From the NCBI GenBank assembly GCA_024516155.1, contig JAJJXM010000077.1, forward strand, positions 62,001 to 126,000: a DNA stretch of 64,000 bases. The letters run 5' to 3'. The translations under genes were made by a program, and so were the position numbers. The stretch comes from Pyronema omphalodes. Its lineage: Eukaryota; Ascomycota; Pezizomycetes; Pezizales; Pyronemataceae. Of this stretch, positions 1 to 64,000 are shown piece by piece. The notes below the pieces were generated by a model. That model was not told the DNA's origin. It saw nothing but the letters and a program-made list of their open reading frames with translations, and did no database searches. How positions within the stretch are numbered: position 1 is the first letter of the stretch; every line of letters begins with the position of its first letter.

Positions 1-934
1 TGTGAGGCGGCGCCTGTGTCTGGGTGAGTGCAGCGTTGATCGCCCTTCCCAGTTGGGCTTTGGTATTGACGTCGATTTCCGCAGGGTTGGGGCAGGGCAG
101 GATGATTTCCTGGGGGCGGGTGCGTTGGCGTCGGGGGTGCGGTTTTGCGGGGGGGTTGCTTTTGGGGGCGTGGGCGGGGAAGGAGAGGTCAGCGACGGTT
201 GTGCCGGAGGTCCACGGCTGGTGAGTGGTCGTGGGGGGGTTGTGACGGCGAGTAGTGGTGGAGGTCGGTATGGCGATGTTGTGGTGGCGAAGGGCGTTTT
301 CCAGGAGTCGGCATCGTTCTTTCCAGTATTGGAGGTCGTCGGGGGGTGAGTTGGCGGTGGTCGTTTGTTCGGGGTGGGGTTGACGTTGGGGTTGTGTCGG
401 AGGGGGCGGGCTGGGTTTTGTGATTTTGTCGAGTCTTTTGTTGATGGTGTCAATGGAACGGACAATAGGTCGGAGCGCGTCGTTGGTGTTTTTCGAAATC
501 ATGGTGGCGATGGCTGAGAGGAGGTCGTTGTCGGGCTGAGGCTGGGGGTTGGGGTTGACGTCGGAAGCAGTTATTGCGTGCTGGCTGTCGTTGAGGTTCA
601 GGTCAGAGTCGGATTCGGAGTCGGTGTCGGGGCAGCTGTCAGTGTCCATGGCGGTCGGCATTGTTTCGACGGGGGTCCCATCGAGGTTCACGTGGGTGTT
701 TGTTTTCGGTCGGGTGACATTTTTGCGGAGGAGGTCGAGGTCACGTCTAGAGGCGGATTTTTTGGCGGGGGTTTTGGTGACTTTTCCGGAGGCGGTCGTT
801 GATTTCTTAGAGGTCGCGATGGCGGAGGAGCCAGCGTGCGGGGCGTTGATTCGGGAAAGCTCGTCGGGGCTAAAAATATGCTCGGGTACCTGCATACGCG
901 AGGGCGTGGCGGGGATGGGTGCGTTAGCGTCCAT
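1..934 (-). CDS. LINE-B ORF1, N-terminal part (partial)
   Basis: The start codon is the minus-strand ATG at 934-932, matching the ORF1 starts at 36885 and 42293 (MDANAPIPATPSRMQ). The visible part encodes a basic Ser/Pro/Thr-rich N-terminus, an acidic stretch (DTDSCPDTDSESDSDLN) and a helical segment (TNDALRPIV) followed by a Pro-rich linker. The RRM-like and zinc-knuckle parts seen in the homologues lie outside the window. The G-run near 150 is in frame with the intact 40-42 kb copy, so I read it as open to the edge, but I did not translate every codon. ORF1 proteins of this LINE group bind the element RNA. Confidence 0.6.
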   Translation of the reverse strand, partial: MDANAPIPATPSRMQVPEHIFSPDELSRINAPHAGSSAIATSKKSTTASGKVTKTPAKKSASRRDLDLLRKNVTRPKTNTHVNLDGTPVETMPTAMDTDSCPDTDSESDSDLNLNDSQHAITASDVNPNPQPQPDNDLLSAIATMISKNTNDALRPIVRSIDTINKRLDKITKPSPPPPTQPQRQPHPEQTTTANSPPDDLQYWKERCRLLENALRHHNIAIPTSTTTRRHNPPTTTHQPWTSGTTVADLSFPAHAPKSNPPAKPHPRRQRTRPQEIILPCPNPAEIDVNTKAQLGRAINAALTQTQAPPH

Positions 935-1369
935 CGCTTAACCGGTGGTGAGGTAAGCGATGGCGAAGAGTCACGTGAGGAGGCTCTTGCTAAGCGAGCA
1001 CGAAAATTTCTCGTGAGGAAAGGGGTCCGGAGGGGGGGAAATTTGGGGTGTCACCACAACCAGTGCTGCTGGTGGGGGGGGGGATTTGGGGGGGGGGGGG
1101 ATTTCGGTATGCCGAAACCGAAAATAAGGTCGGTTTGATGATTGGAGGGCGGGTGGTGGAGCGGCGTTGATGAAAGTGCCCGGAATCCGGCCCGGAGGTC
1201 CCAGAATCGCGTTTTTCCGCTGAATCTCAACGGTAAACGGTAGCTGGGTTCCGAAAATCGAGATTCGGGGTAATTCCGAGGTAAGAAATCGATTGCCGAT
1301 TCGAAAATCGGGGAAATTGTTGTTGTTGTCGCAAGTGCAGGGGGGGGTCAGCGGTTGCTGTGTGGTGTC
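1..1369 (-). mobile_element. LINE-B copy B#0, 5' part (runs off window)
   Basis: Minus-strand LINE whose 5' end lies at about 1369, with ORF1 running off the left edge. The sequence is nearly identical to 35900-37318 and to much of 40800-42728. The 5' terminus reads, on the minus strand, ACACCACACAGCAAC, then a run of C and TGC, as in all B copies. The 5'UTR is 935-1369. It has G-runs on the plus strand at about 1073-1102 and a short TTTCGG/CCGAAA hairpin near 1103-1118. Confidence 0.85.
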
Positions 1370-1504
1370 TGCGCAGCTTCGTGTTTTCGCCGGTCAGAAT
1401 GTTGAATTTCGTCATCATGACGTCGAATCTGAGGCGCATCTCATCGCTGTTGTTGCGTATGGTGTCATCGAGGGTATTGAAGCGACGCTGTGTGTCCTGG
1501 TGGA
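1370..1504 (-). mobile_element. LINE-A ORF1 internal fragment
   Basis: On the minus strand this encodes the coiled-coil part of the A ORF1 protein (QDTQRRFNTLDDTIRNN...ENTKLR). It matches 55750-55890. It is fused directly to the 5' end of B#0 in the same orientation and, on its other side, to a plus-strand RT fragment at 1507. It has no terminus of its own. Confidence 0.75.
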
Positions 1505-2874
1505 ACTGGCGACCCGGCTCAGCCTTATGGCGGAGTCACACAACATCTTACATGCAGACCAGATAGGCGGGCGCCCCAAACGCTCGGCTATCGACGCTGA
1601 AATGGCCCTAACGCACGAGGTCGAAGCGAATGCGGGGCGCCGCATGGTGACCTCCGCGCTATTTTTAGATGTGCGAGGGGCCTTCGACAAAGTCTCCTCC
1701 GCGCGCCTCCTTACGACAATGCGTACACTTGGCTGCCCAACTGCAGTTGTCTCCTGGTGTTCGACTTTCCTAAGCGACAGAACAACAGCCCTATCATTCG
1801 ACGGACGAACAGACATACAGCGACCCATTATCACGGGCATCCCCCAAGGTTCCCCGGCGTCCCCCATTCTCATCCTCATCTACCTGCGCCCTCTATTCGA
1901 CAAACTACAAACGACTCACCCCACGATATGGACCCCGAGCTACATGGACGACGTAGCTCTCGTTGCACACGGGCGTACCAGAGAAGAGAATGCTCGCGAA
2001 CTGGAGATCGCGGCTCGCACCGCCTTCGAATGGGCCCGAACAAATGCCGTAGCATTCAACGATTCGAAACCGGAGCTGCTGCACTTTCACCGCTCCCGCA
2101 CAGACACACTCACCGACGCCATAAACGTACGCTTGCCAAACGGAACCATCATTGCCCCAGGGACGAAAGGAGGACGGACGGACGTGGTTCGGTGGATTGG
2201 GATATATTTTGACAGAAAACTCTCCTTCTCATATCATGTAAAAACAAGACTAACGGCCGCCGCTAGGTCCCTCAACGCCCTCCGAAGCCTTGTACGTCAC
2301 GAAACAGGTCTGTCCCCATCTGCGACGAGAACACTTTACATCGCGTGTGTGCTGTCTAGGTCCGACTTTGGTTCCGAGATCTGGTGGACGGGGCAAAAAA
2401 GCCTCGCCAATTTACTACAAACGCAACAAAACTCTGCCCGCCGCCGGATCCTGATCGCCTTCGCCTCGACACCAATCGTAGCCCTACACAACGAAGCAGC
2501 TATCCCCCCAGTTTCAGTCCGCCTACACCACCGCACCCGCAAATACGTCCTCCGCCTCCTCTCTCTACCCCCCAATCACCCCATCGTCAGACGCTGCCCC
2601 TCCTCCTTTCCCATTCCCGATCACTTCCACTCCTCCATCTGCAGCCCATACAAATATGGATCTTCTATCACGTCAACACCACACGGCAACGGCGACCCCC
2701 CCCCCCTGCATTCTCAACAACGAGCACCGAAACCCCCGATTTTCTCATCGGATTCGGATTCGCAGCACTCTATTACGTTATTCTCTGAATTTTCAGGGAA
2801 TTCTACGTTGTTTTTGTTGACTTTTGTCGCAAAATCAGAGTTTTCACGAGTTTTGGCTTACCCCACCTCACGAA

Positions 2875-4065
2875 ATGTCGCCAAAACAACGACAGAACAA
2901 CGCCCGACGATCGAAACAGTCCGAAAACGCGTACAATGTTCTAGCCGACCTTCCTCATGATGGATCTACTCCTACTCTGGATGGAAGAGATGGAAAAGTT
3001 GATGAAGTTGATGGAAACTTCCCTGGAAAGCCCTTCCAGAGCGTGGTCTTGGCACGATCACCAGTTCCTTCGGCTTCAACATCGCAGCAACAGGCGACAA
3101 CTGAACACAGCCGGTTTAGTAACTACCGTCGCATAATGGTATCTGCAATTAATGAGGCAGTCGCAGTTGACGACAACTATGCCACCCTAGATCAACTGTT
3201 TATAGACAACTACGCCGAATTCACTGGAGCCAGCTTCCTGGGGATACAACAGATCCACCAGGACACACAGCGACGCTTCAATACCCTCGATGACACCATA
3301 CGCAACAACAGCGATGAGATGCGCCACAGATTCGACGTCATGATGACGACATTCGACATTCTGACCAGCGAGAACACGAAGCTGCGCGCAGCATACGACT
3401 CTACACAGGCAGAAACAGCAGCTCTCAAGGCTGCTGTGGACGCCCTGACGAAGAAAATCGACGAACAGCAACAAGTCATTTCGGCGCCCCCCTCACCGAA
3501 CCTCACGGCCTCTTCCTCAGCGATGGAAGAGATGACTATGCAACTGTCCGTCGTCCAACATGACATTCAGGATGTCCTGGACGCTGTTCGCAACCCTCCT
3601 GGCAAGAGAAAGCGAAGGGGAAGCGACCAGAACACCGAACCCACCTCACCGACAAACAGAAGACCGGTAAACCACAAACCCAGAGCGGCATCACCGGTGC
3701 GAAGCCTGATGCACTCGAAACATGCGACTACCGCCGCCCCGGACAAGCTTGATGCCCTCAAGCCTATGTCCCCCCTACCTCTCCAATCCTCGAGACCACA
3801 CGGCAACGGCGACCCCCCCCCCCTGCATTCTCAACAACGAGCACCGAAACCCCCGGTTTTCTCATCGGATTCGGATTCGCAGCACTCTGTTACGTTATTC
3901 TCTGAGTTTTCAGGGAATTCTACGTTGTTTTTGTTGACTTTTGTCGCAAAATCAGAGTTTTCACGAGTTTTGGCTTACCCCACCTCACGAAATGTCGCCA
4001 AAACAACGACAGAACAACGCCCAACGATCGAAACGGTCCGGAAACGCGTACAATGTTCTAGCTGA
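2875..4065 (+). CDS. LINE-A ORF1, dimer unit 1, 3'-truncated
   Basis: Starts at ATG 2875-2877 (MSPKQRQNNARRSKQSE). It is collinear with the other A ORF1 copies through the coiled coil and the KRKRRGSDQNTEP basic stretch to PMSPLPL (about 3785). It then reads across the dimer junction into the 5'UTR of unit 2 and stops at 4065. The last ~90 residues are therefore read-through, not ORF1. An upstream in-frame TTG at 2824 was not used, because ATG is present in every copy at the same place. I recognise no enzymatic domain. The role is presumed ORF1-like RNA binding or oligomerisation. Confidence 0.7.
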   Translation: MSPKQRQNNARRSKQSENAYNVLADLPHDGSTPTLDGRDGKVDEVDGNFPGKPFQSVVLARSPVPSASTSQQQATTEHSRFSNYRRIMVSAINEAVAVDDNYATLDQLFIDNYAEFTGASFLGIQQIHQDTQRRFNTLDDTIRNNSDEMRHRFDVMMTTFDILTSENTKLRAAYDSTQAETAALKAAVDALTKKIDEQQQVISAPPSPNLTASSSAMEEMTMQLSVVQHDIQDVLDAVRNPPGKRKRRGSDQNTEPTSPTNRRPVNHKPRAASPVRSLMHSKHATTAAPDKLDALKPMSPLPLQSSRPHGNGDPPPLHSQQRAPKPPVFSSDSDSQHSVTLFSEFSGNSTLFLLTFVAKSEFSRVLAYPTSRNVAKTTTEQRPTIETVRKRVQCSS

Positions 4066-5446
4066 CCTTCCTCATGATGGATCCAATCCTACTTTTGATG
4101 GAAGAGATGGAATAGTTGATGAAGTTGATGGAAACTTCGCTGGAAGGCCCTTCCAGAGCGTGGTCTTGGCAGGATCACCAGTTCCTTCGGCTTCAACACA
4201 CCAGCTACAAGCGACAACTGAACACAGCCGGTTCAGTACCTACCGCCGCTTGTGTGTATCCGCGATTAATGAGGCAGTTGCAGCTGATGACACCTATGCC
4301 ACCCTGGATCAGCTGTTCCATGACAACTACGCCGAACTCAATGGAGCCAGCTTCCTGGGGATACAACAGATCCACCGGGATACACAGCGACGCTTCAATA
4401 CCCTCGATGACACCATACGCAACAACAGCGATGAGATGCGCCTCAGATTCGACGTCATGATGACGAAATTCAACATTCTGACCGGCGAAAACACGAAGCT
4501 GCGCGCAGCCTACGACTCTACACAGGCAGAAACAGCAGCTCTCAAGGCTGCTGTGGACGCCCTGACGAAGAAAATCGACGAACAGCAACAAGTCATTTCG
4601 GCGCCCCCCTCACCGAACCTCACGGCCTCTTCCTCAGCGATGGAAGAGATGACTATGCAACTGTCCGTCGTCCAACATGACATTCAGGATGTCCTAGACG
4701 CTGTTCGCAACCCTCCTGGCAAGAGAAAGCGAAGGGGAAGCGACCAGAACACCGAACCCACCTCACCGACAAACAGAAGACCGGTGAACCACAAACCGAG
4801 AACGGCATCACCGGTGCGAAGCCTGATGCACTCGAAACATGCGACTACCGCCGCCCAGGACAAGCTTGATGCCCGCAAGCCTATGTCCCCCCTACCTCTC
4901 CTCGCGATCACGTCAACTGATGCGACACCGGAACCTCACCCTGACAGTTCATCTGCTCAGGACACACCTCTACCCGACGCCCCAAGCACTGCCCCTGCTG
5001 AGACGAACGGATGGAAGACTGTGGAGGCGAAGGCTACACAGAGGAAGAAGCAGAAAGCGAAGGAGACGACACCTACGGCAGCGCCACCCAGCAAGACCCC
5101 TACAACAAAGAATGGTGGACGGGGAAAGAATACCCACCAACCCAGAACGACAACCTCCTCTGCAAAGAAGACTTGGGCAGAAGTCGTCAAGAGCGGAGTC
5201 ATCAACGTCCAGATTGTGCTTGGGAATGGCAATCTTGGACTGACAACACCACTGACAAGAAGGGGAGAGAGACGAGGGGGAGCAGCGAGGAGGCTGAGGA
5301 AGAAGGAAGGAGAAGGGGAGAGAGGGGAGGAGAAGAGGGGCAGGGCGGGCCCGGGCGTCTCAAAGGGCAAAGAGTCAGGAGACACCGGTGGAGGAGGTGA
5401 GAGAGGAGAGGAGAGTGGGGGCGCGGGTGGCCCGGCGGCTGTTTAA
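3992..5446 (+). CDS. LINE-A ORF1 protein, dimer unit 2 (484 aa)
   Basis: An intact ORF from ATG 3992 to TAA 5446. In order: a basic N-terminus (MSPKQRQNNAQRSKRSGNAYNVL), a region with INEAVAADDTYATLDQL, a long coiled coil (about residues 115-200: DTQRRFNTLDDTIRNN...AALKAAVDALTKKIDEQQ), then a Ser/Pro-rich basic tail with KRKRRG. Next comes a KTWAEVVKSG motif (about residue 390), which in LINE ORF1 proteins often precedes the RNA-binding part. Here no RRM-like region or CCHC knuckle follows. The frame instead runs into a Gly/Arg/Glu-rich C-terminus encoded by purine-rich, 3'UTR-like DNA. No ORF2 follows. I infer a non-autonomous LINE protein. Molecular activity is unknown. Confidence 0.8.
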   Translation: MSPKQRQNNAQRSKRSGNAYNVLADLPHDGSNPTFDGRDGIVDEVDGNFAGRPFQSVVLAGSPVPSASTHQLQATTEHSRFSTYRRLCVSAINEAVAADDTYATLDQLFHDNYAELNGASFLGIQQIHRDTQRRFNTLDDTIRNNSDEMRLRFDVMMTKFNILTGENTKLRAAYDSTQAETAALKAAVDALTKKIDEQQQVISAPPSPNLTASSSAMEEMTMQLSVVQHDIQDVLDAVRNPPGKRKRRGSDQNTEPTSPTNRRPVNHKPRTASPVRSLMHSKHATTAAQDKLDARKPMSPLPLLAITSTDATPEPHPDSSSAQDTPLPDAPSTAPAETNGWKTVEAKATQRKKQKAKETTPTAAPPSKTPTTKNGGRGKNTHQPRTTTSSAKKTWAEVVKSGVINVQIVLGNGNLGLTTPLTRRGERRGGAARRLRKKEGEGERGEEKRGRAGPGVSKGKESGDTGGGGERGEESGGAGGPAAV

Positions 5447-5782
5447 CTTTGCTTTGGTTTTTTTTTTGCTTTGTGGAGGAAATAAAGGAGGGAAAATGGT
5501 TAAAAATGGGAGGGGAAGGGAGGAGGAAAGAGAGGAGCCCGGCGAGGCGGCCTCTGTGCAAGCAGGGCACTGGAACAGCAGACGCGGTTGGACAACAAGA
5601 CCAACGAAGTAATAGTGGGGACAGGACCACAAAATCACCGCCTAAGGGAGGATCAGCGGAGGTAGAGACGGCAATTTGTTTTGTTTTTGCTTTTGACTTT
5701 CCATGTACTATAAACCTGTACCCTCGTCATAACCAATAAGGTTGCATACGAGTAATGAATAAACAAACAAACAAACAAACAA
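5447..5782 (+). other. LINE-A 3'UTR with D-type tail
   Basis: Contains the shared GA-rich module (about 5473-5570, starting GTGGAGGAAATAAAGG). From about 5571 on it matches the 3'UTR of D#1 (45585-45793) rather than other A copies. It ends with a mini-hairpin AACC(5731-5734)-AATAA-GGTT(5740-5743) and an (AAAC)n tail to 5782. No gene is seen. Confidence 0.85.
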
Positions 5783-7022
5783 CCCATACGAATATGACTA
5801 TCGATGGCAGTCACCGGGCACGGCCCCCTCCCGCCCCGTCACTATGCTCCGCTCCGTCAGCAAGTGGGTGCTACCTGACGACATCACCGAAAACACATCG
5901 CAACCCAATCCCGCCCCATGGGAGCGCCCCCGCCTCAAGATCAACATCACCTCCCTCCCGAAGCCAGAAGCGGCTACAGCACACACAACATTGCTCCAAA
6001 CCCTCCGCACAGACCCCCGCAACATTATCGCATACACTGACGGTTCACAACTAAACGGAAGAACCGGAGCGGGATATTGCATCACCGACGGCCTACCTCG
6101 CTGAGTGGAAGAACTCACCCCAATGGGCGATACAACCGAAGTATTTGACGCTGAGCTCAGAGCGATACACGACTGCCTTACGACCTGCCTAAAAACCATC
6201 ACCCTCAACAGACACACCCGCCGCAAAATACACATATTTACAGACAATCAAGCAGCCATCCTCCCCGCCTCCCGCTCCTCCTACGGTCCCGGCCAAGAAC
6301 TGGCCCTCTCGATCCTCACGACGGTGTCCGCTCTTCACCGATCCGGATCGTCCGTTACTCTACATTGGGTCCCCAGCCACACAGACATCCCTGGGAACGA
6401 CACAGCCGATCTCCTGGCAAAAACAGCTACCTCCCTTGCTCCCACCGCGCCTCCCCCGATTTCCCTCTCCTGGGTTAGACGCCAGGTACGAGAGCAGTAT
6501 GTTACCGACTGGGTAAACTGGTACTCTTCATCACCGAAGCCCAAGACGTACGACGCCCCCCACCGCAAAAGACTCGACAACGCATACACTACCGTCCCGC
6601 GTAAGATATCGACGGCCATACTGGGACTTCGCACAGGCCATGAATATTTTTTGGACTGCCTAGCACACCCCCCCACCGCCAAATACCCCTCCCGCTCCTG
6701 CCACTGCCCACTACATCCCCCACAAATACCCAAGCACCTAATCCTCTCATGCCCGAACTTCAACACACAGCGGACTGAAGTACGCCGTACACTACACATC
6801 CCCCGACGACGCCAACTGACTCTCCCCACGATCTTGTATACGACTGCCGGCACGAAAGCTCGGTCCACCATGATCTCGGACACCAAGGTGGCGACCGCCG
6901 AATGGGCACACGCGAAGTTGAGTACTCACCCCGCAGAGGAGGACACCCCTCGTACACTGACGACAGGCTGGGGGACGCTGCTGGACCTAACGGACGAGCA
7001 CGCGGAAACCCACGATAACTAA

Positions 7023-7874
7023 TGGAAAAGCACAAAAAAAGAAAAAAAAAAAAAAAACAAAATAATAATAAAAATAATAAAAATAATAAAAATAAAAATG
7101 ATATATATGTATATAGACGACGAGTAGGGCGAATGGGGGTCGAGTGGAAGCGGGGACGCTGTCGGAAGGAGAGGAGCGAGAACGGGAGGAAGAGAAGGCG
7201 AGAGGGAGGAGACACAGGGGATCAGGAACGAGGCAGAGGGGGCAGGAGGAGCACCGGGGGGACGAGGAGGGGTTACTTTTCCTGTTTTCTTTTGTTTCTT
7301 TAGGGGGAGGTGAAGGGGAACGTGAGATGGGCGGGGAGGCGAAGATGAAAGGCGCGCGGGAAAGGAGATCGGAGACGGTGACGAGTGAGAGGTGATGATG
7401 CGCGGAGGTAGAGAAGGAGAAGAGGCGCGGACGGGAGGGAGCATCGGAGAGGGATGAGAGGGGGAGAGCAGAGGAGTTGAGGATGAGGACGGAGAGAGGG
7501 GAGAGAGGGGAGGTGCGGGGGCGGTGGCCCGGAGGAGTTACTTTTTCTTTTGTTCTGTTTTTGCTTTGTGGAGGAAATAAAGGCGGGAAAATGGTTGAAA
7601 ATGGGAGGGGAAGGGTGGAGGAAATGGGGGATCGACCCGGCGAGGTGGCCTCCGAGCGCACAGGGCTGCTTGGATCTGACGACGCTAGATGAAAAACTGC
7701 ACGGCGAGACTTGGGAGACTACACTCCCACCCACATAAACAGCTCTGGGGCTTACCCAGTGGGGACCTGGCATCACCCCCAGGTCCTCAACATTGTATTT
7801 AATTTGTAGATTCCGCCATAACCTCACGGTTGGATGCGTGTATGAATAAATAAATAAATAAATAAATAAATAAA
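7023..7874 (+). other. LINE-C2 3'UTR and (TAAA)n tail
   Basis: Starts with an A-rich tract with AATAAT repeats (7027-7118), then purine-rich DNA, then the shared module from 7568 (GTGGAGGAAATAAAGG). It ends with the mini-hairpin AACC(7820-7823)-TCAC-GGTT(7828-7831) and a (TAAA)n tail (about 7843-7874). The ORFs in this stretch are low-complexity by-products. Confidence 0.85.
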
Positions 7875-8491
7875 CTTTCTTATCCTTTATAAAAACACCA
7901 CACAGCAACCGCTGACCCCCCCCTGCATTTTCGACAACAACCTCAAATTTCCCGGCTCTGCCGACGGAAATCGCATTATCGCACTCAGTTTACCCCGAAT
8001 CCTGATTTCCAGGCCCGAATTCCCGTTTACCGTTGAGTTTCAGCGGAAAAACGCGATTCTGGGACCTCCGGACCGGCCAACGGGCCTTTCCATTAACGCC
8101 GCCCCACCACCCGCCCTCCGATCATCATACAAACCTCATATTCGGTTTCGGCATACCGAATTCCCCCCCTCCCCAAATTCCCCTTTCGCCAGCAGCACTG
8201 GTTGTGGTGGACCCCAAAATTTCCCCCCTTTCGGACCCCCTCTCTTCGCGAAAATTTTCTCTCGCTCAACCAGAGCCTCTCACGTGACCCGTAGCCTTCG
8301 CTTACGGCGATCCCGATTTAGCGATGGACGCTAATTCGCCCCTCCCGCCGAACCCCTCGCTTATGCAGGTACCAGTTGACACCTGCAGCCCTGCCACCCA
8401 AGTCCCGACAACCCCAAGACACCAAATCATAGCCATTGACCCCACCTCTGCGATGTCCACCGACCCCCTCGCCCGCGCTGACGCCCCTCAC

Positions 8492-9226
8492 TGTCAGAAT
8501 CCGGCTACACACAGTCGACAGGCGATACAACCGTCGGATTGCTATGCAATCGGGTTCGGCTCTGGACTTCTAGGTGAGTTAGTCGCGGGCTCAGGCAGTA
8601 CTTACCTTGTACACAGGATGTCCCTGCAGCGTTGCCTCTGGTAGAATTGTCGGAGGTCGATCCGGGTGGGAGAATAGGTGGGTATTCGGAATGGGTAAGT
8701 ATGTTGGGATGGGCTGGGTTTGTGGTCACGGTTTTAGATGATAGAACTGCAGTGTGTAGATAGGATTGTGTAGATAGATAATTGATTGCGTACTAAACTA
8801 ATGAAATACAAATGTCCCCTTATATACCTTTGTTCCTGTGCTCATGTGATTTCCCAACTTATCTGTCCCACAGATATTCCATCCATCATGAGACACCCTT
8901 CGCTCCACCGTGACTCCCAAACCTAACCCAAACACAATACGAAACATAAACCAAACCCAATACAAAACATAAGCAAAACGTAATACAAAACATAAGCAAA
9001 ACATAATACAAACATATTCCAAACCTCGAGGAAACCCTCCTCGTTCCACCCCGCACTTACCCCCTTGTCCCTCGCTTAACCCTAACTCCTCTGGCCTAGC
9101 CCTAGCTCCACCTCCTCGCTTAAACCCTAACCGTGACGTACGCCATCCCTAGTGTCACACCCACGAACCAGAGCCCAGCTGTGGTTACAATCCCTCCCAG
9201 AAGCATATCCTTAGCGGTCCGTGACA
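8492..9226. mobile_element. Solo LTR (735 bp) with 5-bp TSD
   Basis: The insertion is exact when compared with the uninterrupted ORF1 at 20925-20940. It begins TGTCA and ends TGACA (TG..CA termini, 5-bp inverted ends). It is flanked by CTCAC at 8487-8491 and 9227-9231. A TATATA lies at 8821-8826. There is no gag or pol sequence, so this is a solo LTR left by LTR-LTR recombination. The 5-bp TSD fits Ty3/gypsy or Ty1/copia. The family is not determined. Confidence 0.88.
8936..9015. repeat. 23-bp tandem repeat, about 3.5 units, in the solo LTR
   Basis: Units start at 8936, 8959, 8982 and 9005 (partial). The second and third read AATACAAAACATAAGC followed by AAAACGT or AAAACAT. The first is diverged. 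It lies entirely inside the LTR. Confidence 0.85.
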
Positions 9227-10027
9227 CTCACGCAGGCACATCCTCCACCATCGCCCCCTCCCGCAGAAAGACTACCTCCTCTTCTACCCGCAACACCGCC
9301 CGCCTCAGCAGAATCTCCAAATCCGACATCCACATCCTCCGACGCACTGCCGGGGACATGAAACGTGCCGCCATTGCTCGCCTGGATAACAACCCCGACA
9401 TACGCAACCTCGACGATACCCCCACCCTGCCAGACCGCATCGACATCGACTCCGACACCGACCTTGACGACGAGGAGGAATACGAATCAACACTCCAGCC
9501 AAGCGACGAATTCCTCGCCACCATCGCCACCATGATCTCGAAAACCACCAACGACGCCCTCCGCCCTATAGTACAATCCATCGACACCATCAACAGACGA
9601 ATCGACAAAATCACCACACCACACGGCAACGGCGACCCCCCCCCCTGCATTCTCAACAACGAGCACCGAAACCCCCGGTTTTCTCATCGGATTCGGATTC
9701 GCAGACCTCTATTACGTTATTCTCTGAATTTTCAGGGAATTCTACGTTGTTTTTGTTGACTTTTGTCGCAAAATCAGAGTTTTCACGAGTTTTGGCTTAC
9801 CCCAGCTCACGAAATGTCGCCAAAACAACGACAGAACACTGCCCGACGATCGAAACAGTCCGAAAACGCGTACAATGTTCTAGCCGACCTTCCTCATGAT
9901 GGATCTACTCCTACTCTGGATGGAAGAGATGGAAAAGTTGATGAAGTTGATGGAAACTTCGCTGGAAAGCCCTTCCAGAGCGTGGTCTTGGCACGATCAC
10001 CAGTTCCTTCGGCTTCAACATGGCAGC

Positions 10028-10831
10028 TTATTATTTATTTATTTATTTATTAACTCATACACGCATCCAACCGTAAGGTTATGGCGGAATCTACAGTAAA
10101 TACAAAATTAAGAAACCCGGGTGTTAGGCCAAGCTCTCACTGGGTATGCCCCAGAGCTTGTCGTTAGGGTGTGGGGTTGTAGACCCCCAAGTCTCGTTGT
10201 GCTTTTGTTCGTCAAGCGTCGTCTGTTCCAGGAGCCCTGTACGCTCGGAGGCCACCTCGCCGGGTCGTTCCCCCATTTCCTCCACCCTTCCCCTCCCTTT
10301 TTCAACCGTTTTTCCACCTGTATTTCCTCCACAAAGCAAAAACAAACAAGCAAAAGAAAAGAAAAGAAGATATAACTCCCCCGGGTCAACGCCCCCCCAT
10401 CGCACCTCTCTCCCCTGTGCCACTACCCTACTCTACGTCCCTCCCCTCGCCCTTCACCACGCTCCTCCCTCTCGGCTCGCCGGCCATCCATCGTCCCACT
10501 CCGTCCACTTCTCTCCGCGTCACCATCTCGTACTCGCCTCATTCGTGCTCCTCCCGTCCGTCTCCACCGCGTCTCTCCTCTCCCTCGGCTCCTCGCCTCA
10601 CTTTCCCTCCCGTTTCAAAAAGAAAAAACACAAGACTCCGTTCTCCACAACAACCACGCCTCCGCTCTCCCAGTCTCCCGTCTCCACTCTCTCCTCGTCA
10701 TCGTCCGCTTCCTCCCCCTCCCCTCTCCCTCGTCTCTCTCTCCGCTCTCGCCTCCCGCTTCTTCCTTCCTCCGTCCTCCTCCTACTTCTTTTTATTATTA
10801 TTTTATTTTATTTTATTTTATTTTTTTTTTT
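10028..10831 (-). other. LINE-C 3'UTR and tail (C#1)
   Basis: Read on the minus strand: an A/AAAAT-rich tract just after the ORF2 stop (10790-10831), a purine-rich stretch, the shared module (about 10245-10345), the mini-hairpin (AACC 10069-10072, GGTT 10077-10080 on the plus strand) and a (TAAA)n tail (10028-10053). No gene is seen. Confidence 0.85.
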
Positions 10832-13800
10832 TTAATTATTAGAGGTAACCGCGTGCTCGTCCGTCAGGTCCAGCAGCGTCCCCCAGTCTGTTGTCAGCGT
10901 TGCAGATGTGTCCTCCTCAGCGGGGAGTTTACTTAACCTTGCGTGAGCCCACTCCGCAGTCGCTATCTTGGTCTCTGAGATCATAGCGGACAGTGCTTTG
11001 GTTCCGGCGGTGGTATGTAAGATTGTCGGTAGTGTGAGGTGTCGTCGTCGTGGGATTTTCAGGGTACGTCGCAGTTCGGTCCGTTGGGAAGTGAAGTAGG
11101 GGCACGAGAGAATGAGATGTTTGGGGGATTGCGGAGGGTGAAGGGGGCATGAGCACGAGCGGGAGGGGTATTGGGCGGTGGGGGGATGAGCAAGGCAGTC
11201 CAAAAAATAACCGTGTCCGGTTCGCAATCCCAAGATTGCGGTTGATAGTTTGCGTGGTAGGGCCGTGTAGGCATGATCGAGGCGTCGACGGTGTGGGGCG
11301 TCGTATGTTTTAAGTTTCGGCGTGGAGGAGTACCAGGTCGTCCAGTCATGGATGTATTGATCGTGAATCTGTCGGCGTATCCAGGACAGGGAGACCGGTA
11401 GCGAAGAGGGGGGAGTTAGGGTGGTTGCAGTTTTGGCGAGGAGGTCGGCTTGGTCATTCCTGGGTATATCGGTATGTCCTGGGACCCAATGTAAGGTGAC
11501 GGATGTGTCTTTGGAACGGAGGGAGGAGGCGATGTCGTGTATAGCGCGGGCGAGCTCTTGGCCCGGACCATATGTTGTGCGGGAGGCGCGGAGGATGGCC
11601 GCCTGGTTGTCTGTAAAGACGTGTATCCGGCGGCGTCGGAGGTGGTTGTGGGAGATGATTTTGTGGCACATCTCGAGGCAGTCGTGAATTGCTCGTAGCT
11701 CGGCGTCGAACACTTCCATGGTCGTGCCCATGGGGATGGATTCGTTGACTTGACGGGGGAAACCTGAGGTGATGCAGTATCCGGCGCCTGTTGTTCCTTC
11801 GAGTTGGGAGCCGTCTGTATAGGCGATAATGTTGGTTTTGTCGTCACTCAGGTCGCGGATCAGCGAGAGGTGTTCGACGGCGGCTTCGGGTTTGGGGAGG
11901 GAGGATATCTTTATTCGTAGGGGTGAGCTTATCCACGGGGTGGGATTTGGGTGTGCCGTGTCCTCGATTACGTCGTCTGGTAATATCCACTGACCGACGG
12001 AGCGGAGCATGCGAACGAGGCGCGAGGGGGCTTTCTGGGTGGTGTTCCAGGGGTAGTCATATTCGGACGGGTCACATATGGAGGTGGGGAAGTGGTTGGG
12101 CACGGGGAAGGAGGAAGGGCAGCGTCTAACTACGGGGTGGGAAGGGGGGAGGGAGAGGAGGCGGAGAACGTATTTGCGGCTGCGGCGTTGAAGGCGAACT
12201 GCGACGGGGGGTATGGCGGCTTCGTTGTGTAGGGCCACTATGGGGGTCGATGTGAATGCGTTTAGTATGCGGCGTAGGGCGGAGTTTTGTTGCGTTTGTA
12301 GTGTGCTGGCCAGTCCTTTTTGTCCATTCCACCAGATCTCAGAGCCAAAATCCGACCTAGAGGTTACACACGCTTGATAAAGTGTACGGGTCGCTGAGGG
12401 GGACAGACCTGTTTCGTGACGTACCAAACTTCGGAGGGCGTTGAGGGACCTAGCGGCGGCCGTCAGTCTTATTTTTACATGTTGGGAGAAGGAAAGTTTG
12501 CGATCAAAATGTATGCCAATCCACCGGACCACGTCCTTGCTGCCTCCTTGTGTCCCAGGGGTGACTATGGTGCCGTTAGGTAAGCGCACGTTTGTTGCTT
12601 CGCTGTGTTCATCGATTCGCGACTTATGGAAGTGCAGCATCTCCGATTTGGAATCGTCGAATGCTACCGCGTTCGTCTGCGCCCAGTTGAATGCGGTGCG
12701 AGCGGCTGCTTCCAGGGCGCGCGCATTTTGTTCTCTCGTTCGTCCATGGGCCACCAAGGCAACGTCGTCTATATAGCTAGGGGTCCACAGGGTCGGGTGT
12801 TCGGATTGTAAGGCGTCAAAGAGGGGGCGAAGGTATATGAGGAAGAGTATTGGCGACGCGGGGGATCCCTGTGGAATGCCGGTTTGAATTGGACGCTGTG
12901 AATCTGTTCTGCCGTCAAATGATAGGGCGGTTGTGCGGTCACTTAAGAATGAGGAACACCACGATATTACCGCCTGTGGGCAGCCGAGTGAGTGCATAGT
13001 TGCCAGTAATCTGGCGGAGGAGACGTTATCGAAAGCTGCTCGTACATCTAAAAATAGGGCAGACGTCACGAGGCGATTTCCCGCGTTAACTTCTACCTCA
13101 TGCGTCAGTGCCATCGCGGCGTCAATTGCCGAGCGTTTTGGGCGCCCGCCAATCTGGTCCTTATGCAGGATGTCGTGCGACTCCGCCATAAGGCTGAGCC
13201 GGGTCGCCATGAGTTTTTCTAACACCTTGCCCAAGCAGTTGAGTAAGGCGATCGGGCGGTATGCCTTTATGGCGCTATAGTCCGGTTTGTTTGGTTTAGG
13301 TATCACCACCGTCGTGGCCTCTCGCCAGCTCCGCGGATGATATCCTTTCGTTCCTAAGGTTGAGTACAGGGCGTTGAAAACTTTGGGGACTGCATCGTAC
13401 GCCTTCCTAAGGCACGCGAACGTGATGGAGTCCGGGCCGGGGGCTTTCTTGGGGGAGGATGTTGTGATAGCGGTACGAATTTCTTCGGGGGTGAATGTTT
13501 TCCAGGGGAGTTGGGGGTTGGGTCGTGAGGTGCGTGTGGGGGGGGCAGCTGGGGGGGGGAGGGAATAACGCTTGAAAGGCCTCTACCTTACTGTCGAAGT
13601 CGACGCATACCTTCTCCATTCCTCCCACCTGTGTCTTGATCGGTGGTGTCAATTGAGCGCGGCGCGGGTTTGTATATCGGAAGGCCGCCCATATGTCTGG
13701 TCCTTCCACCGCGGCTAAGTATTCCTTCCACATGGAGTCCTTTGCATGTCGGACTTTCCTGTAGTGGGCGTTTCGAGACTGTTTGTATTCGGCGAGGTGT

Positions 13801-14018
13801 TGGGGAAGGCGGGTCTGTTTCCATCTCCTCCTGGCCCGGGTCATGTCTTTACGTGTCAGGCGTACCTCCTCCGTCCACCATCTCTTCGACCGCGGGGTTG
13901 GGGTGAGGGTAGGTGTTGATATCGCGGCGGCGGTTTGGATAGAGTCGCGAAGGAGGGCAGCCCATTCGTCGAGGTTCTCGGCGGAGGGGTTGGCTCGGAG
14001 GTGGGACCATCGGGGGTA

Positions 14019-14565
14019 TGGTGGATGACACCATAAACCGACCGGTGGGGCCAAAATGGGACAACTTTTGGTCGCCATGACAGGGATGCGACAGGGATAA
14101 AACCGGTGCCGAGTGACACTCGGTGATTCAGATTTTTTCTCATACCACGGTAACCACGGTAACCACGGTAACCACGGTAACCAGGCCGCTATGTACCCCT
14201 GCTTGAATTGATGACATAATAATTTCTTAGCGCGGAATGACCATGCCTCGAGCTATCCGTGAGCTTAGTCATGGCATGTAACCAATCAAATGTGATTTCA
14301 TGCTGCATCTTGGCACATCTTGGCGTGCCAAGCACTGGGACAACTTTTTCCCGCCCATACAAAATACAGGGGTTTTTAACACACTTCAGCTCATTCATCT
14401 CTGCCGCAAATTAATTTTTGGCGCTGGTGAATTATTCTTCACGAGCGCCATTTTCATCCTCCGGCGAGTAAATTCCTATTTGCGTTGTTGTGGTGGTGTT
14501 GAAGCTCGCTGAAGTTTGATGTAAATTTTCGTTCGTGCGCGGTGCATTTATCGTGTCATCCACCA
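14019..14565. mobile_element. MITE (547 bp), TA target duplication, Tc1/mariner-like
   Basis: Exact insertion relative to C#2 (50195-50212). The terminal inverted repeats are TGGTGGATGACAC at 14019-14031 and its complement at 14553-14565, and they extend to about 19 bp with one mismatch. TA flanks both sides (14017-14018 and 14566-14567). TGGGACAACTTTT occurs twice in direct orientation (14057-14069 and 14336-14348), and a 12-bp hairpin lies at 14420-14449. There is no transposase ORF, so it is non-autonomous. Confidence 0.92.
14144..14182. repeat. 9-bp tandem repeat (ACCACGGTA)4 inside the MITE
   Basis: Four perfect units at 14144, 14153, 14162 and 14171, then a partial. The overlap of units creates a GGTAACC palindrome at each junction. 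Confidence 0.95.
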
Positions 14566-15375
14566 TAGGAAGCTTCGGTGAGGCGTTGCAATTCTTCGGT
14601 GAAGGTCTCCCAGTCCGTCTTGCGCCAGTTTAGTCGTGTAGTGTAGCCTGCGGTGTTGTGGTGGTCTGGGTGTAAGGAGTTGATTTGGAAACGGATCACC
14701 TCGTGGTCCGATCCCGTGGCAATGCCGTCGTCAATGGCCCAAGAAGAAATTTCCCTTGCCATCGCCGGGGCTGCCAGAGTCAGGTCGAGGACCGAAGAGC
14801 CCGATCCGTCTCGATAGTGGTAAGTAGGAACGTACGGGACGTTTACCAGTTGCCAGTGATGGTCTTCCATCAGTTCCACCAGCACGTCTGCTCTCGCTGG
14901 TCTGCGTGCGTGGGAGTTCCACAGGGGGTGATGGGCATTGAGGTCCCCTGTGATCACGCAACGGTGGGGGAGAGTGAGGGGGGTAAGGGAGCGGGGGACG
15001 GTATATAATTTTGTTTGGGGGTCTTTTTCATTATAGATATTTAAGAGGTAAAAGGAGGGAATGAGTGTGGTGCTAACCTCGAGTACCTGGAGGTCAGGAT
15101 CTCCGCTGACGTCCGGTCTTGGTGTGACTCGAACATGTGGGTTGAGGCGAGAGATATATGCAGCAGTGCGATTGACTTTGTGGTGGCTGCGGGGGGGAAG
15201 TAACAAAAGGAAATCTGGATGTGTGATTGCGTACCGGGGATCTTTAACGTTAATCTCTTGTAACAGCAATATGTCTATTTTGGATCCTGCTGAGTTCAGC
15301 AGTGTTGTTAGTGCGGTGGCGCTGCGATTCGTGTTATGTGACACGATGCGAAGGGTCGCCGCTGATGAGTCGTAT

Positions 15376-17289
15376 CTATTCATCAGCGGTCATGGTGGTG
15401 TCGGCGATGGGGTTTATTTCGGAGGGGATGGCGTCTAGGGGTGTTGTCTCCGGGCGAGTCTTCTGCCAGGCTTCCCTGACGACGTTCACTTTGACGGGGG
15501 CAGCGGGTGCTGTATGCGGCGTGGTGGACGTCTGTGAGGCCAGCGGCGACACAATTGGCGCACTTGTAGAGGGTGTGTTGACATTTGCGGCCCTGGATTG
15601 TGGGGCACTGGCTGCATTGGTGATATTCGGTGGGGTGAGGGGCGGCGCATATCGCGCAAGCGGGGCCATTGTCAGCTGGGCAGATTGCATGATGATGTCC
15701 AAATTTCTGGCACCTGCGGCATTGGTCAATGGAACGGGCGGTGAAGAATTCTCTCACCTTGCGTTGTTCGAATAATACTGTCACCTTTGTTCTCTTGAGG
15801 AGGTTGTATTCCTCGCTGGACTTCAGTGCGATCATCACACTGGAGGCGGTCTTACCAACACGCTTGTCCGGGTGAGAGATGTACCTTGGGGGTTGTGTCA
15901 GGCGTACTTCGTGGTTCGTTTCGATTTCTTGCTGCAATTTTTGCATACCCTCGGCGGTGTCCTCGTAGTAGTCCGTGGGGATTCCGTGGACTGCCAGCTT
16001 ATACCATTTTTCGTTAAGTCGGGGGGGCAGGAGGTTCGGGTGGACTGTGCAGGCAGCGGCGTGGATAACAGAGAGGTGGGGGGTGAGATCGGTAATGGAT
16101 GTGTTCGGGGAGGGGGTAAGCATGAGGCTTCCTGCCATATTTTTCCTAACCGTCATGATGTTTCCTTCCACCTTCGCCTTGTGTAGGGCTTCGTTGATAG
16201 CTAATCCAATGGCGATCTTAGAGCTATCGGGCAGGGCACGGGGGTCAGGGCAGGGGATCACAATGTCTTGGACGCGGGGGGGGGTTCTTGCGTTGGGGGT
16301 TGGGTTTGGTGGTCTTAGGGGGGGTCTTTGATGGGGCATCGGCTTTCTCTTTGAACAACTTGGTGGCCGCGGGTATTGGTCCTTGCCACGGTTCGTTCAC
16401 CTGGGGTGGGGGAGGGGGTAGGTGAGGGGGAGGAGTGAGCTCGTTCTTCCGGAGTTCAGCTTCGGCGTTCAAGCACCTCTGCTTCCAGTACTCGGCTTCG
16501 CTGAGGCGGGGGGCATGTTTGGAGGGTAAATCGAGAGGGGCGTTAACGGGCTGGGTATCGGGGCTGGTGGTCTCGAGGGGGGTGGGGGATGCGGAGACGG
16601 GGGTGGGGGACACGGCGGTAGCTGTTCCTTTCGGTAGGAGGGACGGGGCGAGGAGTTGGACGGCGTCGTAGATGGATTGGAGGAGGGACTGGTTCTTGTT
16701 GATTGTCTTGAACGCTTTGTTGATTCTGTCGTTCGTTGTCTGGTCGGCGTGACGAAACATGTCCGCGGTGGTAGCAAGATTGTGGTGGAGGACGTCGATG
16801 GATTGAGCGAGGTCGGCGTTGCTGGGAGGTGTGGCGTTAATCGGAGCGGTGTCGGGGTGGAGTCGTTTGACTAGTGCAGGAACGGGGGTGGAGTCTTCGG
16901 CGATATGGGTGATAGTATGGGCAGTGGAGGCGGCGGGGCGTTTTTTCTGTTTTCCGGTGGTTTGTTGGATGGAGTATTTAGGGTCATTGTTGCTCAGTTG
17001 ATCGGGGGTGTCGGAGTTTTCGGGGAGGGGTTTTTTGTTGTGGGGTGTTTTGGGTGGGGCGTTGGTGGTGTTGCGAGAAGTTGGCGTTGGGGAGCTGTCT
17101 CGGGGAGACGCGTCGTCGTCGCTGGAATCCTCGCTGACGTCAGAGCACGTGTCTACGTGCATCTCAACGTCGGACGCGTCGGACTCGTGCGGCTCTGCGT
17201 TAGCGCGTTTTTCTTTCGCGAGCGCTCGAGGGGGCGCTTTGTCGGGGGGGGAGGGGCTGTTTCTCAACAGCGGAGGATCGGGTGGGCAT
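15376..17289 (-). pseudogene. LINE-C ORF1 (zinc-knuckle protein), C#1 copy, frameshifted
   Basis: The start ATG is at 17289-17287, as in C#2 (MPTRSSAVE). Regions in order: a basic and acidic N-terminus (ALAKEKRANAEP, DASDVEMHVD), a helical stretch (HADQTTNDRINKAFKTINKNQSLL), a Pro-rich linker, an RRM-like region (NEKWYKLAVHGIPTDYYEDT, VGKTASSVMIAL) and CCHC knuckles (CRRCQKFGHHHAIC and CAICAAPHPTEYHQC). At least three single-base differences in G-runs (near 17237-17245, 16270-16325 and 15497-15503) throw the frame relative to C#2. The stop overlaps the ORF2 start (ATGAATAG). Confidence 0.85.
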
Positions 17290-18525
17290 CGGAAGTTCGG
17301 AATAAGTTGATTCTGCGGTAGCGACAAGGAATCCGCGGTTGAAATGATGGTTGTTGATGTGGGTGGAGGGTGGTGTTGATGGAACCGGTTCGCGGGGCTT
17401 TTCTCAGGGGCCCGAAAACTCTTTTTCGATGAAAACTCAACGAAAAAGAGAGGGCCTGATCTGGAAATGCTGCGAATAGGTAATTCGGGGCTGCCGAACA
17501 ATAATCCGCGATAAAATCTTGCGATTTCGGCGTGGTTGTTGAAAAGGCAGGGGGGGGTCGCTCTTTGCTGTGTACAATCTGTGCGTTTTGCTCTTGATCG
17601 TTGTGGTTTTCAACATCGCAGCAACAGGCAACAACTGAACACAGCCGGTTTAGTAACTACCGTCGCATAATGGTATCTGCAATTAATGAGGCAGTCGCAG
17701 TTGACGACAACTATGCCACCCTAGATCAACTGTTTATAGACAACTACGCCGAATTCACTGGAGCCAGCTTCCTGGCGATACAACAGATCCACCAGGACAC
17801 ACAGCGTTGCTTCAATACCCTCGATGACACCATACGCAACAACAGCGATGAGATGCGCCACAGATTCGACGTCATGATGACAAAATTCCACATTCTGACC
17901 GGCGAAAACACGAAGCTGCGCGCAGCATACGACTCTACACAGGCAGAAACAGCAGCTCTCAAGGCTGCTGTGGACGCCCTGACGAAGAAAATCGACGAAC
18001 AGCAACAAGTCATTTCGGCGCCCCCCTCACCGAACCTCACGGCCTCTTCCTCAGCGATGGAAGAGATGACTATGCAACTGTCCGTCGTCCAACATGACAT
18101 TCAGGATGTCCTGGACGCTGTTCGCAACCCTCCTGGCAAGAGAAAGCGAAGGGGAAGCGACCAGAACACCGAACCCACCTCAGCGACAAACAGAAGACCG
18201 GTAAACCACAAACCCAGAGCGGCATCACCGGTGCGAAGCCTGATGCACTCGAAACATGCGACTACCGCCGCCCAGGACAAGCTTGATGCCCTCAAGCCTA
18301 TGTCCCCCCTACCTCTCCAATCCTCGAGACCACACGGCAACGGCGACCCCCCCCCCCTGCATTCTCAACAACGAGCACCGAAACCCCCGGTTTTCTCATC
18401 GGATTCGGATTCGCAGCACTCTGTTACGTTATTCTCTGAGTTTTCAGGGAATTCTACGTTGTTTTTGTTGACTTTTGTCGCAAAATCAGAGTTTTCACGA
18501 GTTTTGGCTTACCCCACCTCACGAA

Positions 18526-19980
18526 ATGTCGCCAAAACAACGACAGAACAACGCCCAACGATCGAAACGGTCCGGAAACGCGTACAATGTTCTAGCTGAC
18601 CTTCCTCATGATGGATCCAATCCTACTTTTGATGGAAGAGATGGAATAGTTGATGAAGTTGATGGAAACTTCGCTGGAAGGCCCTTCCAGAGCGTGGTCT
18701 TGGCAGGATCACCAGTTCCTTCGGCTTCAACACACCAGCTACAAGCGACAACTGAACACAGCCGGTTCAGTACCTACCGCCGCTTGTGTGTATCCGCGAT
18801 TAATGAGGCAGTTGCAGCTGATGACACCTATGCCACCCTGGATCAGCTGTTCCATGACAACTACGCCGAACTCAATGGAGCCAGCTTCCTGGGGATACAA
18901 CAGATCCACCGGGACACACAGCGACGCTTCAATACACTCGAGGAATCCATGCGCAACAACAACGATGCGATACACGGCAGATTCGACGTCATGATGACGA
19001 AATTCAACGATCTGCTCTTCGAAAACGCGACGCTGCGCACAGCATACGACTCTACACAGGCAGAAACAGCAGCTCTCAAGGCCGCTGTGGACGCCCTGAC
19101 GAAGAAAATCGACGAACAGCAACAAGTCATTTCGGCGCCCCCCTCACCGAACCTTACGGCCTCTTCCTCAGCCATGGAAGAGATGACTATGCAACTGTCC
19201 GTCGTCCAACATGACATTCAGGATGTCCTAGACGCTGTTCGCAACCCTCCTGGCAAGAGAAAGCGAAGGGGAAGCGACCAGAACACCGAACCCACCTCAC
19301 CGACAAACAGAAGACCGGTGAACCACAAACCTAGAACGGCATCACCGGTGCGAAGCCTGATGCACTCGAAACATGCGACTACCGCCGCCCAGGACAAGCT
19401 TGATGCCCGCATGCCTATGTCCCCCCTACCTCTCCTCGCGATCACGTCAACTGATGCGACACCGGAACCTCACCCTGACAGTTCATCTGCTCAGGACACA
19501 CCTCTACCCGACGCCCCAAGCACTGCCCCTGCTGAGACGAACGGATGGAAGACTGTGGAGGCGAAGGCTACGCAGAAGAAGAAGATGAAAGCGCAGGAGA
19601 CGAGACCTACGGCAGCGACACCCAGCAAGACCCCTACAACGAAGACTGGTGGCAGGGGAAAGAATACCCACCAACCCAGACAGACAACCCCCTCCGCAAA
19701 GAAGACTTGGGCAGAAGTCGTCAAGAGCGGAGGCATCAACGTCCAGATTGTGCTTGGGAATGGCAATCTTGGACTTACAACACCACCGACAAGAAGGGGA
19801 GAGAGGCGAGGCGGGGCAGCGAGAAGGCTGAGAAAGAAGGAGGGAGAAGGGGAGAGAGGGGAGGACAAGAGGGGCAGGGCGGGCCCGGGTGTTTCAGAGG
19901 GCAAAGAGTCAGGAGACACCGGCGGAGGAGTTGAGAGAGGGGAGGAGAGTGGGGGCGTAGGTGGCCCGGCGGCTGTTTAA
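18526..19980 (+). CDS. LINE-A ORF1 protein, dimer #2 unit 2 (484 aa)
   Basis: An intact ORF from ATG 18526 to TAA 19980, the same length as the copy at 3992. The first ~115 residues equal that copy. Residues of the coiled coil at nucleotides ~18931-19045 differ in a block (LEESMRNNNDAIHGRFD...NDLLFENATLRT against LDDTIRNNSDEMRLRFD...NILTGENTKLRA). The text then becomes near-identical again until a second patch (KKKMKAQETRPTAATP). This looks like a mosaic of two subfamilies. It keeps KTWAEVVKSG and the Gly/Arg-rich C-terminus, and lacks knuckles and ORF2. Function is inferred only from resemblance to LINE ORF1 coiled-coil proteins. Confidence 0.8.
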   Translation: MSPKQRQNNAQRSKRSGNAYNVLADLPHDGSNPTFDGRDGIVDEVDGNFAGRPFQSVVLAGSPVPSASTHQLQATTEHSRFSTYRRLCVSAINEAVAADDTYATLDQLFHDNYAELNGASFLGIQQIHRDTQRRFNTLEESMRNNNDAIHGRFDVMMTKFNDLLFENATLRTAYDSTQAETAALKAAVDALTKKIDEQQQVISAPPSPNLTASSSAMEEMTMQLSVVQHDIQDVLDAVRNPPGKRKRRGSDQNTEPTSPTNRRPVNHKPRTASPVRSLMHSKHATTAAQDKLDARMPMSPLPLLAITSTDATPEPHPDSSSAQDTPLPDAPSTAPAETNGWKTVEAKATQKKKMKAQETRPTAATPSKTPTTKTGGRGKNTHQPRQTTPSAKKTWAEVVKSGGINVQIVLGNGNLGLTTPPTRRGERRGGAARRLRKKEGEGERGEDKRGRAGPGVSEGKESGDTGGGVERGEESGGVGGPAAV

Positions 19981-20305
19981 CTTTACTTTGGTTTTGTTTT
20001 TGCTTTGTGGGGGAAATAAAGGCGGAAAAATGGTTAAAAATGGGAGGGGAAGGGTGGAGGAAATGGGGGAACGACCCGGCGAGGTGGCCTCCGAGCGTAC
20101 AGGGCTCCCGGAACAGACGACGCTTGACGAACAAAAGCACAACGAGACTTGGGGGTCTACAACCCCACACCCTAACGACAAGCTCTGGGGCATACCCAGT
20201 GAGAGCCTGGCCTGACACCCGGGTTTCTTAATTTTGTATTTACTGTAGATTCCGCCATAACCTTACGGTTGGATGCGTGTATGAGTTAATAAATAAATAA
20301 ATAAA
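19981..20305 (+). other. LINE-A 3'UTR with C-type tail
   Basis: The shared module is at about 20007-20106. From there it matches the C#2 3'UTR (reverse complement of 46229-46500), including the CTCTGGGGCATACCC segment. The mini-hairpin is AACC(20259-20262)-TTAC-GGTT(20267-20270), followed by a (TAAA)n tail. Confidence 0.88.
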
Positions 20306-20335
20306 TAACCAACTTTCACCGCAACAACCCCAGCA

Positions 20336-20764
20336 ACAACCACACAGCAACCGCTGACCCCCCCCTGCATTTTCGACAACAACCTCAAATTTCCCGGCTC
20401 TGCCGACGGAAATAGCATTATCGCACTCAGTTTACCCCGAATCCCGATTTCCAGGCCCGAATTCCCGTTTACCGTTGAGTTTCAGCGGAAAAACGCGATT
20501 CTGGGACCTCCGACCGGTCAACGGGCCTTTCCATCAACGCCGCCCCACCACCCGGCCTCCGATCATCATACAAACCTCATATTCGGTTTCGGCACACCGA
20601 ATTCCCCCCCTCCCCAAATTCCCCTTTCGCCAGCAGCACTGGTTGTGGTGGACCCCAAAATTTCCCCCCTTTCGGACCCCCTCTCTTCGCGAAAATTTTC
20701 TCTCGCTTAACCAGAGCCTCTCACGTGACCCGTAGCCTTCGCTTACGGAGATCCCGATTTAGCG
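20336..20764 (+). other. LINE-B2 5'UTR (B2#2)
   Basis: Starts with the shared 5' motif and C-run, then AT/GC-mixed DNA with a TTCGGCA/TACCGAA hairpin near 20590 and C-runs near 20605-20625. It ends at the ORF1 ATG (20765). A promoter is expected inside this region because LINEs carry internal promoters, but I cannot point to its elements. Confidence 0.7.
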
Positions 20765-22516
20765 ATGGACGCTAATTCGCCCCTCCCGCCGAACCCCTCG
20801 CTTATGCAGGTACCAGTTAACACCTGCAGCCCTGCCGCCCAAATCCCGACAACCCGAAGACACCAAATCATAACCATCGACCCCACCTCTGCGATGTCCA
20901 CCGACCCCCTCGCCCGCGCAGACGCCCCTCACGCAGGCACATCCTCCACCATCGCCCCCTCCCGCAGAAAGACTACCTCCTCTTCCACCCGCAACACCGC
21001 CCGCCTCAGCAGAGTCTCCAAATCCGACATCCACATCCTCCGACGCACTGCCGGGGACATGAAACGCGCCGCCATTGCTCACCTCGATGACAACCCCGAT
21101 ATACGCAACCTCGACAATACCCCCACCCTACCAGACCCCATTGACATCGACTCCGACACCGACCTTGACGACGAAGAGGAATACGAATCAACACTCCAGC
21201 CAAGCGACGAATTCCTCGCCACCATCGCCACCATGGTCTCGAAAACCACCAACGACGCCCTTCGCCCTATAGTCCAATCCATCGACACCATCAACAGACG
21301 AATCGACAAAATCACCAAACCCAACCAACTTTCACCGCAACAACCCCAGCAACAACCCCACCCCGGACCGACAACCACTGCCCCCCAACCTCCCGACGAA
21401 CTCCAACAGTTGAAGGAGCGCTGCCGAATGCTGGAAGCCACCCTCCGACACCATAACATCCCCCTACCGACCACCACCACCCCCCGCCGTCAGAACCCAC
21501 CAGCAACGAGCAAACCAGCAGCACCCTGGACCAGCGGAAACGCAGCAAGCGACCTCCTCTCCTCCGACCACGCCCCTCGACGAACCCCGACTACACGCCC
21601 AACCCAACGACCAACCCGACCGCGCCCCCAGTCCATCATCGTACCGTGCACCAATCCCTCTGACCTCAACGTGAAAACCAGGGTTGACGTGGGAATCGCC
21701 ATCAACACCGCGTTGGCCAAGTCCCGGGCTCCACCCCACATGGGGGTAACTACGATAAGACAAACCTCGAACGGGAACCTTATGCTAACCATGTCGGACA
21801 ACACAACTGAGGCAGAGCTGATAGAGAACTTTGTTACGATACAGACAGCCACGCAGACAGTCCACACCTCCCTATCCGAACCCCGCCTGAACGAACGTTG
21901 GTACAAACTCGCAGTTCACGGCATCCCCACAGACCTATACCCAGACACCCCCGACGGAATGCGCCTCCTCCAGGAGGAGATCGAACGCAGCAACGGACCT
22001 GTCACCCTGGCGCAACCCCCCCGATATATGACGACCGCGGAGAAACGTGTGGGCAAGGAAGCGTCCAGTGTGGTTATTGCGGTACGTACCGCCGAAGAGC
22101 TCGCACTCCTGAAGCGCAAACGAGTCATGGTACTCTTCGAGCCCCGAAGAGTCACCGAGTACCACTCTGCCCGACGGACCGACCAGTGTCGGCGCTGCTT
22201 GCTCTTTGGCCACCACTACACCAACTGCACTGGACCGCAAGGCCCCACCTGCGGCATCTGCGGCCAGAACCACCCCACGGACGACCACGCCTGCAACGAC
22301 TGCCCCCAAAGCAAAGGTAAGAGCTGTGAGCACACTAGATACCATTGCAAAAACTGCGCGGACGCCAACCTCCCCGACCTCGACCACCCAGGCTTCAGCA
22401 AGCAATGCCCCATACGCATCCGCATATTCAAAGAAGCCTGGACAGCGTTACAAAACCCCGCCGCCGCCCCACCCAACCCAGCCGACAGAGACACTGAGAT
22501 CAACGCCCATGTCTAG
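20765..22516 (+). CDS. LINE-B2 ORF1 protein, intact (583 aa)
   Basis: Starts at ATG 20765 (MDANSPLPPNPS) and stops at TAG 22514-22516. In order: a basic Ser/Thr N-terminus, an acidic stretch (DSDTDLDDEEEYES, about residue 130), a helical region (ALRPIVQSIDTINRRIDKITK and ELQQLKERCRMLEATLRHH, about 155-235), a Pro-rich linker, an RRM-like region typical of this LINE group (about 375-470: NERWYKLAVHGIPTDLYPDT, KRVGKEASSVVIAV), then knuckles at about 474-549: CRRCLLFGHHYTNC (CX2CX4HX4C), CGICGQNHPTDDHAC and CKNCADANLPDLDHPGFSKQC. ORF1 proteins coat element RNA and act as chaperones in the ribonucleoprotein. The last 8 nt overlap the ORF2 start, pointing to coupled translation. This is the best intact ordinary ORF1 here. 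Confidence 0.93.
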   Translation: MDANSPLPPNPSLMQVPVNTCSPAAQIPTTRRHQIITIDPTSAMSTDPLARADAPHAGTSSTIAPSRRKTTSSSTRNTARLSRVSKSDIHILRRTAGDMKRAAIAHLDDNPDIRNLDNTPTLPDPIDIDSDTDLDDEEEYESTLQPSDEFLATIATMVSKTTNDALRPIVQSIDTINRRIDKITKPNQLSPQQPQQQPHPGPTTTAPQPPDELQQLKERCRMLEATLRHHNIPLPTTTTPRRQNPPATSKPAAPWTSGNAASDLLSSDHAPRRTPTTRPTQRPTRPRPQSIIVPCTNPSDLNVKTRVDVGIAINTALAKSRAPPHMGVTTIRQTSNGNLMLTMSDNTTEAELIENFVTIQTATQTVHTSLSEPRLNERWYKLAVHGIPTDLYPDTPDGMRLLQEEIERSNGPVTLAQPPRYMTTAEKRVGKEASSVVIAVRTAEELALLKRKRVMVLFEPRRVTEYHSARRTDQCRRCLLFGHHYTNCTGPQGPTCGICGQNHPTDDHACNDCPQSKGKSCEHTRYHCKNCADANLPDLDHPGFSKQCPIRIRIFKEAWTALQNPAAAPPNPADRDTEINAHV

Positions 22517-25500
22517 CTACAACAGACTGGCAGCAACCATACGGATCGTCTCCCACAACGTGAACCGACAACGAACAGCACTCGATGCGCTGCTGAATAG
22601 CGCACACAACACAGCCGACATAATCCTAATACAAGAAATTCACATTACCGACATAACATACGCCACCACACACCCATCGTTCACACTGGTCTTGCCACCG
22701 CGTGGGGATAGAACCACCAACAGAACAGCCGCCTATGTGACCAGGACAAACCCATACCTCAGGGTTTCTCAGCGCACCGATATATGCGCGGATCCTGACC
22801 TCCAGGTCCTTGAGGTAGGCACCGACTTAATTCCTTCTTTCTTTCTTCTTAATATGTACAACGAAAAACACCCCGAAAGCAATATTTATACCATCCCGAG
22901 AGCCCTCACCCCCCTCCCCCTCCCCCGCAGGTGCATCATCACAGGTGACCTCAACGCTCACCATGCCCTGTGGAACTCCTCCACACGTTCCCCCACCCGC
23001 GCCACCGAAATAGTTAACCTCATCGAACAACGAGACTGGACCCTCGTGTCCGTCCCTGACATTCCCACCTACTACTACAACCAAGGCCGCAGTTCTTCCG
23101 TCCTCGACCTGACCCTAGCATCGCCCCACATGGCAGAGGAAACAATCAACTGGGCAATTGATGACGACAACGCTACGGGATCTGACCATGAAGTCATACG
23201 TTTCGAAGTGCACACAACCCACCCAGACGCTGAAACAACCCCCCCAACAAACCGACTGAACTGGAAAAAGACGGATTGGGAGCTCTTCGCCGAAACCCTC
23301 CGTGCCTCGTGCTTAGCCCTCACACCATCATGGACACAATACCGCAACCACCCTACCACAGACAACCTCGATACGTGGGCGGAGTCAATACGTGATGCCA
23401 TCCTTAATGCCGCGACTACGTCCACCCCCGTACTACAAGTGACCCCACAATCGAAAAGATGGTGGACCGCAGAAGTCACCGAGGCAAGGGAAAAGATGAC
23501 CAAAGCAAGACGTAAGTGGAAACGCAAACGTGACAATAGATCCCACCTAAACTACAAACAACACCGAAACGAATACCACAGGACCATTCGAACGGCGAAA
23601 GATGCAAAGTGGAAGGAATATCTTTCCCAAGCCGAAGGACCCGATGTGTGGCAGGCGTTTAGGTACACCAACCCTCGGCGTGCTCAGCTAACACCAAACC
23701 TCCGCGCAATGATAAACGGCCAAGAAACAATCTGCAGCTCCTTCGACGCAAAGGTAGAGGCCTTCCAAAAGTTGTTTCCCCCCCCGCCGCCACCACCGCC
23801 TCCGTCCGTCCTCTCCCCGCGCCGCGAGTTGCAGTGGACAACCTTTACACCGACAGAGGTAGAAACAGCGATATTCTCCTCCTCGCCAAAGAAGGCGCCC
23901 GGACCCGACGGGCTCACATTCGCCTGCCTGCGCAAAGCATACCTTGCCATCCCCGAACACATGAACAACCTCTACGCCACATTAGGGACGGTAGGCTACC
24001 ATCCGCGATGCTGGCGCCAGGCCACCACAGTCATTATCGCCAAACCTAACAAGCCGGATTACAGCAACCCAAAGGCATACCGTCCGATTGCGCTCCTAAA
24101 CTGCCTTGGGAAGACCCTCGAAAAACTAATGGCCACTCGCCTAGGCACGATGGCAGACTCTCACGACTTACTACATAGGGACCAAATAGGTGGACGCCCG
24201 CAGAGATCAGCAATTGACGCGGCGATGGCGCTGGTGCACGACGTCGAGATTGGGAAATCTCACGGAATGCTAACCTCTGCCCTCTTCCTCGATGTTCGTG
24301 GAGCGTTCGACAACGTCTCTGCTGACCGCCTCCAACAAACATTATGACAGCTCGGGTGCCCGCGACCAGTAGTATCGTGGTGCCAGTCTTTCCTCGCAGA
24401 TCGCACGATCGCTCTAGCGTTCGATGGGCGAACTGACACGCAACGCCCAGTGCAAACAGGCATCCCACAAGGTTCCCCTGCATCCCCCATACTTTTCTTA
24501 TTATACCTCCGCCCATTATTCGACGAACTAGCGCAGGTACACCCGTACGCCTGGACACCTAGCTACATTGACGACGTAGCGATCGTCGTCCAGGGACGCA
24601 CCAGAAAAGCGAATGCCCGCGCACTTGAGAACATTACGACAACAGCCTTTCGGTGGGCCGACGCAAACGCCGTTGCATTTGACGATGCCAAGTCAGAGCT
24701 CCTGCATTTCCACTGGGCACGCACCGACAGCATCACTGAGGAGGAAAAAGTTAAGTTACCAAACGGTACAGTTATCACACCGGGAACACAAGGAGGAGAG
24801 AAGGATGTTGTGAGGTGGATAGGCCTGTATTTAGATAGGAAACTTAACTTTAGAAAACATGTAGCTAGACGAGTAACCGCCGCGCAAAGAACTCTGAACG
24901 CACTGTGTAGGTTAGCACGGTACGAAACAGGTCTGTCCCCCGCTGCTACAAGACTAATCTACCAGGCGTGTGTCCAGTCGAGAGCAGACTACGGCGCAGA
25001 GATATGGTGGAACCAACAAAAAGACCTGCCCGCACCCTCCAGAATCAACAGAACACCGCCCTCCGCAGGATTCTCAACGCTTTCACCTCTACTCCGATCC
25101 TGGCCCTCCACAATGAATCCGCACTCCCCCCCGTCACAATACGTCTTGACAACCGTCAGCGGAAATACGCCCTGCGCACCCTCACTTTACCCGCCTCGCA
25201 CCCTATCATCACACGCTGCCCCGTCTCGTTTCCCGCCCCGAGTATCGAGGATGCCTCCATCAACCCGGACACCGAGTACGACCACCCGTGGCACGTCCCA
25301 GGACAAGCCCCGTCCCGCCTCCTGCACGTCATCAGCACCCTCTCCCCGTGGGTCCAACCAAACGCCGAAATCGAGGACACCGCCCAAAACATCCCCGACG
25401 ACGACCTCGCCCCTACATTAACGATCGACATCTCCTCCTCCCCGAAGGCTGAAGCTGCCGACGACGACCTCCTCCTCCTCCACGCCCTTCGCCAACGATC

Positions 25501-26427
25501 GGATACTATCCTACTGTACACGGACGGCTCCCAACTTGACGGCATAACAGGCGCAGGATACACCATCCCCCACGGGCTGCCACGTCCTGTCGACCCCATA
25601 GTGCCCATGGGCGACAGAACAGAAGTCTTCGACGCGGAAGTTATGGCCATCCACGAAGGACTCCGGACATGCCTGACACATATTCGACGCAACGCCTATA
25701 CGACAAACACATCCACGTTTTTACCGACAACCAAGCCGCGATACGTCGAGCCTCTCACCTCCGTCGAGGCCCCGGCCAGGAGCTCGCCTGGGCCATCCAC
25801 GACACCGCTCACGACCTTCACACTTACGGTACCTCAATTACCATCCACTGGGTCCCAGGACACACCAGCGTCCCCGGAAACGAAGCCGCCGACGAACTGG
25901 CCCGACAGGCGACAACAGTACCGCCACGCCGACAAATACCGATATCCCTCACTTGGCTGCGCCGCCGCGCTCGAGAGAGGTACACCGAAGACTGGGCTAC
26001 CTGGTTCACCTCTTCCCCCCGACCGCGCACGTACGCCGCCACACACCGCCGCAAAATGGACACTGCGTACACCGAAAACCCCCGCTGGATATCAACTGCA
26101 ATCCTGGGTCTTCGCACCGGCCACGGGTACTTCCTCAACCGCCTGGCCCACCCTCCATCCGACGCATACCCCTGCCGCAGCTGCAGCTGCCCAATCCATC
26201 CACCGCAGACGCCTCGACACCTCCTCCTGAGCTGCCCCGAATTCCAGGCCGCTCGCTCCACACTCAGGAAGGACCTCAAACTCAGACAACACTCCCGGAT
26301 CAACCTAAACACCATTCTGGACACCCCCTCCGGCACCAAGGCTCTTTCCACCTTTATCTCTGCAACCAAGGTTGCTACCTCGACCTGGGCACACTCCCGG
26401 CTAGAGAAGCCTCGCAGAAGGGGATAG
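22509..26427 (+). pseudogene. LINE-B2 ORF2 (endonuclease-RT-RNase H), three breaks
   Basis: Starts at ATG 22509 (MSSYNRLAATIRIVSHNVN), within ATGTCTAG shared with the ORF1 stop. The endonuclease blocks are intact (LIQEIH, TGDLNAHHALW, SVLDLTLAS, TGSDHEVI), followed by SKRWWTAEV and the start of RT. A TGA at 24345-24347 replaces the Arg codon in the B#1 homologue (TLRQLGCP). RT continues (GIPQGSPASPILF, SYIDDVAIV) to a one-base loss near 25028 (KDLAR region). RNase H starts (YTDGSQLDGITGAGY) and a second one-base loss near 25697 precedes FTDNQAAIRRA, HWVPGHTSVPGNEAADELA and CSCPIHPPQTPRHLLLSC. The stop is TAG at 26425-26427. Repairing these would align it end to end with B#1 ORF2. As written it is dead. 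Confidence 0.92.
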
Positions 26428-27258
26428 ACCCCTACCGCTGACTACACTGACCGCAGTACCTTAGGAACTTTCGCGCGCGCTGATTTTGCAGTGCTTTCTT
26501 ACTTAGGATTTCTGTTTTGTAAAAAAAAAAAAGAAAAAAAAAAGGGACAAGCAAAAGGGGAAGGTAGAAGAGGGATAGGCGGAGAGAAAGGGAACGGGCA
26601 CGCGGTGACGGGATCGGGCTGGGGTCGTTGCTTGGGTCTGCTTGGGGTTCGGGTGTTTTGAGTTTTCTTTTCTTTGTCTTTCAATTGTTTGTCTTACGGG
26701 TTGGAGTTGTTTTATGGTACGGCGGGTGAGAAGGGAACGGATGGTGGAATGGTGCACAGGAAGGGAGATGACGGGGACGGCAGGCGAGAGAGGGCAGACG
26801 AGTTTCTTTTGTACTTTCCTTTGTTTGGGTGCGACGATGTCTTTCTTATGTTCGGAGGGCGGGAGGAGTGCGAGGCGTTGCGAAAGGAGAGTGAGGGGCA
26901 CGGGGAAGGGGCAGAGGAGGACGGCGGGAGTTACCTTTTTCTTTTGTACGCGGAGGAAACAAAGGCGGTAAAATGGCTAAACATGGGAAGGGGAAGGGAG
27001 GAGGAAAGGGAGGGGCCCGGCGAGGCGGCCTCTGTGCAAGCAGGGCACTTGGAACATCAGACGCGCTTGGACAAGAAACCCCCTTAGTAACAGTGGGGAC
27101 AGACCCCACAACCACAACGATCAAGAGGAGGAGACTGGTAGAGGTGGAGACTGGGTTTTTGCTTTTACATTTCTTTCTTCTTCTCTTTTGTATTTATCTG
27201 TCCCTTGTCATAACCTTCGGGTTGCAAACAAGTAATGAGAGAACAAACAAACAAACCT
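26428..27258 (+). other. LINE-B 3'UTR and (AAAC)n tail (B2#2)
   Basis: Has an A-rich tract (26520-26545), G/T-rich DNA, the shared module (about 26950-27048, CGGAGGAAACAAAGGCGG form) and a GATCAAGAGGAGGAG segment. It ends with the mini-hairpin AACC(27212-27215)-TTCG-GGTT(27220-27223), with a UUCG-type loop, and the tail 27240-27258. No gene is seen. Confidence 0.85.
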
Positions 27259-27259
27259 C

Positions 27260-27805
27260 CAGGAGGAGATCGAACGCAACTACAGCCCTGTGACCCTAAT
27301 GCAACCTCCCCGCTACATGACCAGTCCGGAGAAACGTGCAGGTAAGAGCGCATCGGGTGTGGTAATCGCGGTGAAAACACCCGAAGAGCTGGCACTTCTG
27401 AAGCGCAGAAAGGTCATGGTACTCTTTGAACCCCGAAGAATCACCGAATTCCACTCCGCGAGAAAGACCGACCAGTGTCGCCGGTGCCTGCTCTTCGGCC
27501 ACCACCACTCCAACTGCACAGGAAATCGAGGACCAGTATGCGCCCTCTGCGGCCAGGACCACCCCACGGACGCCCACACATGCACTGAATGCCCCCAGAA
27601 AAAAGGTAAAAGCTGCGAACACACCCAATACCAATGTATGAACTGCGTAGACGAAGGCCTCAATGCGCACGACCACCCCGGATTCAGCAAACAATGCCCG
27701 ACCCGAGTCCGTATCCTTCGCGAAGCCTGGGCAGCCGCACAGCAAACCGCCCCCGCCAAAACAAAGCCCAGCGACAAAGACACCGAGATGGTCGCCCATG
27801 TATAA
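27260..27805 (+). CDS. LINE-B3 ORF1 C-terminal part (partial)
   Basis: Open from the junction with the B2#2 tail to TAA 27803-27805. It encodes LQEEIERNYSPVTLMQPPRYMTSPEKRAGKSASGVVIAV, the end of the RRM-like region. The knuckles follow: CRRCLLFGHHHSNC, CALCGQDHPTDAHTC and CMNCVDEGLNAHDHPGFSKQC. The N-terminal half is absent, so this is a remnant. The stop overlaps the ORF2 start as ATGTATAA, the TAA version of the overlap in the other families. Confidence 0.82.
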   Translation, partial: QEEIERNYSPVTLMQPPRYMTSPEKRAGKSASGVVIAVKTPEELALLKRRKVMVLFEPRRITEFHSARKTDQCRRCLLFGHHHSNCTGNRGPVCALCGQDHPTDAHTCTECPQKKGKSCEHTQYQCMNCVDEGLNAHDHPGFSKQCPTRVRILREAWAAAQQTAPAKTKPSDKDTEMVAHV

Positions 27806-27995
27806 TTACAATGCATTGGCAGAAACCGTCCGGATCATCTCTCACAACGTGAACCGCCAGCGAACGGCACTTGACGCGCTTTTGAACAGCGCCTGTGACT
27901 CAGCAGACATTATTCTGCTACAAGAAATAAATATTACTGACCCTACATACGCCATAACTCACCCCTCTTTCACGCTGGTATTACCACCGCGGTGA
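27798..27995 (+). pseudogene. LINE-B3 ORF2 start, endonuclease remnant
   Basis: From ATG 27798: MYNYNALAETVRIISHNVNRQRTALDALLNSACDSADIILLQEINI, the first endonuclease blocks with the conserved Asn and Gln-Glu. It ends at TGA 27993-27995 after LVLPPR, where B2 continues PPRGDRT, so an indel lies at the end. The fragment stops soon after. Confidence 0.8.
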
Positions 27996-28403
27996 GGAAG
28001 GGACACCCACAGGACAGCAGCCTAATCGACAAAATCACCAAACCCCACCAACTTTCACCGCAACAACCCCAGCAACAACCCCACCCCGGACCGACAACCA
28101 CTGCCCCCCAACCTCCCGACTAACTCCAGCAGTTGAAGGAGCGCTGTCGAATGCTGGAAGCCACCCTCCGACACCATAATATCCCCCTACCGACCCGACG
28201 ATCACACACCACACGGCAACGGCGACCCCCCCCCCTGCATTCTCAACAACGAGCACCGAAACCCCCGGTTTTCTCATCGGATTCGGATTCGCAGCACTCT
28301 GTTACGTTATTCTCTGAATTTTCAGGGAATTCTACGTCGTTTTTGTTGACTTCTGTCGCAAAATCAGAGTTTTCACGAGTTTTGGCTTACCCCACCTCAC
28401 GAA

Positions 28404-29858
28404 ATGTCGCCAAAACAACGACAGAACAACGCCCGACGATCGAAACGGTCCGAAAACGCGTACAATGTTCTAGCCGACCTTCCTCATGATGGATCCAATC
28501 CTACTTTCGATGGAAGAGAAGGAAAAGTTGATGAAGTTGATGGAAACTTCGCTGGAAAACCCTTCCAGAGCGTGGTCTTGGCAGGATCACCAGTTCCTTC
28601 GGCTTCAACACACCAGCAACAAGCGACAACTGAACACAGCCGGTTCAGAGCCTACCGTCGCTTCTTCGTATCTGCAATTAACGAGGCAGTTGCAGTTGAT
28701 GAGGGCTATGCCACCCTAGATCAACTGTTCATAGACAACTACGCCGAACTCACCGGAGCCAACTTCCTGGGGATACAACAGATCCACCGGGATACACAGC
28801 GACGCTTCAATACCCTCGATGACACCATACGCAACAACAGCGATGAGATGCGCCTCAGATTCGACGTCATGATGACGAAATTCAACATTCTGACCGGCGA
28901 AAACACGAAGCTGCGCGCAGCCTACGACTCTACACAGGCAGAAACAGCAGCTCTCAAGGCTGCTGTGGACGCCCTGACGAAGAAAATCGACGAACAGCAA
29001 CAAGTCATTTCGGCGCCCCCCTCACCGAACCTCACGGCCTCTTCCTCAGCGATGGAAGAGATGACTATGCAACTGTCCGTCGTCCAACATGACATTCAGG
29101 ATGTCCTAGACGCTGTTCGCAACCCTCCTGGCAAGAGAAAGCGAAGGGGAAGCGACCAGAACACCGAACCCACCTCACCGACAAACAGAAGACCGGTGAA
29201 CCACAAACCGAGAGCGGCATCACCGGTGCGAAGCCTGATGCACTCAAAACATGCGACTACCGCCGCCCAGGACAAGCTTGATGCCCTCAAGCCTATGTCC
29301 CCCCTACCTCTCCTCGCGATCACGTCAACCGATGCGACACCGGAACCTCACCCTGACAGTCCATCTGCTCAGGACACACCTCTACCCGACGCCCCAAGCA
29401 CTGCCCCTGCTGAGACGAACGGATGGAAGACTGTGGAGGCGAAGGCTACACAGAGGAAGAAGCAGAAAGCGAAGGAGACGACACCTACGGCAGCGCCACC
29501 CAGCAAGACCCCTACAACAAAGAATGGTGGACGGGGAAAGAATACCCACCAACCCAGAACGACAACCTCCTCTGCAAAGAAGACTTGGGCAGAAGTCGTC
29601 AAGAGCGGAGGCATCAACGTCCAGATTGTGCTTGGGAATGGCAATCTTGGACTGACAACACCACCGACAAGAAGGGGAGAGAGGCGAGGGGGAGCAGTGA
29701 GGAGGCTGAGGAAGAAGGAAGGAGAAGGGGAGAGAGGGGAGGAGAAGAGGGGCAGGGCGGGCCCGGGTGTCTCAACGGGCAAAGAGTCAGGAGACACCGG
29801 CGGAGGAGGGGAGAGAGGAGAGGAGAGTGGGGGCACGGGTGGCCCGGCGGCTGTTTAA
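28404..29858 (+). CDS. LINE-A ORF1 protein, A#3 (484 aa)
   Basis: Intact from ATG 28404 to TAA 29858. Same plan as the copy at 3992: MSPKQRQNNARRSKRSENAYNVLADLPHDG, the coiled coil (HRDTQRRFNTLDDTIRNN...KAAVDALTKKIDEQQ), MEEMTMQLSVVQHDIQDVL, a KRKRRGSDQ basic patch, a Pro/Thr-rich linker, KTWAEVVKSGG, then the GERRGGAVRRLRKKEGEGERGEEKRGR tail. No RRM-like region or CCHC. Three complete ORF1-A copies here have the same length, which suggests either selection for the reading frame or a recent burst. A structural RNA-packaging role is inferred. Confidence 0.85.
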   Translation: MSPKQRQNNARRSKRSENAYNVLADLPHDGSNPTFDGREGKVDEVDGNFAGKPFQSVVLAGSPVPSASTHQQQATTEHSRFRAYRRFFVSAINEAVAVDEGYATLDQLFIDNYAELTGANFLGIQQIHRDTQRRFNTLDDTIRNNSDEMRLRFDVMMTKFNILTGENTKLRAAYDSTQAETAALKAAVDALTKKIDEQQQVISAPPSPNLTASSSAMEEMTMQLSVVQHDIQDVLDAVRNPPGKRKRRGSDQNTEPTSPTNRRPVNHKPRAASPVRSLMHSKHATTAAQDKLDALKPMSPLPLLAITSTDATPEPHPDSPSAQDTPLPDAPSTAPAETNGWKTVEAKATQRKKQKAKETTPTAAPPSKTPTTKNGGRGKNTHQPRTTTSSAKKTWAEVVKSGGINVQIVLGNGNLGLTTPPTRRGERRGGAVRRLRKKEGEGERGEEKRGRAGPGVSTGKESGDTGGGGERGEESGGTGGPAAV

Positions 29859-30193
29859 CTTTGCTTTGGTTTTGTTTTTGCTTTGTGGAGGAAATAAAGG
29901 AGGAAAAATGGTTAAAAATGGGAGGGGAAGGGAGGAGGAAAGGGAGGAGCCCGGCGAGGCGGCCTCTGTGCAAGCAGGGCACTTGGAACATCAGACGCGC
30001 TTGGACAAGAAACCCCCGTAGTAACAGTGGGGACAGACCCCACAACCACAACGATCAAGAGGAGGAGACTGGTAGAGGTGGAGACTGGGTTTTTGCTTTT
30101 ACATTTCTTTCTTCTTCTCTTTTGTATTTATCTGTCCCTTGTCATAACCTTCGGGTTGCAAACAAGTAATGAGAGAACAAACAAACAAACAAA
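29859..30193 (+). other. LINE-A 3'UTR with B-type tail (A#3)
   Basis: The shared module is at 29885-29980. The remainder matches the B2#2 3'UTR (27050-27258). The mini-hairpin is AACC(30146-30149)-TTCG-GGTT(30154-30157), and the (AAAC)n tail ends at 30193. Confidence 0.88.
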
Positions 30194-30417
30194 CCCCCTA
30201 CCGACCACCACCACCCCCTGCCGTCAGAACCCACCAGCAACGAACAAACCAGCAGCACCCTGGACCAGCGGAAACGCAGCAAGCGACCTCCTCTCCTCCG
30301 ACCACGCCCCTCGACAAACCCCGCCTGCACGCCCAACCCAACGACCAACCCGACCGCGCCCCCAGTACATCATCGTACCGTGCACCAACCCCTCTCAACT
30401 CAACGTGAATACCAGGT

Positions 30418-31261
30418 TTGTTTGTTTGTTCTCTCATTACTTGTTTGCAACCCGAAGGTTATGACAAGGGACAGATAAATACAAAAGAGAAGAAGAAAGA
30501 AATGTAAAAGCAAAAACCCAGTCTCCACCTCTACCAGTCTCCTCCTCTTGATCGTTGTGGTTGTGGGGTCTGTCCCCACTGTTACTACGGGGGTTTCTTG
30601 TCCAAGCGCGTCTGATGTTCCAAGTGCCCTGCTTGCACAGAGGCCGCCTCGCCGGGCTCCTCCCTTTCCTCCTCCCTTCCCCTTCCCATGTTTAGCCATT
30701 TTACCGCCTTTGTTTCCTCCGCGTACAAAAAAAAAAAAAAAAAAAAAGAAAAAGGTAACTCCCGTCGTCCTCCTCTGCCCCTTCCCCGCGCCCCTCTCTC
30801 TCCTTTCGCAACGTCTCGCACTCCTCCCGCCCTTCGAACCTAAGAAAAACATCGTCGCACCCAGACAAAGGAAAGTACAAAAGAAACTCGTCTGCCCTCT
30901 CTCGCCTGCCGTCCCCGTCATCTCCCTGCCTGTGCACCATTCCACCATCCGTTCCCTTCCCACCCGCCGTACCATAAAACAACTCCAACCCGTAAGACAA
31001 ACAATTGAAAGACAAAGAAAAGAAAACTCAAAACACCCGAACCCCAAGCAGACCCAAGCAACGACCCCAGCCCGATCCCGTCACCGCGTGCCCGTTCCCT
31101 TTCCCTCCGCCTATCCCTCTTCTACCTTCCCCTTTTGCTTGTCCCCTTTTTTTTTTTTTTTTTTTTTTTCAAAACAGAAATCCTAAGTAAGAAAGCACTG
31201 CAAAATCAGCGCGCGCGAAAGTTCCTAAGGTACTGCGGTCAGTGTAGTCAGCGGTAGGGGT
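30418..31261 (-). other. LINE-B 3'UTR and tail (B#1)
   Basis: On the minus strand, after the ORF2 stop come an A-rich tract (31149-31170), the shared module (about 30625-30730, with an A-run at 30727-30747), the mini-hairpin (GGTT 30457-30460 and AACC 30449-30452 on the plus strand) and the (AAAC)n tail (30418-30431). No gene is seen. Confidence 0.85.
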
Positions 31262-34200
31262 CTATCCCCTTCTGCGAGGCTTCTCTAGCCGGGAGTGTGC
31301 CCAGGTCGAGGTAGCAACCTTGGTTGCAGAGATAAAGGTGGAAAGAGCCTTGGTGCCGGAGGGGGTGTCCAGAATGGTGTTTAGGTTGATCCGGGAGTGT
31401 TGTCTGAGTTTGAGGTCCTGCCTGAGTGTGGAGCGAGCGGCCTGGAAGTCGGGGCAGCTCAGGAGGAGGTGTCGAGGCGTCTGCGGTGGATGGATTGGGC
31501 AGCTGCAGCTGCGGGAGGGGTATGCGTCGGATGGAGGGTGGGCCAGGCAGTTGAGGAAGTACCCGTGGCCGGTGCGAAGACCCAGGATTGCAGTTGATAT
31601 CCAGCGGGGGTTTTCGGTGTACGCAGTGTCCATTTTGCGGCGGTGTGTGGCGGCGTACGTGCGCGGTCGGGGGAAAGAGGTGAACCAGGTAGCCCAGTCT
31701 TCGGTGTACCTCTCTCGAGCGCGGCGGCGCAGCCAAGTGAGGGATATCGGTAGTTGTCGGCGTGGCGGTACTGTTGTCGCCTGTCGGGCCAGTTCGTCGG
31801 CGGCTTCGTTTCCGGGGACGCTAGTGTGTCCTGGGACCCAGTGGATGGTAATTGAGGTACCGTAAGTGTGAAGGTCGTGAGCGGTGTTGTGGATGGCCCA
31901 GGCGAGCTCCTGGCCGGGGCCTCGACGGAGGTGAGAGGCTCGACGTATCGCTGCTTGGTTGTCGGTAAAAACGTGGATGTGTTTGTCGTATAGGTCGTTG
32001 CGTCGAATATGTGTCAGGCATGTCCGGAGTCCTTCGTGGATGGCCATAACTTCCGCGTCGAAGACTTCTGTTCTGTCGCCCATGGGCACTATGGGGTCGA
32101 CAGGACGTGGCAGCCCGTGGGGGATGGTGTATCCTGCGCCTGTTATGCCGTCAAGTTGGGAGCCGTCCGTGTACAGTAGGATAGTATCCGATCGTTGGCG
32201 AAGGGCGTGGAGGAGGAGGAGGTGGTCGTCGGCAGCTTCAGCCTTCGGGGAGGAGGAGATGTCGATCGTTAATGTAGGGGCGAGGTCGTCGTCGGGGATG
32301 TTTTGGGAGGTGTCCTCGATTTCGGCGTTTGGTTGGACCCACGGGGAGAGGGTGCTGATGACGTGCAGGAGGCGGGACGGGGCTTGTCCTGGGACGTGCC
32401 ACGGGTGGTCGTACTCGGTGTCCGGGTTGATGGAGGCATCATCGATACTCGGGGCGGGAAACGAGACGGGGCAGCGTGTGATGATAGGGTGCGAGGCGGG
32501 TAAAGTGAGGGTGCGCAGGGCGTATTTCCGCTGACGGTTGTCAAGACGTATTGTCACAGGGGGGAGTGCGGACTCATTGTGGAGGGCCAGGATCGGAGTA
32601 GAGGTGAAAGCGTTGAGAATCCTGCGGAGGGCGGTGTTCTGTTGATTCTGGAGGGTGCGGGCAAGGTCTTTTTGTTGGTTCCACCATATCTCTGCGCCGT
32701 AGTCTGCTCTCGACTGGACACACGCCTGGTAGATTAGTCTTGTAGCAGCGGGAGACAGACCTGTTTCGTACCGTGCTAACCTACACAGTGCGTTCAGAGT
32801 TCTTTGCGCGGCGGTTACTCGACTAGCTACATGTTTTCTAAAGTTAAGTTTCCTATCTAAATACAGGCCTATCCACCGCACAACATCCTTCTCTCCTCCT
32901 TGTGTTCCCGGTGTGATAACTGTACCGTTTGGTAACTTAACTTTTTCCTCCTCAGTGATGCTATCGGTGCGTGCCCAGTGGAAATGCAAGAGCTCTGACT
33001 TGGCATCGTCAAATGCAACGGCGTTTGCGTCGGCCCACCGAAAGGCTGTTGTCGTAATGTTCTCAAGTGCGCGGGCGTTCGCTTTTCTGGTGCGTCCCTG
33101 GACGACGATCGCTACGTCGTCAATGTAGCTAGGTGTCCAGGCGTACGGGTGTAACTGCGCTAGTTCGTCGAATAATGGGCGGAGGTATAATAAGAAAAGT
33201 ATGGGGGATGCAGGGGAACCTTGTGGGATGCCTGTTTGCACTGGGCGTTGCGTGTCAGTTCGCCCATCGAACGCCAGAGCGATCGTGCGATCTGCGAGGA
33301 AAGACTGGCACCACGATACTACTGGTCGCGGGCACCCGAGCTGTCGTAATGTTTGTTGGAGGCGTTCAGCAGAGACGTTGTCGAATGCTCCACGAACATC
33401 GAGGAAGAGGGCAGAGGTTAGCATTCCGTGAGATTTCCCAATCTCGACGTCGTGCACCAGCGCCATCGCCGCGTCAATTGCTGATCTCTGCGGGCGTCCA
33501 CCTATTTGGTCTCTATGTAGTAAGTCGTGAGAGTCTGCCATCGTGCCTAGGCGAGTGGCCATTAGTTTTTCGAGGGTCTTCCCAAGGCAGTTTAGGAGCG
33601 CAATCGGACGGTATGCCTTTGGGTTGCTGTAATCCGGCTTGTTAGGTTTGGCGATAATGACTGTGGTGGCCTGGCGCCAGCATCGCGGATGGTAGCCTAC
33701 CGTCCCTAATGTGGCGTAGAGGTTGTTCATGTGTTCGGGGATGGTAAGGTATGCTTGGCGCAGGCAGGCGAATGTGAGCCCATCGGGTCCGGGGGCCTTC
33801 TTCGGCGAGGAGGAGAATATCGCTGTTTCTACCTCTGTCGGTGTAAAGGTTGTCCACTGCAACTCGCGGCGCGGGGGGAGGACGGACGGAGGCGGTGGTG
33901 GCGGCGGCGGGGGAAACAACTTCTGGAAGGCCTCTACCTTTGCGTCGAAGGAGCTGCAGATTGTTTCTTGGCCGTTTATCATTGCGCGGAGGTTTGGTGT
34001 TAGCTGAGCACGCCGAGGGTTGGTGTACCTAAACGCCTGCCATACATCGGGTCCTTCGGCTTGGGAAAGATATTCCTTCCACTTTGCATCTTTCGCCGTT
34101 CGAATGGTTCTGTGGTATTCGTTTCGGTGTTGTTTGTAGTTTAGGTGGGATCTATCGTCACGTTTGCGTTTCCACTTACGTCTTGCTTTGGTCATCTTTT

Positions 34201-35182
34201 TCCTTGCCTCGGTGACTTCTGCGGTCCACCATCTTTTCGATTGTGGGGTCACTTGTAGTACGGGGGTGGACGTAGTCGCGGCATTAAGGATGGCATCACG
34301 TATTGACTCCGCCCACGCATCGAGGTTGTCTGTGGTAGGGTGGTTGCGGTATTGTGTCCATGATGGTGTGAGGGCTAAGCACGAGGCACGGAGGGTTTCG
34401 GCGAAGAGCTCCCAATCCGTCTTTTTCCAGTTCAGTCGGTTTGTTGGGGGGGTTGTTTCAGCGTCTGGGTGGGTTGTGTGCACTTCGAAACGTATGACTT
34501 CATGGTCAGATCCCGTAGCGTTGTCGTCGTCAATTGCCCAGTTGATTGTTTCCTCTGCCATGTGGGGCGATGCTAGGGTCAGGTCGAGGACGGAAGAACT
34601 GCGGCCTTGGTTGTAGTAGTAGGTGGGAATGTCAGGGACGGACACGAGGGTCCAGTCTCGTTGTTCGATGAGGTCAACTATTTCGGTGGCGCGGGTGGGG
34701 GAACGTGTGGAGGAGTTCCACAGGGCATGGTGAGCGTTGAGGTCACCTGTGATGATGCACCTGCGGGGGAGGGGGAGGGGGGTGAGGGCTCTCGGGATGG
34801 TATAAATATTGCTTTCGGGGTGTTTTTCGTTGTATATATTAAAAAGAAAGAAAGAAGGAATTAAGTCGGTGCCTACCTCAAGGACCTGGAGGTCAGGATC
34901 CGCGCATATATCGGTGCGCTGAGAAACCCTGAGGTATGGGTTTGTCCTGGTCACATAGGCGGCTGTTCTGTTGGTGGTTCTATCTCCACGCGGCGGCAAG
35001 ACCAGTGTGAAAGATGGGTGTGTGGTGGCGTATGTTATGTCGGTTATGTGAATTTCTTGTATTAGGATTATGTCGGCTGTGTTGTGTGCGCTATTCAGCA
35101 GCGCATCGAGTGCTGTTTGTTGTCGGTTCACGTTGTGGGAGACGATCCGTATGGTTGCTGCCAGTCTGTTGTAGCTAGACAT
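31262..35182 (-). CDS. LINE-B ORF2 polyprotein, intact (endonuclease-RT-RNase H, ~1306 aa)
   Basis: I start at ATG 35182-35180 (MSSYNRLAATIRIVSHNVN), which shares ATGTCTAG with the ORF1 stop. An ATG two codons upstream (35188) is also possible. Endonuclease (about 10-240): Asn17, Glu43 in LIQEIH, GDLNAHH near 147, SDHE near 228. Linker with SKRWWTAEV and EGPDVWQAFRYTNPRRAQL. RT: KAPGPDGL, PKAYRPIALLN, FLDVRGAFDN near 594, GIPQGSPASPILF, SYIDDVAIV near 686. RNase H: YTDGSQ near 1002, FDAEV, FTDNQAA near 1072, HWVPGHTSVPGNEAADELA near 1110. C-terminal CSCPIHPPQTPRHLLLSC near 1227. All expected catalytic residues are present. In this LINE type the protein nicks target DNA and reverse-transcribes element RNA from the nick. 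It is the most likely active source of enzyme in the window. Confidence 0.95.
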   Translation of the reverse strand: MSSYNRLAATIRIVSHNVNRQQTALDALLNSAHNTADIILIQEIHITDITYATTHPSFTLVLPPRGDRTTNRTAAYVTRTNPYLRVSQRTDICADPDLQVLEVGTDLIPSFFLFNIYNEKHPESNIYTIPRALTPLPLPRRCIITGDLNAHHALWNSSTRSPTRATEIVDLIEQRDWTLVSVPDIPTYYYNQGRSSSVLDLTLASPHMAEETINWAIDDDNATGSDHEVIRFEVHTTHPDAETTPPTNRLNWKKTDWELFAETLRASCLALTPSWTQYRNHPTTDNLDAWAESIRDAILNAATTSTPVLQVTPQSKRWWTAEVTEARKKMTKARRKWKRKRDDRSHLNYKQHRNEYHRTIRTAKDAKWKEYLSQAEGPDVWQAFRYTNPRRAQLTPNLRAMINGQETICSSFDAKVEAFQKLFPPPPPPPPPSVLPPRRELQWTTFTPTEVETAIFSSSPKKAPGPDGLTFACLRQAYLTIPEHMNNLYATLGTVGYHPRCWRQATTVIIAKPNKPDYSNPKAYRPIALLNCLGKTLEKLMATRLGTMADSHDLLHRDQIGGRPQRSAIDAAMALVHDVEIGKSHGMLTSALFLDVRGAFDNVSAERLQQTLRQLGCPRPVVSWCQSFLADRTIALAFDGRTDTQRPVQTGIPQGSPASPILFLLYLRPLFDELAQLHPYAWTPSYIDDVAIVVQGRTRKANARALENITTTAFRWADANAVAFDDAKSELLHFHWARTDSITEEEKVKLPNGTVITPGTQGGEKDVVRWIGLYLDRKLNFRKHVASRVTAAQRTLNALCRLARYETGLSPAATRLIYQACVQSRADYGAEIWWNQQKDLARTLQNQQNTALRRILNAFTSTPILALHNESALPPVTIRLDNRQRKYALRTLTLPASHPIITRCPVSFPAPSIDDASINPDTEYDHPWHVPGQAPSRLLHVISTLSPWVQPNAEIEDTSQNIPDDDLAPTLTIDISSSPKAEAADDHLLLLHALRQRSDTILLYTDGSQLDGITGAGYTIPHGLPRPVDPIVPMGDRTEVFDAEVMAIHEGLRTCLTHIRRNDLYDKHIHVFTDNQAAIRRASHLRRGPGQELAWAIHNTAHDLHTYGTSITIHWVPGHTSVPGNEAADELARQATTVPPRRQLPISLTWLRRRARERYTEDWATWFTSFPRPRTYAATHRRKMDTAYTENPRWISTAILGLRTGHGYFLNCLAHPPSDAYPSRSCSCPIHPPQTPRHLLLSCPDFQAARSTLRQDLKLRQHSRINLNTILDTPSGTKALSTFISATKVATSTWAHSRLEKPRRRG

Positions 35183-36885
35183 GGGCATTCATCTCAGTGT
35201 CTCTGTCGGCTGGGTTGGGTGGGGCGGCGGCGGGGTTTTGTGACGCTGTCCAGGCTTCTTTGAATATGCGGATGCGTACGGGGCATTGCTTGCTGAAGCC
35301 TGGGTGGTCGAGGTCGGGGAGGTTGGCGTCCGCGCAGTTTTTGCAATGGTATCTAGTGTGCTCACAACTCTTACCTTTGCTTTGGGGGCAGTCGTTGCAG
35401 GCGTGGTCGTCCGTGGGGTGGTTCTGGCCGCAGATGCCGCAGGTGGGGCCTTGCGGTCCAGTGCAGTTGGTGTAGTGGTGGCCAAAGAGCAAGCAGCGCC
35501 GACACTGGTCGGTCCGTCGGGCAGAGTGGTACTCGGTGACTCTTCGGGGCTCGAAGAGTACCATGACTCGTTTGCGCTTCAGGAGTGCGAGCTCTTCGGC
35601 GGTACGCACCGCAATAACCACACTGGACGCTTCCTTGCCCACACGTTTCTCCGCGGTCGTCATATATCGGGGGGGTTGCGCCAGGGTGACATGTCCGTTG
35701 CTGCGTTCGATCTCCTCTTGGAGGAGGCGCATTCCGTCGGGGGAGTCGGGGTATTGGCTCGTGGGGACTCCATGAACTGCGAGCTTATACCACCGCTCGT
35801 TCAGGCGGGGTGCGGCGATGGAGGTGTTGACCTGTTGCGTCGCCGTGTGAATGGTCCCTAGGTTCTTGGTCAGCTCGGATTCAGTGGTGCCGTCTGTCAT
35901 GGTCACGATGAGGTTTCCTGATGAGGCTTGTCTGATCGTGGCGACAGCCATGTGAGGCGGCGCCTGTGCCTGGGTGAGTGCAGCGTTGATCGCCCTTCCC
36001 AGTTGGGCTTTGGTATTGACGTCGATTTCCGCAGGGTTGGGGCAGGGCAGGTTGATTTCCTGGGGGCGGGTGCGTTGGCGTCGGGGGTGCGGTTTTGCCG
36101 GGGGGGTTGCTTTTGGGGGCGTGGGCGGGGAAGGAGAGGTCAGCGACGGTTGTGCCGGAGGTCCACGGCTGGTGAGTGGTCGTGGGGGGGTTGTGGCGGC
36201 GAGTAGTGGTGGAGGTCGGTATGGCGATGTTGTGGTGGCGAAGGGCGTTTTCCAGGAGTCGGCATCGTTCTTTCCAGTATTGGAGGTCGTTGGGGGGTGA
36301 GTTGGCGGCGGTCGTTTGTTCGGGGTGGGGTTGACGTTGGGGCTGTGTCGGAGGGGGCGGGCTGGGTTTTGTGATTTTGTCGAGTCTTTTGTTGATGGTG
36401 TCGATGGAATGGACAATAGGTCGGAGCGCGTCGTTGGTGTTTTTCGAAATCATGGTGGCGATGGCTGAGAGGAGGTCGTTGTCGGGCTGAGGCTGGGGGC
36501 TGGGGTTGACGTCGGAAGCAGTTTTTGCGTGCCGGCTGTCGTTGAGGTTCAGGTCAGAGTCGGATTCGGAGTCGGTGTCGGGGCAGCTGTCAGTGTCCAT
36601 GGCGGTCGGCATTGTTTCGACGGGGGTCCCATCGAGGTTCACGTGGGTGTTTGTTTTCGGTCGGGTGACATTTTTGCGGAGGAGGTCGAGGTCGCGTCTA
36701 GAGGCGGATTTTTTGGCGGGGGGTTTGGTGACTTTTCCGGAGGCGGTCGTTGGTTTCTTAGAGGTCGCGATGGCGGAGGAGCCAGCGTGCGGGGCGTTGA
36801 TTTGGGAAAGTTCGTCGGGGCTAAAAATATTCTCGGGTACCTGCATACGCGAGGGCGTGGCGGGGATGGGTGCGTTAGCGTCCAT
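35175..36885 (-). pseudogene. LINE-B ORF1, one G-run frameshift (B#1)
   Basis: The start ATG is at 36885 (MDANAPIPATPSRMQVPEN). It reads through the acidic stretch, ALRPIVHSIDTINKRLDKITK and the Pro-rich linker to a 7-G run at about 36101-36107, where the intact 40-42 kb copy has 6. Beyond it the correct frame continues (PPAKPHPRRQRTRPQEI) through NERWYKLAVHGVPTSQYPDS, KRVGKEASSVVIAV and the knuckles CRRCLLFGHHYTNC, CGICGQNHPTDDHAC and CKNCADANLPDLDHPGFSKQC, to TAG 35177-35175. One base separates it from a full 570-residue protein. The break may be real slippage or a consensus error. Confidence 0.88.
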
Positions 36886-37318
36886 CGCTTAACCGGTGGT
36901 GAGGTAAGCGATGGCGGAGAGTCACGTGAGGAGGCTCTTGCTAAGCGAGCACGAAAATTTCTCGCGAGGAAAGGGGTCCGGAGGGGGGGAAATTTGGGGG
37001 ATCACCACAACCAGTGCTGCTGGTGGGGGGGGGATTTGGGGGGGGGGGGGATTTCGGTATGCCGAAACCGAAAATAAGGTCGGTTTGATGATTGGGGGGC
37101 GGGTGGTGGAGCGGCGTTGATGAAAGTGCCCGGAATCCGGCCCGGAGGTCCCAGAATCGCGTTTTTCCGCTGAATCTCAACGGTAAACGGTAGCTGGGTT
37201 CCGAAAATCGAGATTCGGGGTAATTCCGAGGTAAGAAATCGATTGCCGATTCGGAAATCGGGGAAATTGTTGTTGTTGTCGCAAATGCAGGGGGGGGTCA
37301 GCGGTTGCTGTGTGGTGT
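36886..37318 (-). other. LINE-B 5'UTR (B#1)
   Basis: Between the ORF1 start and the 5' motif. On the plus strand it shows two long G-runs (about 37023-37055) and a TTTCGG/CCGAAA hairpin next to them. Near-identical copies are at 935-1369 and 42294-42728. No gene is seen. Confidence 0.75.
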
Positions 37319-40039
37319 GACGGGGCAGCGTGTGATGATAGGGTGCGAGGCGGGTAAAGTGAGGGTGCGCAGGGCGTATTGCCGCTGGCGGTTGTCAAGA
37401 CGTATTGTGACGGGGGGGGGGGGTGCGGATTCATTGTGGAGGGCCAGGATCGGAGTAGAGCTGAAAGCGTTGAGAATCCTGCGGAGGGCGGTGTTCTGTT
37501 GATTCTGGAGGGTGCGGGCAAGGTCTTTTTGTTGGTTCCACCATATCTCTGCGCCGTAGTCTGCTCTCGACTGGACACACGCCTGGTAGATTAGTCTTGT
37601 AGCAGCGGGGGACAGACCTGTTTCGTACCGTGCTAACCTACACAGTGCGTTCAGAGTTCTTTGCGCGGCGGTTACTCGTCTAGCTACATGTTTTCTAAAG
37701 TTAAGTTTCCTATCTAAATACAGGCCTATCCACCTCACAACATCCTTCTCTCCTCCTTGTGTTCCCGGTGTGATAACTGTACCGTTTGGTAACTTAACTT
37801 TTTCCTCCTCAGTGATGCTGTCGGTGCGTGCCCAGTGGAAATGCAGGAGCTCTGACTTGGCATCGTCAAATGCAACGGCGTTTGCGTCGGCCCACCGAAA
37901 GGCTGTTGTCGTAATGTTCTCGAGTGCGCGGGCGTTCGCTTTTCTGGTGCGTCCCTGGACGACGATCGCTACGTCGTCAATGTAGCTAGGTGTCCAGGCG
38001 TACGGGTGTACCTGCGCTACTTCGTCGAATAATGGGCGGAGGTATAATAAGAAAAGTATGGGGGATGCAGGGGAACCTTGTGGGATGCCTGTTTGCACTG
38101 GGCGTTGCGTGTCAGTTCGCCCATCGAACGCTAGAGCGATCGTGCGATCTGCGAGGAAAGACTGGCACCACGATACTACTGGTCGCGGACACCCAAGCTG
38201 TCGTAATGTTTGTTGGAGGCGGTCAGCAGAGACGTTGTCGAACGCTCCACGAACATCGAGGAAGAGGGCAGAGGTTAGCATTCCGTGAGATTTCCCAATC
38301 TCGACGTCGTGCACCAGCGCCATCGCCGCGTCAATTGCTGATCTCTGCGGGCGTCCACCTATTTGGTCCCTATGTAGTAAGTCGTGAGAGTCTGCCATCG
38401 TGCCTAGGCGAGTGGCCATTAGTTTTTCGAGGGTCTTCCCAAGGCAGTTTAGGAGCGCAATCGGACGGTATGCCTTTGGATTGCTGTAATCCGGCTTGTT
38501 AGGTTTGGCGATAATGACTGTGGTGGCCTGGCGCCAGCATCGCGGGTGGTAGCCTACCGTCCCTAATGTGGCGTAGAGGTTGTTCATGTGTTCGGGGATG
38601 GCAAGGTATGCTTGGCGTAGGCAGGCGAATGTGAGCCCATCGGGTCCGGGCGCCTTCTTCGGCGAGGAGGAGAATATCGCTGTTTCTACCTCTGTCGGTG
38701 TAAAGGTTGTCCACTGCAACTCGCGGCGCGGGGGGAGGACGGACGGAGGCGGTGGTGGCGGCGGCGGGGGAAACAACTTTTGGAAGGCCTCTACCTTTGC
38801 GTCGAAGGAGCTGCAGATTGTTTCTTGGCCGTTTATCATTGCGCGGAGGTTTGGTGTTAGCTGAGCACGCCGAGGGTTGGTGTACCTAAACGCCTGCGAC
38901 ACATCGGGTCCTTCGGCTTGGGAAAGATATTCCTTCCACTTTGCATCTTTCGCCGTTCGAATGGTCCTGTGGTATTCGTTTCGGTGTTGTTTGTAGTTTA
39001 GGTGGGATCTATCGTCACGTTTGCGTTTCCACTTACGTCTTGCTTTGGTCATCTTTTTCCTTGCCTCGGTGACTTCTGCGGTCCACCATCTTTTCGATTG
39101 TGGGGTCACTTGTAGTACGGGGGTGGACGTAGTCGCGGCATTAAGGATGGCATCACGTATTGACTCCGCCCACGCATCGAGGTTGTCTGTGGTAGGGTGG
39201 TTGCGGTATTGTGTCCATGATGGTGTGAGGGCTAAGCACGAGGCACGGAGGGTTTCGGCGAAGAGCTCCCAATCCGTCTTTTTCCAGTTCAGTCGGTTTG
39301 TTGGGGGGGTTGTTTCAGCGTCTGGGTGGGTTGTGTGCACTTCGAAACGTATGACTTCATGGTCAGATCCCGTAGCGTTGTCGTCGTCAATTGCCCAGTT
39401 GATTGTTTCCTCTGCCATGTGGGGCGATGCTAGGGTCAGGTCGAGGACGGAAGAACTGCGGCCTTGGTTGTAGTAGTAGGTGGGAATGTCAGGGACGGAC
39501 ACGAGGGTCCAGTCTCGTTGTTCGATGAGGTCAACTATTTCGGTGGCGCGGGTGGGGGAACGTGTGGAGGAGTTCCACAGGGCATGGTGAGCGTTGAGGT
39601 CACCTGTGATGATGCACCTGCGGGGGAGGGGGAGGGGGGTGAGGGCTCTCGGGATGGTATAAATATTGCTTTCGGGGTGTTTTTCGTTGTATATATTAAA
39701 AAGAAAGAAAGAAGGAATTAAGTCGGTGCCTACCTCAAGGACCTGGAGGTCAGGATCCGCGCATATATCGGTGCGCTGAGAAACCCTGAGGTATGGGTTT
39801 GTCCTGGTCACATAGGCGGCTGTTCTGTTGTTGGTTCTATCTCCACGCGGCGGCAAGACCAGTGTGAAAGATGGGTGTGTGGTGGCGTATGTTATGTCGG
39901 TTATGTGAATTTCTTGTATTAGGATTATGTCGGCTGTGTTGTGTGCGCTATTCAGCAGCGCATCGAGTGCTGTTCGTTGTCGGTTCACGTTGTGGGAGAC
40001 GATCCGTATGGTTGCTGCCAGTCTGTTGTAGCTAGACAT
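37319..40039 (-). CDS. LINE-B ORF2, endonuclease and RT, 3'-truncated (B#2)
   Basis: Starts at ATG 40039-40037 (MSSYNRL, overlapping the ORF1 stop; an upstream ATG at 40045 is also possible). Open through the endonuclease (SHNVNRQ, LIQEIH, TGDLNAHHALW, TGSDHEVI) and all RT blocks (KAPGPDGL, FLDVRGAFDN, GIPQGSPASPILF, SYIDDVAIV) to ASHPIITRCPV. It then enters the 5' end of B#1 and stops at about 37298. RNase H and the Cys/His motif are lost. One difference from B#1 is Ser for Trp in EGPDVSQAFRY. RT activity could remain in principle, but the element lacks a 3' end to be copied. Confidence 0.88.
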
Positions 40040-42293
40040 GGGCATTCATCTCAGTGTCTCTGTCGGCTGGGTTGGGTGGGGCGGCGGCGGGGTTTTGTGA
40101 CGCTGTCCAGGCTTCTTTGAATATGCGGATGCGTACGGGGCATTGCTTGCTGAAGCCTGGGTGGTCGAGGTCGGGGAGGTTGGCGTCCGCGCAGTTTTTG
40201 CAATGGTATCTAGTGTGCTCACAACTCTTACCTTTGCTTTGGGGGCAGTCGTTGCAGGCGTGGTCGTCCGTGGGGTGGTTCTGGCCGCAGATGCCGCAGG
40301 TGGGGCCTTGCGGTCCAGTGCAGTTGGTGTAGTGGTGGCCAAAGAGCAAGCAGCGCCGACACTGGTCGGTCCGTCGGGCAGAGTGGTACTCGGTGACTCT
40401 TCGGGGGTCGAAGAGTACCATGACTCGTTTGCGCTTCAGGAGTGCGAGCTCTTCGGCGGTACGCACCGCAATAACCACACTGGACGCTTCCTTGCCCACA
40501 CGTTTCTCCGCGGTCGTCATATATCGGGGGGGTTGCGCCAGGGTGACATGTCCGTTGCTGCGTTCGATCTCCTCTTGGAGGAGGCGCATTCCGTCGGGGG
40601 AGTCGGGGTATTGGCTCGTGGGGACTCCATGAACTGCGAGCTTATACCACCGCTCGTTCAGGCGGGGTGCGGCGATGGAGGTGTTGACCTGTTGCGTCGC
40701 CGTGTGAATGGTCCCTAGGTTCTTGGTCAGCTCGGATTCAGTGGTGCCGTCTGTCATGGTCACGATGAGGTTTCCTGATGAGGCTTGTCTGATCGTGGCG
40801 ACAGCCATGTGAGGCGGCGCCTGTGCCTGGGTGAGTGCAGCGTTGATCGCCCTTCCCAGTTGGGCTTTGGTATTGACGTCGATTTCCGCAGGGTTGGGGC
40901 AGGGCAGGTTGATTTCCTGGGGGCGGGTGCGTTGGCGTCGGGGGTGCGGTTTTGCCGGGGGGTTGCTTTTGGGGGCGTGGGCGGGGAAGGAGAGGTCAGC
41001 GACGGTTGTGCCGGAGGTCCACGGCTGGTGAGTGGTCGTGGGGGGGTTGTGGCGGCTGGACGCTTCCTTGCCCACACGTTTCTCCGCGGTCGTCATATAT
41101 CGGGGGGGTTGCGCCAGGGTGACAGATCCGTTGCTGCGTTCGATCTCCTCCTGGAGGAAGCGCATTCCGTCGGGGGAGTTGGGGTATTGGCTCGTGGGGA
41201 CTCCATGAACTGCGAGCTTATACCACCGCTCGTTCAGGCGGGGTGCGGCGATGGAGGTGTTGACCTGTCGCGTCGCCGTGTGTATGGTCCCTAGGTTCTC
41301 GGTCAGCTCGGATTCAGTGGTGCCGTCTGTCATGGTCACGATGAGGTTTCCTGATGTGGCTTGTCTGATCGTGGCGACAGCCATGTGAGGCGGCGCCTGT
41401 GTCTGGGTGAGTGCAGCGTTGATCGCCCTTCCCAGTTGGGCTTTGGTATTGACGTCGATTTCCGCAGGGTGTGGGCAGGGCAGAACGATTTCCTGGGGGC
41501 GGGTGCGTTGGCGTCGGGGGTGCGGTTTAGTGGCGGGTGTGGGGTTGGTGGGGGGGTTGGCTTTGAGGAGAGTTCTGGTCTTGGAGGGGTCCGCCCACGG
41601 CGCCGAGGGTGCGTTGGAGGGGCGGGTTGTAGTCCGGGGTGCGTCGAGGGGGATGGCGATGTTGTTGCTGCGCCAGATTCCTTCGAGCATGTGGCATCTC
41701 GCCATCCAATGGTGTCTGTCGTTGGCGGTGGGCATGGTGGCGGGTGCGGTGTCGGGGGCGGTCGGGGGGTTGTCGGCGAGGTGGTCGGTTCGGGGCTCGG
41801 TGTTGGTTCGGTGTAGTTTGTCGATGCGTTTGGTAACTGTTTCCAGGCGTTGGTTCATCGGGCGGAGGAGATCCATGATGGTCGTCTTGATCAGTTCGGA
41901 TAAGGTCGCGAGGTTGACGTCGGAAGTAGTTATTGCGTGCTGGCTGTCGTTGAGGTTCAGGTCAGAGTCGGATTCGGAGTCGGTGTCGGGGCAGCTGTCA
42001 GTGTCCATGGCGGTCGGCATTGTTTCGACGGGGGTCCCATCGAGGTTCACGTGGGTGTTTGTTTTCGGTCGGGTGACATTTTTGCGGAGGAGGTCGAGGT
42101 CGCGTCTAGAGGCGGATTTTTTGGCGGGGGGTTTGGTGACTTTTCCGGAGGCGGTCGTTGGTTTCTTAGAGGTCGCGATGGCGGAGGAGCCAGCGTGCGG
42201 GGCGTTGATTTGGGAAAGTTCGTCGGGGCTAAAAATATTCTCGGGTACCTGCATACGCGAGGGCGTGGCGGGGATGGGTGCGTTAGCGTCCAT
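40032..42293 (-). CDS. LINE-B chimeric ORF1 with in-frame internal duplication (753 aa)
   Basis: Starts at ATG 42293 (MDANAPIPATPSRMQ), stops at TAG 40034-40032. It is about 180 residues longer than the ~570-583 of related ORF1s. The first ~412 residues hold an alternative helical region (LRPMNQRLETVTKRIDKLHR, WMARCHMLEGIWRSNN) plus a full RRM-like copy ending KRVGKEASS. At about nucleotide 41057 the frame jumps back to RHNPPTTTHQPWTSG, and a second RRM-like copy (from KPHPRRQRTRPQEI) leads into the usual knuckles. The two copies differ slightly (EIVLPCPH against EINLPCPN; YPNSPDGMRF against YPDSPDGMRL), so they come from two subfamilies rather than a simple duplication. The frame is kept through the junction. 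Confidence 0.9.
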   Translation of the reverse strand: MDANAPIPATPSRMQVPENIFSPDELSQINAPHAGSSAIATSKKPTTASGKVTKPPAKKSASRRDLDLLRKNVTRPKTNTHVNLDGTPVETMPTAMDTDSCPDTDSESDSDLNLNDSQHAITTSDVNLATLSELIKTTIMDLLRPMNQRLETVTKRIDKLHRTNTEPRTDHLADNPPTAPDTAPATMPTANDRHHWMARCHMLEGIWRSNNIAIPLDAPRTTTRPSNAPSAPWADPSKTRTLLKANPPTNPTPATKPHPRRQRTRPQEIVLPCPHPAEIDVNTKAQLGRAINAALTQTQAPPHMAVATIRQATSGNLIVTMTDGTTESELTENLGTIHTATRQVNTSIAAPRLNERWYKLAVHGVPTSQYPNSPDGMRFLQEEIERSNGSVTLAQPPRYMTTAEKRVGKEASSRHNPPTTTHQPWTSGTTVADLSFPAHAPKSNPPAKPHPRRQRTRPQEINLPCPNPAEIDVNTKAQLGRAINAALTQAQAPPHMAVATIRQASSGNLIVTMTDGTTESELTKNLGTIHTATQQVNTSIAAPRLNERWYKLAVHGVPTSQYPDSPDGMRLLQEEIERSNGHVTLAQPPRYMTTAEKRVGKEASSVVIAVRTAEELALLKRKRVMVLFDPRRVTEYHSARRTDQCRRCLLFGHHYTNCTGPQGPTCGICGQNHPTDDHACNDCPQSKGKSCEHTRYHCKNCADANLPDLDHPGFSKQCPVRIRIFKEAWTASQNPAAAPPNPADRDTEMNAHV

Positions 42294-42730
42294 CGCTTAA
42301 CCGGTGGTGAGGTAAGCGATGGCGGAGAGTCACGTGAGGAGGCTCTTGCTAAGCGAGCACGAAAATTTCTCGCGAGGAAAGGGGTCCGGAGGGGGGGAAA
42401 TTTGGGGGATCACCACAACCAGTGCTGCTGGTGGGGGGGGGATTTGGGGGGGGGGGGGATTTCGGTATGCCGAAACCGAAAATAAGGTCGGTTTGATGAT
42501 TGGGGGGCGGGTGGTGGAGCGGCGTTGATGAAAGTGCCCGGAATCCGGCCCGGAGGTCCCAGAATCGCGTTTTTCCGCTGAATCTCAACGGTAAACGGTA
42601 GCTGGGTTCCGAAAATCGAGATTCGGGGTAATTCCGAGGTAAGAAGTCGATTGCCGATTCGAAAATCGGGGAAATTGTTGTTGTTGTCGCAAATGCAGGG
42701 GGGGGGGTCAGCGGTTGCTGTGTGGTGTGT
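42294..42730 (-). other. LINE-B 5'UTR (B#2)
   Basis: Near-identical to 36886-37318, with plus-strand G-runs at about 42432-42463 and the 5' motif at about 42690-42728. No gene. Confidence 0.75.
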
Positions 42731-43178
42731 GAGGGGCAGGGCGGGCCCGGGTGTCTCGAAGGGCAAAGAGTCAGGAGACACCGGCGGAGGAGGGGAGAGA
42801 GGAGAGGAGAGTGGGGGCACGGGTGGCCCGGCGGCTGTTTAACTTTGCTTTGGTTTTGTTTTTGCTTTGTGGAGGAAATAAAGGCGGAAAAATGGCTAAA
42901 CATGGGAAGGGGAAGGGAGGAGGAAAGGGAGGAGCCCGGCGAGGCGGCCTCTGTGCAAGCAGGGCACTTGGAACATCAGACGCGCTTGGACAAGAAACCC
43001 CCGTAGTAACACTGGGGACAGACCCCACAACCACAACGATCAAGAGGAGGAGACTGGTAGAGGTGGAGACTGGGTTTTTGCTTTTACATTTCTTTCTTCT
43101 TCTCTTTTGTATTTATCTGTCCCTTGTCATAACCTTCGGGTTGCAAACAAGTAATGAGAGAACAAACAAACAAACAAA
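42731..43178 (+). mobile_element. LINE-A copy A#4, 5'-truncated, B-type tail
   Basis: Starts in the last codons of ORF1-A (GAGGGGCAGGGCGGGCC) and continues through the ORF stop (TAA at about 42841), the shared module (42869-42966) and a B-type 3' end with AACC(43131-43134)-TTCG-GGTT(43139-43142) and the (AAAC)n tail. It is head-to-head with B#2. No TSD was recognised. Confidence 0.85.
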
Positions 43179-45143
43179 CCGATCCTGTTCCTCCTGTACT
43201 TAAGACCGCTCTTCAACGCACTAATGCAGGAACACCCGTTCGCGTGGACCCCCAGTTACATGGATGACGTCGCAATCGTCGTTCAGAGTCGAACCCGGAA
43301 AGAAAACGCGCGCCTTCTGGAAAAAGTCACCAAAACAGCATTCACTTGGGCAGCTTCCAACGCTGTGGCCTTTGACGATTCAAAAACGGAACTCCTCCAT
43401 TTCCACTGGGCGAGGTCAGATACAATCACAGACAACGAAAAAGTGAAACTACCAAACGGTACGATAGTGAGCCCTGGGACGCAGGGAGGAGAAAAAGATG
43501 TTGTACGATGGATTGGTATGTACCTGGACAGACGCCTTAACTTTAAAGCACATGTACGTAGAAAAACAGCCGCTGCACAAAGAGCGCTCAACGCGCTATG
43601 CCGATTAGCAAGATATGAAACTGGTTTGTCTCCCCTCGCGACCCGACTAATTTTCCAGGCATGCGTCCAAACCCGTGCGGACTTTGGCGCGGAGATATGG
43701 TGGACACGACAGAGAGACCTTGCCTCGAAACTACAAACCCAACAAAATTCAGCCCTACGCCGCATACTCAACGCCTTCAACTCGACTCCCACACTGGCGC
43801 TCCATAACGAAACCGCGCTACCTCCGGTACCGATACGCCTGGACCACAAGCAACGCCAATACGCACTTCGTATCCTCACTCTCCCTCCGACACATCCGAT
43901 CGCACGCCGGTGTCCCACATCCTTCCCCATACCGAGCTTACAATCCGCCGCTATTGAGATCGCAAACGAGTACGACCACCCGTGGCACAACACCACACGA
44001 CAACCCACGCGCCTCCTCAGCGCTCTGCACTCTCTCTCGCCATGGCTCCCTCTCAACGCACCGGTCGAAGACACCTCCCTCCCCGTTCCGCTCGACGCCG
44101 ACGAAAACCTCTTAACCGTCAACATCCCCACAGCCCCGAAACCCGAGACGGCGCACGACCACCTCCTACTCCTCGACAACCTCAGACGACGCCGCAATGT
44201 CATCATCGCCTACACGGACGGGTCGCAGACCGCGTCTGGCACCGGCGCCGGATACACCATCACCTCCGGACTACCCACCACCATCAACGCCATCGTACCT
44301 ATTGGAGACACAGCTGAAGTGTTCGATGCAGAGGTGCGCGCAATTCAAGAATGCCTCTTAACGTGCTTGAAGTACATCGCTCGCCTCAACCTCCACAACC
44401 GTCGACTGCACATCTTTAGCGACAACAAAGCAGCGCTCCAACGTGCCTCACACCTCCGACGCGGCCCCGGCCAGGAAATAGCCCACACCATACACGAGAC
44501 AGCCGAAGCCCTACTACAACACGACGTCACAGTCACCCTCCACTGGATCCCCGGTCACTCCGACATACCTGGCAGCGATGCCGCAGACCGCCTGGCTAAA
44601 CAAGCCACCGAATCCCTCCCCCGTGCGAATCTACCCATTACGCTCACCCGGCTACGCAAGAAAGCACGCGAAAAGACCGTTGCCGAGTGGACGCACTGGT
44701 ACTCCTCCTCCGATCGACCACACACATACTCTGCCCCGCACCGGCGACGCATGGATCCCATCTACGTCGACAACCCCCTGTGGCTCTCTACCGCGATCCT
44801 TGGCCTTCGTACAGGACACGGATACTTTCTGGACTGCCTGGCACACCCGCCGACAGACTCCTACCCATCGCGACGTTGTAGCTGCCCGCTGCACCCCCCT
44901 CAAACCCCTCGGCACCTGCTCCTCAGCTGCCCAGACCACCAGGACGCCCGGACAACACTTCGACAGGACCTCAAACTCCACAGAAATTCCCGGATCAATT
45001 TGGACAACATCCTCTACACCCCCTCCGGCACAAAGGCTCTCTCTTCGTTTATCTCCGCGACAAAGGTCGCTACCTCGGTATGGGCTCATGCCAGGTTACG
45101 TAGGACTCGCAGGCGAGACCACCCCCGTTTCATTGACAGCTAA
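43179..45143 (+). CDS. LINE-D ORF2, RT end and RNase H (5'-truncated, open)
   Basis: An open frame of about 654 codons from the truncation point to TAA 45141-45143. RT: SYMDDVAIV (YxDD), LLHFHWAR, KDVVRWIGMYLDRRLNF. Thumb region: YETGLSPLATRLIFQACVQTRADFGAEIWW. RNase H: YTDGSQTASGTGAGY, FDAEVRAI, FSDNKAALQRA, HWIPGHSDIPGSDAADRLA. C-terminal CSCPLHPPQTPRHLLLSC. The endonuclease and RT fingers are missing, so this is a fragment, although no frame break occurs in what is left. It is the donor-type relative for the 3' tail of the first A dimer. Confidence 0.9.
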   Translation, partial: PILFLLYLRPLFNALMQEHPFAWTPSYMDDVAIVVQSRTRKENARLLEKVTKTAFTWAASNAVAFDDSKTELLHFHWARSDTITDNEKVKLPNGTIVSPGTQGGEKDVVRWIGMYLDRRLNFKAHVRRKTAAAQRALNALCRLARYETGLSPLATRLIFQACVQTRADFGAEIWWTRQRDLASKLQTQQNSALRRILNAFNSTPTLALHNETALPPVPIRLDHKQRQYALRILTLPPTHPIARRCPTSFPIPSLQSAAIEIANEYDHPWHNTTRQPTRLLSALHSLSPWLPLNAPVEDTSLPVPLDADENLLTVNIPTAPKPETAHDHLLLLDNLRRRRNVIIAYTDGSQTASGTGAGYTITSGLPTTINAIVPIGDTAEVFDAEVRAIQECLLTCLKYIARLNLHNRRLHIFSDNKAALQRASHLRRGPGQEIAHTIHETAEALLQHDVTVTLHWIPGHSDIPGSDAADRLAKQATESLPRANLPITLTRLRKKAREKTVAEWTHWYSSSDRPHTYSAPHRRRMDPIYVDNPLWLSTAILGLRTGHGYFLDCLAHPPTDSYPSRRCSCPLHPPQTPRHLLLSCPDHQDARTTLRQDLKLHRNSRINLDNILYTPSGTKALSSFISATKVATSVWAHARLRRTRRRDHPRFIDS

Positions 45144-45793
45144 TAAGCAGCACCGCTTGACTTTTCCGTGCGTTGTAGATTCGTTGCTCTCTTATGACTT
45201 CATGTATTCTTTCTCATTTTCTTTGCTTTTCTGTTTCCTTTGTTATCGCGGGCGGAGTAGGATAGGAGAAGACAGGGGAAGGAGAAGGGACCGGGGAAGG
45301 AAGGGGGGACGAGATTGCGCGACGAGAAATTTTTTCCTTTGATTATTTCCTTTCTTTTGCTTTGTTTTTAAGGGCGGAAGGGGTATACGGGATTGCACGA
45401 GGAGAGAGAGGCGCGATGGGAAGGGGCAGAGTGGGCCGGCGGAGGTTATCTTTTTCTTTTTCTTTTTCTTTTCTTCGTGGAGGAAATAAAGGCAGGAAAA
45501 CGGCTAAAACATGGGAGGGGAAGGGTGGAGGAAAGAGAGGACACCCGGCGCGGTGGCCTCTGTGCGAACAGGGCACTGGAACAGCAGACGCGGTTGGACA
45601 ACAAGACCAACGGAGTAATAGTGGGGACAGGACCACAAAATCACAGCCTAAGGGAGGATCAGCGGAGGTAGAGACGGGACTTTGTTTTGGTTTTTGCTTT
45701 TGACTTTCCATGTACTATAAACCTGTACCCTCGTCATAACCAATAAGGTTGCATACGAGTAATGAATAAACAAACAAACAACAAACAAACAAA
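45144..45793 (+). other. LINE-D 3'UTR and tail
   Basis: T-rich then purine-rich DNA, the shared module (about 45475-45575), and a segment GGAACAGCAGACGCGG also present in the A dimer at 5573-5588, then the mini-hairpin and tail. No gene. Confidence 0.85.
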
Positions 45794-46228
45794 CCTCCTC
45801 GGGTACAAAGAAAACACAAAGATAAAAGGAAAATTCAGCTCCCCCCGCTGCCCTCCTTCTCGCCGTCTCGCTACCTCCCACCCGTCTCGCCCGCCGTTCC
45901 CCTCTCTACATGTCGTCCCCTTACATCTCCCTTCATCGTTCTTCCCGCTCCCTTCGATCCTGTTCTCCCCGGAACTGCAAAGTACTCAAACAAACGCGAT
46001 AAGGAAATGAAACATAAAGGAAACGTAAAGAAACCAAGACGAGAATTAAAAACCTGAATAAGAACCAACGTCCAATGAAAAGAAAATCTAGATGAAAAGG
46101 AAAGTGTTGCAAGCTGAGGCTTGTGCGCGCGAGAGGTGTTCATCACTGTGGTCAGCTTAGTCAACGAAAGAGGGGGTGTGCTCCCTTCTGCGAGCGTTGT
46201 TTAACCGGGTATGGGCCCAGACCGAGGT

Positions 46229-47017
46229 TTTATTTATTTATTTATTAACTCATACACGCATCCAACCGTAAGGTTATGGCGGAATCTACAGTAAATACAA
46301 AATTAAGAAACCCGGGTGTCAGGCCAGGCTCTCACTGGGTATGCCCCAGAGCTTGTCGTTAGGGTGTGGGGTTGTAGACCCCCAAGTCTCGTTGTGCTTT
46401 TGTTCGTCAAGCGTCGTCTGTTCCAGGAGCCCTGTACGCTCGGAGGCCACCTCGCCGGGTCGTTCCCCCATTTCCTCCACCCTTCCCCTCCCATTTTTAA
46501 CCGTTTTTCCACCTTTATTTCCTCCACAAAGCAAAAACAAACAAGCAAAAGAAAAGAAAAGAAGATATAACTCCCCCGGGTCAACGCCCCCCCATCGCAC
46601 CTCTCTCCCCTGTGCCACTACCCTACTCTACGTCCCTCCCCTCGCCCTTCACCACGCTCCTCCCTCTCGGTTCGCCGGCCATCCATCGTCCCACTCCGTC
46701 CACTTCTCTCCGCGTCACCATCTCGTACTCGCCTCATTCGTGCTCCACCCGTCCGTCTCCACCGCGTCTCTCCTCTCCCTCGACTCCTCGCCTCACTTTC
46801 ACTCCCGTTTCAAAAAGAAAAAAACACAAGACTCCATTCTCCACAACAACCACGCCTCCGCTCTCCCAGTCTCCCGTCTCCACTCTCTCCTCGTCATCGT
46901 CCGCTTCCTCCCCCTCCCCTCTCCCTCGTCTCTCTCTCCGCTCTCGCCTCCCGCTTCTCCCTCCCTCCGTCCTCCTCCTACTTCTTTTTATTATTATTTT
47001 ATTTTATTTTTTTTTTT
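46229..47017 (-). other. LINE-C 3'UTR and tail (C#2)
   Basis: Same layout as 10028-10831: A-rich tract after the ORF2 stop (46985-47020), purine-rich stretch, shared module (about 46430-46530), mini-hairpin (AACC 46264-46267, GGTT 46272-46275 on the plus strand), tail. No gene. Confidence 0.85.
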
Positions 47018-50000
47018 TTAATTATTAGAGGTAACCGCGTGCTCGTCCGTCAGGTCCAGCAGCGTCCCCCAGTCTGTTGTCAGCGTAGCAGATGTGTCCT
47101 CCTCAGCGGGGAGTTTACTTAACCTTGCGTGAGCCCACTCCGCAGTCGCTATCTTGGTCTCTGAGATCATAGCGGACAGTGCTTTGGTTCCGGCGGTGGT
47201 ATGTAAGATTGTCGGTAGTGTGAGGTGTCGTCGTCGTGGGATTTTCAGTGTACGTCGCAGTTCGGTCCGTTGGGAAGTGAAGTAGGGGCACGAGAGAATG
47301 AGATGTTTGGGGGATTGCGGAGGGTGAAGGGGGCATGAGCACAAGCGGGAGGGGTATTGGGCGGTGGGGGGATGAGCAAGGCAGTCCAAAAATAACCGTG
47401 TCCGGTTCGCAATCCCAAGATTGCGGTTGATAGTTTGCGTGGTAGGGCCGTGTAGGCATGGTCGAGGCGTCGACGGTGTGGGGCGTCGTATGTTTTAAGT
47501 TTCGGCGCGGAGGAGTACCAGGTCGTCCAGTCTTGGATGTATTGATCGTGAATCTGTCGACGTATCCAGGACAGGGAGACCGGTAGCGAAGAGGGGGGAG
47601 TTAGGGTAGTTGCAGTTTTGGCGAGGAGGTCGGCTTGGTCATTCCCGGGTATATCGGTATGTCCTGGGACCCAATGTAAGGTGACGGATGTGTCTTTGGA
47701 ACGGAGGGAGGAGGCGATGTCGTGTATAGCGCGGGCGAGCTCTTGGCCCGGACCATATGTTGTGCGGGAGGCGCGGAGGATGGCCGCCTGGTTGTCTGTA
47801 AAGACGTGTATCCGGCGGCGTCGGAGGTGGTTGTGGGAGATGATTTTGTGGCACATCTCGAGGCAGTCGTGAATTGCTCGTAGCTCGGCGTCGAACACTT
47901 CCGTGGTCGTGCCCATGGGGATGGATTCGTTGACTTGACGGGGGAAACCTGAGGTGATGCAGTATCCGGCGCCTGTTTTTCCTTCGAGTTGGGAGCCGTC
48001 TGTATAGGCGATAATGTTGGTGTTGTCGTCACTCAGGTCGCGGATCAGCGAGAGGTGTTCGACGGCGGCTTCGGGTTTGGGGAGGGAGGATATCTTTATT
48101 CGTAGGGGTGAGCTTATCCACGGGGTGGGATTTGGGTGTGCCGTGTCCTCGATTACGTCGTCCGGTAATATCCACTGACCGACGGAGCGGAGCATGCGAA
48201 CGAGGCGCGAGGGGGCTTTCGGGGTGGTGTTCCAGGGGTAGTCATATTCGGACGGGTCACATATGGAGGTGGGGAAGTGGTTGGGCACGGGGAAGGAGGA
48301 AGGGCAGCGTCTAACTACGGGGTGGGAAGGGGGGAGGGAGAGGAGGCGGAGAACATATTTGCGGCTGCGGCGTTGAAGGCGAATTGCGACGGGGGGTATG
48401 GCGGCTTCGTTGTGTAGGGCCATTATGGGGGTCGATGTGAATGCGTTTAGTATGCGGCGTAGGGCGGAGTTTTGTTGCGTTTGTAGTGTGCTGGCCAGTC
48501 CTTTTTGTCCATTCCACCAGATCTCAGAGCCAAAATCCGACCTAGAGGTTACACACGCTTGATAAAGTGTACGGGTCGCTGAGGGGGACAGACCTGTTTC
48601 GTGACGTACCAAACTTCGGAGGGCGTTGAGGGACCTAGCGGCGGCCGTCAGTCTTATTTTTACATGTTGGGAGAAGGAAAGTTTGCGATCAAAATGTATG
48701 CCAATCCACCGGACCACGTCCTTGCTGCCTCCTTGAGTCCCAGGGGTGACTATGGTGCCGTTAGGTAAGCGCACGTTTGTTGCTTCGCTGTGTTCATCGA
48801 TTCGCGACTTATGGAAGTGCAGCATCTCCGATTTGGAATCGTCGAATGCTACCGCGTTTGTCTGCGCCCAGTTGAATGCGGTGCGGGCGGCTGCTTCCAG
48901 GGCGCGCGCATTTTGTTCACTCGTTCGTCCATGGGCCACCAAGGCAACGTCGTCTATATAGCTAGGGGTCCACAGGGTCGGGTGTTCGGATTGTAAGGCG
49001 TCAAAGAGGGGGCGAAGGTATATGAGGAAGAGTATTGGCGACGCGGGGGATCCCTGGGGAATGCCGGTTTGAATTGGTCGCTGTGAATCTGTTCTGCCGT
49101 CAAATGATAGGGCGGTTGTGCGGTCACTTAAGAATGAGGAACACCACGATATTACCGCCTGTGGGCAGCCGAGTGAGTGCATAGTTGCCAGTAATCTGGC
49201 GGAGGAGACGTTATCGAAAGCTCCTCGTACGTCTAAAAATAGGGCAGACGTCACGAAGCGATTTCCCGCGTTAACTTCTACCTCATGCGTCAGTGCCATC
49301 GCGGCGTCAATTGCCGAGCGTTTCGGGCGCCCGCCAATCTGATCCTTATGCAGGATGTCGTGCGACTCCGCCATAAGGCTGAGCCGGGTCGCCATGAGTT
49401 TTTCTAACACCTTGCCCAAGCAGTTGAGTAAGGCGATCGGGCGATATGCCTTTATGGCGCTATAGTCCGGTTTGTTTGGTTTAGGTATCACCACCGTCGT
49501 GGCCTCTCGCCAGCTCCGCGGATGATATCCTTTCGTTCCTAAGGTTGAGTACAGGGCGTTGAAAACTTTGGGGACTGCATCGTACGCCTTCCTAAGGCAC
49601 GCGAACGTGATGGAGTCCGGGCCGGGGGCTTTCTTGGGGGAGGATGTTGTGATAGCGGTACGAATTTCTTCGGGGGTGAATGTTTTCCAGGGGAGTTGGG
49701 GGTTGGGTCGTGAGGTGCGTGTGGGGGGGGCAGCTGGGGGGGGAGGGAATAACGCTTGAAAGGCCTCTACCTTACTGTCGAAGTCGACGCATACCTTCTC
49801 CATTCCTCCTACCTGTGTCTTGATCGGTGGTGTCAATTGAGCGCGGCGCGGGTTTTTATATCGGAAGGCCGCCCATATGTCTGGTCCTTCCACCGCGGCT
49901 AAGTATTCCTTCCACATGGAGTCCTTTGCATGTCGGACTTTCCTGTAGTGGGCGTTTCGAGACTGTTTGTATTCGGCGAGGTGTTGGGGAAGGCGGGTCT

Positions 50001-51018
50001 GTTTCCATCTCCTCCTGGCCCGGGTCATGTCTTTACGTGTCAGGCGTACCTCCTCCGTCCACCATCTCTTCGACCGCGGGGTTGGGGTGAGGGTAGGTGT
50101 TGATATCGTGGCGGCGGTTTGGATAGAGTCGCGAAGGAGGGCAGCCCATTCGTCGAGGTTCTCGGCGGAGGGGTTGGCTCGGAGGTGGGACCACCGGGGG
50201 TAGGAGGCTTCGGTGAGGCGTTGCAATTCTTCGGTGAAGGTCTCCCAGTCCGTCTTGCGCCAGTTTAGTCGTGTAGTGTCGCCGGCGGTGTTGTGGTGGT
50301 CTGGGTGTAAGGAGTCGATTTGGAAACGGATCACCTCGTGGTCCGATCCCGTGGCAATGCCGTCGTCAATGGCCCAAGAAGAAATTTCCCTTGCCATCGC
50401 TGGGGCTGCCAGAGTCAGGTCGAGGACCGAAGAGCCCGATCCGTCTCGATAGTGGTAAGTAGGAACGTCCGGGACGTTTATCAGTTGCCAGTGATGGTCT
50501 TCCATCAGTTCCACCAGCACGTCTGCTCTCGCTGGTCTGCGTGCGTGGGAGTTCCACAGAGGGTGATGGGCATTGAGGTCCCCTGTGATCACGCAACGGT
50601 GGGGGAGAGTGAGGGGGGTAAGGGAGCGGGGGACGGTATATAATTTTGTTTGGGGGTCTTTTTCATTATAGATATTTAAGAGGTAAAAGGAGGGAATGAG
50701 TGTGGTGCTAACCTCGAGTACCTGGAGGTCAGGATCTCCGCTGACGTCCGGTCTTGGTGTGACTCGAACATGTGGGTTGAGGCGAGAGATATATGCAGCA
50801 GTACGATTGACTTTGTGGTGGCTGCGAGGGGGAAGTAACAAAAGGAAATCTGGATGTGTGATTGCGTACCGGGGATCTTTAACGTTAATCTCTTGTACCA
50901 GCAATATGTCTATTTTGGATCCTGCTGAGTTCAGCAGTGTTGTTAGTGCGGTGGCGCTGCGATTCGTGTTATGTGACACGATGCGAAGGGTCGCCGCTGA
51001 TGAGTCGTATCTATTCAT
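47018..51018 (-). pseudogene. LINE-C ORF2, nearly intact, one late frameshift (C#2)
   Basis: ATG 51018-51016 (MNRYDSSAATLRIVSHNTNRS) overlaps the ORF1 stop as ATGAATAG. Endonuclease: LLVQEINV, ITGDLNAHHPLW, SVLDLTLA, TGSDHEVI. RT: KAPGPDSITF, IKAYRPIALLN, FLDVRGAFDN near residue 596, GIPQGSPASPILF, SYIDDVALV near 688. RNase H: YTDGSQLEGKTGAGY near 1006, FDAEL, FTDNQAA, HWVPGHTDIPGNDQADLLA. A 5-A run at 47388-47392 has one A fewer than C#1 and C#4, so the frame leaves at GHGYF. The true C-terminus (LDCLAHPPTAQYPS, CSCPLHPPQSPKHLILSC, ending VTSNN) is in another frame, ending at 47018. RT and RNase H are complete before the break. Confidence 0.92.
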
Positions 51019-52922
51019 CAGCGGTCATGGTGGTGTCGGCGATGGGGTTTATTTCGGAGGGGATGGCGTCTAGGGGTGTTGTCTCCGGGCGAGTCTTCTG
51101 CCAGGCTTCCCTGACGACGTTCACTTTGACGGGGCAGCGGGTGCTGTATGCGGCGTGGTGGACGTCTGTGAGGCCAGCGGCGACACAATTGGCGCACTTG
51201 TAGAGGGTGTGTTGACATTTGCGGCCCTGGATTGTGGGGCACTGGCTGCATTGGTGATATTCGGTGGGGTGAGGGGCGGCGCATATCGCGCAAGCGGGGC
51301 CATTGTCAGCTGGGCAGATTGCATGATGATGTCCAAATTTCTGGCACCTGCGGCATTGGTCAATGGAACGGGCGGTGAAGAATTCTGTCACCTTGCGTTG
51401 TTCGAATAATACTGTCACCTTTGTTCTCTTGAGGAGGTTGTATTCCTCGCTGGACTTCAGTGCGATCATCACACTGGAGGCGGTCTTACCAACACGCTTG
51501 TCCGGGTGAGAGATGCACCTTGGGGGTTGTGTCAGGCGTACTTCGTGGTTCGTTTCGATTTCTTGCTGCAATTTTTGCATACCCTCGGCGGTGTCCTCGT
51601 AGTAGTCCGTGGGGATTCCGTGGACTGCCAGCTTATACCATTTTTCGTTAAGTCGGGGGGGCAAGAGGTTCGGGTGGACTGTGCAGGCAGCGGCGTGGAT
51701 AACAGAGAGGTGGGGGGTGAGATCGGTAATGGATGTGTTCGGGGAGGGGGTAAGCATGAGGCTTCCTGCCATATTTTTCCTAACCGTCATGATGTTTCCT
51801 TCCACCTTCGCCTTGTGTAGGGCTTCGTTGATAGCTAATCCAATGGCGATCTTAGAGCTATCGGGCAGGGCACGGGGGTCAGGGCAGGGGATTACAATGT
51901 CTTGGACGCGGCGGGGGTTCTTGCGTTGGGGGTTGGGTTTGGTGGTCTTAGGGGGGGGTCTTTGATGGGGCAGCGGCTTTCTCTTTGAACAACTTGGTGG
52001 CCGCGGGTATTGGTCCTTGCCACGGTTCGTTCGCCTGGGGTGGGGGAGGGGGTAGGTGAGGGGGAGGAGTGAGCTCGTTCTTCCGGAGTTCAGCTTCGGC
52101 GTTCAAGCACCTCTGCTTCCAGTACTCGGCTTCGCTGAGGCGGGGGGCATGTTTGGAGGGTAAATCGAGAGGGGCGTTAACGGGCTGGGTATCGGGGCTG
52201 GTGGTCTCGAGGGGGGTGGGGGATGCGGAAACGGGGGTGGGGGACACGGCGGTAGCTGTTCCTTTCGGTAGGAGGGACGGGGCGAGGAGTTGGACGGCGT
52301 CGTAGATGGATTGGAGGAGGGACTGGTTCTTGTTGATTGTCTTGAACGCTTTGTTGATTCTGTCGTTCGTTGTCTGGTCGGCGTGACGAAACATGTCCGC
52401 GGTGGTAGCAAGATTGTGGTGGAGGACGTCGATGGATTGAGCGAGGTCGGCGTTGCTGGGAGGTGTGGCGTTAATCGGAGCGGTGTCGGGGTGGAGTCGT
52501 TTGACTAGTGCAGGAACGGGGGTGGAGTCTTCGGCGATATGGGTGATAGTATGGGCAGTGGAGGCGGCGGGGCGTTTTTTCTGTTTGCCGGTGGTTTGTT
52601 GGATGGAGTATTTGGGGTCGTTGTTGCTCAGTTGATCGGGGGTGTCGGAGTTTTCAGGGAGGGGTTTTTTGTTGTGGGGTGTTTTTGGTGGGGCGTTGGT
52701 GGTGTTGCGAGAAGTGAGCGTTGGGGAGCTGTCTCGGGGAGACGCGTCGTCGTCGCTGGAATCCTCGCTGACATCAGAGCACGAGTCTACGTGCATCTCA
52801 ACGTCGGACGCGTCGGACTCGTGCGGCTCTGCGTTAGCGCGTTTTTCTTTCGCGAGCGCTCGAGGGGGCGCTTTGTCGGGGGGGATGGGCTGTTTCTCAA
52901 CAGCGGAGGATCGGGTGGGCAT
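51011..52922 (-). pseudogene. LINE-C ORF1 (zinc-knuckle protein), one G-run frameshift (C#2)
   Basis: ATG 52922 (MPTRSSAVEKQPIPPDKAPP). Open to about 51950 through DASDVEMHVDSCSDVSEDSSDDD, the helical region HADQTTNDRINKAFKTINKNQSLL and SEAEYWKQRCLNAEAELRKNE. An 8-G run at 51951-51958 (7 in C#1) ends this frame. The remainder (to 51011) keeps NEKWYKLAVHGIPTDYYEDT, VGKTASSVMIAL, CRRCQKFGHHHAIC, CAICAAPHPTEYHQC and CANCVAAGLTDVHHAAYSTRCP, ending TMTADE. The knuckle part from 51805 is an open 264-codon stretch. One base from intact. Confidence 0.88.
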
Positions 52923-54761
52923 CGGAAGTTCGGAATAAGTTGTTTCTGCGGTAGCGACAAGGAATCCGCGATTGAAATGATGGTTGTTGATGTGGGTGGA
53001 GGGTGGTGTTGATGGAACCGGTTCGCGGGGCTTTTCTCAGGGGCCCGAAAACTCTTTTTCGATGAAAACTCAACGAAAAAGAGAGGGCCTGATCTGGAAA
53101 TGCTGCGAATAGGTAATTCGGGGCTGCCGAACAATAATCCGCGATAAAATCTTGCGATTTCGGCGTGGTTGTTGAAAAGGCAGGGGGGGGTCGCTCTTTG
53201 CTGGGTGGTTCGACTGGTTCAAGTTCCCCAGACCGAGGTAGCGACCTTGGTCACGGAGATGAAATCAGAGAGAGCCTGCGTGCCGGGTTTGGTGTTGAGG
53301 ATGGATTCCATGTTGAGTCGAGCGTAGCGGGTGAGTTTGAGGTCCTGTCGGAGGGTTGCGCGAGCGTCCTGGAACTCGGGGCAACTTAGGAGGAGGTGTC
53401 GAGGTGTCTGAGGAGGGTGGATGGGGCAGTTGCATGAGCGTGCCGGGTATGCGTTGGACGGGGGTTGGGCGAGGCAGCTTAGGAAGTACCCATGTCCTGT
53501 CCGGAGTCCGAGGATGGCTGTGGATATCCAGCGGGGATGATTGGTGTAGGCGGTGTCCATGCGCCTCCGGTGTTGGGCTGCGTACGTCTTAGGCCTGGGA
53601 GAGGAGTTGTACCACTCCTGCCATTCGCTTGTGTGGCGTTCGCGGGTGAGTTGTCGTAGCCATGTTATGGTGATGGGAGGTAGTCGGCGAGGTTGTATCG
53701 TTGTGGCTTGACGGGCCAGGTCGTCGGCGATTTCGTTACCGGGGACGCTGGCGTGTCCGGGGATCCAGTGGACGGTGATGGAGATGCCGTATTCGCTGAG
53801 GTTGCGAGCGACTGCGTGAATGTTCCGAGCGACTTCTTGTCCGGGACCGTGGCGTAGGTGGGAGGTTCTGTGAGCGGCAGCCTGGCTGTCCGTGAAGACG
53901 TGGATCGTTCTGTCGGATAGGGAGTGTTGTAGGGTGTATTTCAGACATGTGGGAAGGCCTTCGAGGATGGCTGTGACCTCTGCATCGAAGACTTCGGCCA
54001 TGTCGCCCATGGGGACTATGGATCTTACTGGTCAGGGCAGGCCGTGAGGTATGGTGTACCCTGCTCCCGTCGTGCCGTTGATCTTGGAGCCATCCGTGTG
54101 AGTAGGATGCTGTCTTTGCGGCGGCGGAGGGTGTGTAGCAGGAGGAGGTGTTCGTCGACCACGTCGTCGTTCGGGGAGGTGGGGATGTCGGTGGTAATTG
54201 AGATGGCGAACTCGTTGTCGGGCACGTCCTGTGAGGTGTCCTCGATCTCGGCGTTGGTCGCGATCCATGGGGAGAGGGTGTGGAGGCTGTGGACGAGGGG
54301 AGTCGGGGGGCGTACGGCCAGATGCTATGGGTGGTCATACTCTTTGTCAGTGTTGATGGAGGCTTCGTCGGCTCCGGGAGCGGGAAAGGAGACGGGGCAT
54401 CGTTCGACGATTGGGTGTGAGGTCGGGAGGGTGAGGATTCGAACAGCGTACTTCCGCTGCCGGTCGTTAAGCCGGGTCGTTACTGGGGGAAGCGCTGTTT
54501 CGTTATGGAGGGCCAGGATGGGTGTGGAGGCGAATGCTTTGAGGATCCGGCGGAGTGCTGCGTTTTGCTGTGTTTGAAGGATGTTGGCTAGGTCTCTCTG
54601 ATTGTTCCACCATATCTCCGCGCCAAAGTCCGCTCTGGACTGGACACATGCCTGGTATATCAGTCTCGTTGCGGAAGGGGTCAGACCTGTCTCGTATCGT
54701 GCGAGCCTACACAGTGCGTTAAGGGTTCTTCGTGCTGCCGTTGCTCCCTTATTTACATGTT

Positions 54762-55605
54762 GTCTAGTTCGTTGTCTGGTCGGCGTGACGAAACATGTCC
54801 GCGGTGGTAGCAAGATTGTGGTGGAGGACGTCGATGGATTGAGCGAGGGCGGCGTTGCTGTGAGGTGTGGCGTTAATCGGAGCGATGTCGGGGTGGAGTC
54901 GTTTGACTTGTGCAGAAACGGGGGTGGAGTCTTCGGCGATATGGGTGATAGTATGGGCAGTGGAGGCGGCGGGGCGTTTTTTCTGTTTTCCGGTGGTTTG
55001 TTGGATGGAGTATTTGGGGTCATTGTTGCTCAGTTGATCGGGGGTGTCGGAGTTTTCAGGGAGGGGTTTTTTGTTGTGGGGTGTTTTGGGTGGGGCGTTG
55101 GTGGTGTTGCGAGAAGTTGGCGTTGGGGAGCTGTCTCGGGGAGACGCATCGTCGTCGCTGGAATCCTCGCTGACGTCAGAGCACGTGTCTACGTGCATCT
55201 CAACGTCGGACGCGTCGGACTCGTGCGGCTCTGCGTTAGCGCGTTTTTCTTTCGCGAGCGCTCGAGGGGGCGGTTTGTCGGGGGGGAGGGGCTGTGTCTC
55301 AACAGCGGAGGATCGGGTGGGCATCGGAAGTTCGGAATAAGTTGTTTCTGCGGTAGCGACAAGGAATCCGCGATTGCAATGATGGTTTGTGATGTGGGTG
55401 GAGGGTGGTGTTGATGGAACCGGTTCGCGGGGCTTTTGTCAGGGGCCCGAAAACTCTGTTTCGATGAAAACTCAACGAAAAAGAGAGGGCCTGATCTGGA
55501 AATGCTGCGAATAGGTAATTCGGGGCTGCCGAACAATACTCCGCGATAAAATCTTGCGATTTCGGCGTGGTTGTTGAAAAGGCAGGGGGGGGTCGCTCTT
55601 TGCTG
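54762..55605 (-). mobile_element. LINE-C fragment C#3: ORF1 N-terminus and 5' end
   Basis: Begins within ORF1 (HADQTTN) fused to E ORF2, and runs to the C 5' motif (CAGCAAAGAGCGAC then C-run) at 55605. There it is fused to A#6 in the same orientation. It has no 3' part. Confidence 0.85.
54764..55324 (-). CDS. LINE-C ORF1 N-terminal fragment (C#3)
   Basis: ATG 55324 (MPTRSSAVETQPLPPDKPPPRALAKEKRANAEP), open for 186 codons through DASDVEMHVDTCSDVSEDSSDDD and HKKPLPENSDTPDQLS to MFRHADQTTN. It then meets the fusion with E and stops. It lacks the RRM-like region and knuckles. It is the same family as C#1 and C#2 with a few substitutions (DIAPINATPHSNAALAQ). Confidence 0.75.
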   Translation of the reverse strand: MPTRSSAVETQPLPPDKPPPRALAKEKRANAEPHESDASDVEMHVDTCSDVSEDSSDDDASPRDSSPTPTSRNTTNAPPKTPHNKKPLPENSDTPDQLSNNDPKYSIQQTTGKQKKRPAASTAHTITHIAEDSTPVSAQVKRLHPDIAPINATPHSNAALAQSIDVLHHNLATTADMFRHADQTTN

Positions 55606-56464
55606 GAGGAAAAATGGTTGTTACGGAAGAGGCCGTGAGGTTCGGTGAGGGGGGCGCCGAAATGACTTGTTGCTGTTCGTCGATTTTCTTTGTCAGGGCG
55701 TCCACAGCAGCCTTGAGAGCTGCTGTTTCTGCCTGTGTAGAGTCGTATGCTGCGCGCAGCTTCGTGTTTTCGCCGGTCAGAATGTTGAATTTCGTCATCA
55801 TGACGTCGAATCTGTGGCGCATCTCATCGCTGTTGTTGCGTATGGTGTCATCGAGGGTATTGAAGCGACGCTGTGTGTCCTGGTGGATCTGTTGTATCCC
55901 CAGGAAGCTGGCTCCAGTGAATTCGGCGTAGTTGTCTATAAACAGTTGATCTAGGGTGGCATAGTTGTCGTCAACTGCGACTGCCTCATTAATTGCAGAT
56001 ACCATTATGCGACGGTAGTTACTAAACCGGCTGTGTTCAGTTGTCACCTGTTGCTGCGATGTTGAAGCCGAACGAACTGGTGATCGTGCCAAGACCACGC
56101 TCTGGAAGGGCTTTCCAGCGAAGTTTCCATCAACTTCATCAACTTTTCCATCTCTTCCATCCACAGTAGGAGTAGATCCATCATGAGGAAGGTCGGCTAG
56201 AACATTGAACGCGTTTTCGGACCGTTTCGATCGTCGGGCGTTCTTCTGTCGTTGTTTTGGCGACATTTCGTGAGGTGGGGTAAGCCAAAACTCGTGAAAA
56301 CTCTGATTTTGCGACAAAAGTCAACAAAAACAACGTAGAATTCCCTGAAAATTCAGAGAATAACGTAATAGAGTGCTGCGAATCCGAATCCGATGAGAAA
56401 ACCGGGGGTTTCGGTGCTCGTTGTTGAGAATGCAGGGGGGGGGGTCGCCGTTGCCGTGTGGTGT
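55606..56464 (-). mobile_element. LINE-A fragment A#6: internal ORF1 to 5' end
   Basis: Minus-strand A sequence starting inside ORF1 (PNLTASS) after about 19 bp of filler, and running to the A 5' motif (10-C run, ...ACACCACACGG) at 56464. The 3' half is missing. Beyond it lies D#2 on the opposite strand. Confidence 0.87.
55626..56266 (-). CDS. LINE-A ORF1, N-terminal half (A#6)
   Basis: ATG 56266-56264 (MSPKQRQKNARRSKRSENAFNVL). Open through the coiled coil (HQDTQRRFNTLDDTIRNNSDEMRHRFD...KAAVDALTKKIDEQQ) to PNLTASS near 55626. From there the frame reads into filler and the C#3 5' region before stopping at 55472. It resembles unit 1 of the dimers more than unit 2 (SNYRRIMVSAINEAVAVDDNYATLDQLFIDNYAEFTGAS). 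Confidence 0.75.
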
Positions 56465-56471
56465 TAAGTTC

Positions 56472-58162
56472 CCCACGGTACGATAGTGAGCCCTAGGACG
56501 CAGGGAGGAGGAAAAGATGTTGTACGATGGATTGGTATGTACCTAGACAGACGCCTTAACTTTAAAGCACATGTACGTAGAACAACAGCCGCCGCACAAA
56601 GAACGCTCAACGCGCTATGCCGATTAGCAAGATATGAATCTGGTTTGTCTCCCCTCGCGACCCGACTAATTTTCCATGCATGCGTCCAAACCCGTGCGGA
56701 CTTTGGCGCGGAGATATGGTGGACGCGACAGAGAGACCTTGCCTCGAAACTACAAACCCAACAAAATTCAGCCCTACGCCGCATACTCAACGCCTTCAAC
56801 TCGTCTCCCACACTGGCGCTCCATAACGAGACCGCGCTACCTCCGGTGTCGATACGCCGGGACCACAAGCAACGCCAATACGCACTTCGCGTCCTCACTC
56901 TCCCTCCGACACATCCGATCGCACGCCGGTGTCCCACATCCTTCCCCATACCGAGCTTACAATCCGCCGCTATCGAGATCGCAAACGATTACGACCACCC
57001 GTGGCACAACACCACACGACAGCCCACGCGCCTCCTCAGCGCTCTACACTCTCTCTCGCCTTGGCTCCCTCTCAACGCACCGGTCGAAGACACCTCCCTC
57101 CCCGTTCCGCTCGACGCCGACGAAAACCTCTTAACCGTCGACATCCTCACAGCCCCGAAACCCGAGACAGCGCACGACCACTCCCTACTCCTCGACAACC
57201 TTAGACGACGCCGCAATGTCATCATCGCCTACATGGACGGGTCGCAGACCGCGTCTGGCACCGGCGCCGGATACACCATCACCTCTGGACTACCCACCAC
57301 CATCAACGCCATTGTACCTATGGGAGACACAGCTGAAGTGTTCGATGCAGAGGTGCGCGCAATTCAAGAATGCCTCTTAACGTGCTTGAAATACATCGCT
57401 CGCCTCAACCTCCACAACCGTCGACTGCACATCTTTAGCGACAACAAAGCAGCTCTCCAACGTGCCTCACACCTCCGACGCGGCCCCGGCCAGGAAATAG
57501 CCCACACTATAGACGAGACAGCCGAAGCCCTACTACAACACGACGTCACAGTCACCCTCCACTGGATCCCCGGTCACTCCGACATACCTGGCAGCGATGC
57601 CGCAGACCGCCTGGCTAAACAAGCCATCGAATCCCTCCCCCGTGCGAATCTACCCATTACGCTCACCCGGCTACGCAAGAAAGCACGCGAGAAGACCATT
57701 GCCGAGTGAACGCACTGGTACTCCTCCTCCGATCGACCACACACATACTCTGCCCCGCACCGGAGACGCATGGATCCCATCTACGTCGACAACCCCCGGT
57801 GGCTCTCTACCGCGATCCTTGTCCTTCGTACAGGACACGGATACTTTCTGGACTGCCTGGCACACCCGCCGACAGACTCCTACCCATCGCGACGTTGTAG
57901 CTGCCCGCTACACCCCCCTCAGACCCCTCGGCACCTGCTCCTCAGCTGCCCAGACCACCAGGACGCCCGGACAACACTTCGACAGGATCTCAAACTGCAC
58001 AGGAATTCCCGGATCAATTTGGACAACATCCTCTACACCCCCTCCGGCACAAAGGCTCTCTCTTCGTTTATCTCCGCGACAAAGGTCGCTACTTCGGTAT
58101 GGGCTCATGCCAGGTTAAGTAGGACTCGCAGGCGAGACCACCCCCGTTTCATTGACAGCTAA
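56472..58162 (+). pseudogene. LINE-D ORF2, RT thumb and RNase H, one nonsense (D#2)
   Basis: Collinear with 43474-45143. Carries KDVVRWIGMYLDRRLNF, YESGLSPLATRLIF, YMDGSQTASGTGAGY (Met for the Thr before the first catalytic Asp in D#1), FDAEVRAI, FSDNKAALQRA and HWIPGHSDIPGSDAADRLA. TGA at 57707-57709 replaces the Trp codon of AEWTHWY. The C-terminus with CSCPLHPPQTPRHLLLSC continues to TAA 58160-58162. It lacks the endonuclease and RT palm. Confidence 0.88.
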
Positions 58163-58796
58163 TAAGCAGTACCGCTTGACTTCTCCGTGCGTTATAGATT
58201 CGTCGCTCTCTTTTGACCTCATGTATTCCTTCTCATTTTCTTTGCTTTTCTGTTTCCTTTGTTATCGCGGGCGGAGTTGGATAGGAGGAGACAGTGGAAG
58301 GAGAAGGGACCGGGGTAGCAAGGGGGGACGGGATTGCGCGACGAGAGTTTTTCCTTTGATTATTTCCTTTCTTTTGTTTTGTTTTTAAGGGCGGAAGGGG
58401 TATACGGGATTGCACGAGGAGAGAGAGGCGCGATGGGAAGGGGCAGAGTGGGCCGGCGGAGGTTATGTTTTTTCTTTTTGTTCGTGGAGGAAATAAAGGC
58501 GGGAAAAACGGCTAAAACATGGCAGGGGAAGGGTGGAGGAAAGAGAGGACACCCGGCGCGGTGGCCTCTGTGCGAACAGGGCACTGGAACAGCAGACGCG
58601 GTTGGACAACAAGACCAACGAAGTAATAGTGGGGAAAGGACCACAAAATCACAGCCTAAGGGAGGATCAGCGGAGGTAGAGACGGGACTTTGTTTTGTTT
58701 TTGCTTTTGACTTTCCATGTACTATAAACCTGTACCCTCGTCATAACCAATAAGGTTGCATACGAGTAATGAATAAACAAACAAACAAACAAACAT
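58163..58796 (+). other. LINE-D 3'UTR and tail (D#2)
   Basis: Same organisation as 45144-45793: T-rich then purine-rich, shared module about 58484-58585, mini-hairpin, (AAAC)n tail. No gene. Confidence 0.8.
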
Positions 58797-58982
58797 TGCA
58801 TGTGTGGGCGTCCGTGGGATGGTCCTGGCCGCAGAGGGCGCATTCTGGTCCTCTATCTCCTGTGCAGTTGGAGTGGTGGTGGCCGAAGAGCAGGCACCGT
58901 CGACACTGGTCGGTCTTTCTCGCGGAGTGGAATTCGGTGATTCTTCGGGGTTCGAAGAGTACCATGACCTTTCTGCGGATTA
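58797..58982 (-). mobile_element. LINE-B3-like ORF1 fragment (zinc-knuckle region)
   Basis: On the minus strand it encodes RRKVMVLFEPRRITEFHSARKTDQCRRCLLFGHHHSNCTGDRGPECALCGQDHPTDAHTCN, matching 27400-27590. It has no ends of its own and is squeezed between the D#2 tail and A#5. Confidence 0.82.
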
Positions 58983-60510
58983 GACACACGGCAACGGCGA
59001 CCCCCCCCCCCCCTGCATTCTCAACAACGAGCACAGAAACCGCCGGTTTTCTCATCGGATTCGGATTCGCAGACCTCTATTACGTTATTCTCTGAATTTT
59101 CAGGGAATTCTACGTTGTTTTTGTTGACTTTTGTCGCAAAATCAGAGTTTTCACGAGTTTTGGCTTACCCCACCTCACGAAATGTCGCCAAAACAACGAC
59201 AGAACAACGCCCGACGATCGAAACGGTCCGAAAACGCGTACAATGTTCTAGCCGACCTTCCTCATGATGGATCCAATCCTACATTTGATGAAAGAGATGG
59301 AAAAGTTGATGAAGTTGATGGAACCATCGCTGGAAAGCCCTTCCAGAGCGTGGTCTTGGCAGGATCGCCAGTTCCTTCGGCTTCAACACAGCAGCAACAG
59401 GTGACAACTGAACACAGCCGGTTCAGAACCTACCGTCGCCTCTTCGTATCTGCAATTAACGAGTCAGTCGCAGTTGATGACGACTATGACACCCTAGATC
59501 AACTGTTTGAAAACAGTCACGCCGAACTCACTGGAGCCAACTTCCTGGGGATACACCAGATCCACCGGGATACACAGCGACGCTTCAATACCCTCGATGA
59601 CACCATACGCAACAACAGCGATGAGATGCGCCACAGATTCGATGTCATGATGACGAAATTCAACGTTCTGCTCGGCGAAAACACGAAGCTGCGCGCAGCA
59701 TACGACTCTACGCAGGCAGAAACAGCAGCTCTCAAGGCTGCTGTGGACGCCCTGACGAAGAAAATCGACGAACAGCGACAAGTCATTTCGGCGCCCCCCT
59801 CACCGAACCTCACGGCCTCTTCCTCAGCGATGGAAGAGATGACTATGCAACTGTCCGTCGTCCAACATGACATTCAGGATGTCCTGGACGCTGTTCGCAA
59901 CCCTCCTGGCAAGAGAAAGCGAAGAGAAAGCGACCAGAACACCGAACCCACCTCACCGACAAACAGAAGACCGGTGAACCACAAACCGAGAGCGGCATCA
60001 CCGGTGCGAAGCCTGATGCACTCGAAACATGCGACTACCGCCGCCCAGGACAAGCTTGATGCCCTCAAGCCTATGTCCCCCCTACCTCTCCTCGCGATCA
60101 CGTCGACCGAAGCGACACCGGAACCTCACCCTGACAGTCCATCTGCTCAGGACACACCTCCACCCGACGCCCCAAGCACTGCCCCTGCTGAGACCGACGG
60201 ATGGAAGACTGTGGAGGCAAAGGCTACACAGAGGAAGAAGCAGAAAGCGAAGAAGACGACACCCACGGCAGCGACACCCAGCAAGACCCCTACAACAAAG
60301 AATGGTGGCCGGGGAAAGAATACCCACCAACCCAGAACGACAACCTCCTCTGCAAAGAAGACTTGGGCAGAAGTCGTCAAGAGCGGAGGCATCAACGTCC
60401 AGATTGTGCTTGGGAATGGCAATCTCGGACTGACAACACCACCGACAAGAAGGGGAGAGAGGCGAGGGGGAGCAGTGAGAAGGCTAAGGAAGAAGGAAGG
60501 AGAAGGGGAG
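58983..60510 (+). mobile_element. LINE-A copy A#5, 3' end cut by C#4
   Basis: The 5' end is at about 58983 (ACACACGGCAACGGCGA, 13-C run, the longest here). ORF1 is open to the insertion of the C#4 tail at 60511, inside the purine-rich C-terminal part. The rest of A#5 would lie beyond C#4, outside the window. Confidence 0.87.
59182..60510 (+). CDS. LINE-A ORF1, 3'-truncated (A#5)
   Basis: ATG 59182 (MSPKQRQNNARRSKRSENAYNVL). Same order of parts as A#3: coiled coil (HRDTQRRFNTLDDTIRNN, ENTKLRAAYDSTQ), KRKRRESDQNTEP, the Thr/Pro linker, KTWAEVVKSGG, RRGERRGGAVRRLRKKEGEGE. It differs in DYDTLDQLFENSHAELTGANFLGIHQ. The frame then runs into the C#4 tail and stops at 60558. No other domain. Confidence 0.8.
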
Positions 60511-61312
60511 ATTTATTTATTTATTTATTTATTAACTCATACACGCATCCAACCGTAAGGTTATGGCGGAATCTACAGTAAATACAAAATTAAGAAACCC
60601 GGGTGTTAGGCCAAGCTCTCACTGGGTATGCCCCAGAGCTTGTCGTTAGGGTGTGGGGTTGTAGACCCCCAAGTCTCGTTGTGCTTTTGTTCGTCAAGCG
60701 TCGTCTGTTCCAGGAGCCCTGTACGCTCGGAGGCCACCTCGCCGGGTCGTTCCCCCATTTCCTCCACCCTTCCCCTCCCTTTTTTAACCGTTTTTCCACC
60801 TGTATTTCCTCCACAAAGCAAAAATAAACAAGCAAAAGAAAAGAAAAGAAGATATAACTCCCCCGGGTCAACGCCCCCCCCATCGCACCTCTCTCCCCTG
60901 TGCCACTACCCTACTCTACGTCCCTCCCCTCGCCCTTCACCACGCTCCTCCCTCTCGGCTCGCCGGCCATCCATCGTCCCACTCCGTCCACTTCTCTCCG
61001 CGTCACCATCTCGTACTCGCCTCATTCGTGCTCCTCCCGTCCGTCTCCACCGCGTCTCTCCTCTCCCTCGGCTCCTCGCCTCACTTTCACTCCCGTTTCA
61101 AAAAGAAAAAACACAAGACTCCGTTCTCCACAACAACCACGCCTCCGCTCTCCCAATCTCCCGTCTCCACTCTCTCCTCGTCATCGTCCGCTTCCTCCCC
61201 CTCCCCTCTCCCTCGTCTCTCTCTCCGCTCTCGCCTCCCGCTTCTCCCTTCCTCCGTCCTCCTCCTACTTCTTTTTATTATTATTTTATTTTATTTTATT
61301 TTTTTTTTTTTT
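60511..61312 (-). other. LINE-C 3'UTR and tail (C#4)
   Basis: As for C#1: A-rich tract at 61275-61316, shared module about 60720-60820, then hairpin and tail. No gene. Confidence 0.82.
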
Positions 61313-63344
61313 TTAATTATTAGAGGTAACCGCGTGCTCGTCCGTCAGGTCCAGCAGCGTCCCCCAGTCTGTTGTCAGCGTAGCAGATGTGTCCTCCTCA
61401 GCGGGGAGTTTACTTAACCTTGCGTGAGCCCACTCCGCAGTCGCTATCTTGGTCTCTGAGATCATAGCGGACAGTGCTTTGGTTCCGGCGGTGGTATGTA
61501 AGATTGTCGGTAGTGTGAGGTGTCGTCGTCGTGGGATTTTCAGTGTACGTCGCAGTTCGGTCCGTTGGGAAGTGAAGTAGGGGCACGAGAGAATGAGATG
61601 TTTGGGGGATTGCGGAGAGTGAAGGGGGCATGAGCACGAGCGGGAGGGGTATTGGGCGGTGGGGGGATGAGCAAGGCAGTCCAAAAAATAACCGTGTCCG
61701 GTTCGCAATCCCAAGATTGCGGTTGATAGTTTGCGTGGTAGGGCCGTGTAGGCATGATCGAGGCGTCGACGGTGTGGGGCGTCGTATGTTTTAAGTTTCG
61801 GCGCGGAGGAGTACCAGGTCGTCCAGTCATGGATGTATTGATCGTGAATCTGTCGGCGTATCCAGGACAGGGAGACCGGTAGCGAAGAGGGGGGAGTTAG
61901 GGTGGTTGCAGTTTTGGCGAGGAGGTCGGCTTGGTCATTCCCGGGTATATCGGTATGTCCTGGGACCCAATGTAAGGTGACGGATGTGTCTTTGGAACGG
62001 AGGGAGGAGGCGATGTCGTGTATAGCGCGGGCGAGCTCTTGGCCCGGACCATATGTTGTGCGGGAGGCGCGGAGGATGGCCGCCTGGTTGTCTGTAAAGA
62101 CGTGTATCCGGCGACGTCGGAGGTGGTTGTGGGAGATGATTTTGTGGCACATCTCGAGGCAGTCGTGAATTGCTCGTAGCTCGGCGTCGAACACTTCCGT
62201 GGTCGTGCCCATGGGGATGGATTCTCTGACTTGACGGGGGAAACCTGAGGTGATGCAGTATCCGGCGCCTGTTTTTCCTTCGAGTTGGGAGCCGTCTGTA
62301 TAGGCGATAATGTTGGTTTTGTCGTCACTCAGGTCGCGGATCAGCGAGAGGTGTTCGACGGCGGCTTCGGGTTTGGGGAGGGAGGATATCTTTATTCGTA
62401 GGGGTGAGCTTATCCACGGGGTGGGATTTGGGTGTGCCGTGTCCTCGATTACGTCGTCTGGTAATATCCACTGACCGACGGAGCGGAGCATGCGAACGAG
62501 GCGCGAGGGGGCTTTCTGGGTGGTGTTCCAGGGGTAGTCATAGTCGGACGGGTCACATATGGAGGTGGGGAAGTGGTTGGGCACGGGGAAGGAGGAAGGG
62601 CAGCGTCTAACTACGGGGTGGGAAGGGGGAGGGAGAGGAGGCGGAGAACGTATTTGCGGCTGCGGCGTTGAAGGCGAACTGCGACGGGGGGTATGGCGGC
62701 TTCGTTGTGTAGGGCCACTATGGGGGTCGATGTGAATGCGTTTAGTATGCGGCGTAGGGCGGAGTTTTGTTGCGTTTGTAGTGTGCTGGCCAGTCCTTTT
62801 TGTCCATTCCACCAGATCTCAGAGCCAAAATCCGACCTAGAGGTTACACACGCTTGATAAAGTGTACGGGTCGCTGAGGGGGACAGACCTGTTTCGTGAC
62901 GTACCATACTTCGGAGGGCGTTGAGGGACCTAGCGGCGGCCGTCAGTCTTATTTTTACATGTTGGGAGAAGGAAAGTTTGCGATCAAAATGTATGCCAAT
63001 CCACCGGACCACGTCCTTGCTGCCTCCTTGTGTCCCAGGGGTGACTATGGTGCCGTTAGGTAAGCGCACGTTTGTTGCTTCGCTGTGTTCATCGATTCGC
63101 GACTTATGGAAGTGCAGCATCTCCGATTTGGAATCGTCGAATGCTACCGCGTTCGTCTGCGCCCAGTTGAATGCGGTGCGAGCGGCTGCTTCCAGGGCGC
63201 GCGCATTTTGTTCTCTCGTTCGTCCATGGGCCACCAAGGCAACGTCGTCTATATAGCTAGGGGTCCACAGGGTCGGGTGTTCGGATTGTAAGGCGTCAAA
63301 GAGGGGGCGAAGGTATATGAGGAAGAGTATTGGCGACGCGGGGG
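61313..63344 (-). pseudogene. LINE-C ORF2, RT end and RNase H, frameshifted (C#4)
   Basis: Minus-strand reading from the B#3 junction: PASPILFLIYLRPLF, SYIDDVALV, KDVVRWIGIHFDRKLSF, YVLRLLSL to about 62630. There a G-run (GGGAAGGGGGAGGG) has one G fewer than in C#1, changing frame. Then SHPVVRRCPSSFPVPNHF, YTDGSQLEGKTGAGY, FDAEL, FTDNQAA, HWVPGHTDIPGNDQADLLA, CSCPLHSPQSPKHLILSC, to TAA 61313-61315. The endonuclease and RT fingers are outside or lost. Confidence 0.88.
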
Positions 63345-64000
63345 TTTGTTTGTTTGTTTGTTCTCTCATTACTTGTTTGCAACCCGAAGGTTATGACAAG
63401 GGACAGATAAATACAAAAGCGAAGAAGAAAGAAATGTAAAAGCAAAAACCCAGTCTCCACCTCTACCAGTCTCCTCCTCTTGATCGTTGTGGTTGTGGGG
63501 TCTGTCCCCACTGTATACTTCGGGGGTTTCTTGTCCAAGCGCGTCTGATGTTCCAAGTGCCCTGCTTGCACAGAGGCCGCCTCGCCGGGCTCCTCCCTTT
63601 CCTCCTCCCTTCCCCTTCCCATGTTTAGCCATTTTACCGCCTTTGTTTCCTCCGCGTACAAAAGAAAAGAAAAAGATAACTCCCGCCGCCCTCCTCTGTT
63701 CCTTCCCCGTGCCCCTCTCTCTCCTTTCGCACCATTCCACTCTCCGTTCCCTTCTCACCCGTCGCACCATAAAACAACTCCAACCCGTAAGACAAACAAT
63801 TGAAAGACAAAGAAAAGAAAACAAAAGAAAACAAAAAGAAAACAAGACTCAAAACACCCGAACCCCAAGCAGACCCAAGCAACGACCCCAGCCCGATCCC
63901 GTCACCGCGTGCCCGTTCCCTTTCTCTCCGCCTATCCCTTCTCTACCTTCCCCTTCTGCTTGTCCCCTTTGTTTTTTTTTTTTTTTACAAAACAAAATCC
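63345..64000 (-). mobile_element. LINE-B copy B#3, 3'UTR and tail (runs off window)
   Basis: (AAAC)n tail at 63345-63360, mini-hairpin AACC 63381-63384 and GGTT 63389-63392 on the plus strand, shared module about 63565-63660, an A-rich tract at 63971-63990. It matches 30418-31180 with a deletion of about 120 bp relative to B#1 around 63733. ORF2 would begin beyond 64000. The left flank is the C#4 ORF2. Confidence 0.88.

Follow-up and report, generated by a model that had tools for sequence, protein, structure and literature searches.

A protein-coding retroelement family of Pyronema omphalodes bearing the 3' tails of several LINE families

The A element and its surroundings

Pyronema omphalodes is a soil fungus, an ascomycete of burn sites. 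We analyzed a 64,000-nt stretch of its contig JAJJXM010000077.1 (hereafter the window; assembly of 60.8 Mb in 232 contigs), which is crowded with nested copies of LINE-B, LINE-C, LINE-C' and LINE-D. A Pfam scan found endonuclease, reverse transcriptase (RT) and RNase H domains in the ORF2s of LINE-B and LINE-C. Among the LINEs lie copies of an element of about 2 kb, here called A, which consists of a 5' leader, a single 484-codon ORF, a GA-rich 3' module and then a LINE tail (Table 1). Copies of A are located on the + strand at 2678, 3795, 9618, 17609, 18329, 28208, 42731 and 58985 and on the - strand at 56462, and an A fragment is present near 1371-1508. About 45 bp of the 5' terminus (a C run plus TGCATT) are common to A, LINE-B and LINE-C (3795-3838, 20339-20380, 53165-53210 and 37272-37324), and also to A2, a sister family of A described below.

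Table 1. Positions of A elements, their parts and the cognate LINE tails in the window
Feature	Positions	Strand	Remarks
A_D, D-tailed A element forming the second unit of an A-A dimer	3795..5782	+	5' terminus at about 3795
A_D ORF, 484 aa	3992..5446	+	long helix 102-202 predicted; C-terminus basic/disordered
A_D GA-rich 3' module	5447..5570	+	distal part B-type; last switch to D at about 5562-5570
LINE-D type tail of A_D	5571..5782	+	3' hairpin, AATAA loop, AAAC repeats
3'-truncated A copy, first dimer unit, joined to the next A 5' end	2678..3784	+	
5' TSD of dimer plus D tail	2645..2658	+	14 bp, one mismatch; within LINE-C' copy
3' TSD of dimer plus D tail	5783..5796	+	
A_C, A element with C tail	18329..20305	+	ORF 18526-19980, module 19981-20126, tail 20127-20305
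A copy truncated 5' and 3', upstream of A_C	17609..18318	+	dimer junction same as 3784/3795
A_B, A element with B tail	28208..30193	+	ORF 28404-29858, module 29859-29983, tail 29984-30193
5' TSD of A_B	28183..28195	+	13 bp
3' TSD of A_B	30194..30206	+	13 bp
5'-truncated A_B copy	42731..43178	+	earlier switch (46-54 nt past stop)
A copy ending abruptly at 60511	58985..60511	+	adjoins opposite-strand LINE-C end
LINE-D cognate tail	45577..45788	+	ORF2 part 43224-45143
LINE-D cognate tail	58585..58795	+	
LINE-C module and cognate tail	46229..46527	-	ORF2 47245-51018
LINE-B cognate tail	30416..30625	-	ORF2 31262-35188 (endonuclease, RT, RNase H)
LINE-B cognate tail	27047..27256	+	
LINE-C' cognate tail	7690..7866	+	

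To place the window copies in the genome, we sampled 8 loci by a D-tail query, 30 by a query with the A body upstream of the tail, 30 by an A-C junction query, 6 by the A2 protein and 8 by LINE-D ORF2. The first 68 loci together with the window yielded 87 A copies that reached the ORF end, and 79 after identical ones were dropped, some of which may still be one copy or local duplicates. Tails C and D are over-represented among these 79 because of the C and D queries. A tail-unselected set was therefore also used, comprising the best 30 of 40 scored copies from 555 candidates, ranked by their similarity to the window copy with tail D.

The A copies have a single protein-coding ORF and no RT. 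No RT-bearing ORF2 was found within the A unit: in 25 of the 30 tail-unselected copies the ORF was followed by a LINE tail at a distance of no more than 175 nt, and the other five, all tailless, were cut short within the body (three) or broken in the module (two). An autonomous A relative elsewhere in the genome is possible. Nor is A a SINE with a short Pol III (tRNA-, 5S- or 7SL-derived) head and no protein, as it is about 2 kb long, has a 484-codon ORF and lacks an Rfam match; in an Rfam scan of the window, no family reached its gathering score.

The protein encoded by A had 158 relatives at E≤0.001, from P. omphalodes and metagenomes. The window A ORF matched no Pfam family at E≤0.001, and 35 relatives scanned at E≤0.1 gave scattered coiled-coil models only. 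An AlphaFold model, mostly of low confidence (mean pLDDT 50.7, pTM 0.24), contained one long helix at residues 102-202 and disorder elsewhere. An earlier note on this DNA had termed A an ORF1-only element; homology to the ORF1 of LINE-B or LINE-C went undetected when the partners were two alignments of LINE ORF1, one with 4 rows and one with 3 (hhalign probability 1.1% and 0.2%), and "ORF1" is therefore a label by position only. Comparison of A with A2 gave a dN of 0.33 and a dS of 0.74, with dN/dS ratios of 0.45 and 0.40 in two pairs (experimental Biopython routine), and internal stops were absent from 81 of 88 scored matches, which were best candidates only. Judged from these sequences, the A ORF is maintained under purifying selection.

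LINE tails of A and their junctions

Our comparison of three window copies bore out the earlier claim that A copies have near-identical bodies and different ends: body and module together were 93-97% identical, versus 57-72% for the tails. For A_D and A_B the two values were 97.1% and 71.6% (Fisher p 5e-33), for A_D and A_C 95.4% and 57.0% (p 2e-52), and for A_B and A_C 93.4% and 59.9% (p 1e-37). The donors that had been proposed for the ends also proved correct in a self-comparison of the window. The end at 5571-5782 was 98.1% identical to the LINE-D end at 58585-58795 and 97.2% to that at 45577-45788, compared with about 72% for LINE-B ends. The end at 20007-20305 matched LINE-C at 46527-46229 (98.7%), 60814-60516 (97.3%) and 10332-10034 (97.0%), all on the - strand, and those at 29981-30193 and 42967-43178 matched LINE-B (98.1-100%) at 30625-30416 (- strand), 27047-27256 and 63558-63345 (- strand). 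Each tail of the three compared copies was 97.6-100% identical to a LINE-D, LINE-C or LINE-B end, so that the 3' end of A is homologous to that of its partner LINE, and A tails differed from LINE tails of their own class by 1.1-1.8%.

Alignment of the 3' regions confirmed the loops AATAA, TTAC and TTCG and the AAAC or TAAA repeats read previously from the sequence, and showed that all tails end in a hairpin (CATAACC-loop-GGTTG) followed by these short repeats. The hairpin held in 95.2% of cells across 7 tail types. Two lower-stem pairs varied on both sides, essentially as one split of B/D versus C, and shuffles matched this count in 389 of 500 cases, which makes the covariation weak evidence. 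The LINE tail of A is probably the part that the copying enzymes recognize.

Among the 79 deduplicated A copies, 41 bore tail C, 20 tail B, 11 tail D and one an older C' tail, and 6 had none; the tail-unselected set (best 30 of 40 scored) contained 14 B, 6 C and 5 D tails and the five tailless copies. Within each tail class of the 79, the spacing between ORF end and tail was constant, with a start offset of mostly 126 (B), 147 (C) or 125 (D). The C' tail (90.4% identity) belongs to an older A copy (88.8%) at L002 738-1356 and represents a fourth tail type. We then classed the sequence directly upstream of each tail in 82 loci and the window. All 26 classed LINE rows, which represent 23 distinct loci because 3 rows are window copies counted twice, carried the cognate tail (LINE-D 10, LINE-B 8, LINE-C 6, LINE-C' 2). 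A bodies were found upstream of tail C in 49 rows, tail B in 27 and tail D in 15 (not deduplicated), and 8 tails had no classed upstream sequence. Since the LINEs sampled carry their cognate tail only and A bodies carry several, tail diversity in this sample is a property of A and not of the LINEs.

The GA-rich module aligns across A, LINE-B, LINE-C, LINE-C' and LINE-D, and the switch from A to LINE sequence lies within it, as had been suggested. Switch points were determined in 72 A copies with tails B, C or D as the best split of the diagnostic columns into an A-type and a LINE-type part; recombination was assessed by best-split counts and Fisher tests, the best-split fits having no null of their own. 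In 72 of 72 copies the A type stood to the left and the LINE type to the right, and all counted switches fell in the module, over about 110 bp. The best split fitted 105-107 of 112 sites for tail B, 101-104 of 108 for tail C and 72-75 of 77 for tail D in the rows given. In the window, the switch occurred 61-75 nt past the ORF stop in A_C, at 64-75 nt in the full-length A_B and at 46-54 nt in the truncated A_B at 42731. For the D-tailed copy, which the earlier note had delimited as 5473-5782, the switch does lie in the module, but the last one is at about 5562-5570, or 116-124 nt past the stop, so that 5473 is a point inside the module.

Across the genome sample the junctions formed about seven classes, all inside the module. 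Tail B was joined 46-54 nt past the stop in 2 copies, at 59-64 nt in 1, probably through an indel effect, and at 64-75 nt in 17; tail C was joined at 51-61 nt in 7 copies and at 61-75 nt in 34. Measured against the A_B module, tail D was joined at 116-124 nt in 8 copies, at 75-85 nt in 1 (L017) and at 59-75 nt in 2 (L020, L029). The class at 116-124 nt has a B-type module before the D tail, which implies either that two switches took place or that a single one started from an A_B copy; such copies are serial chimeras of A body, B-type module and D tail. Locus L017 also holds a LINE-B copy (276) that is LINE-B upstream and has an A-type module, an apparent exchange in the opposite direction; its split fit was poor (22 of 31 sites), as were those of two further LINE-B rows that differ in their poly-T.

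Tail-bearing A copies with enough flank were scored for TSDs, called at a score of at least 11. TSDs were found in 15 of 46 such copies versus 0 of 269 shuffled flank pairs, with 8 of 14 for tail B, 4 of 23 for C, 3 of 8 for D and 0 of 1 for C'. For copies that begin no more than 80 bases from the 5' end, the counts were 8 of 10 (B), 2 of 5 (C) and 3 of 5 (D). Six of the seven main junction classes had at least one copy with a TSD, including A_B 46-54 (L034), A_C 51-61 (L026, L035) and A_D 59-75 (L020), and the L017 copy (75-85) had a weak one with a score of 9. Since TSDs flank copies of each of the tail classes B, C and D, the chimeras retrotranspose as units.

Two A-A head-to-tail dimers, at 2678-5782 and 17609-20305, each consist of a truncated A that runs into the 5' end of a complete A, with an identical junction in both, and end in tails D and C, respectively. 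The first dimer with its D tail sits between CCCATACAAATATG and CCCATACGAATATG, within a LINE-C' copy whose sequence resumes beyond either end of the insertion. Both dimers are mismatch-free over 640 bases spanning the junction (3741-4380) and diverge beyond. The junction lies at the exact 5' terminus, and because RT template jumping gives such joins, it supports RNA-level junction formation, but only indirectly. A different type of fusion, without a tail, occurs at L033 1-2047, where the 5' end of another A begins about 16 bases after an A ORF end.

History and mechanism of tail exchange

On a body tree of 45 long-body A copies (1,048 columns), the tail labels required 4 changes (minimum 2; shuffled mean 19.3), with C basal and D nested in B. 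Two copies departed from this pattern: L023 combines a B-type body with tail C, and the D-tailed copy at 3795 of the window groups with B bodies. Mean body distances over the last 600 nt were 4.7% for B-C, 3.1% for B-D and 5.4% for C-D, copies with less than 85% body identity being excluded. The tails largely follow body subfamilies, which is compatible with a single origin per tail, and AU tests rejected a single clade for none of the three tails (p 0.076 for C, 0.054 for B and 0.174 for D). Thus, of the tail exchange that was originally claimed, the part that held is that closely related bodies carry three (once four) LINE tails, with the switch in the module and TSDs around the units; the sorting of most tails by body speaks against free reshuffling. 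We conclude that tails were exchanged on a few to several occasions, each chimera being amplified afterwards.

The sister family A2 (P0008 type) is about 79% identical to A in the alignable parts of leader and ORF and 58% in protein. Ten A2 copies and a mosaic copy, L052, carry tail C at 98.9-100% identity. The A2 loci are L069-L074, L042, L050, L060 and L061 (L047 and L070 are the same copy, as are L057 and L072), and tail C was present on all A2 copies sampled. The last 300 nt of the ORF were 92-98% identical between A and A2, versus 35-85% for most of the earlier part, and dS, which was 0.6-1.45 for the greater part of the ORF, dropped to 0.17-0.20 across its final 88 codons. This drop points to a transferred 3' cassette, and constraint at the DNA level is possible.

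The best explanation for these observations is template switching during reverse transcription. We consider it probable that A is a non-autonomous non-LTR retroelement whose tail is renewed by template switching in the shared module, the chimera then being amplified. A would thus be composed of a LINE-like 5' terminus, an orphan ORF, a GA-rich module that the resident LINEs also have, and a LINE tail that can be exchanged. The A copies seen, having no RT of their own, would presumably be mobilized by the RT of the LINE that matches the tail. Target-primed reverse transcription would begin at the 3' tail of either a LINE or a second A copy. Inside the homologous module the RT would then change over to an A RNA as template, which would give an A body with a new tail; amplification of the chimera would follow. 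We infer both the switching at the RNA level and the choice of RT by the tail from sequence comparison, from which it is also reasonable to suppose that A may use several RTs.

A possibility of some weight, which fits either an RNA-level or a DNA-level mechanism, is that each tail was gained only once and that the additional junction classes and the mixed bodies arose afterwards, when A copies recombined with each other. The AU tests leave one clade per tail standing, the tree needs only two changes more than the minimum, and the module of L023 is of the A_C type, so that its tail C may derive from an A_C copy. Against a single gain stand the seven junction classes, the finding that the two C classes occur mostly in different body clades, and the two contexts of the D tail, which follows a B-type module in some copies and is attached directly in others.

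The main rival as to mechanism, which we regard as unlikely, is that the tails were moved at the DNA level, by gene conversion or unequal recombination among the densely nested copies of A and the LINEs, and that RT merely amplified the products. The window is indeed full of nested, highly similar copies; gene conversion explains the mismatch-free stretch of the two dimers equally well, and the fall of dS at the end of the A/A2 ORF is in its favor. The dimer junction was found at two sites, both in the window, where local duplication followed by conversion can also account for it. Furthermore, the TSDs of amplified copies are silent on how the founder arose, and few of the C-tailed copies have them. 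However, DNA-level exchange does not readily account for the confinement of all counted switches to the module with the same A-left, LINE-right polarity, for a dimer junction placed exactly at the 5' terminus within one TSD, or for TSD-bearing copies in nearly every main junction class.

We rejected the explanation that old, separate A families descended together with their tails, which is very improbable. Body subfamily and tail are associated, but the outcome that the earlier note had named as refuting exchange, namely separate old families in which each tail has its own diverged body, was absent: bodies differ by 3-5% and tails by 28-43%, the tails are nearly identical to those of LINEs, and the A2 copies, despite their much more distant bodies, carry the same tail C. 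Least credible of all, and likewise rejected, is mimicry by truncated LINEs nested in A 3' ends, since nested insertions are common in the window but the ORF-to-tail distance is constant within each class despite different flanks, the junctions lie at homologous positions and the TSDs enclose the whole chimera.

Relation to known elements

The MINE elements of Magnaporthe (WEIRD-MGL and WEIRD-MgSINE chimeras) were attributed to RT template switching and are flanked by TSDs (PMC2104539). A chimeras resemble them in being fungal, in joining two RNAs in the same orientation, with a foreign-RNA 5' part and a LINE-end 3' part, and in their TSD flanks. However, WEIRD is described as non-coding, 31 of 33 chimeras join a single LINE (MGL) and the MGL parts are 5'-truncated (PMC2104539), whereas A has a selected ORF, three to four LINE tails and a switch within a homologous module.

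CORE-SINEs, like A, have a common body with the 3' ends of different LINE families, the tail being taken as the part recognized by the RT (PMC3747384), and tail replacement was found to have reanimated a SINE (PMC7983390). Unlike A, SINEs encode no protein, and the CORE-SINE examples described are scattered over different genomes and families (PMC3747384), whereas three tails of A coexist in one genome as classes of 1-2% divergence. HAL1 (half-L1) is, like A, a non-autonomous, single-protein element; it is mobilized by a LINE (PMC5753468), as A presumably is, and a coiled-coil-like helix is predicted for the A protein. However, HAL1 encodes the L1 ORF1p, whereas the A protein has no detectable relation to the ORF1 of LINE-B or LINE-C; the excerpted account of HAL1 makes no mention of tail exchange among LINE families (PMC5753468). 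MoTeR2 of Magnaporthe, like A, has termini in common with an autonomous fungal non-LTR element and an unrelated coding region (PMC7367193). It differs in that both of its ends are common to one partner, MoTeR1, at telomeres (PMC7367193), whereas A has its short 5' terminus in common with LINE-B and LINE-C and takes its 3' end from several of them.

A search of the open-access PMC literature gave no match for an ORF-carrying element with the tails of several LINE families or for a Pyronema paper on the A element. No other element found there pairs an ORF under selection with the tails of multiple LINE families within a single genome, tail replacement itself being known for SINEs. SINE tail replacement is usually reconstructed across species, whereas A is one young family in one genome with the donor LINEs alongside. 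Three or more LINE tails can be studied in it together with TSDs, switch points placed on the sequence and a double switch in series. This makes it possible to test whether the tail alone picks the copying LINE RT, and whether a shared 3' module exists for letting parasites change their host RT. As a protein-coding satellite, A keeps its ORF under selection although RT must be supplied from elsewhere. Tentatively, A may be a satellite of several masters, whose coiled-coil protein would package or protect its own RNA and whose tail would serve as a docking cassette that template switching in the LINE-homologous module exchanges and renews; it could then follow whichever LINE family is active and chain switches, as from A to B to D.

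Some features of the LINE copies themselves were also recorded. A LINE fragment at 53219-55023 (RNase H part, - strand) is about 72% identical to LINE-B over 1.5 kb, and none of the four tails (B, C, D, C') was found beside it. Short tandem repeats lie in or beside LINE copies at 14144-14183 (9 bp x 4.4) and 8919-9024 (23 bp x 4.7). The LINE-B copies at 20339-27256 and 30416-37316 are 95% identical over the ORFs and 3' end and about 80% over the first 475 bases, and the 5' ends of LINE-B likewise look mosaic.
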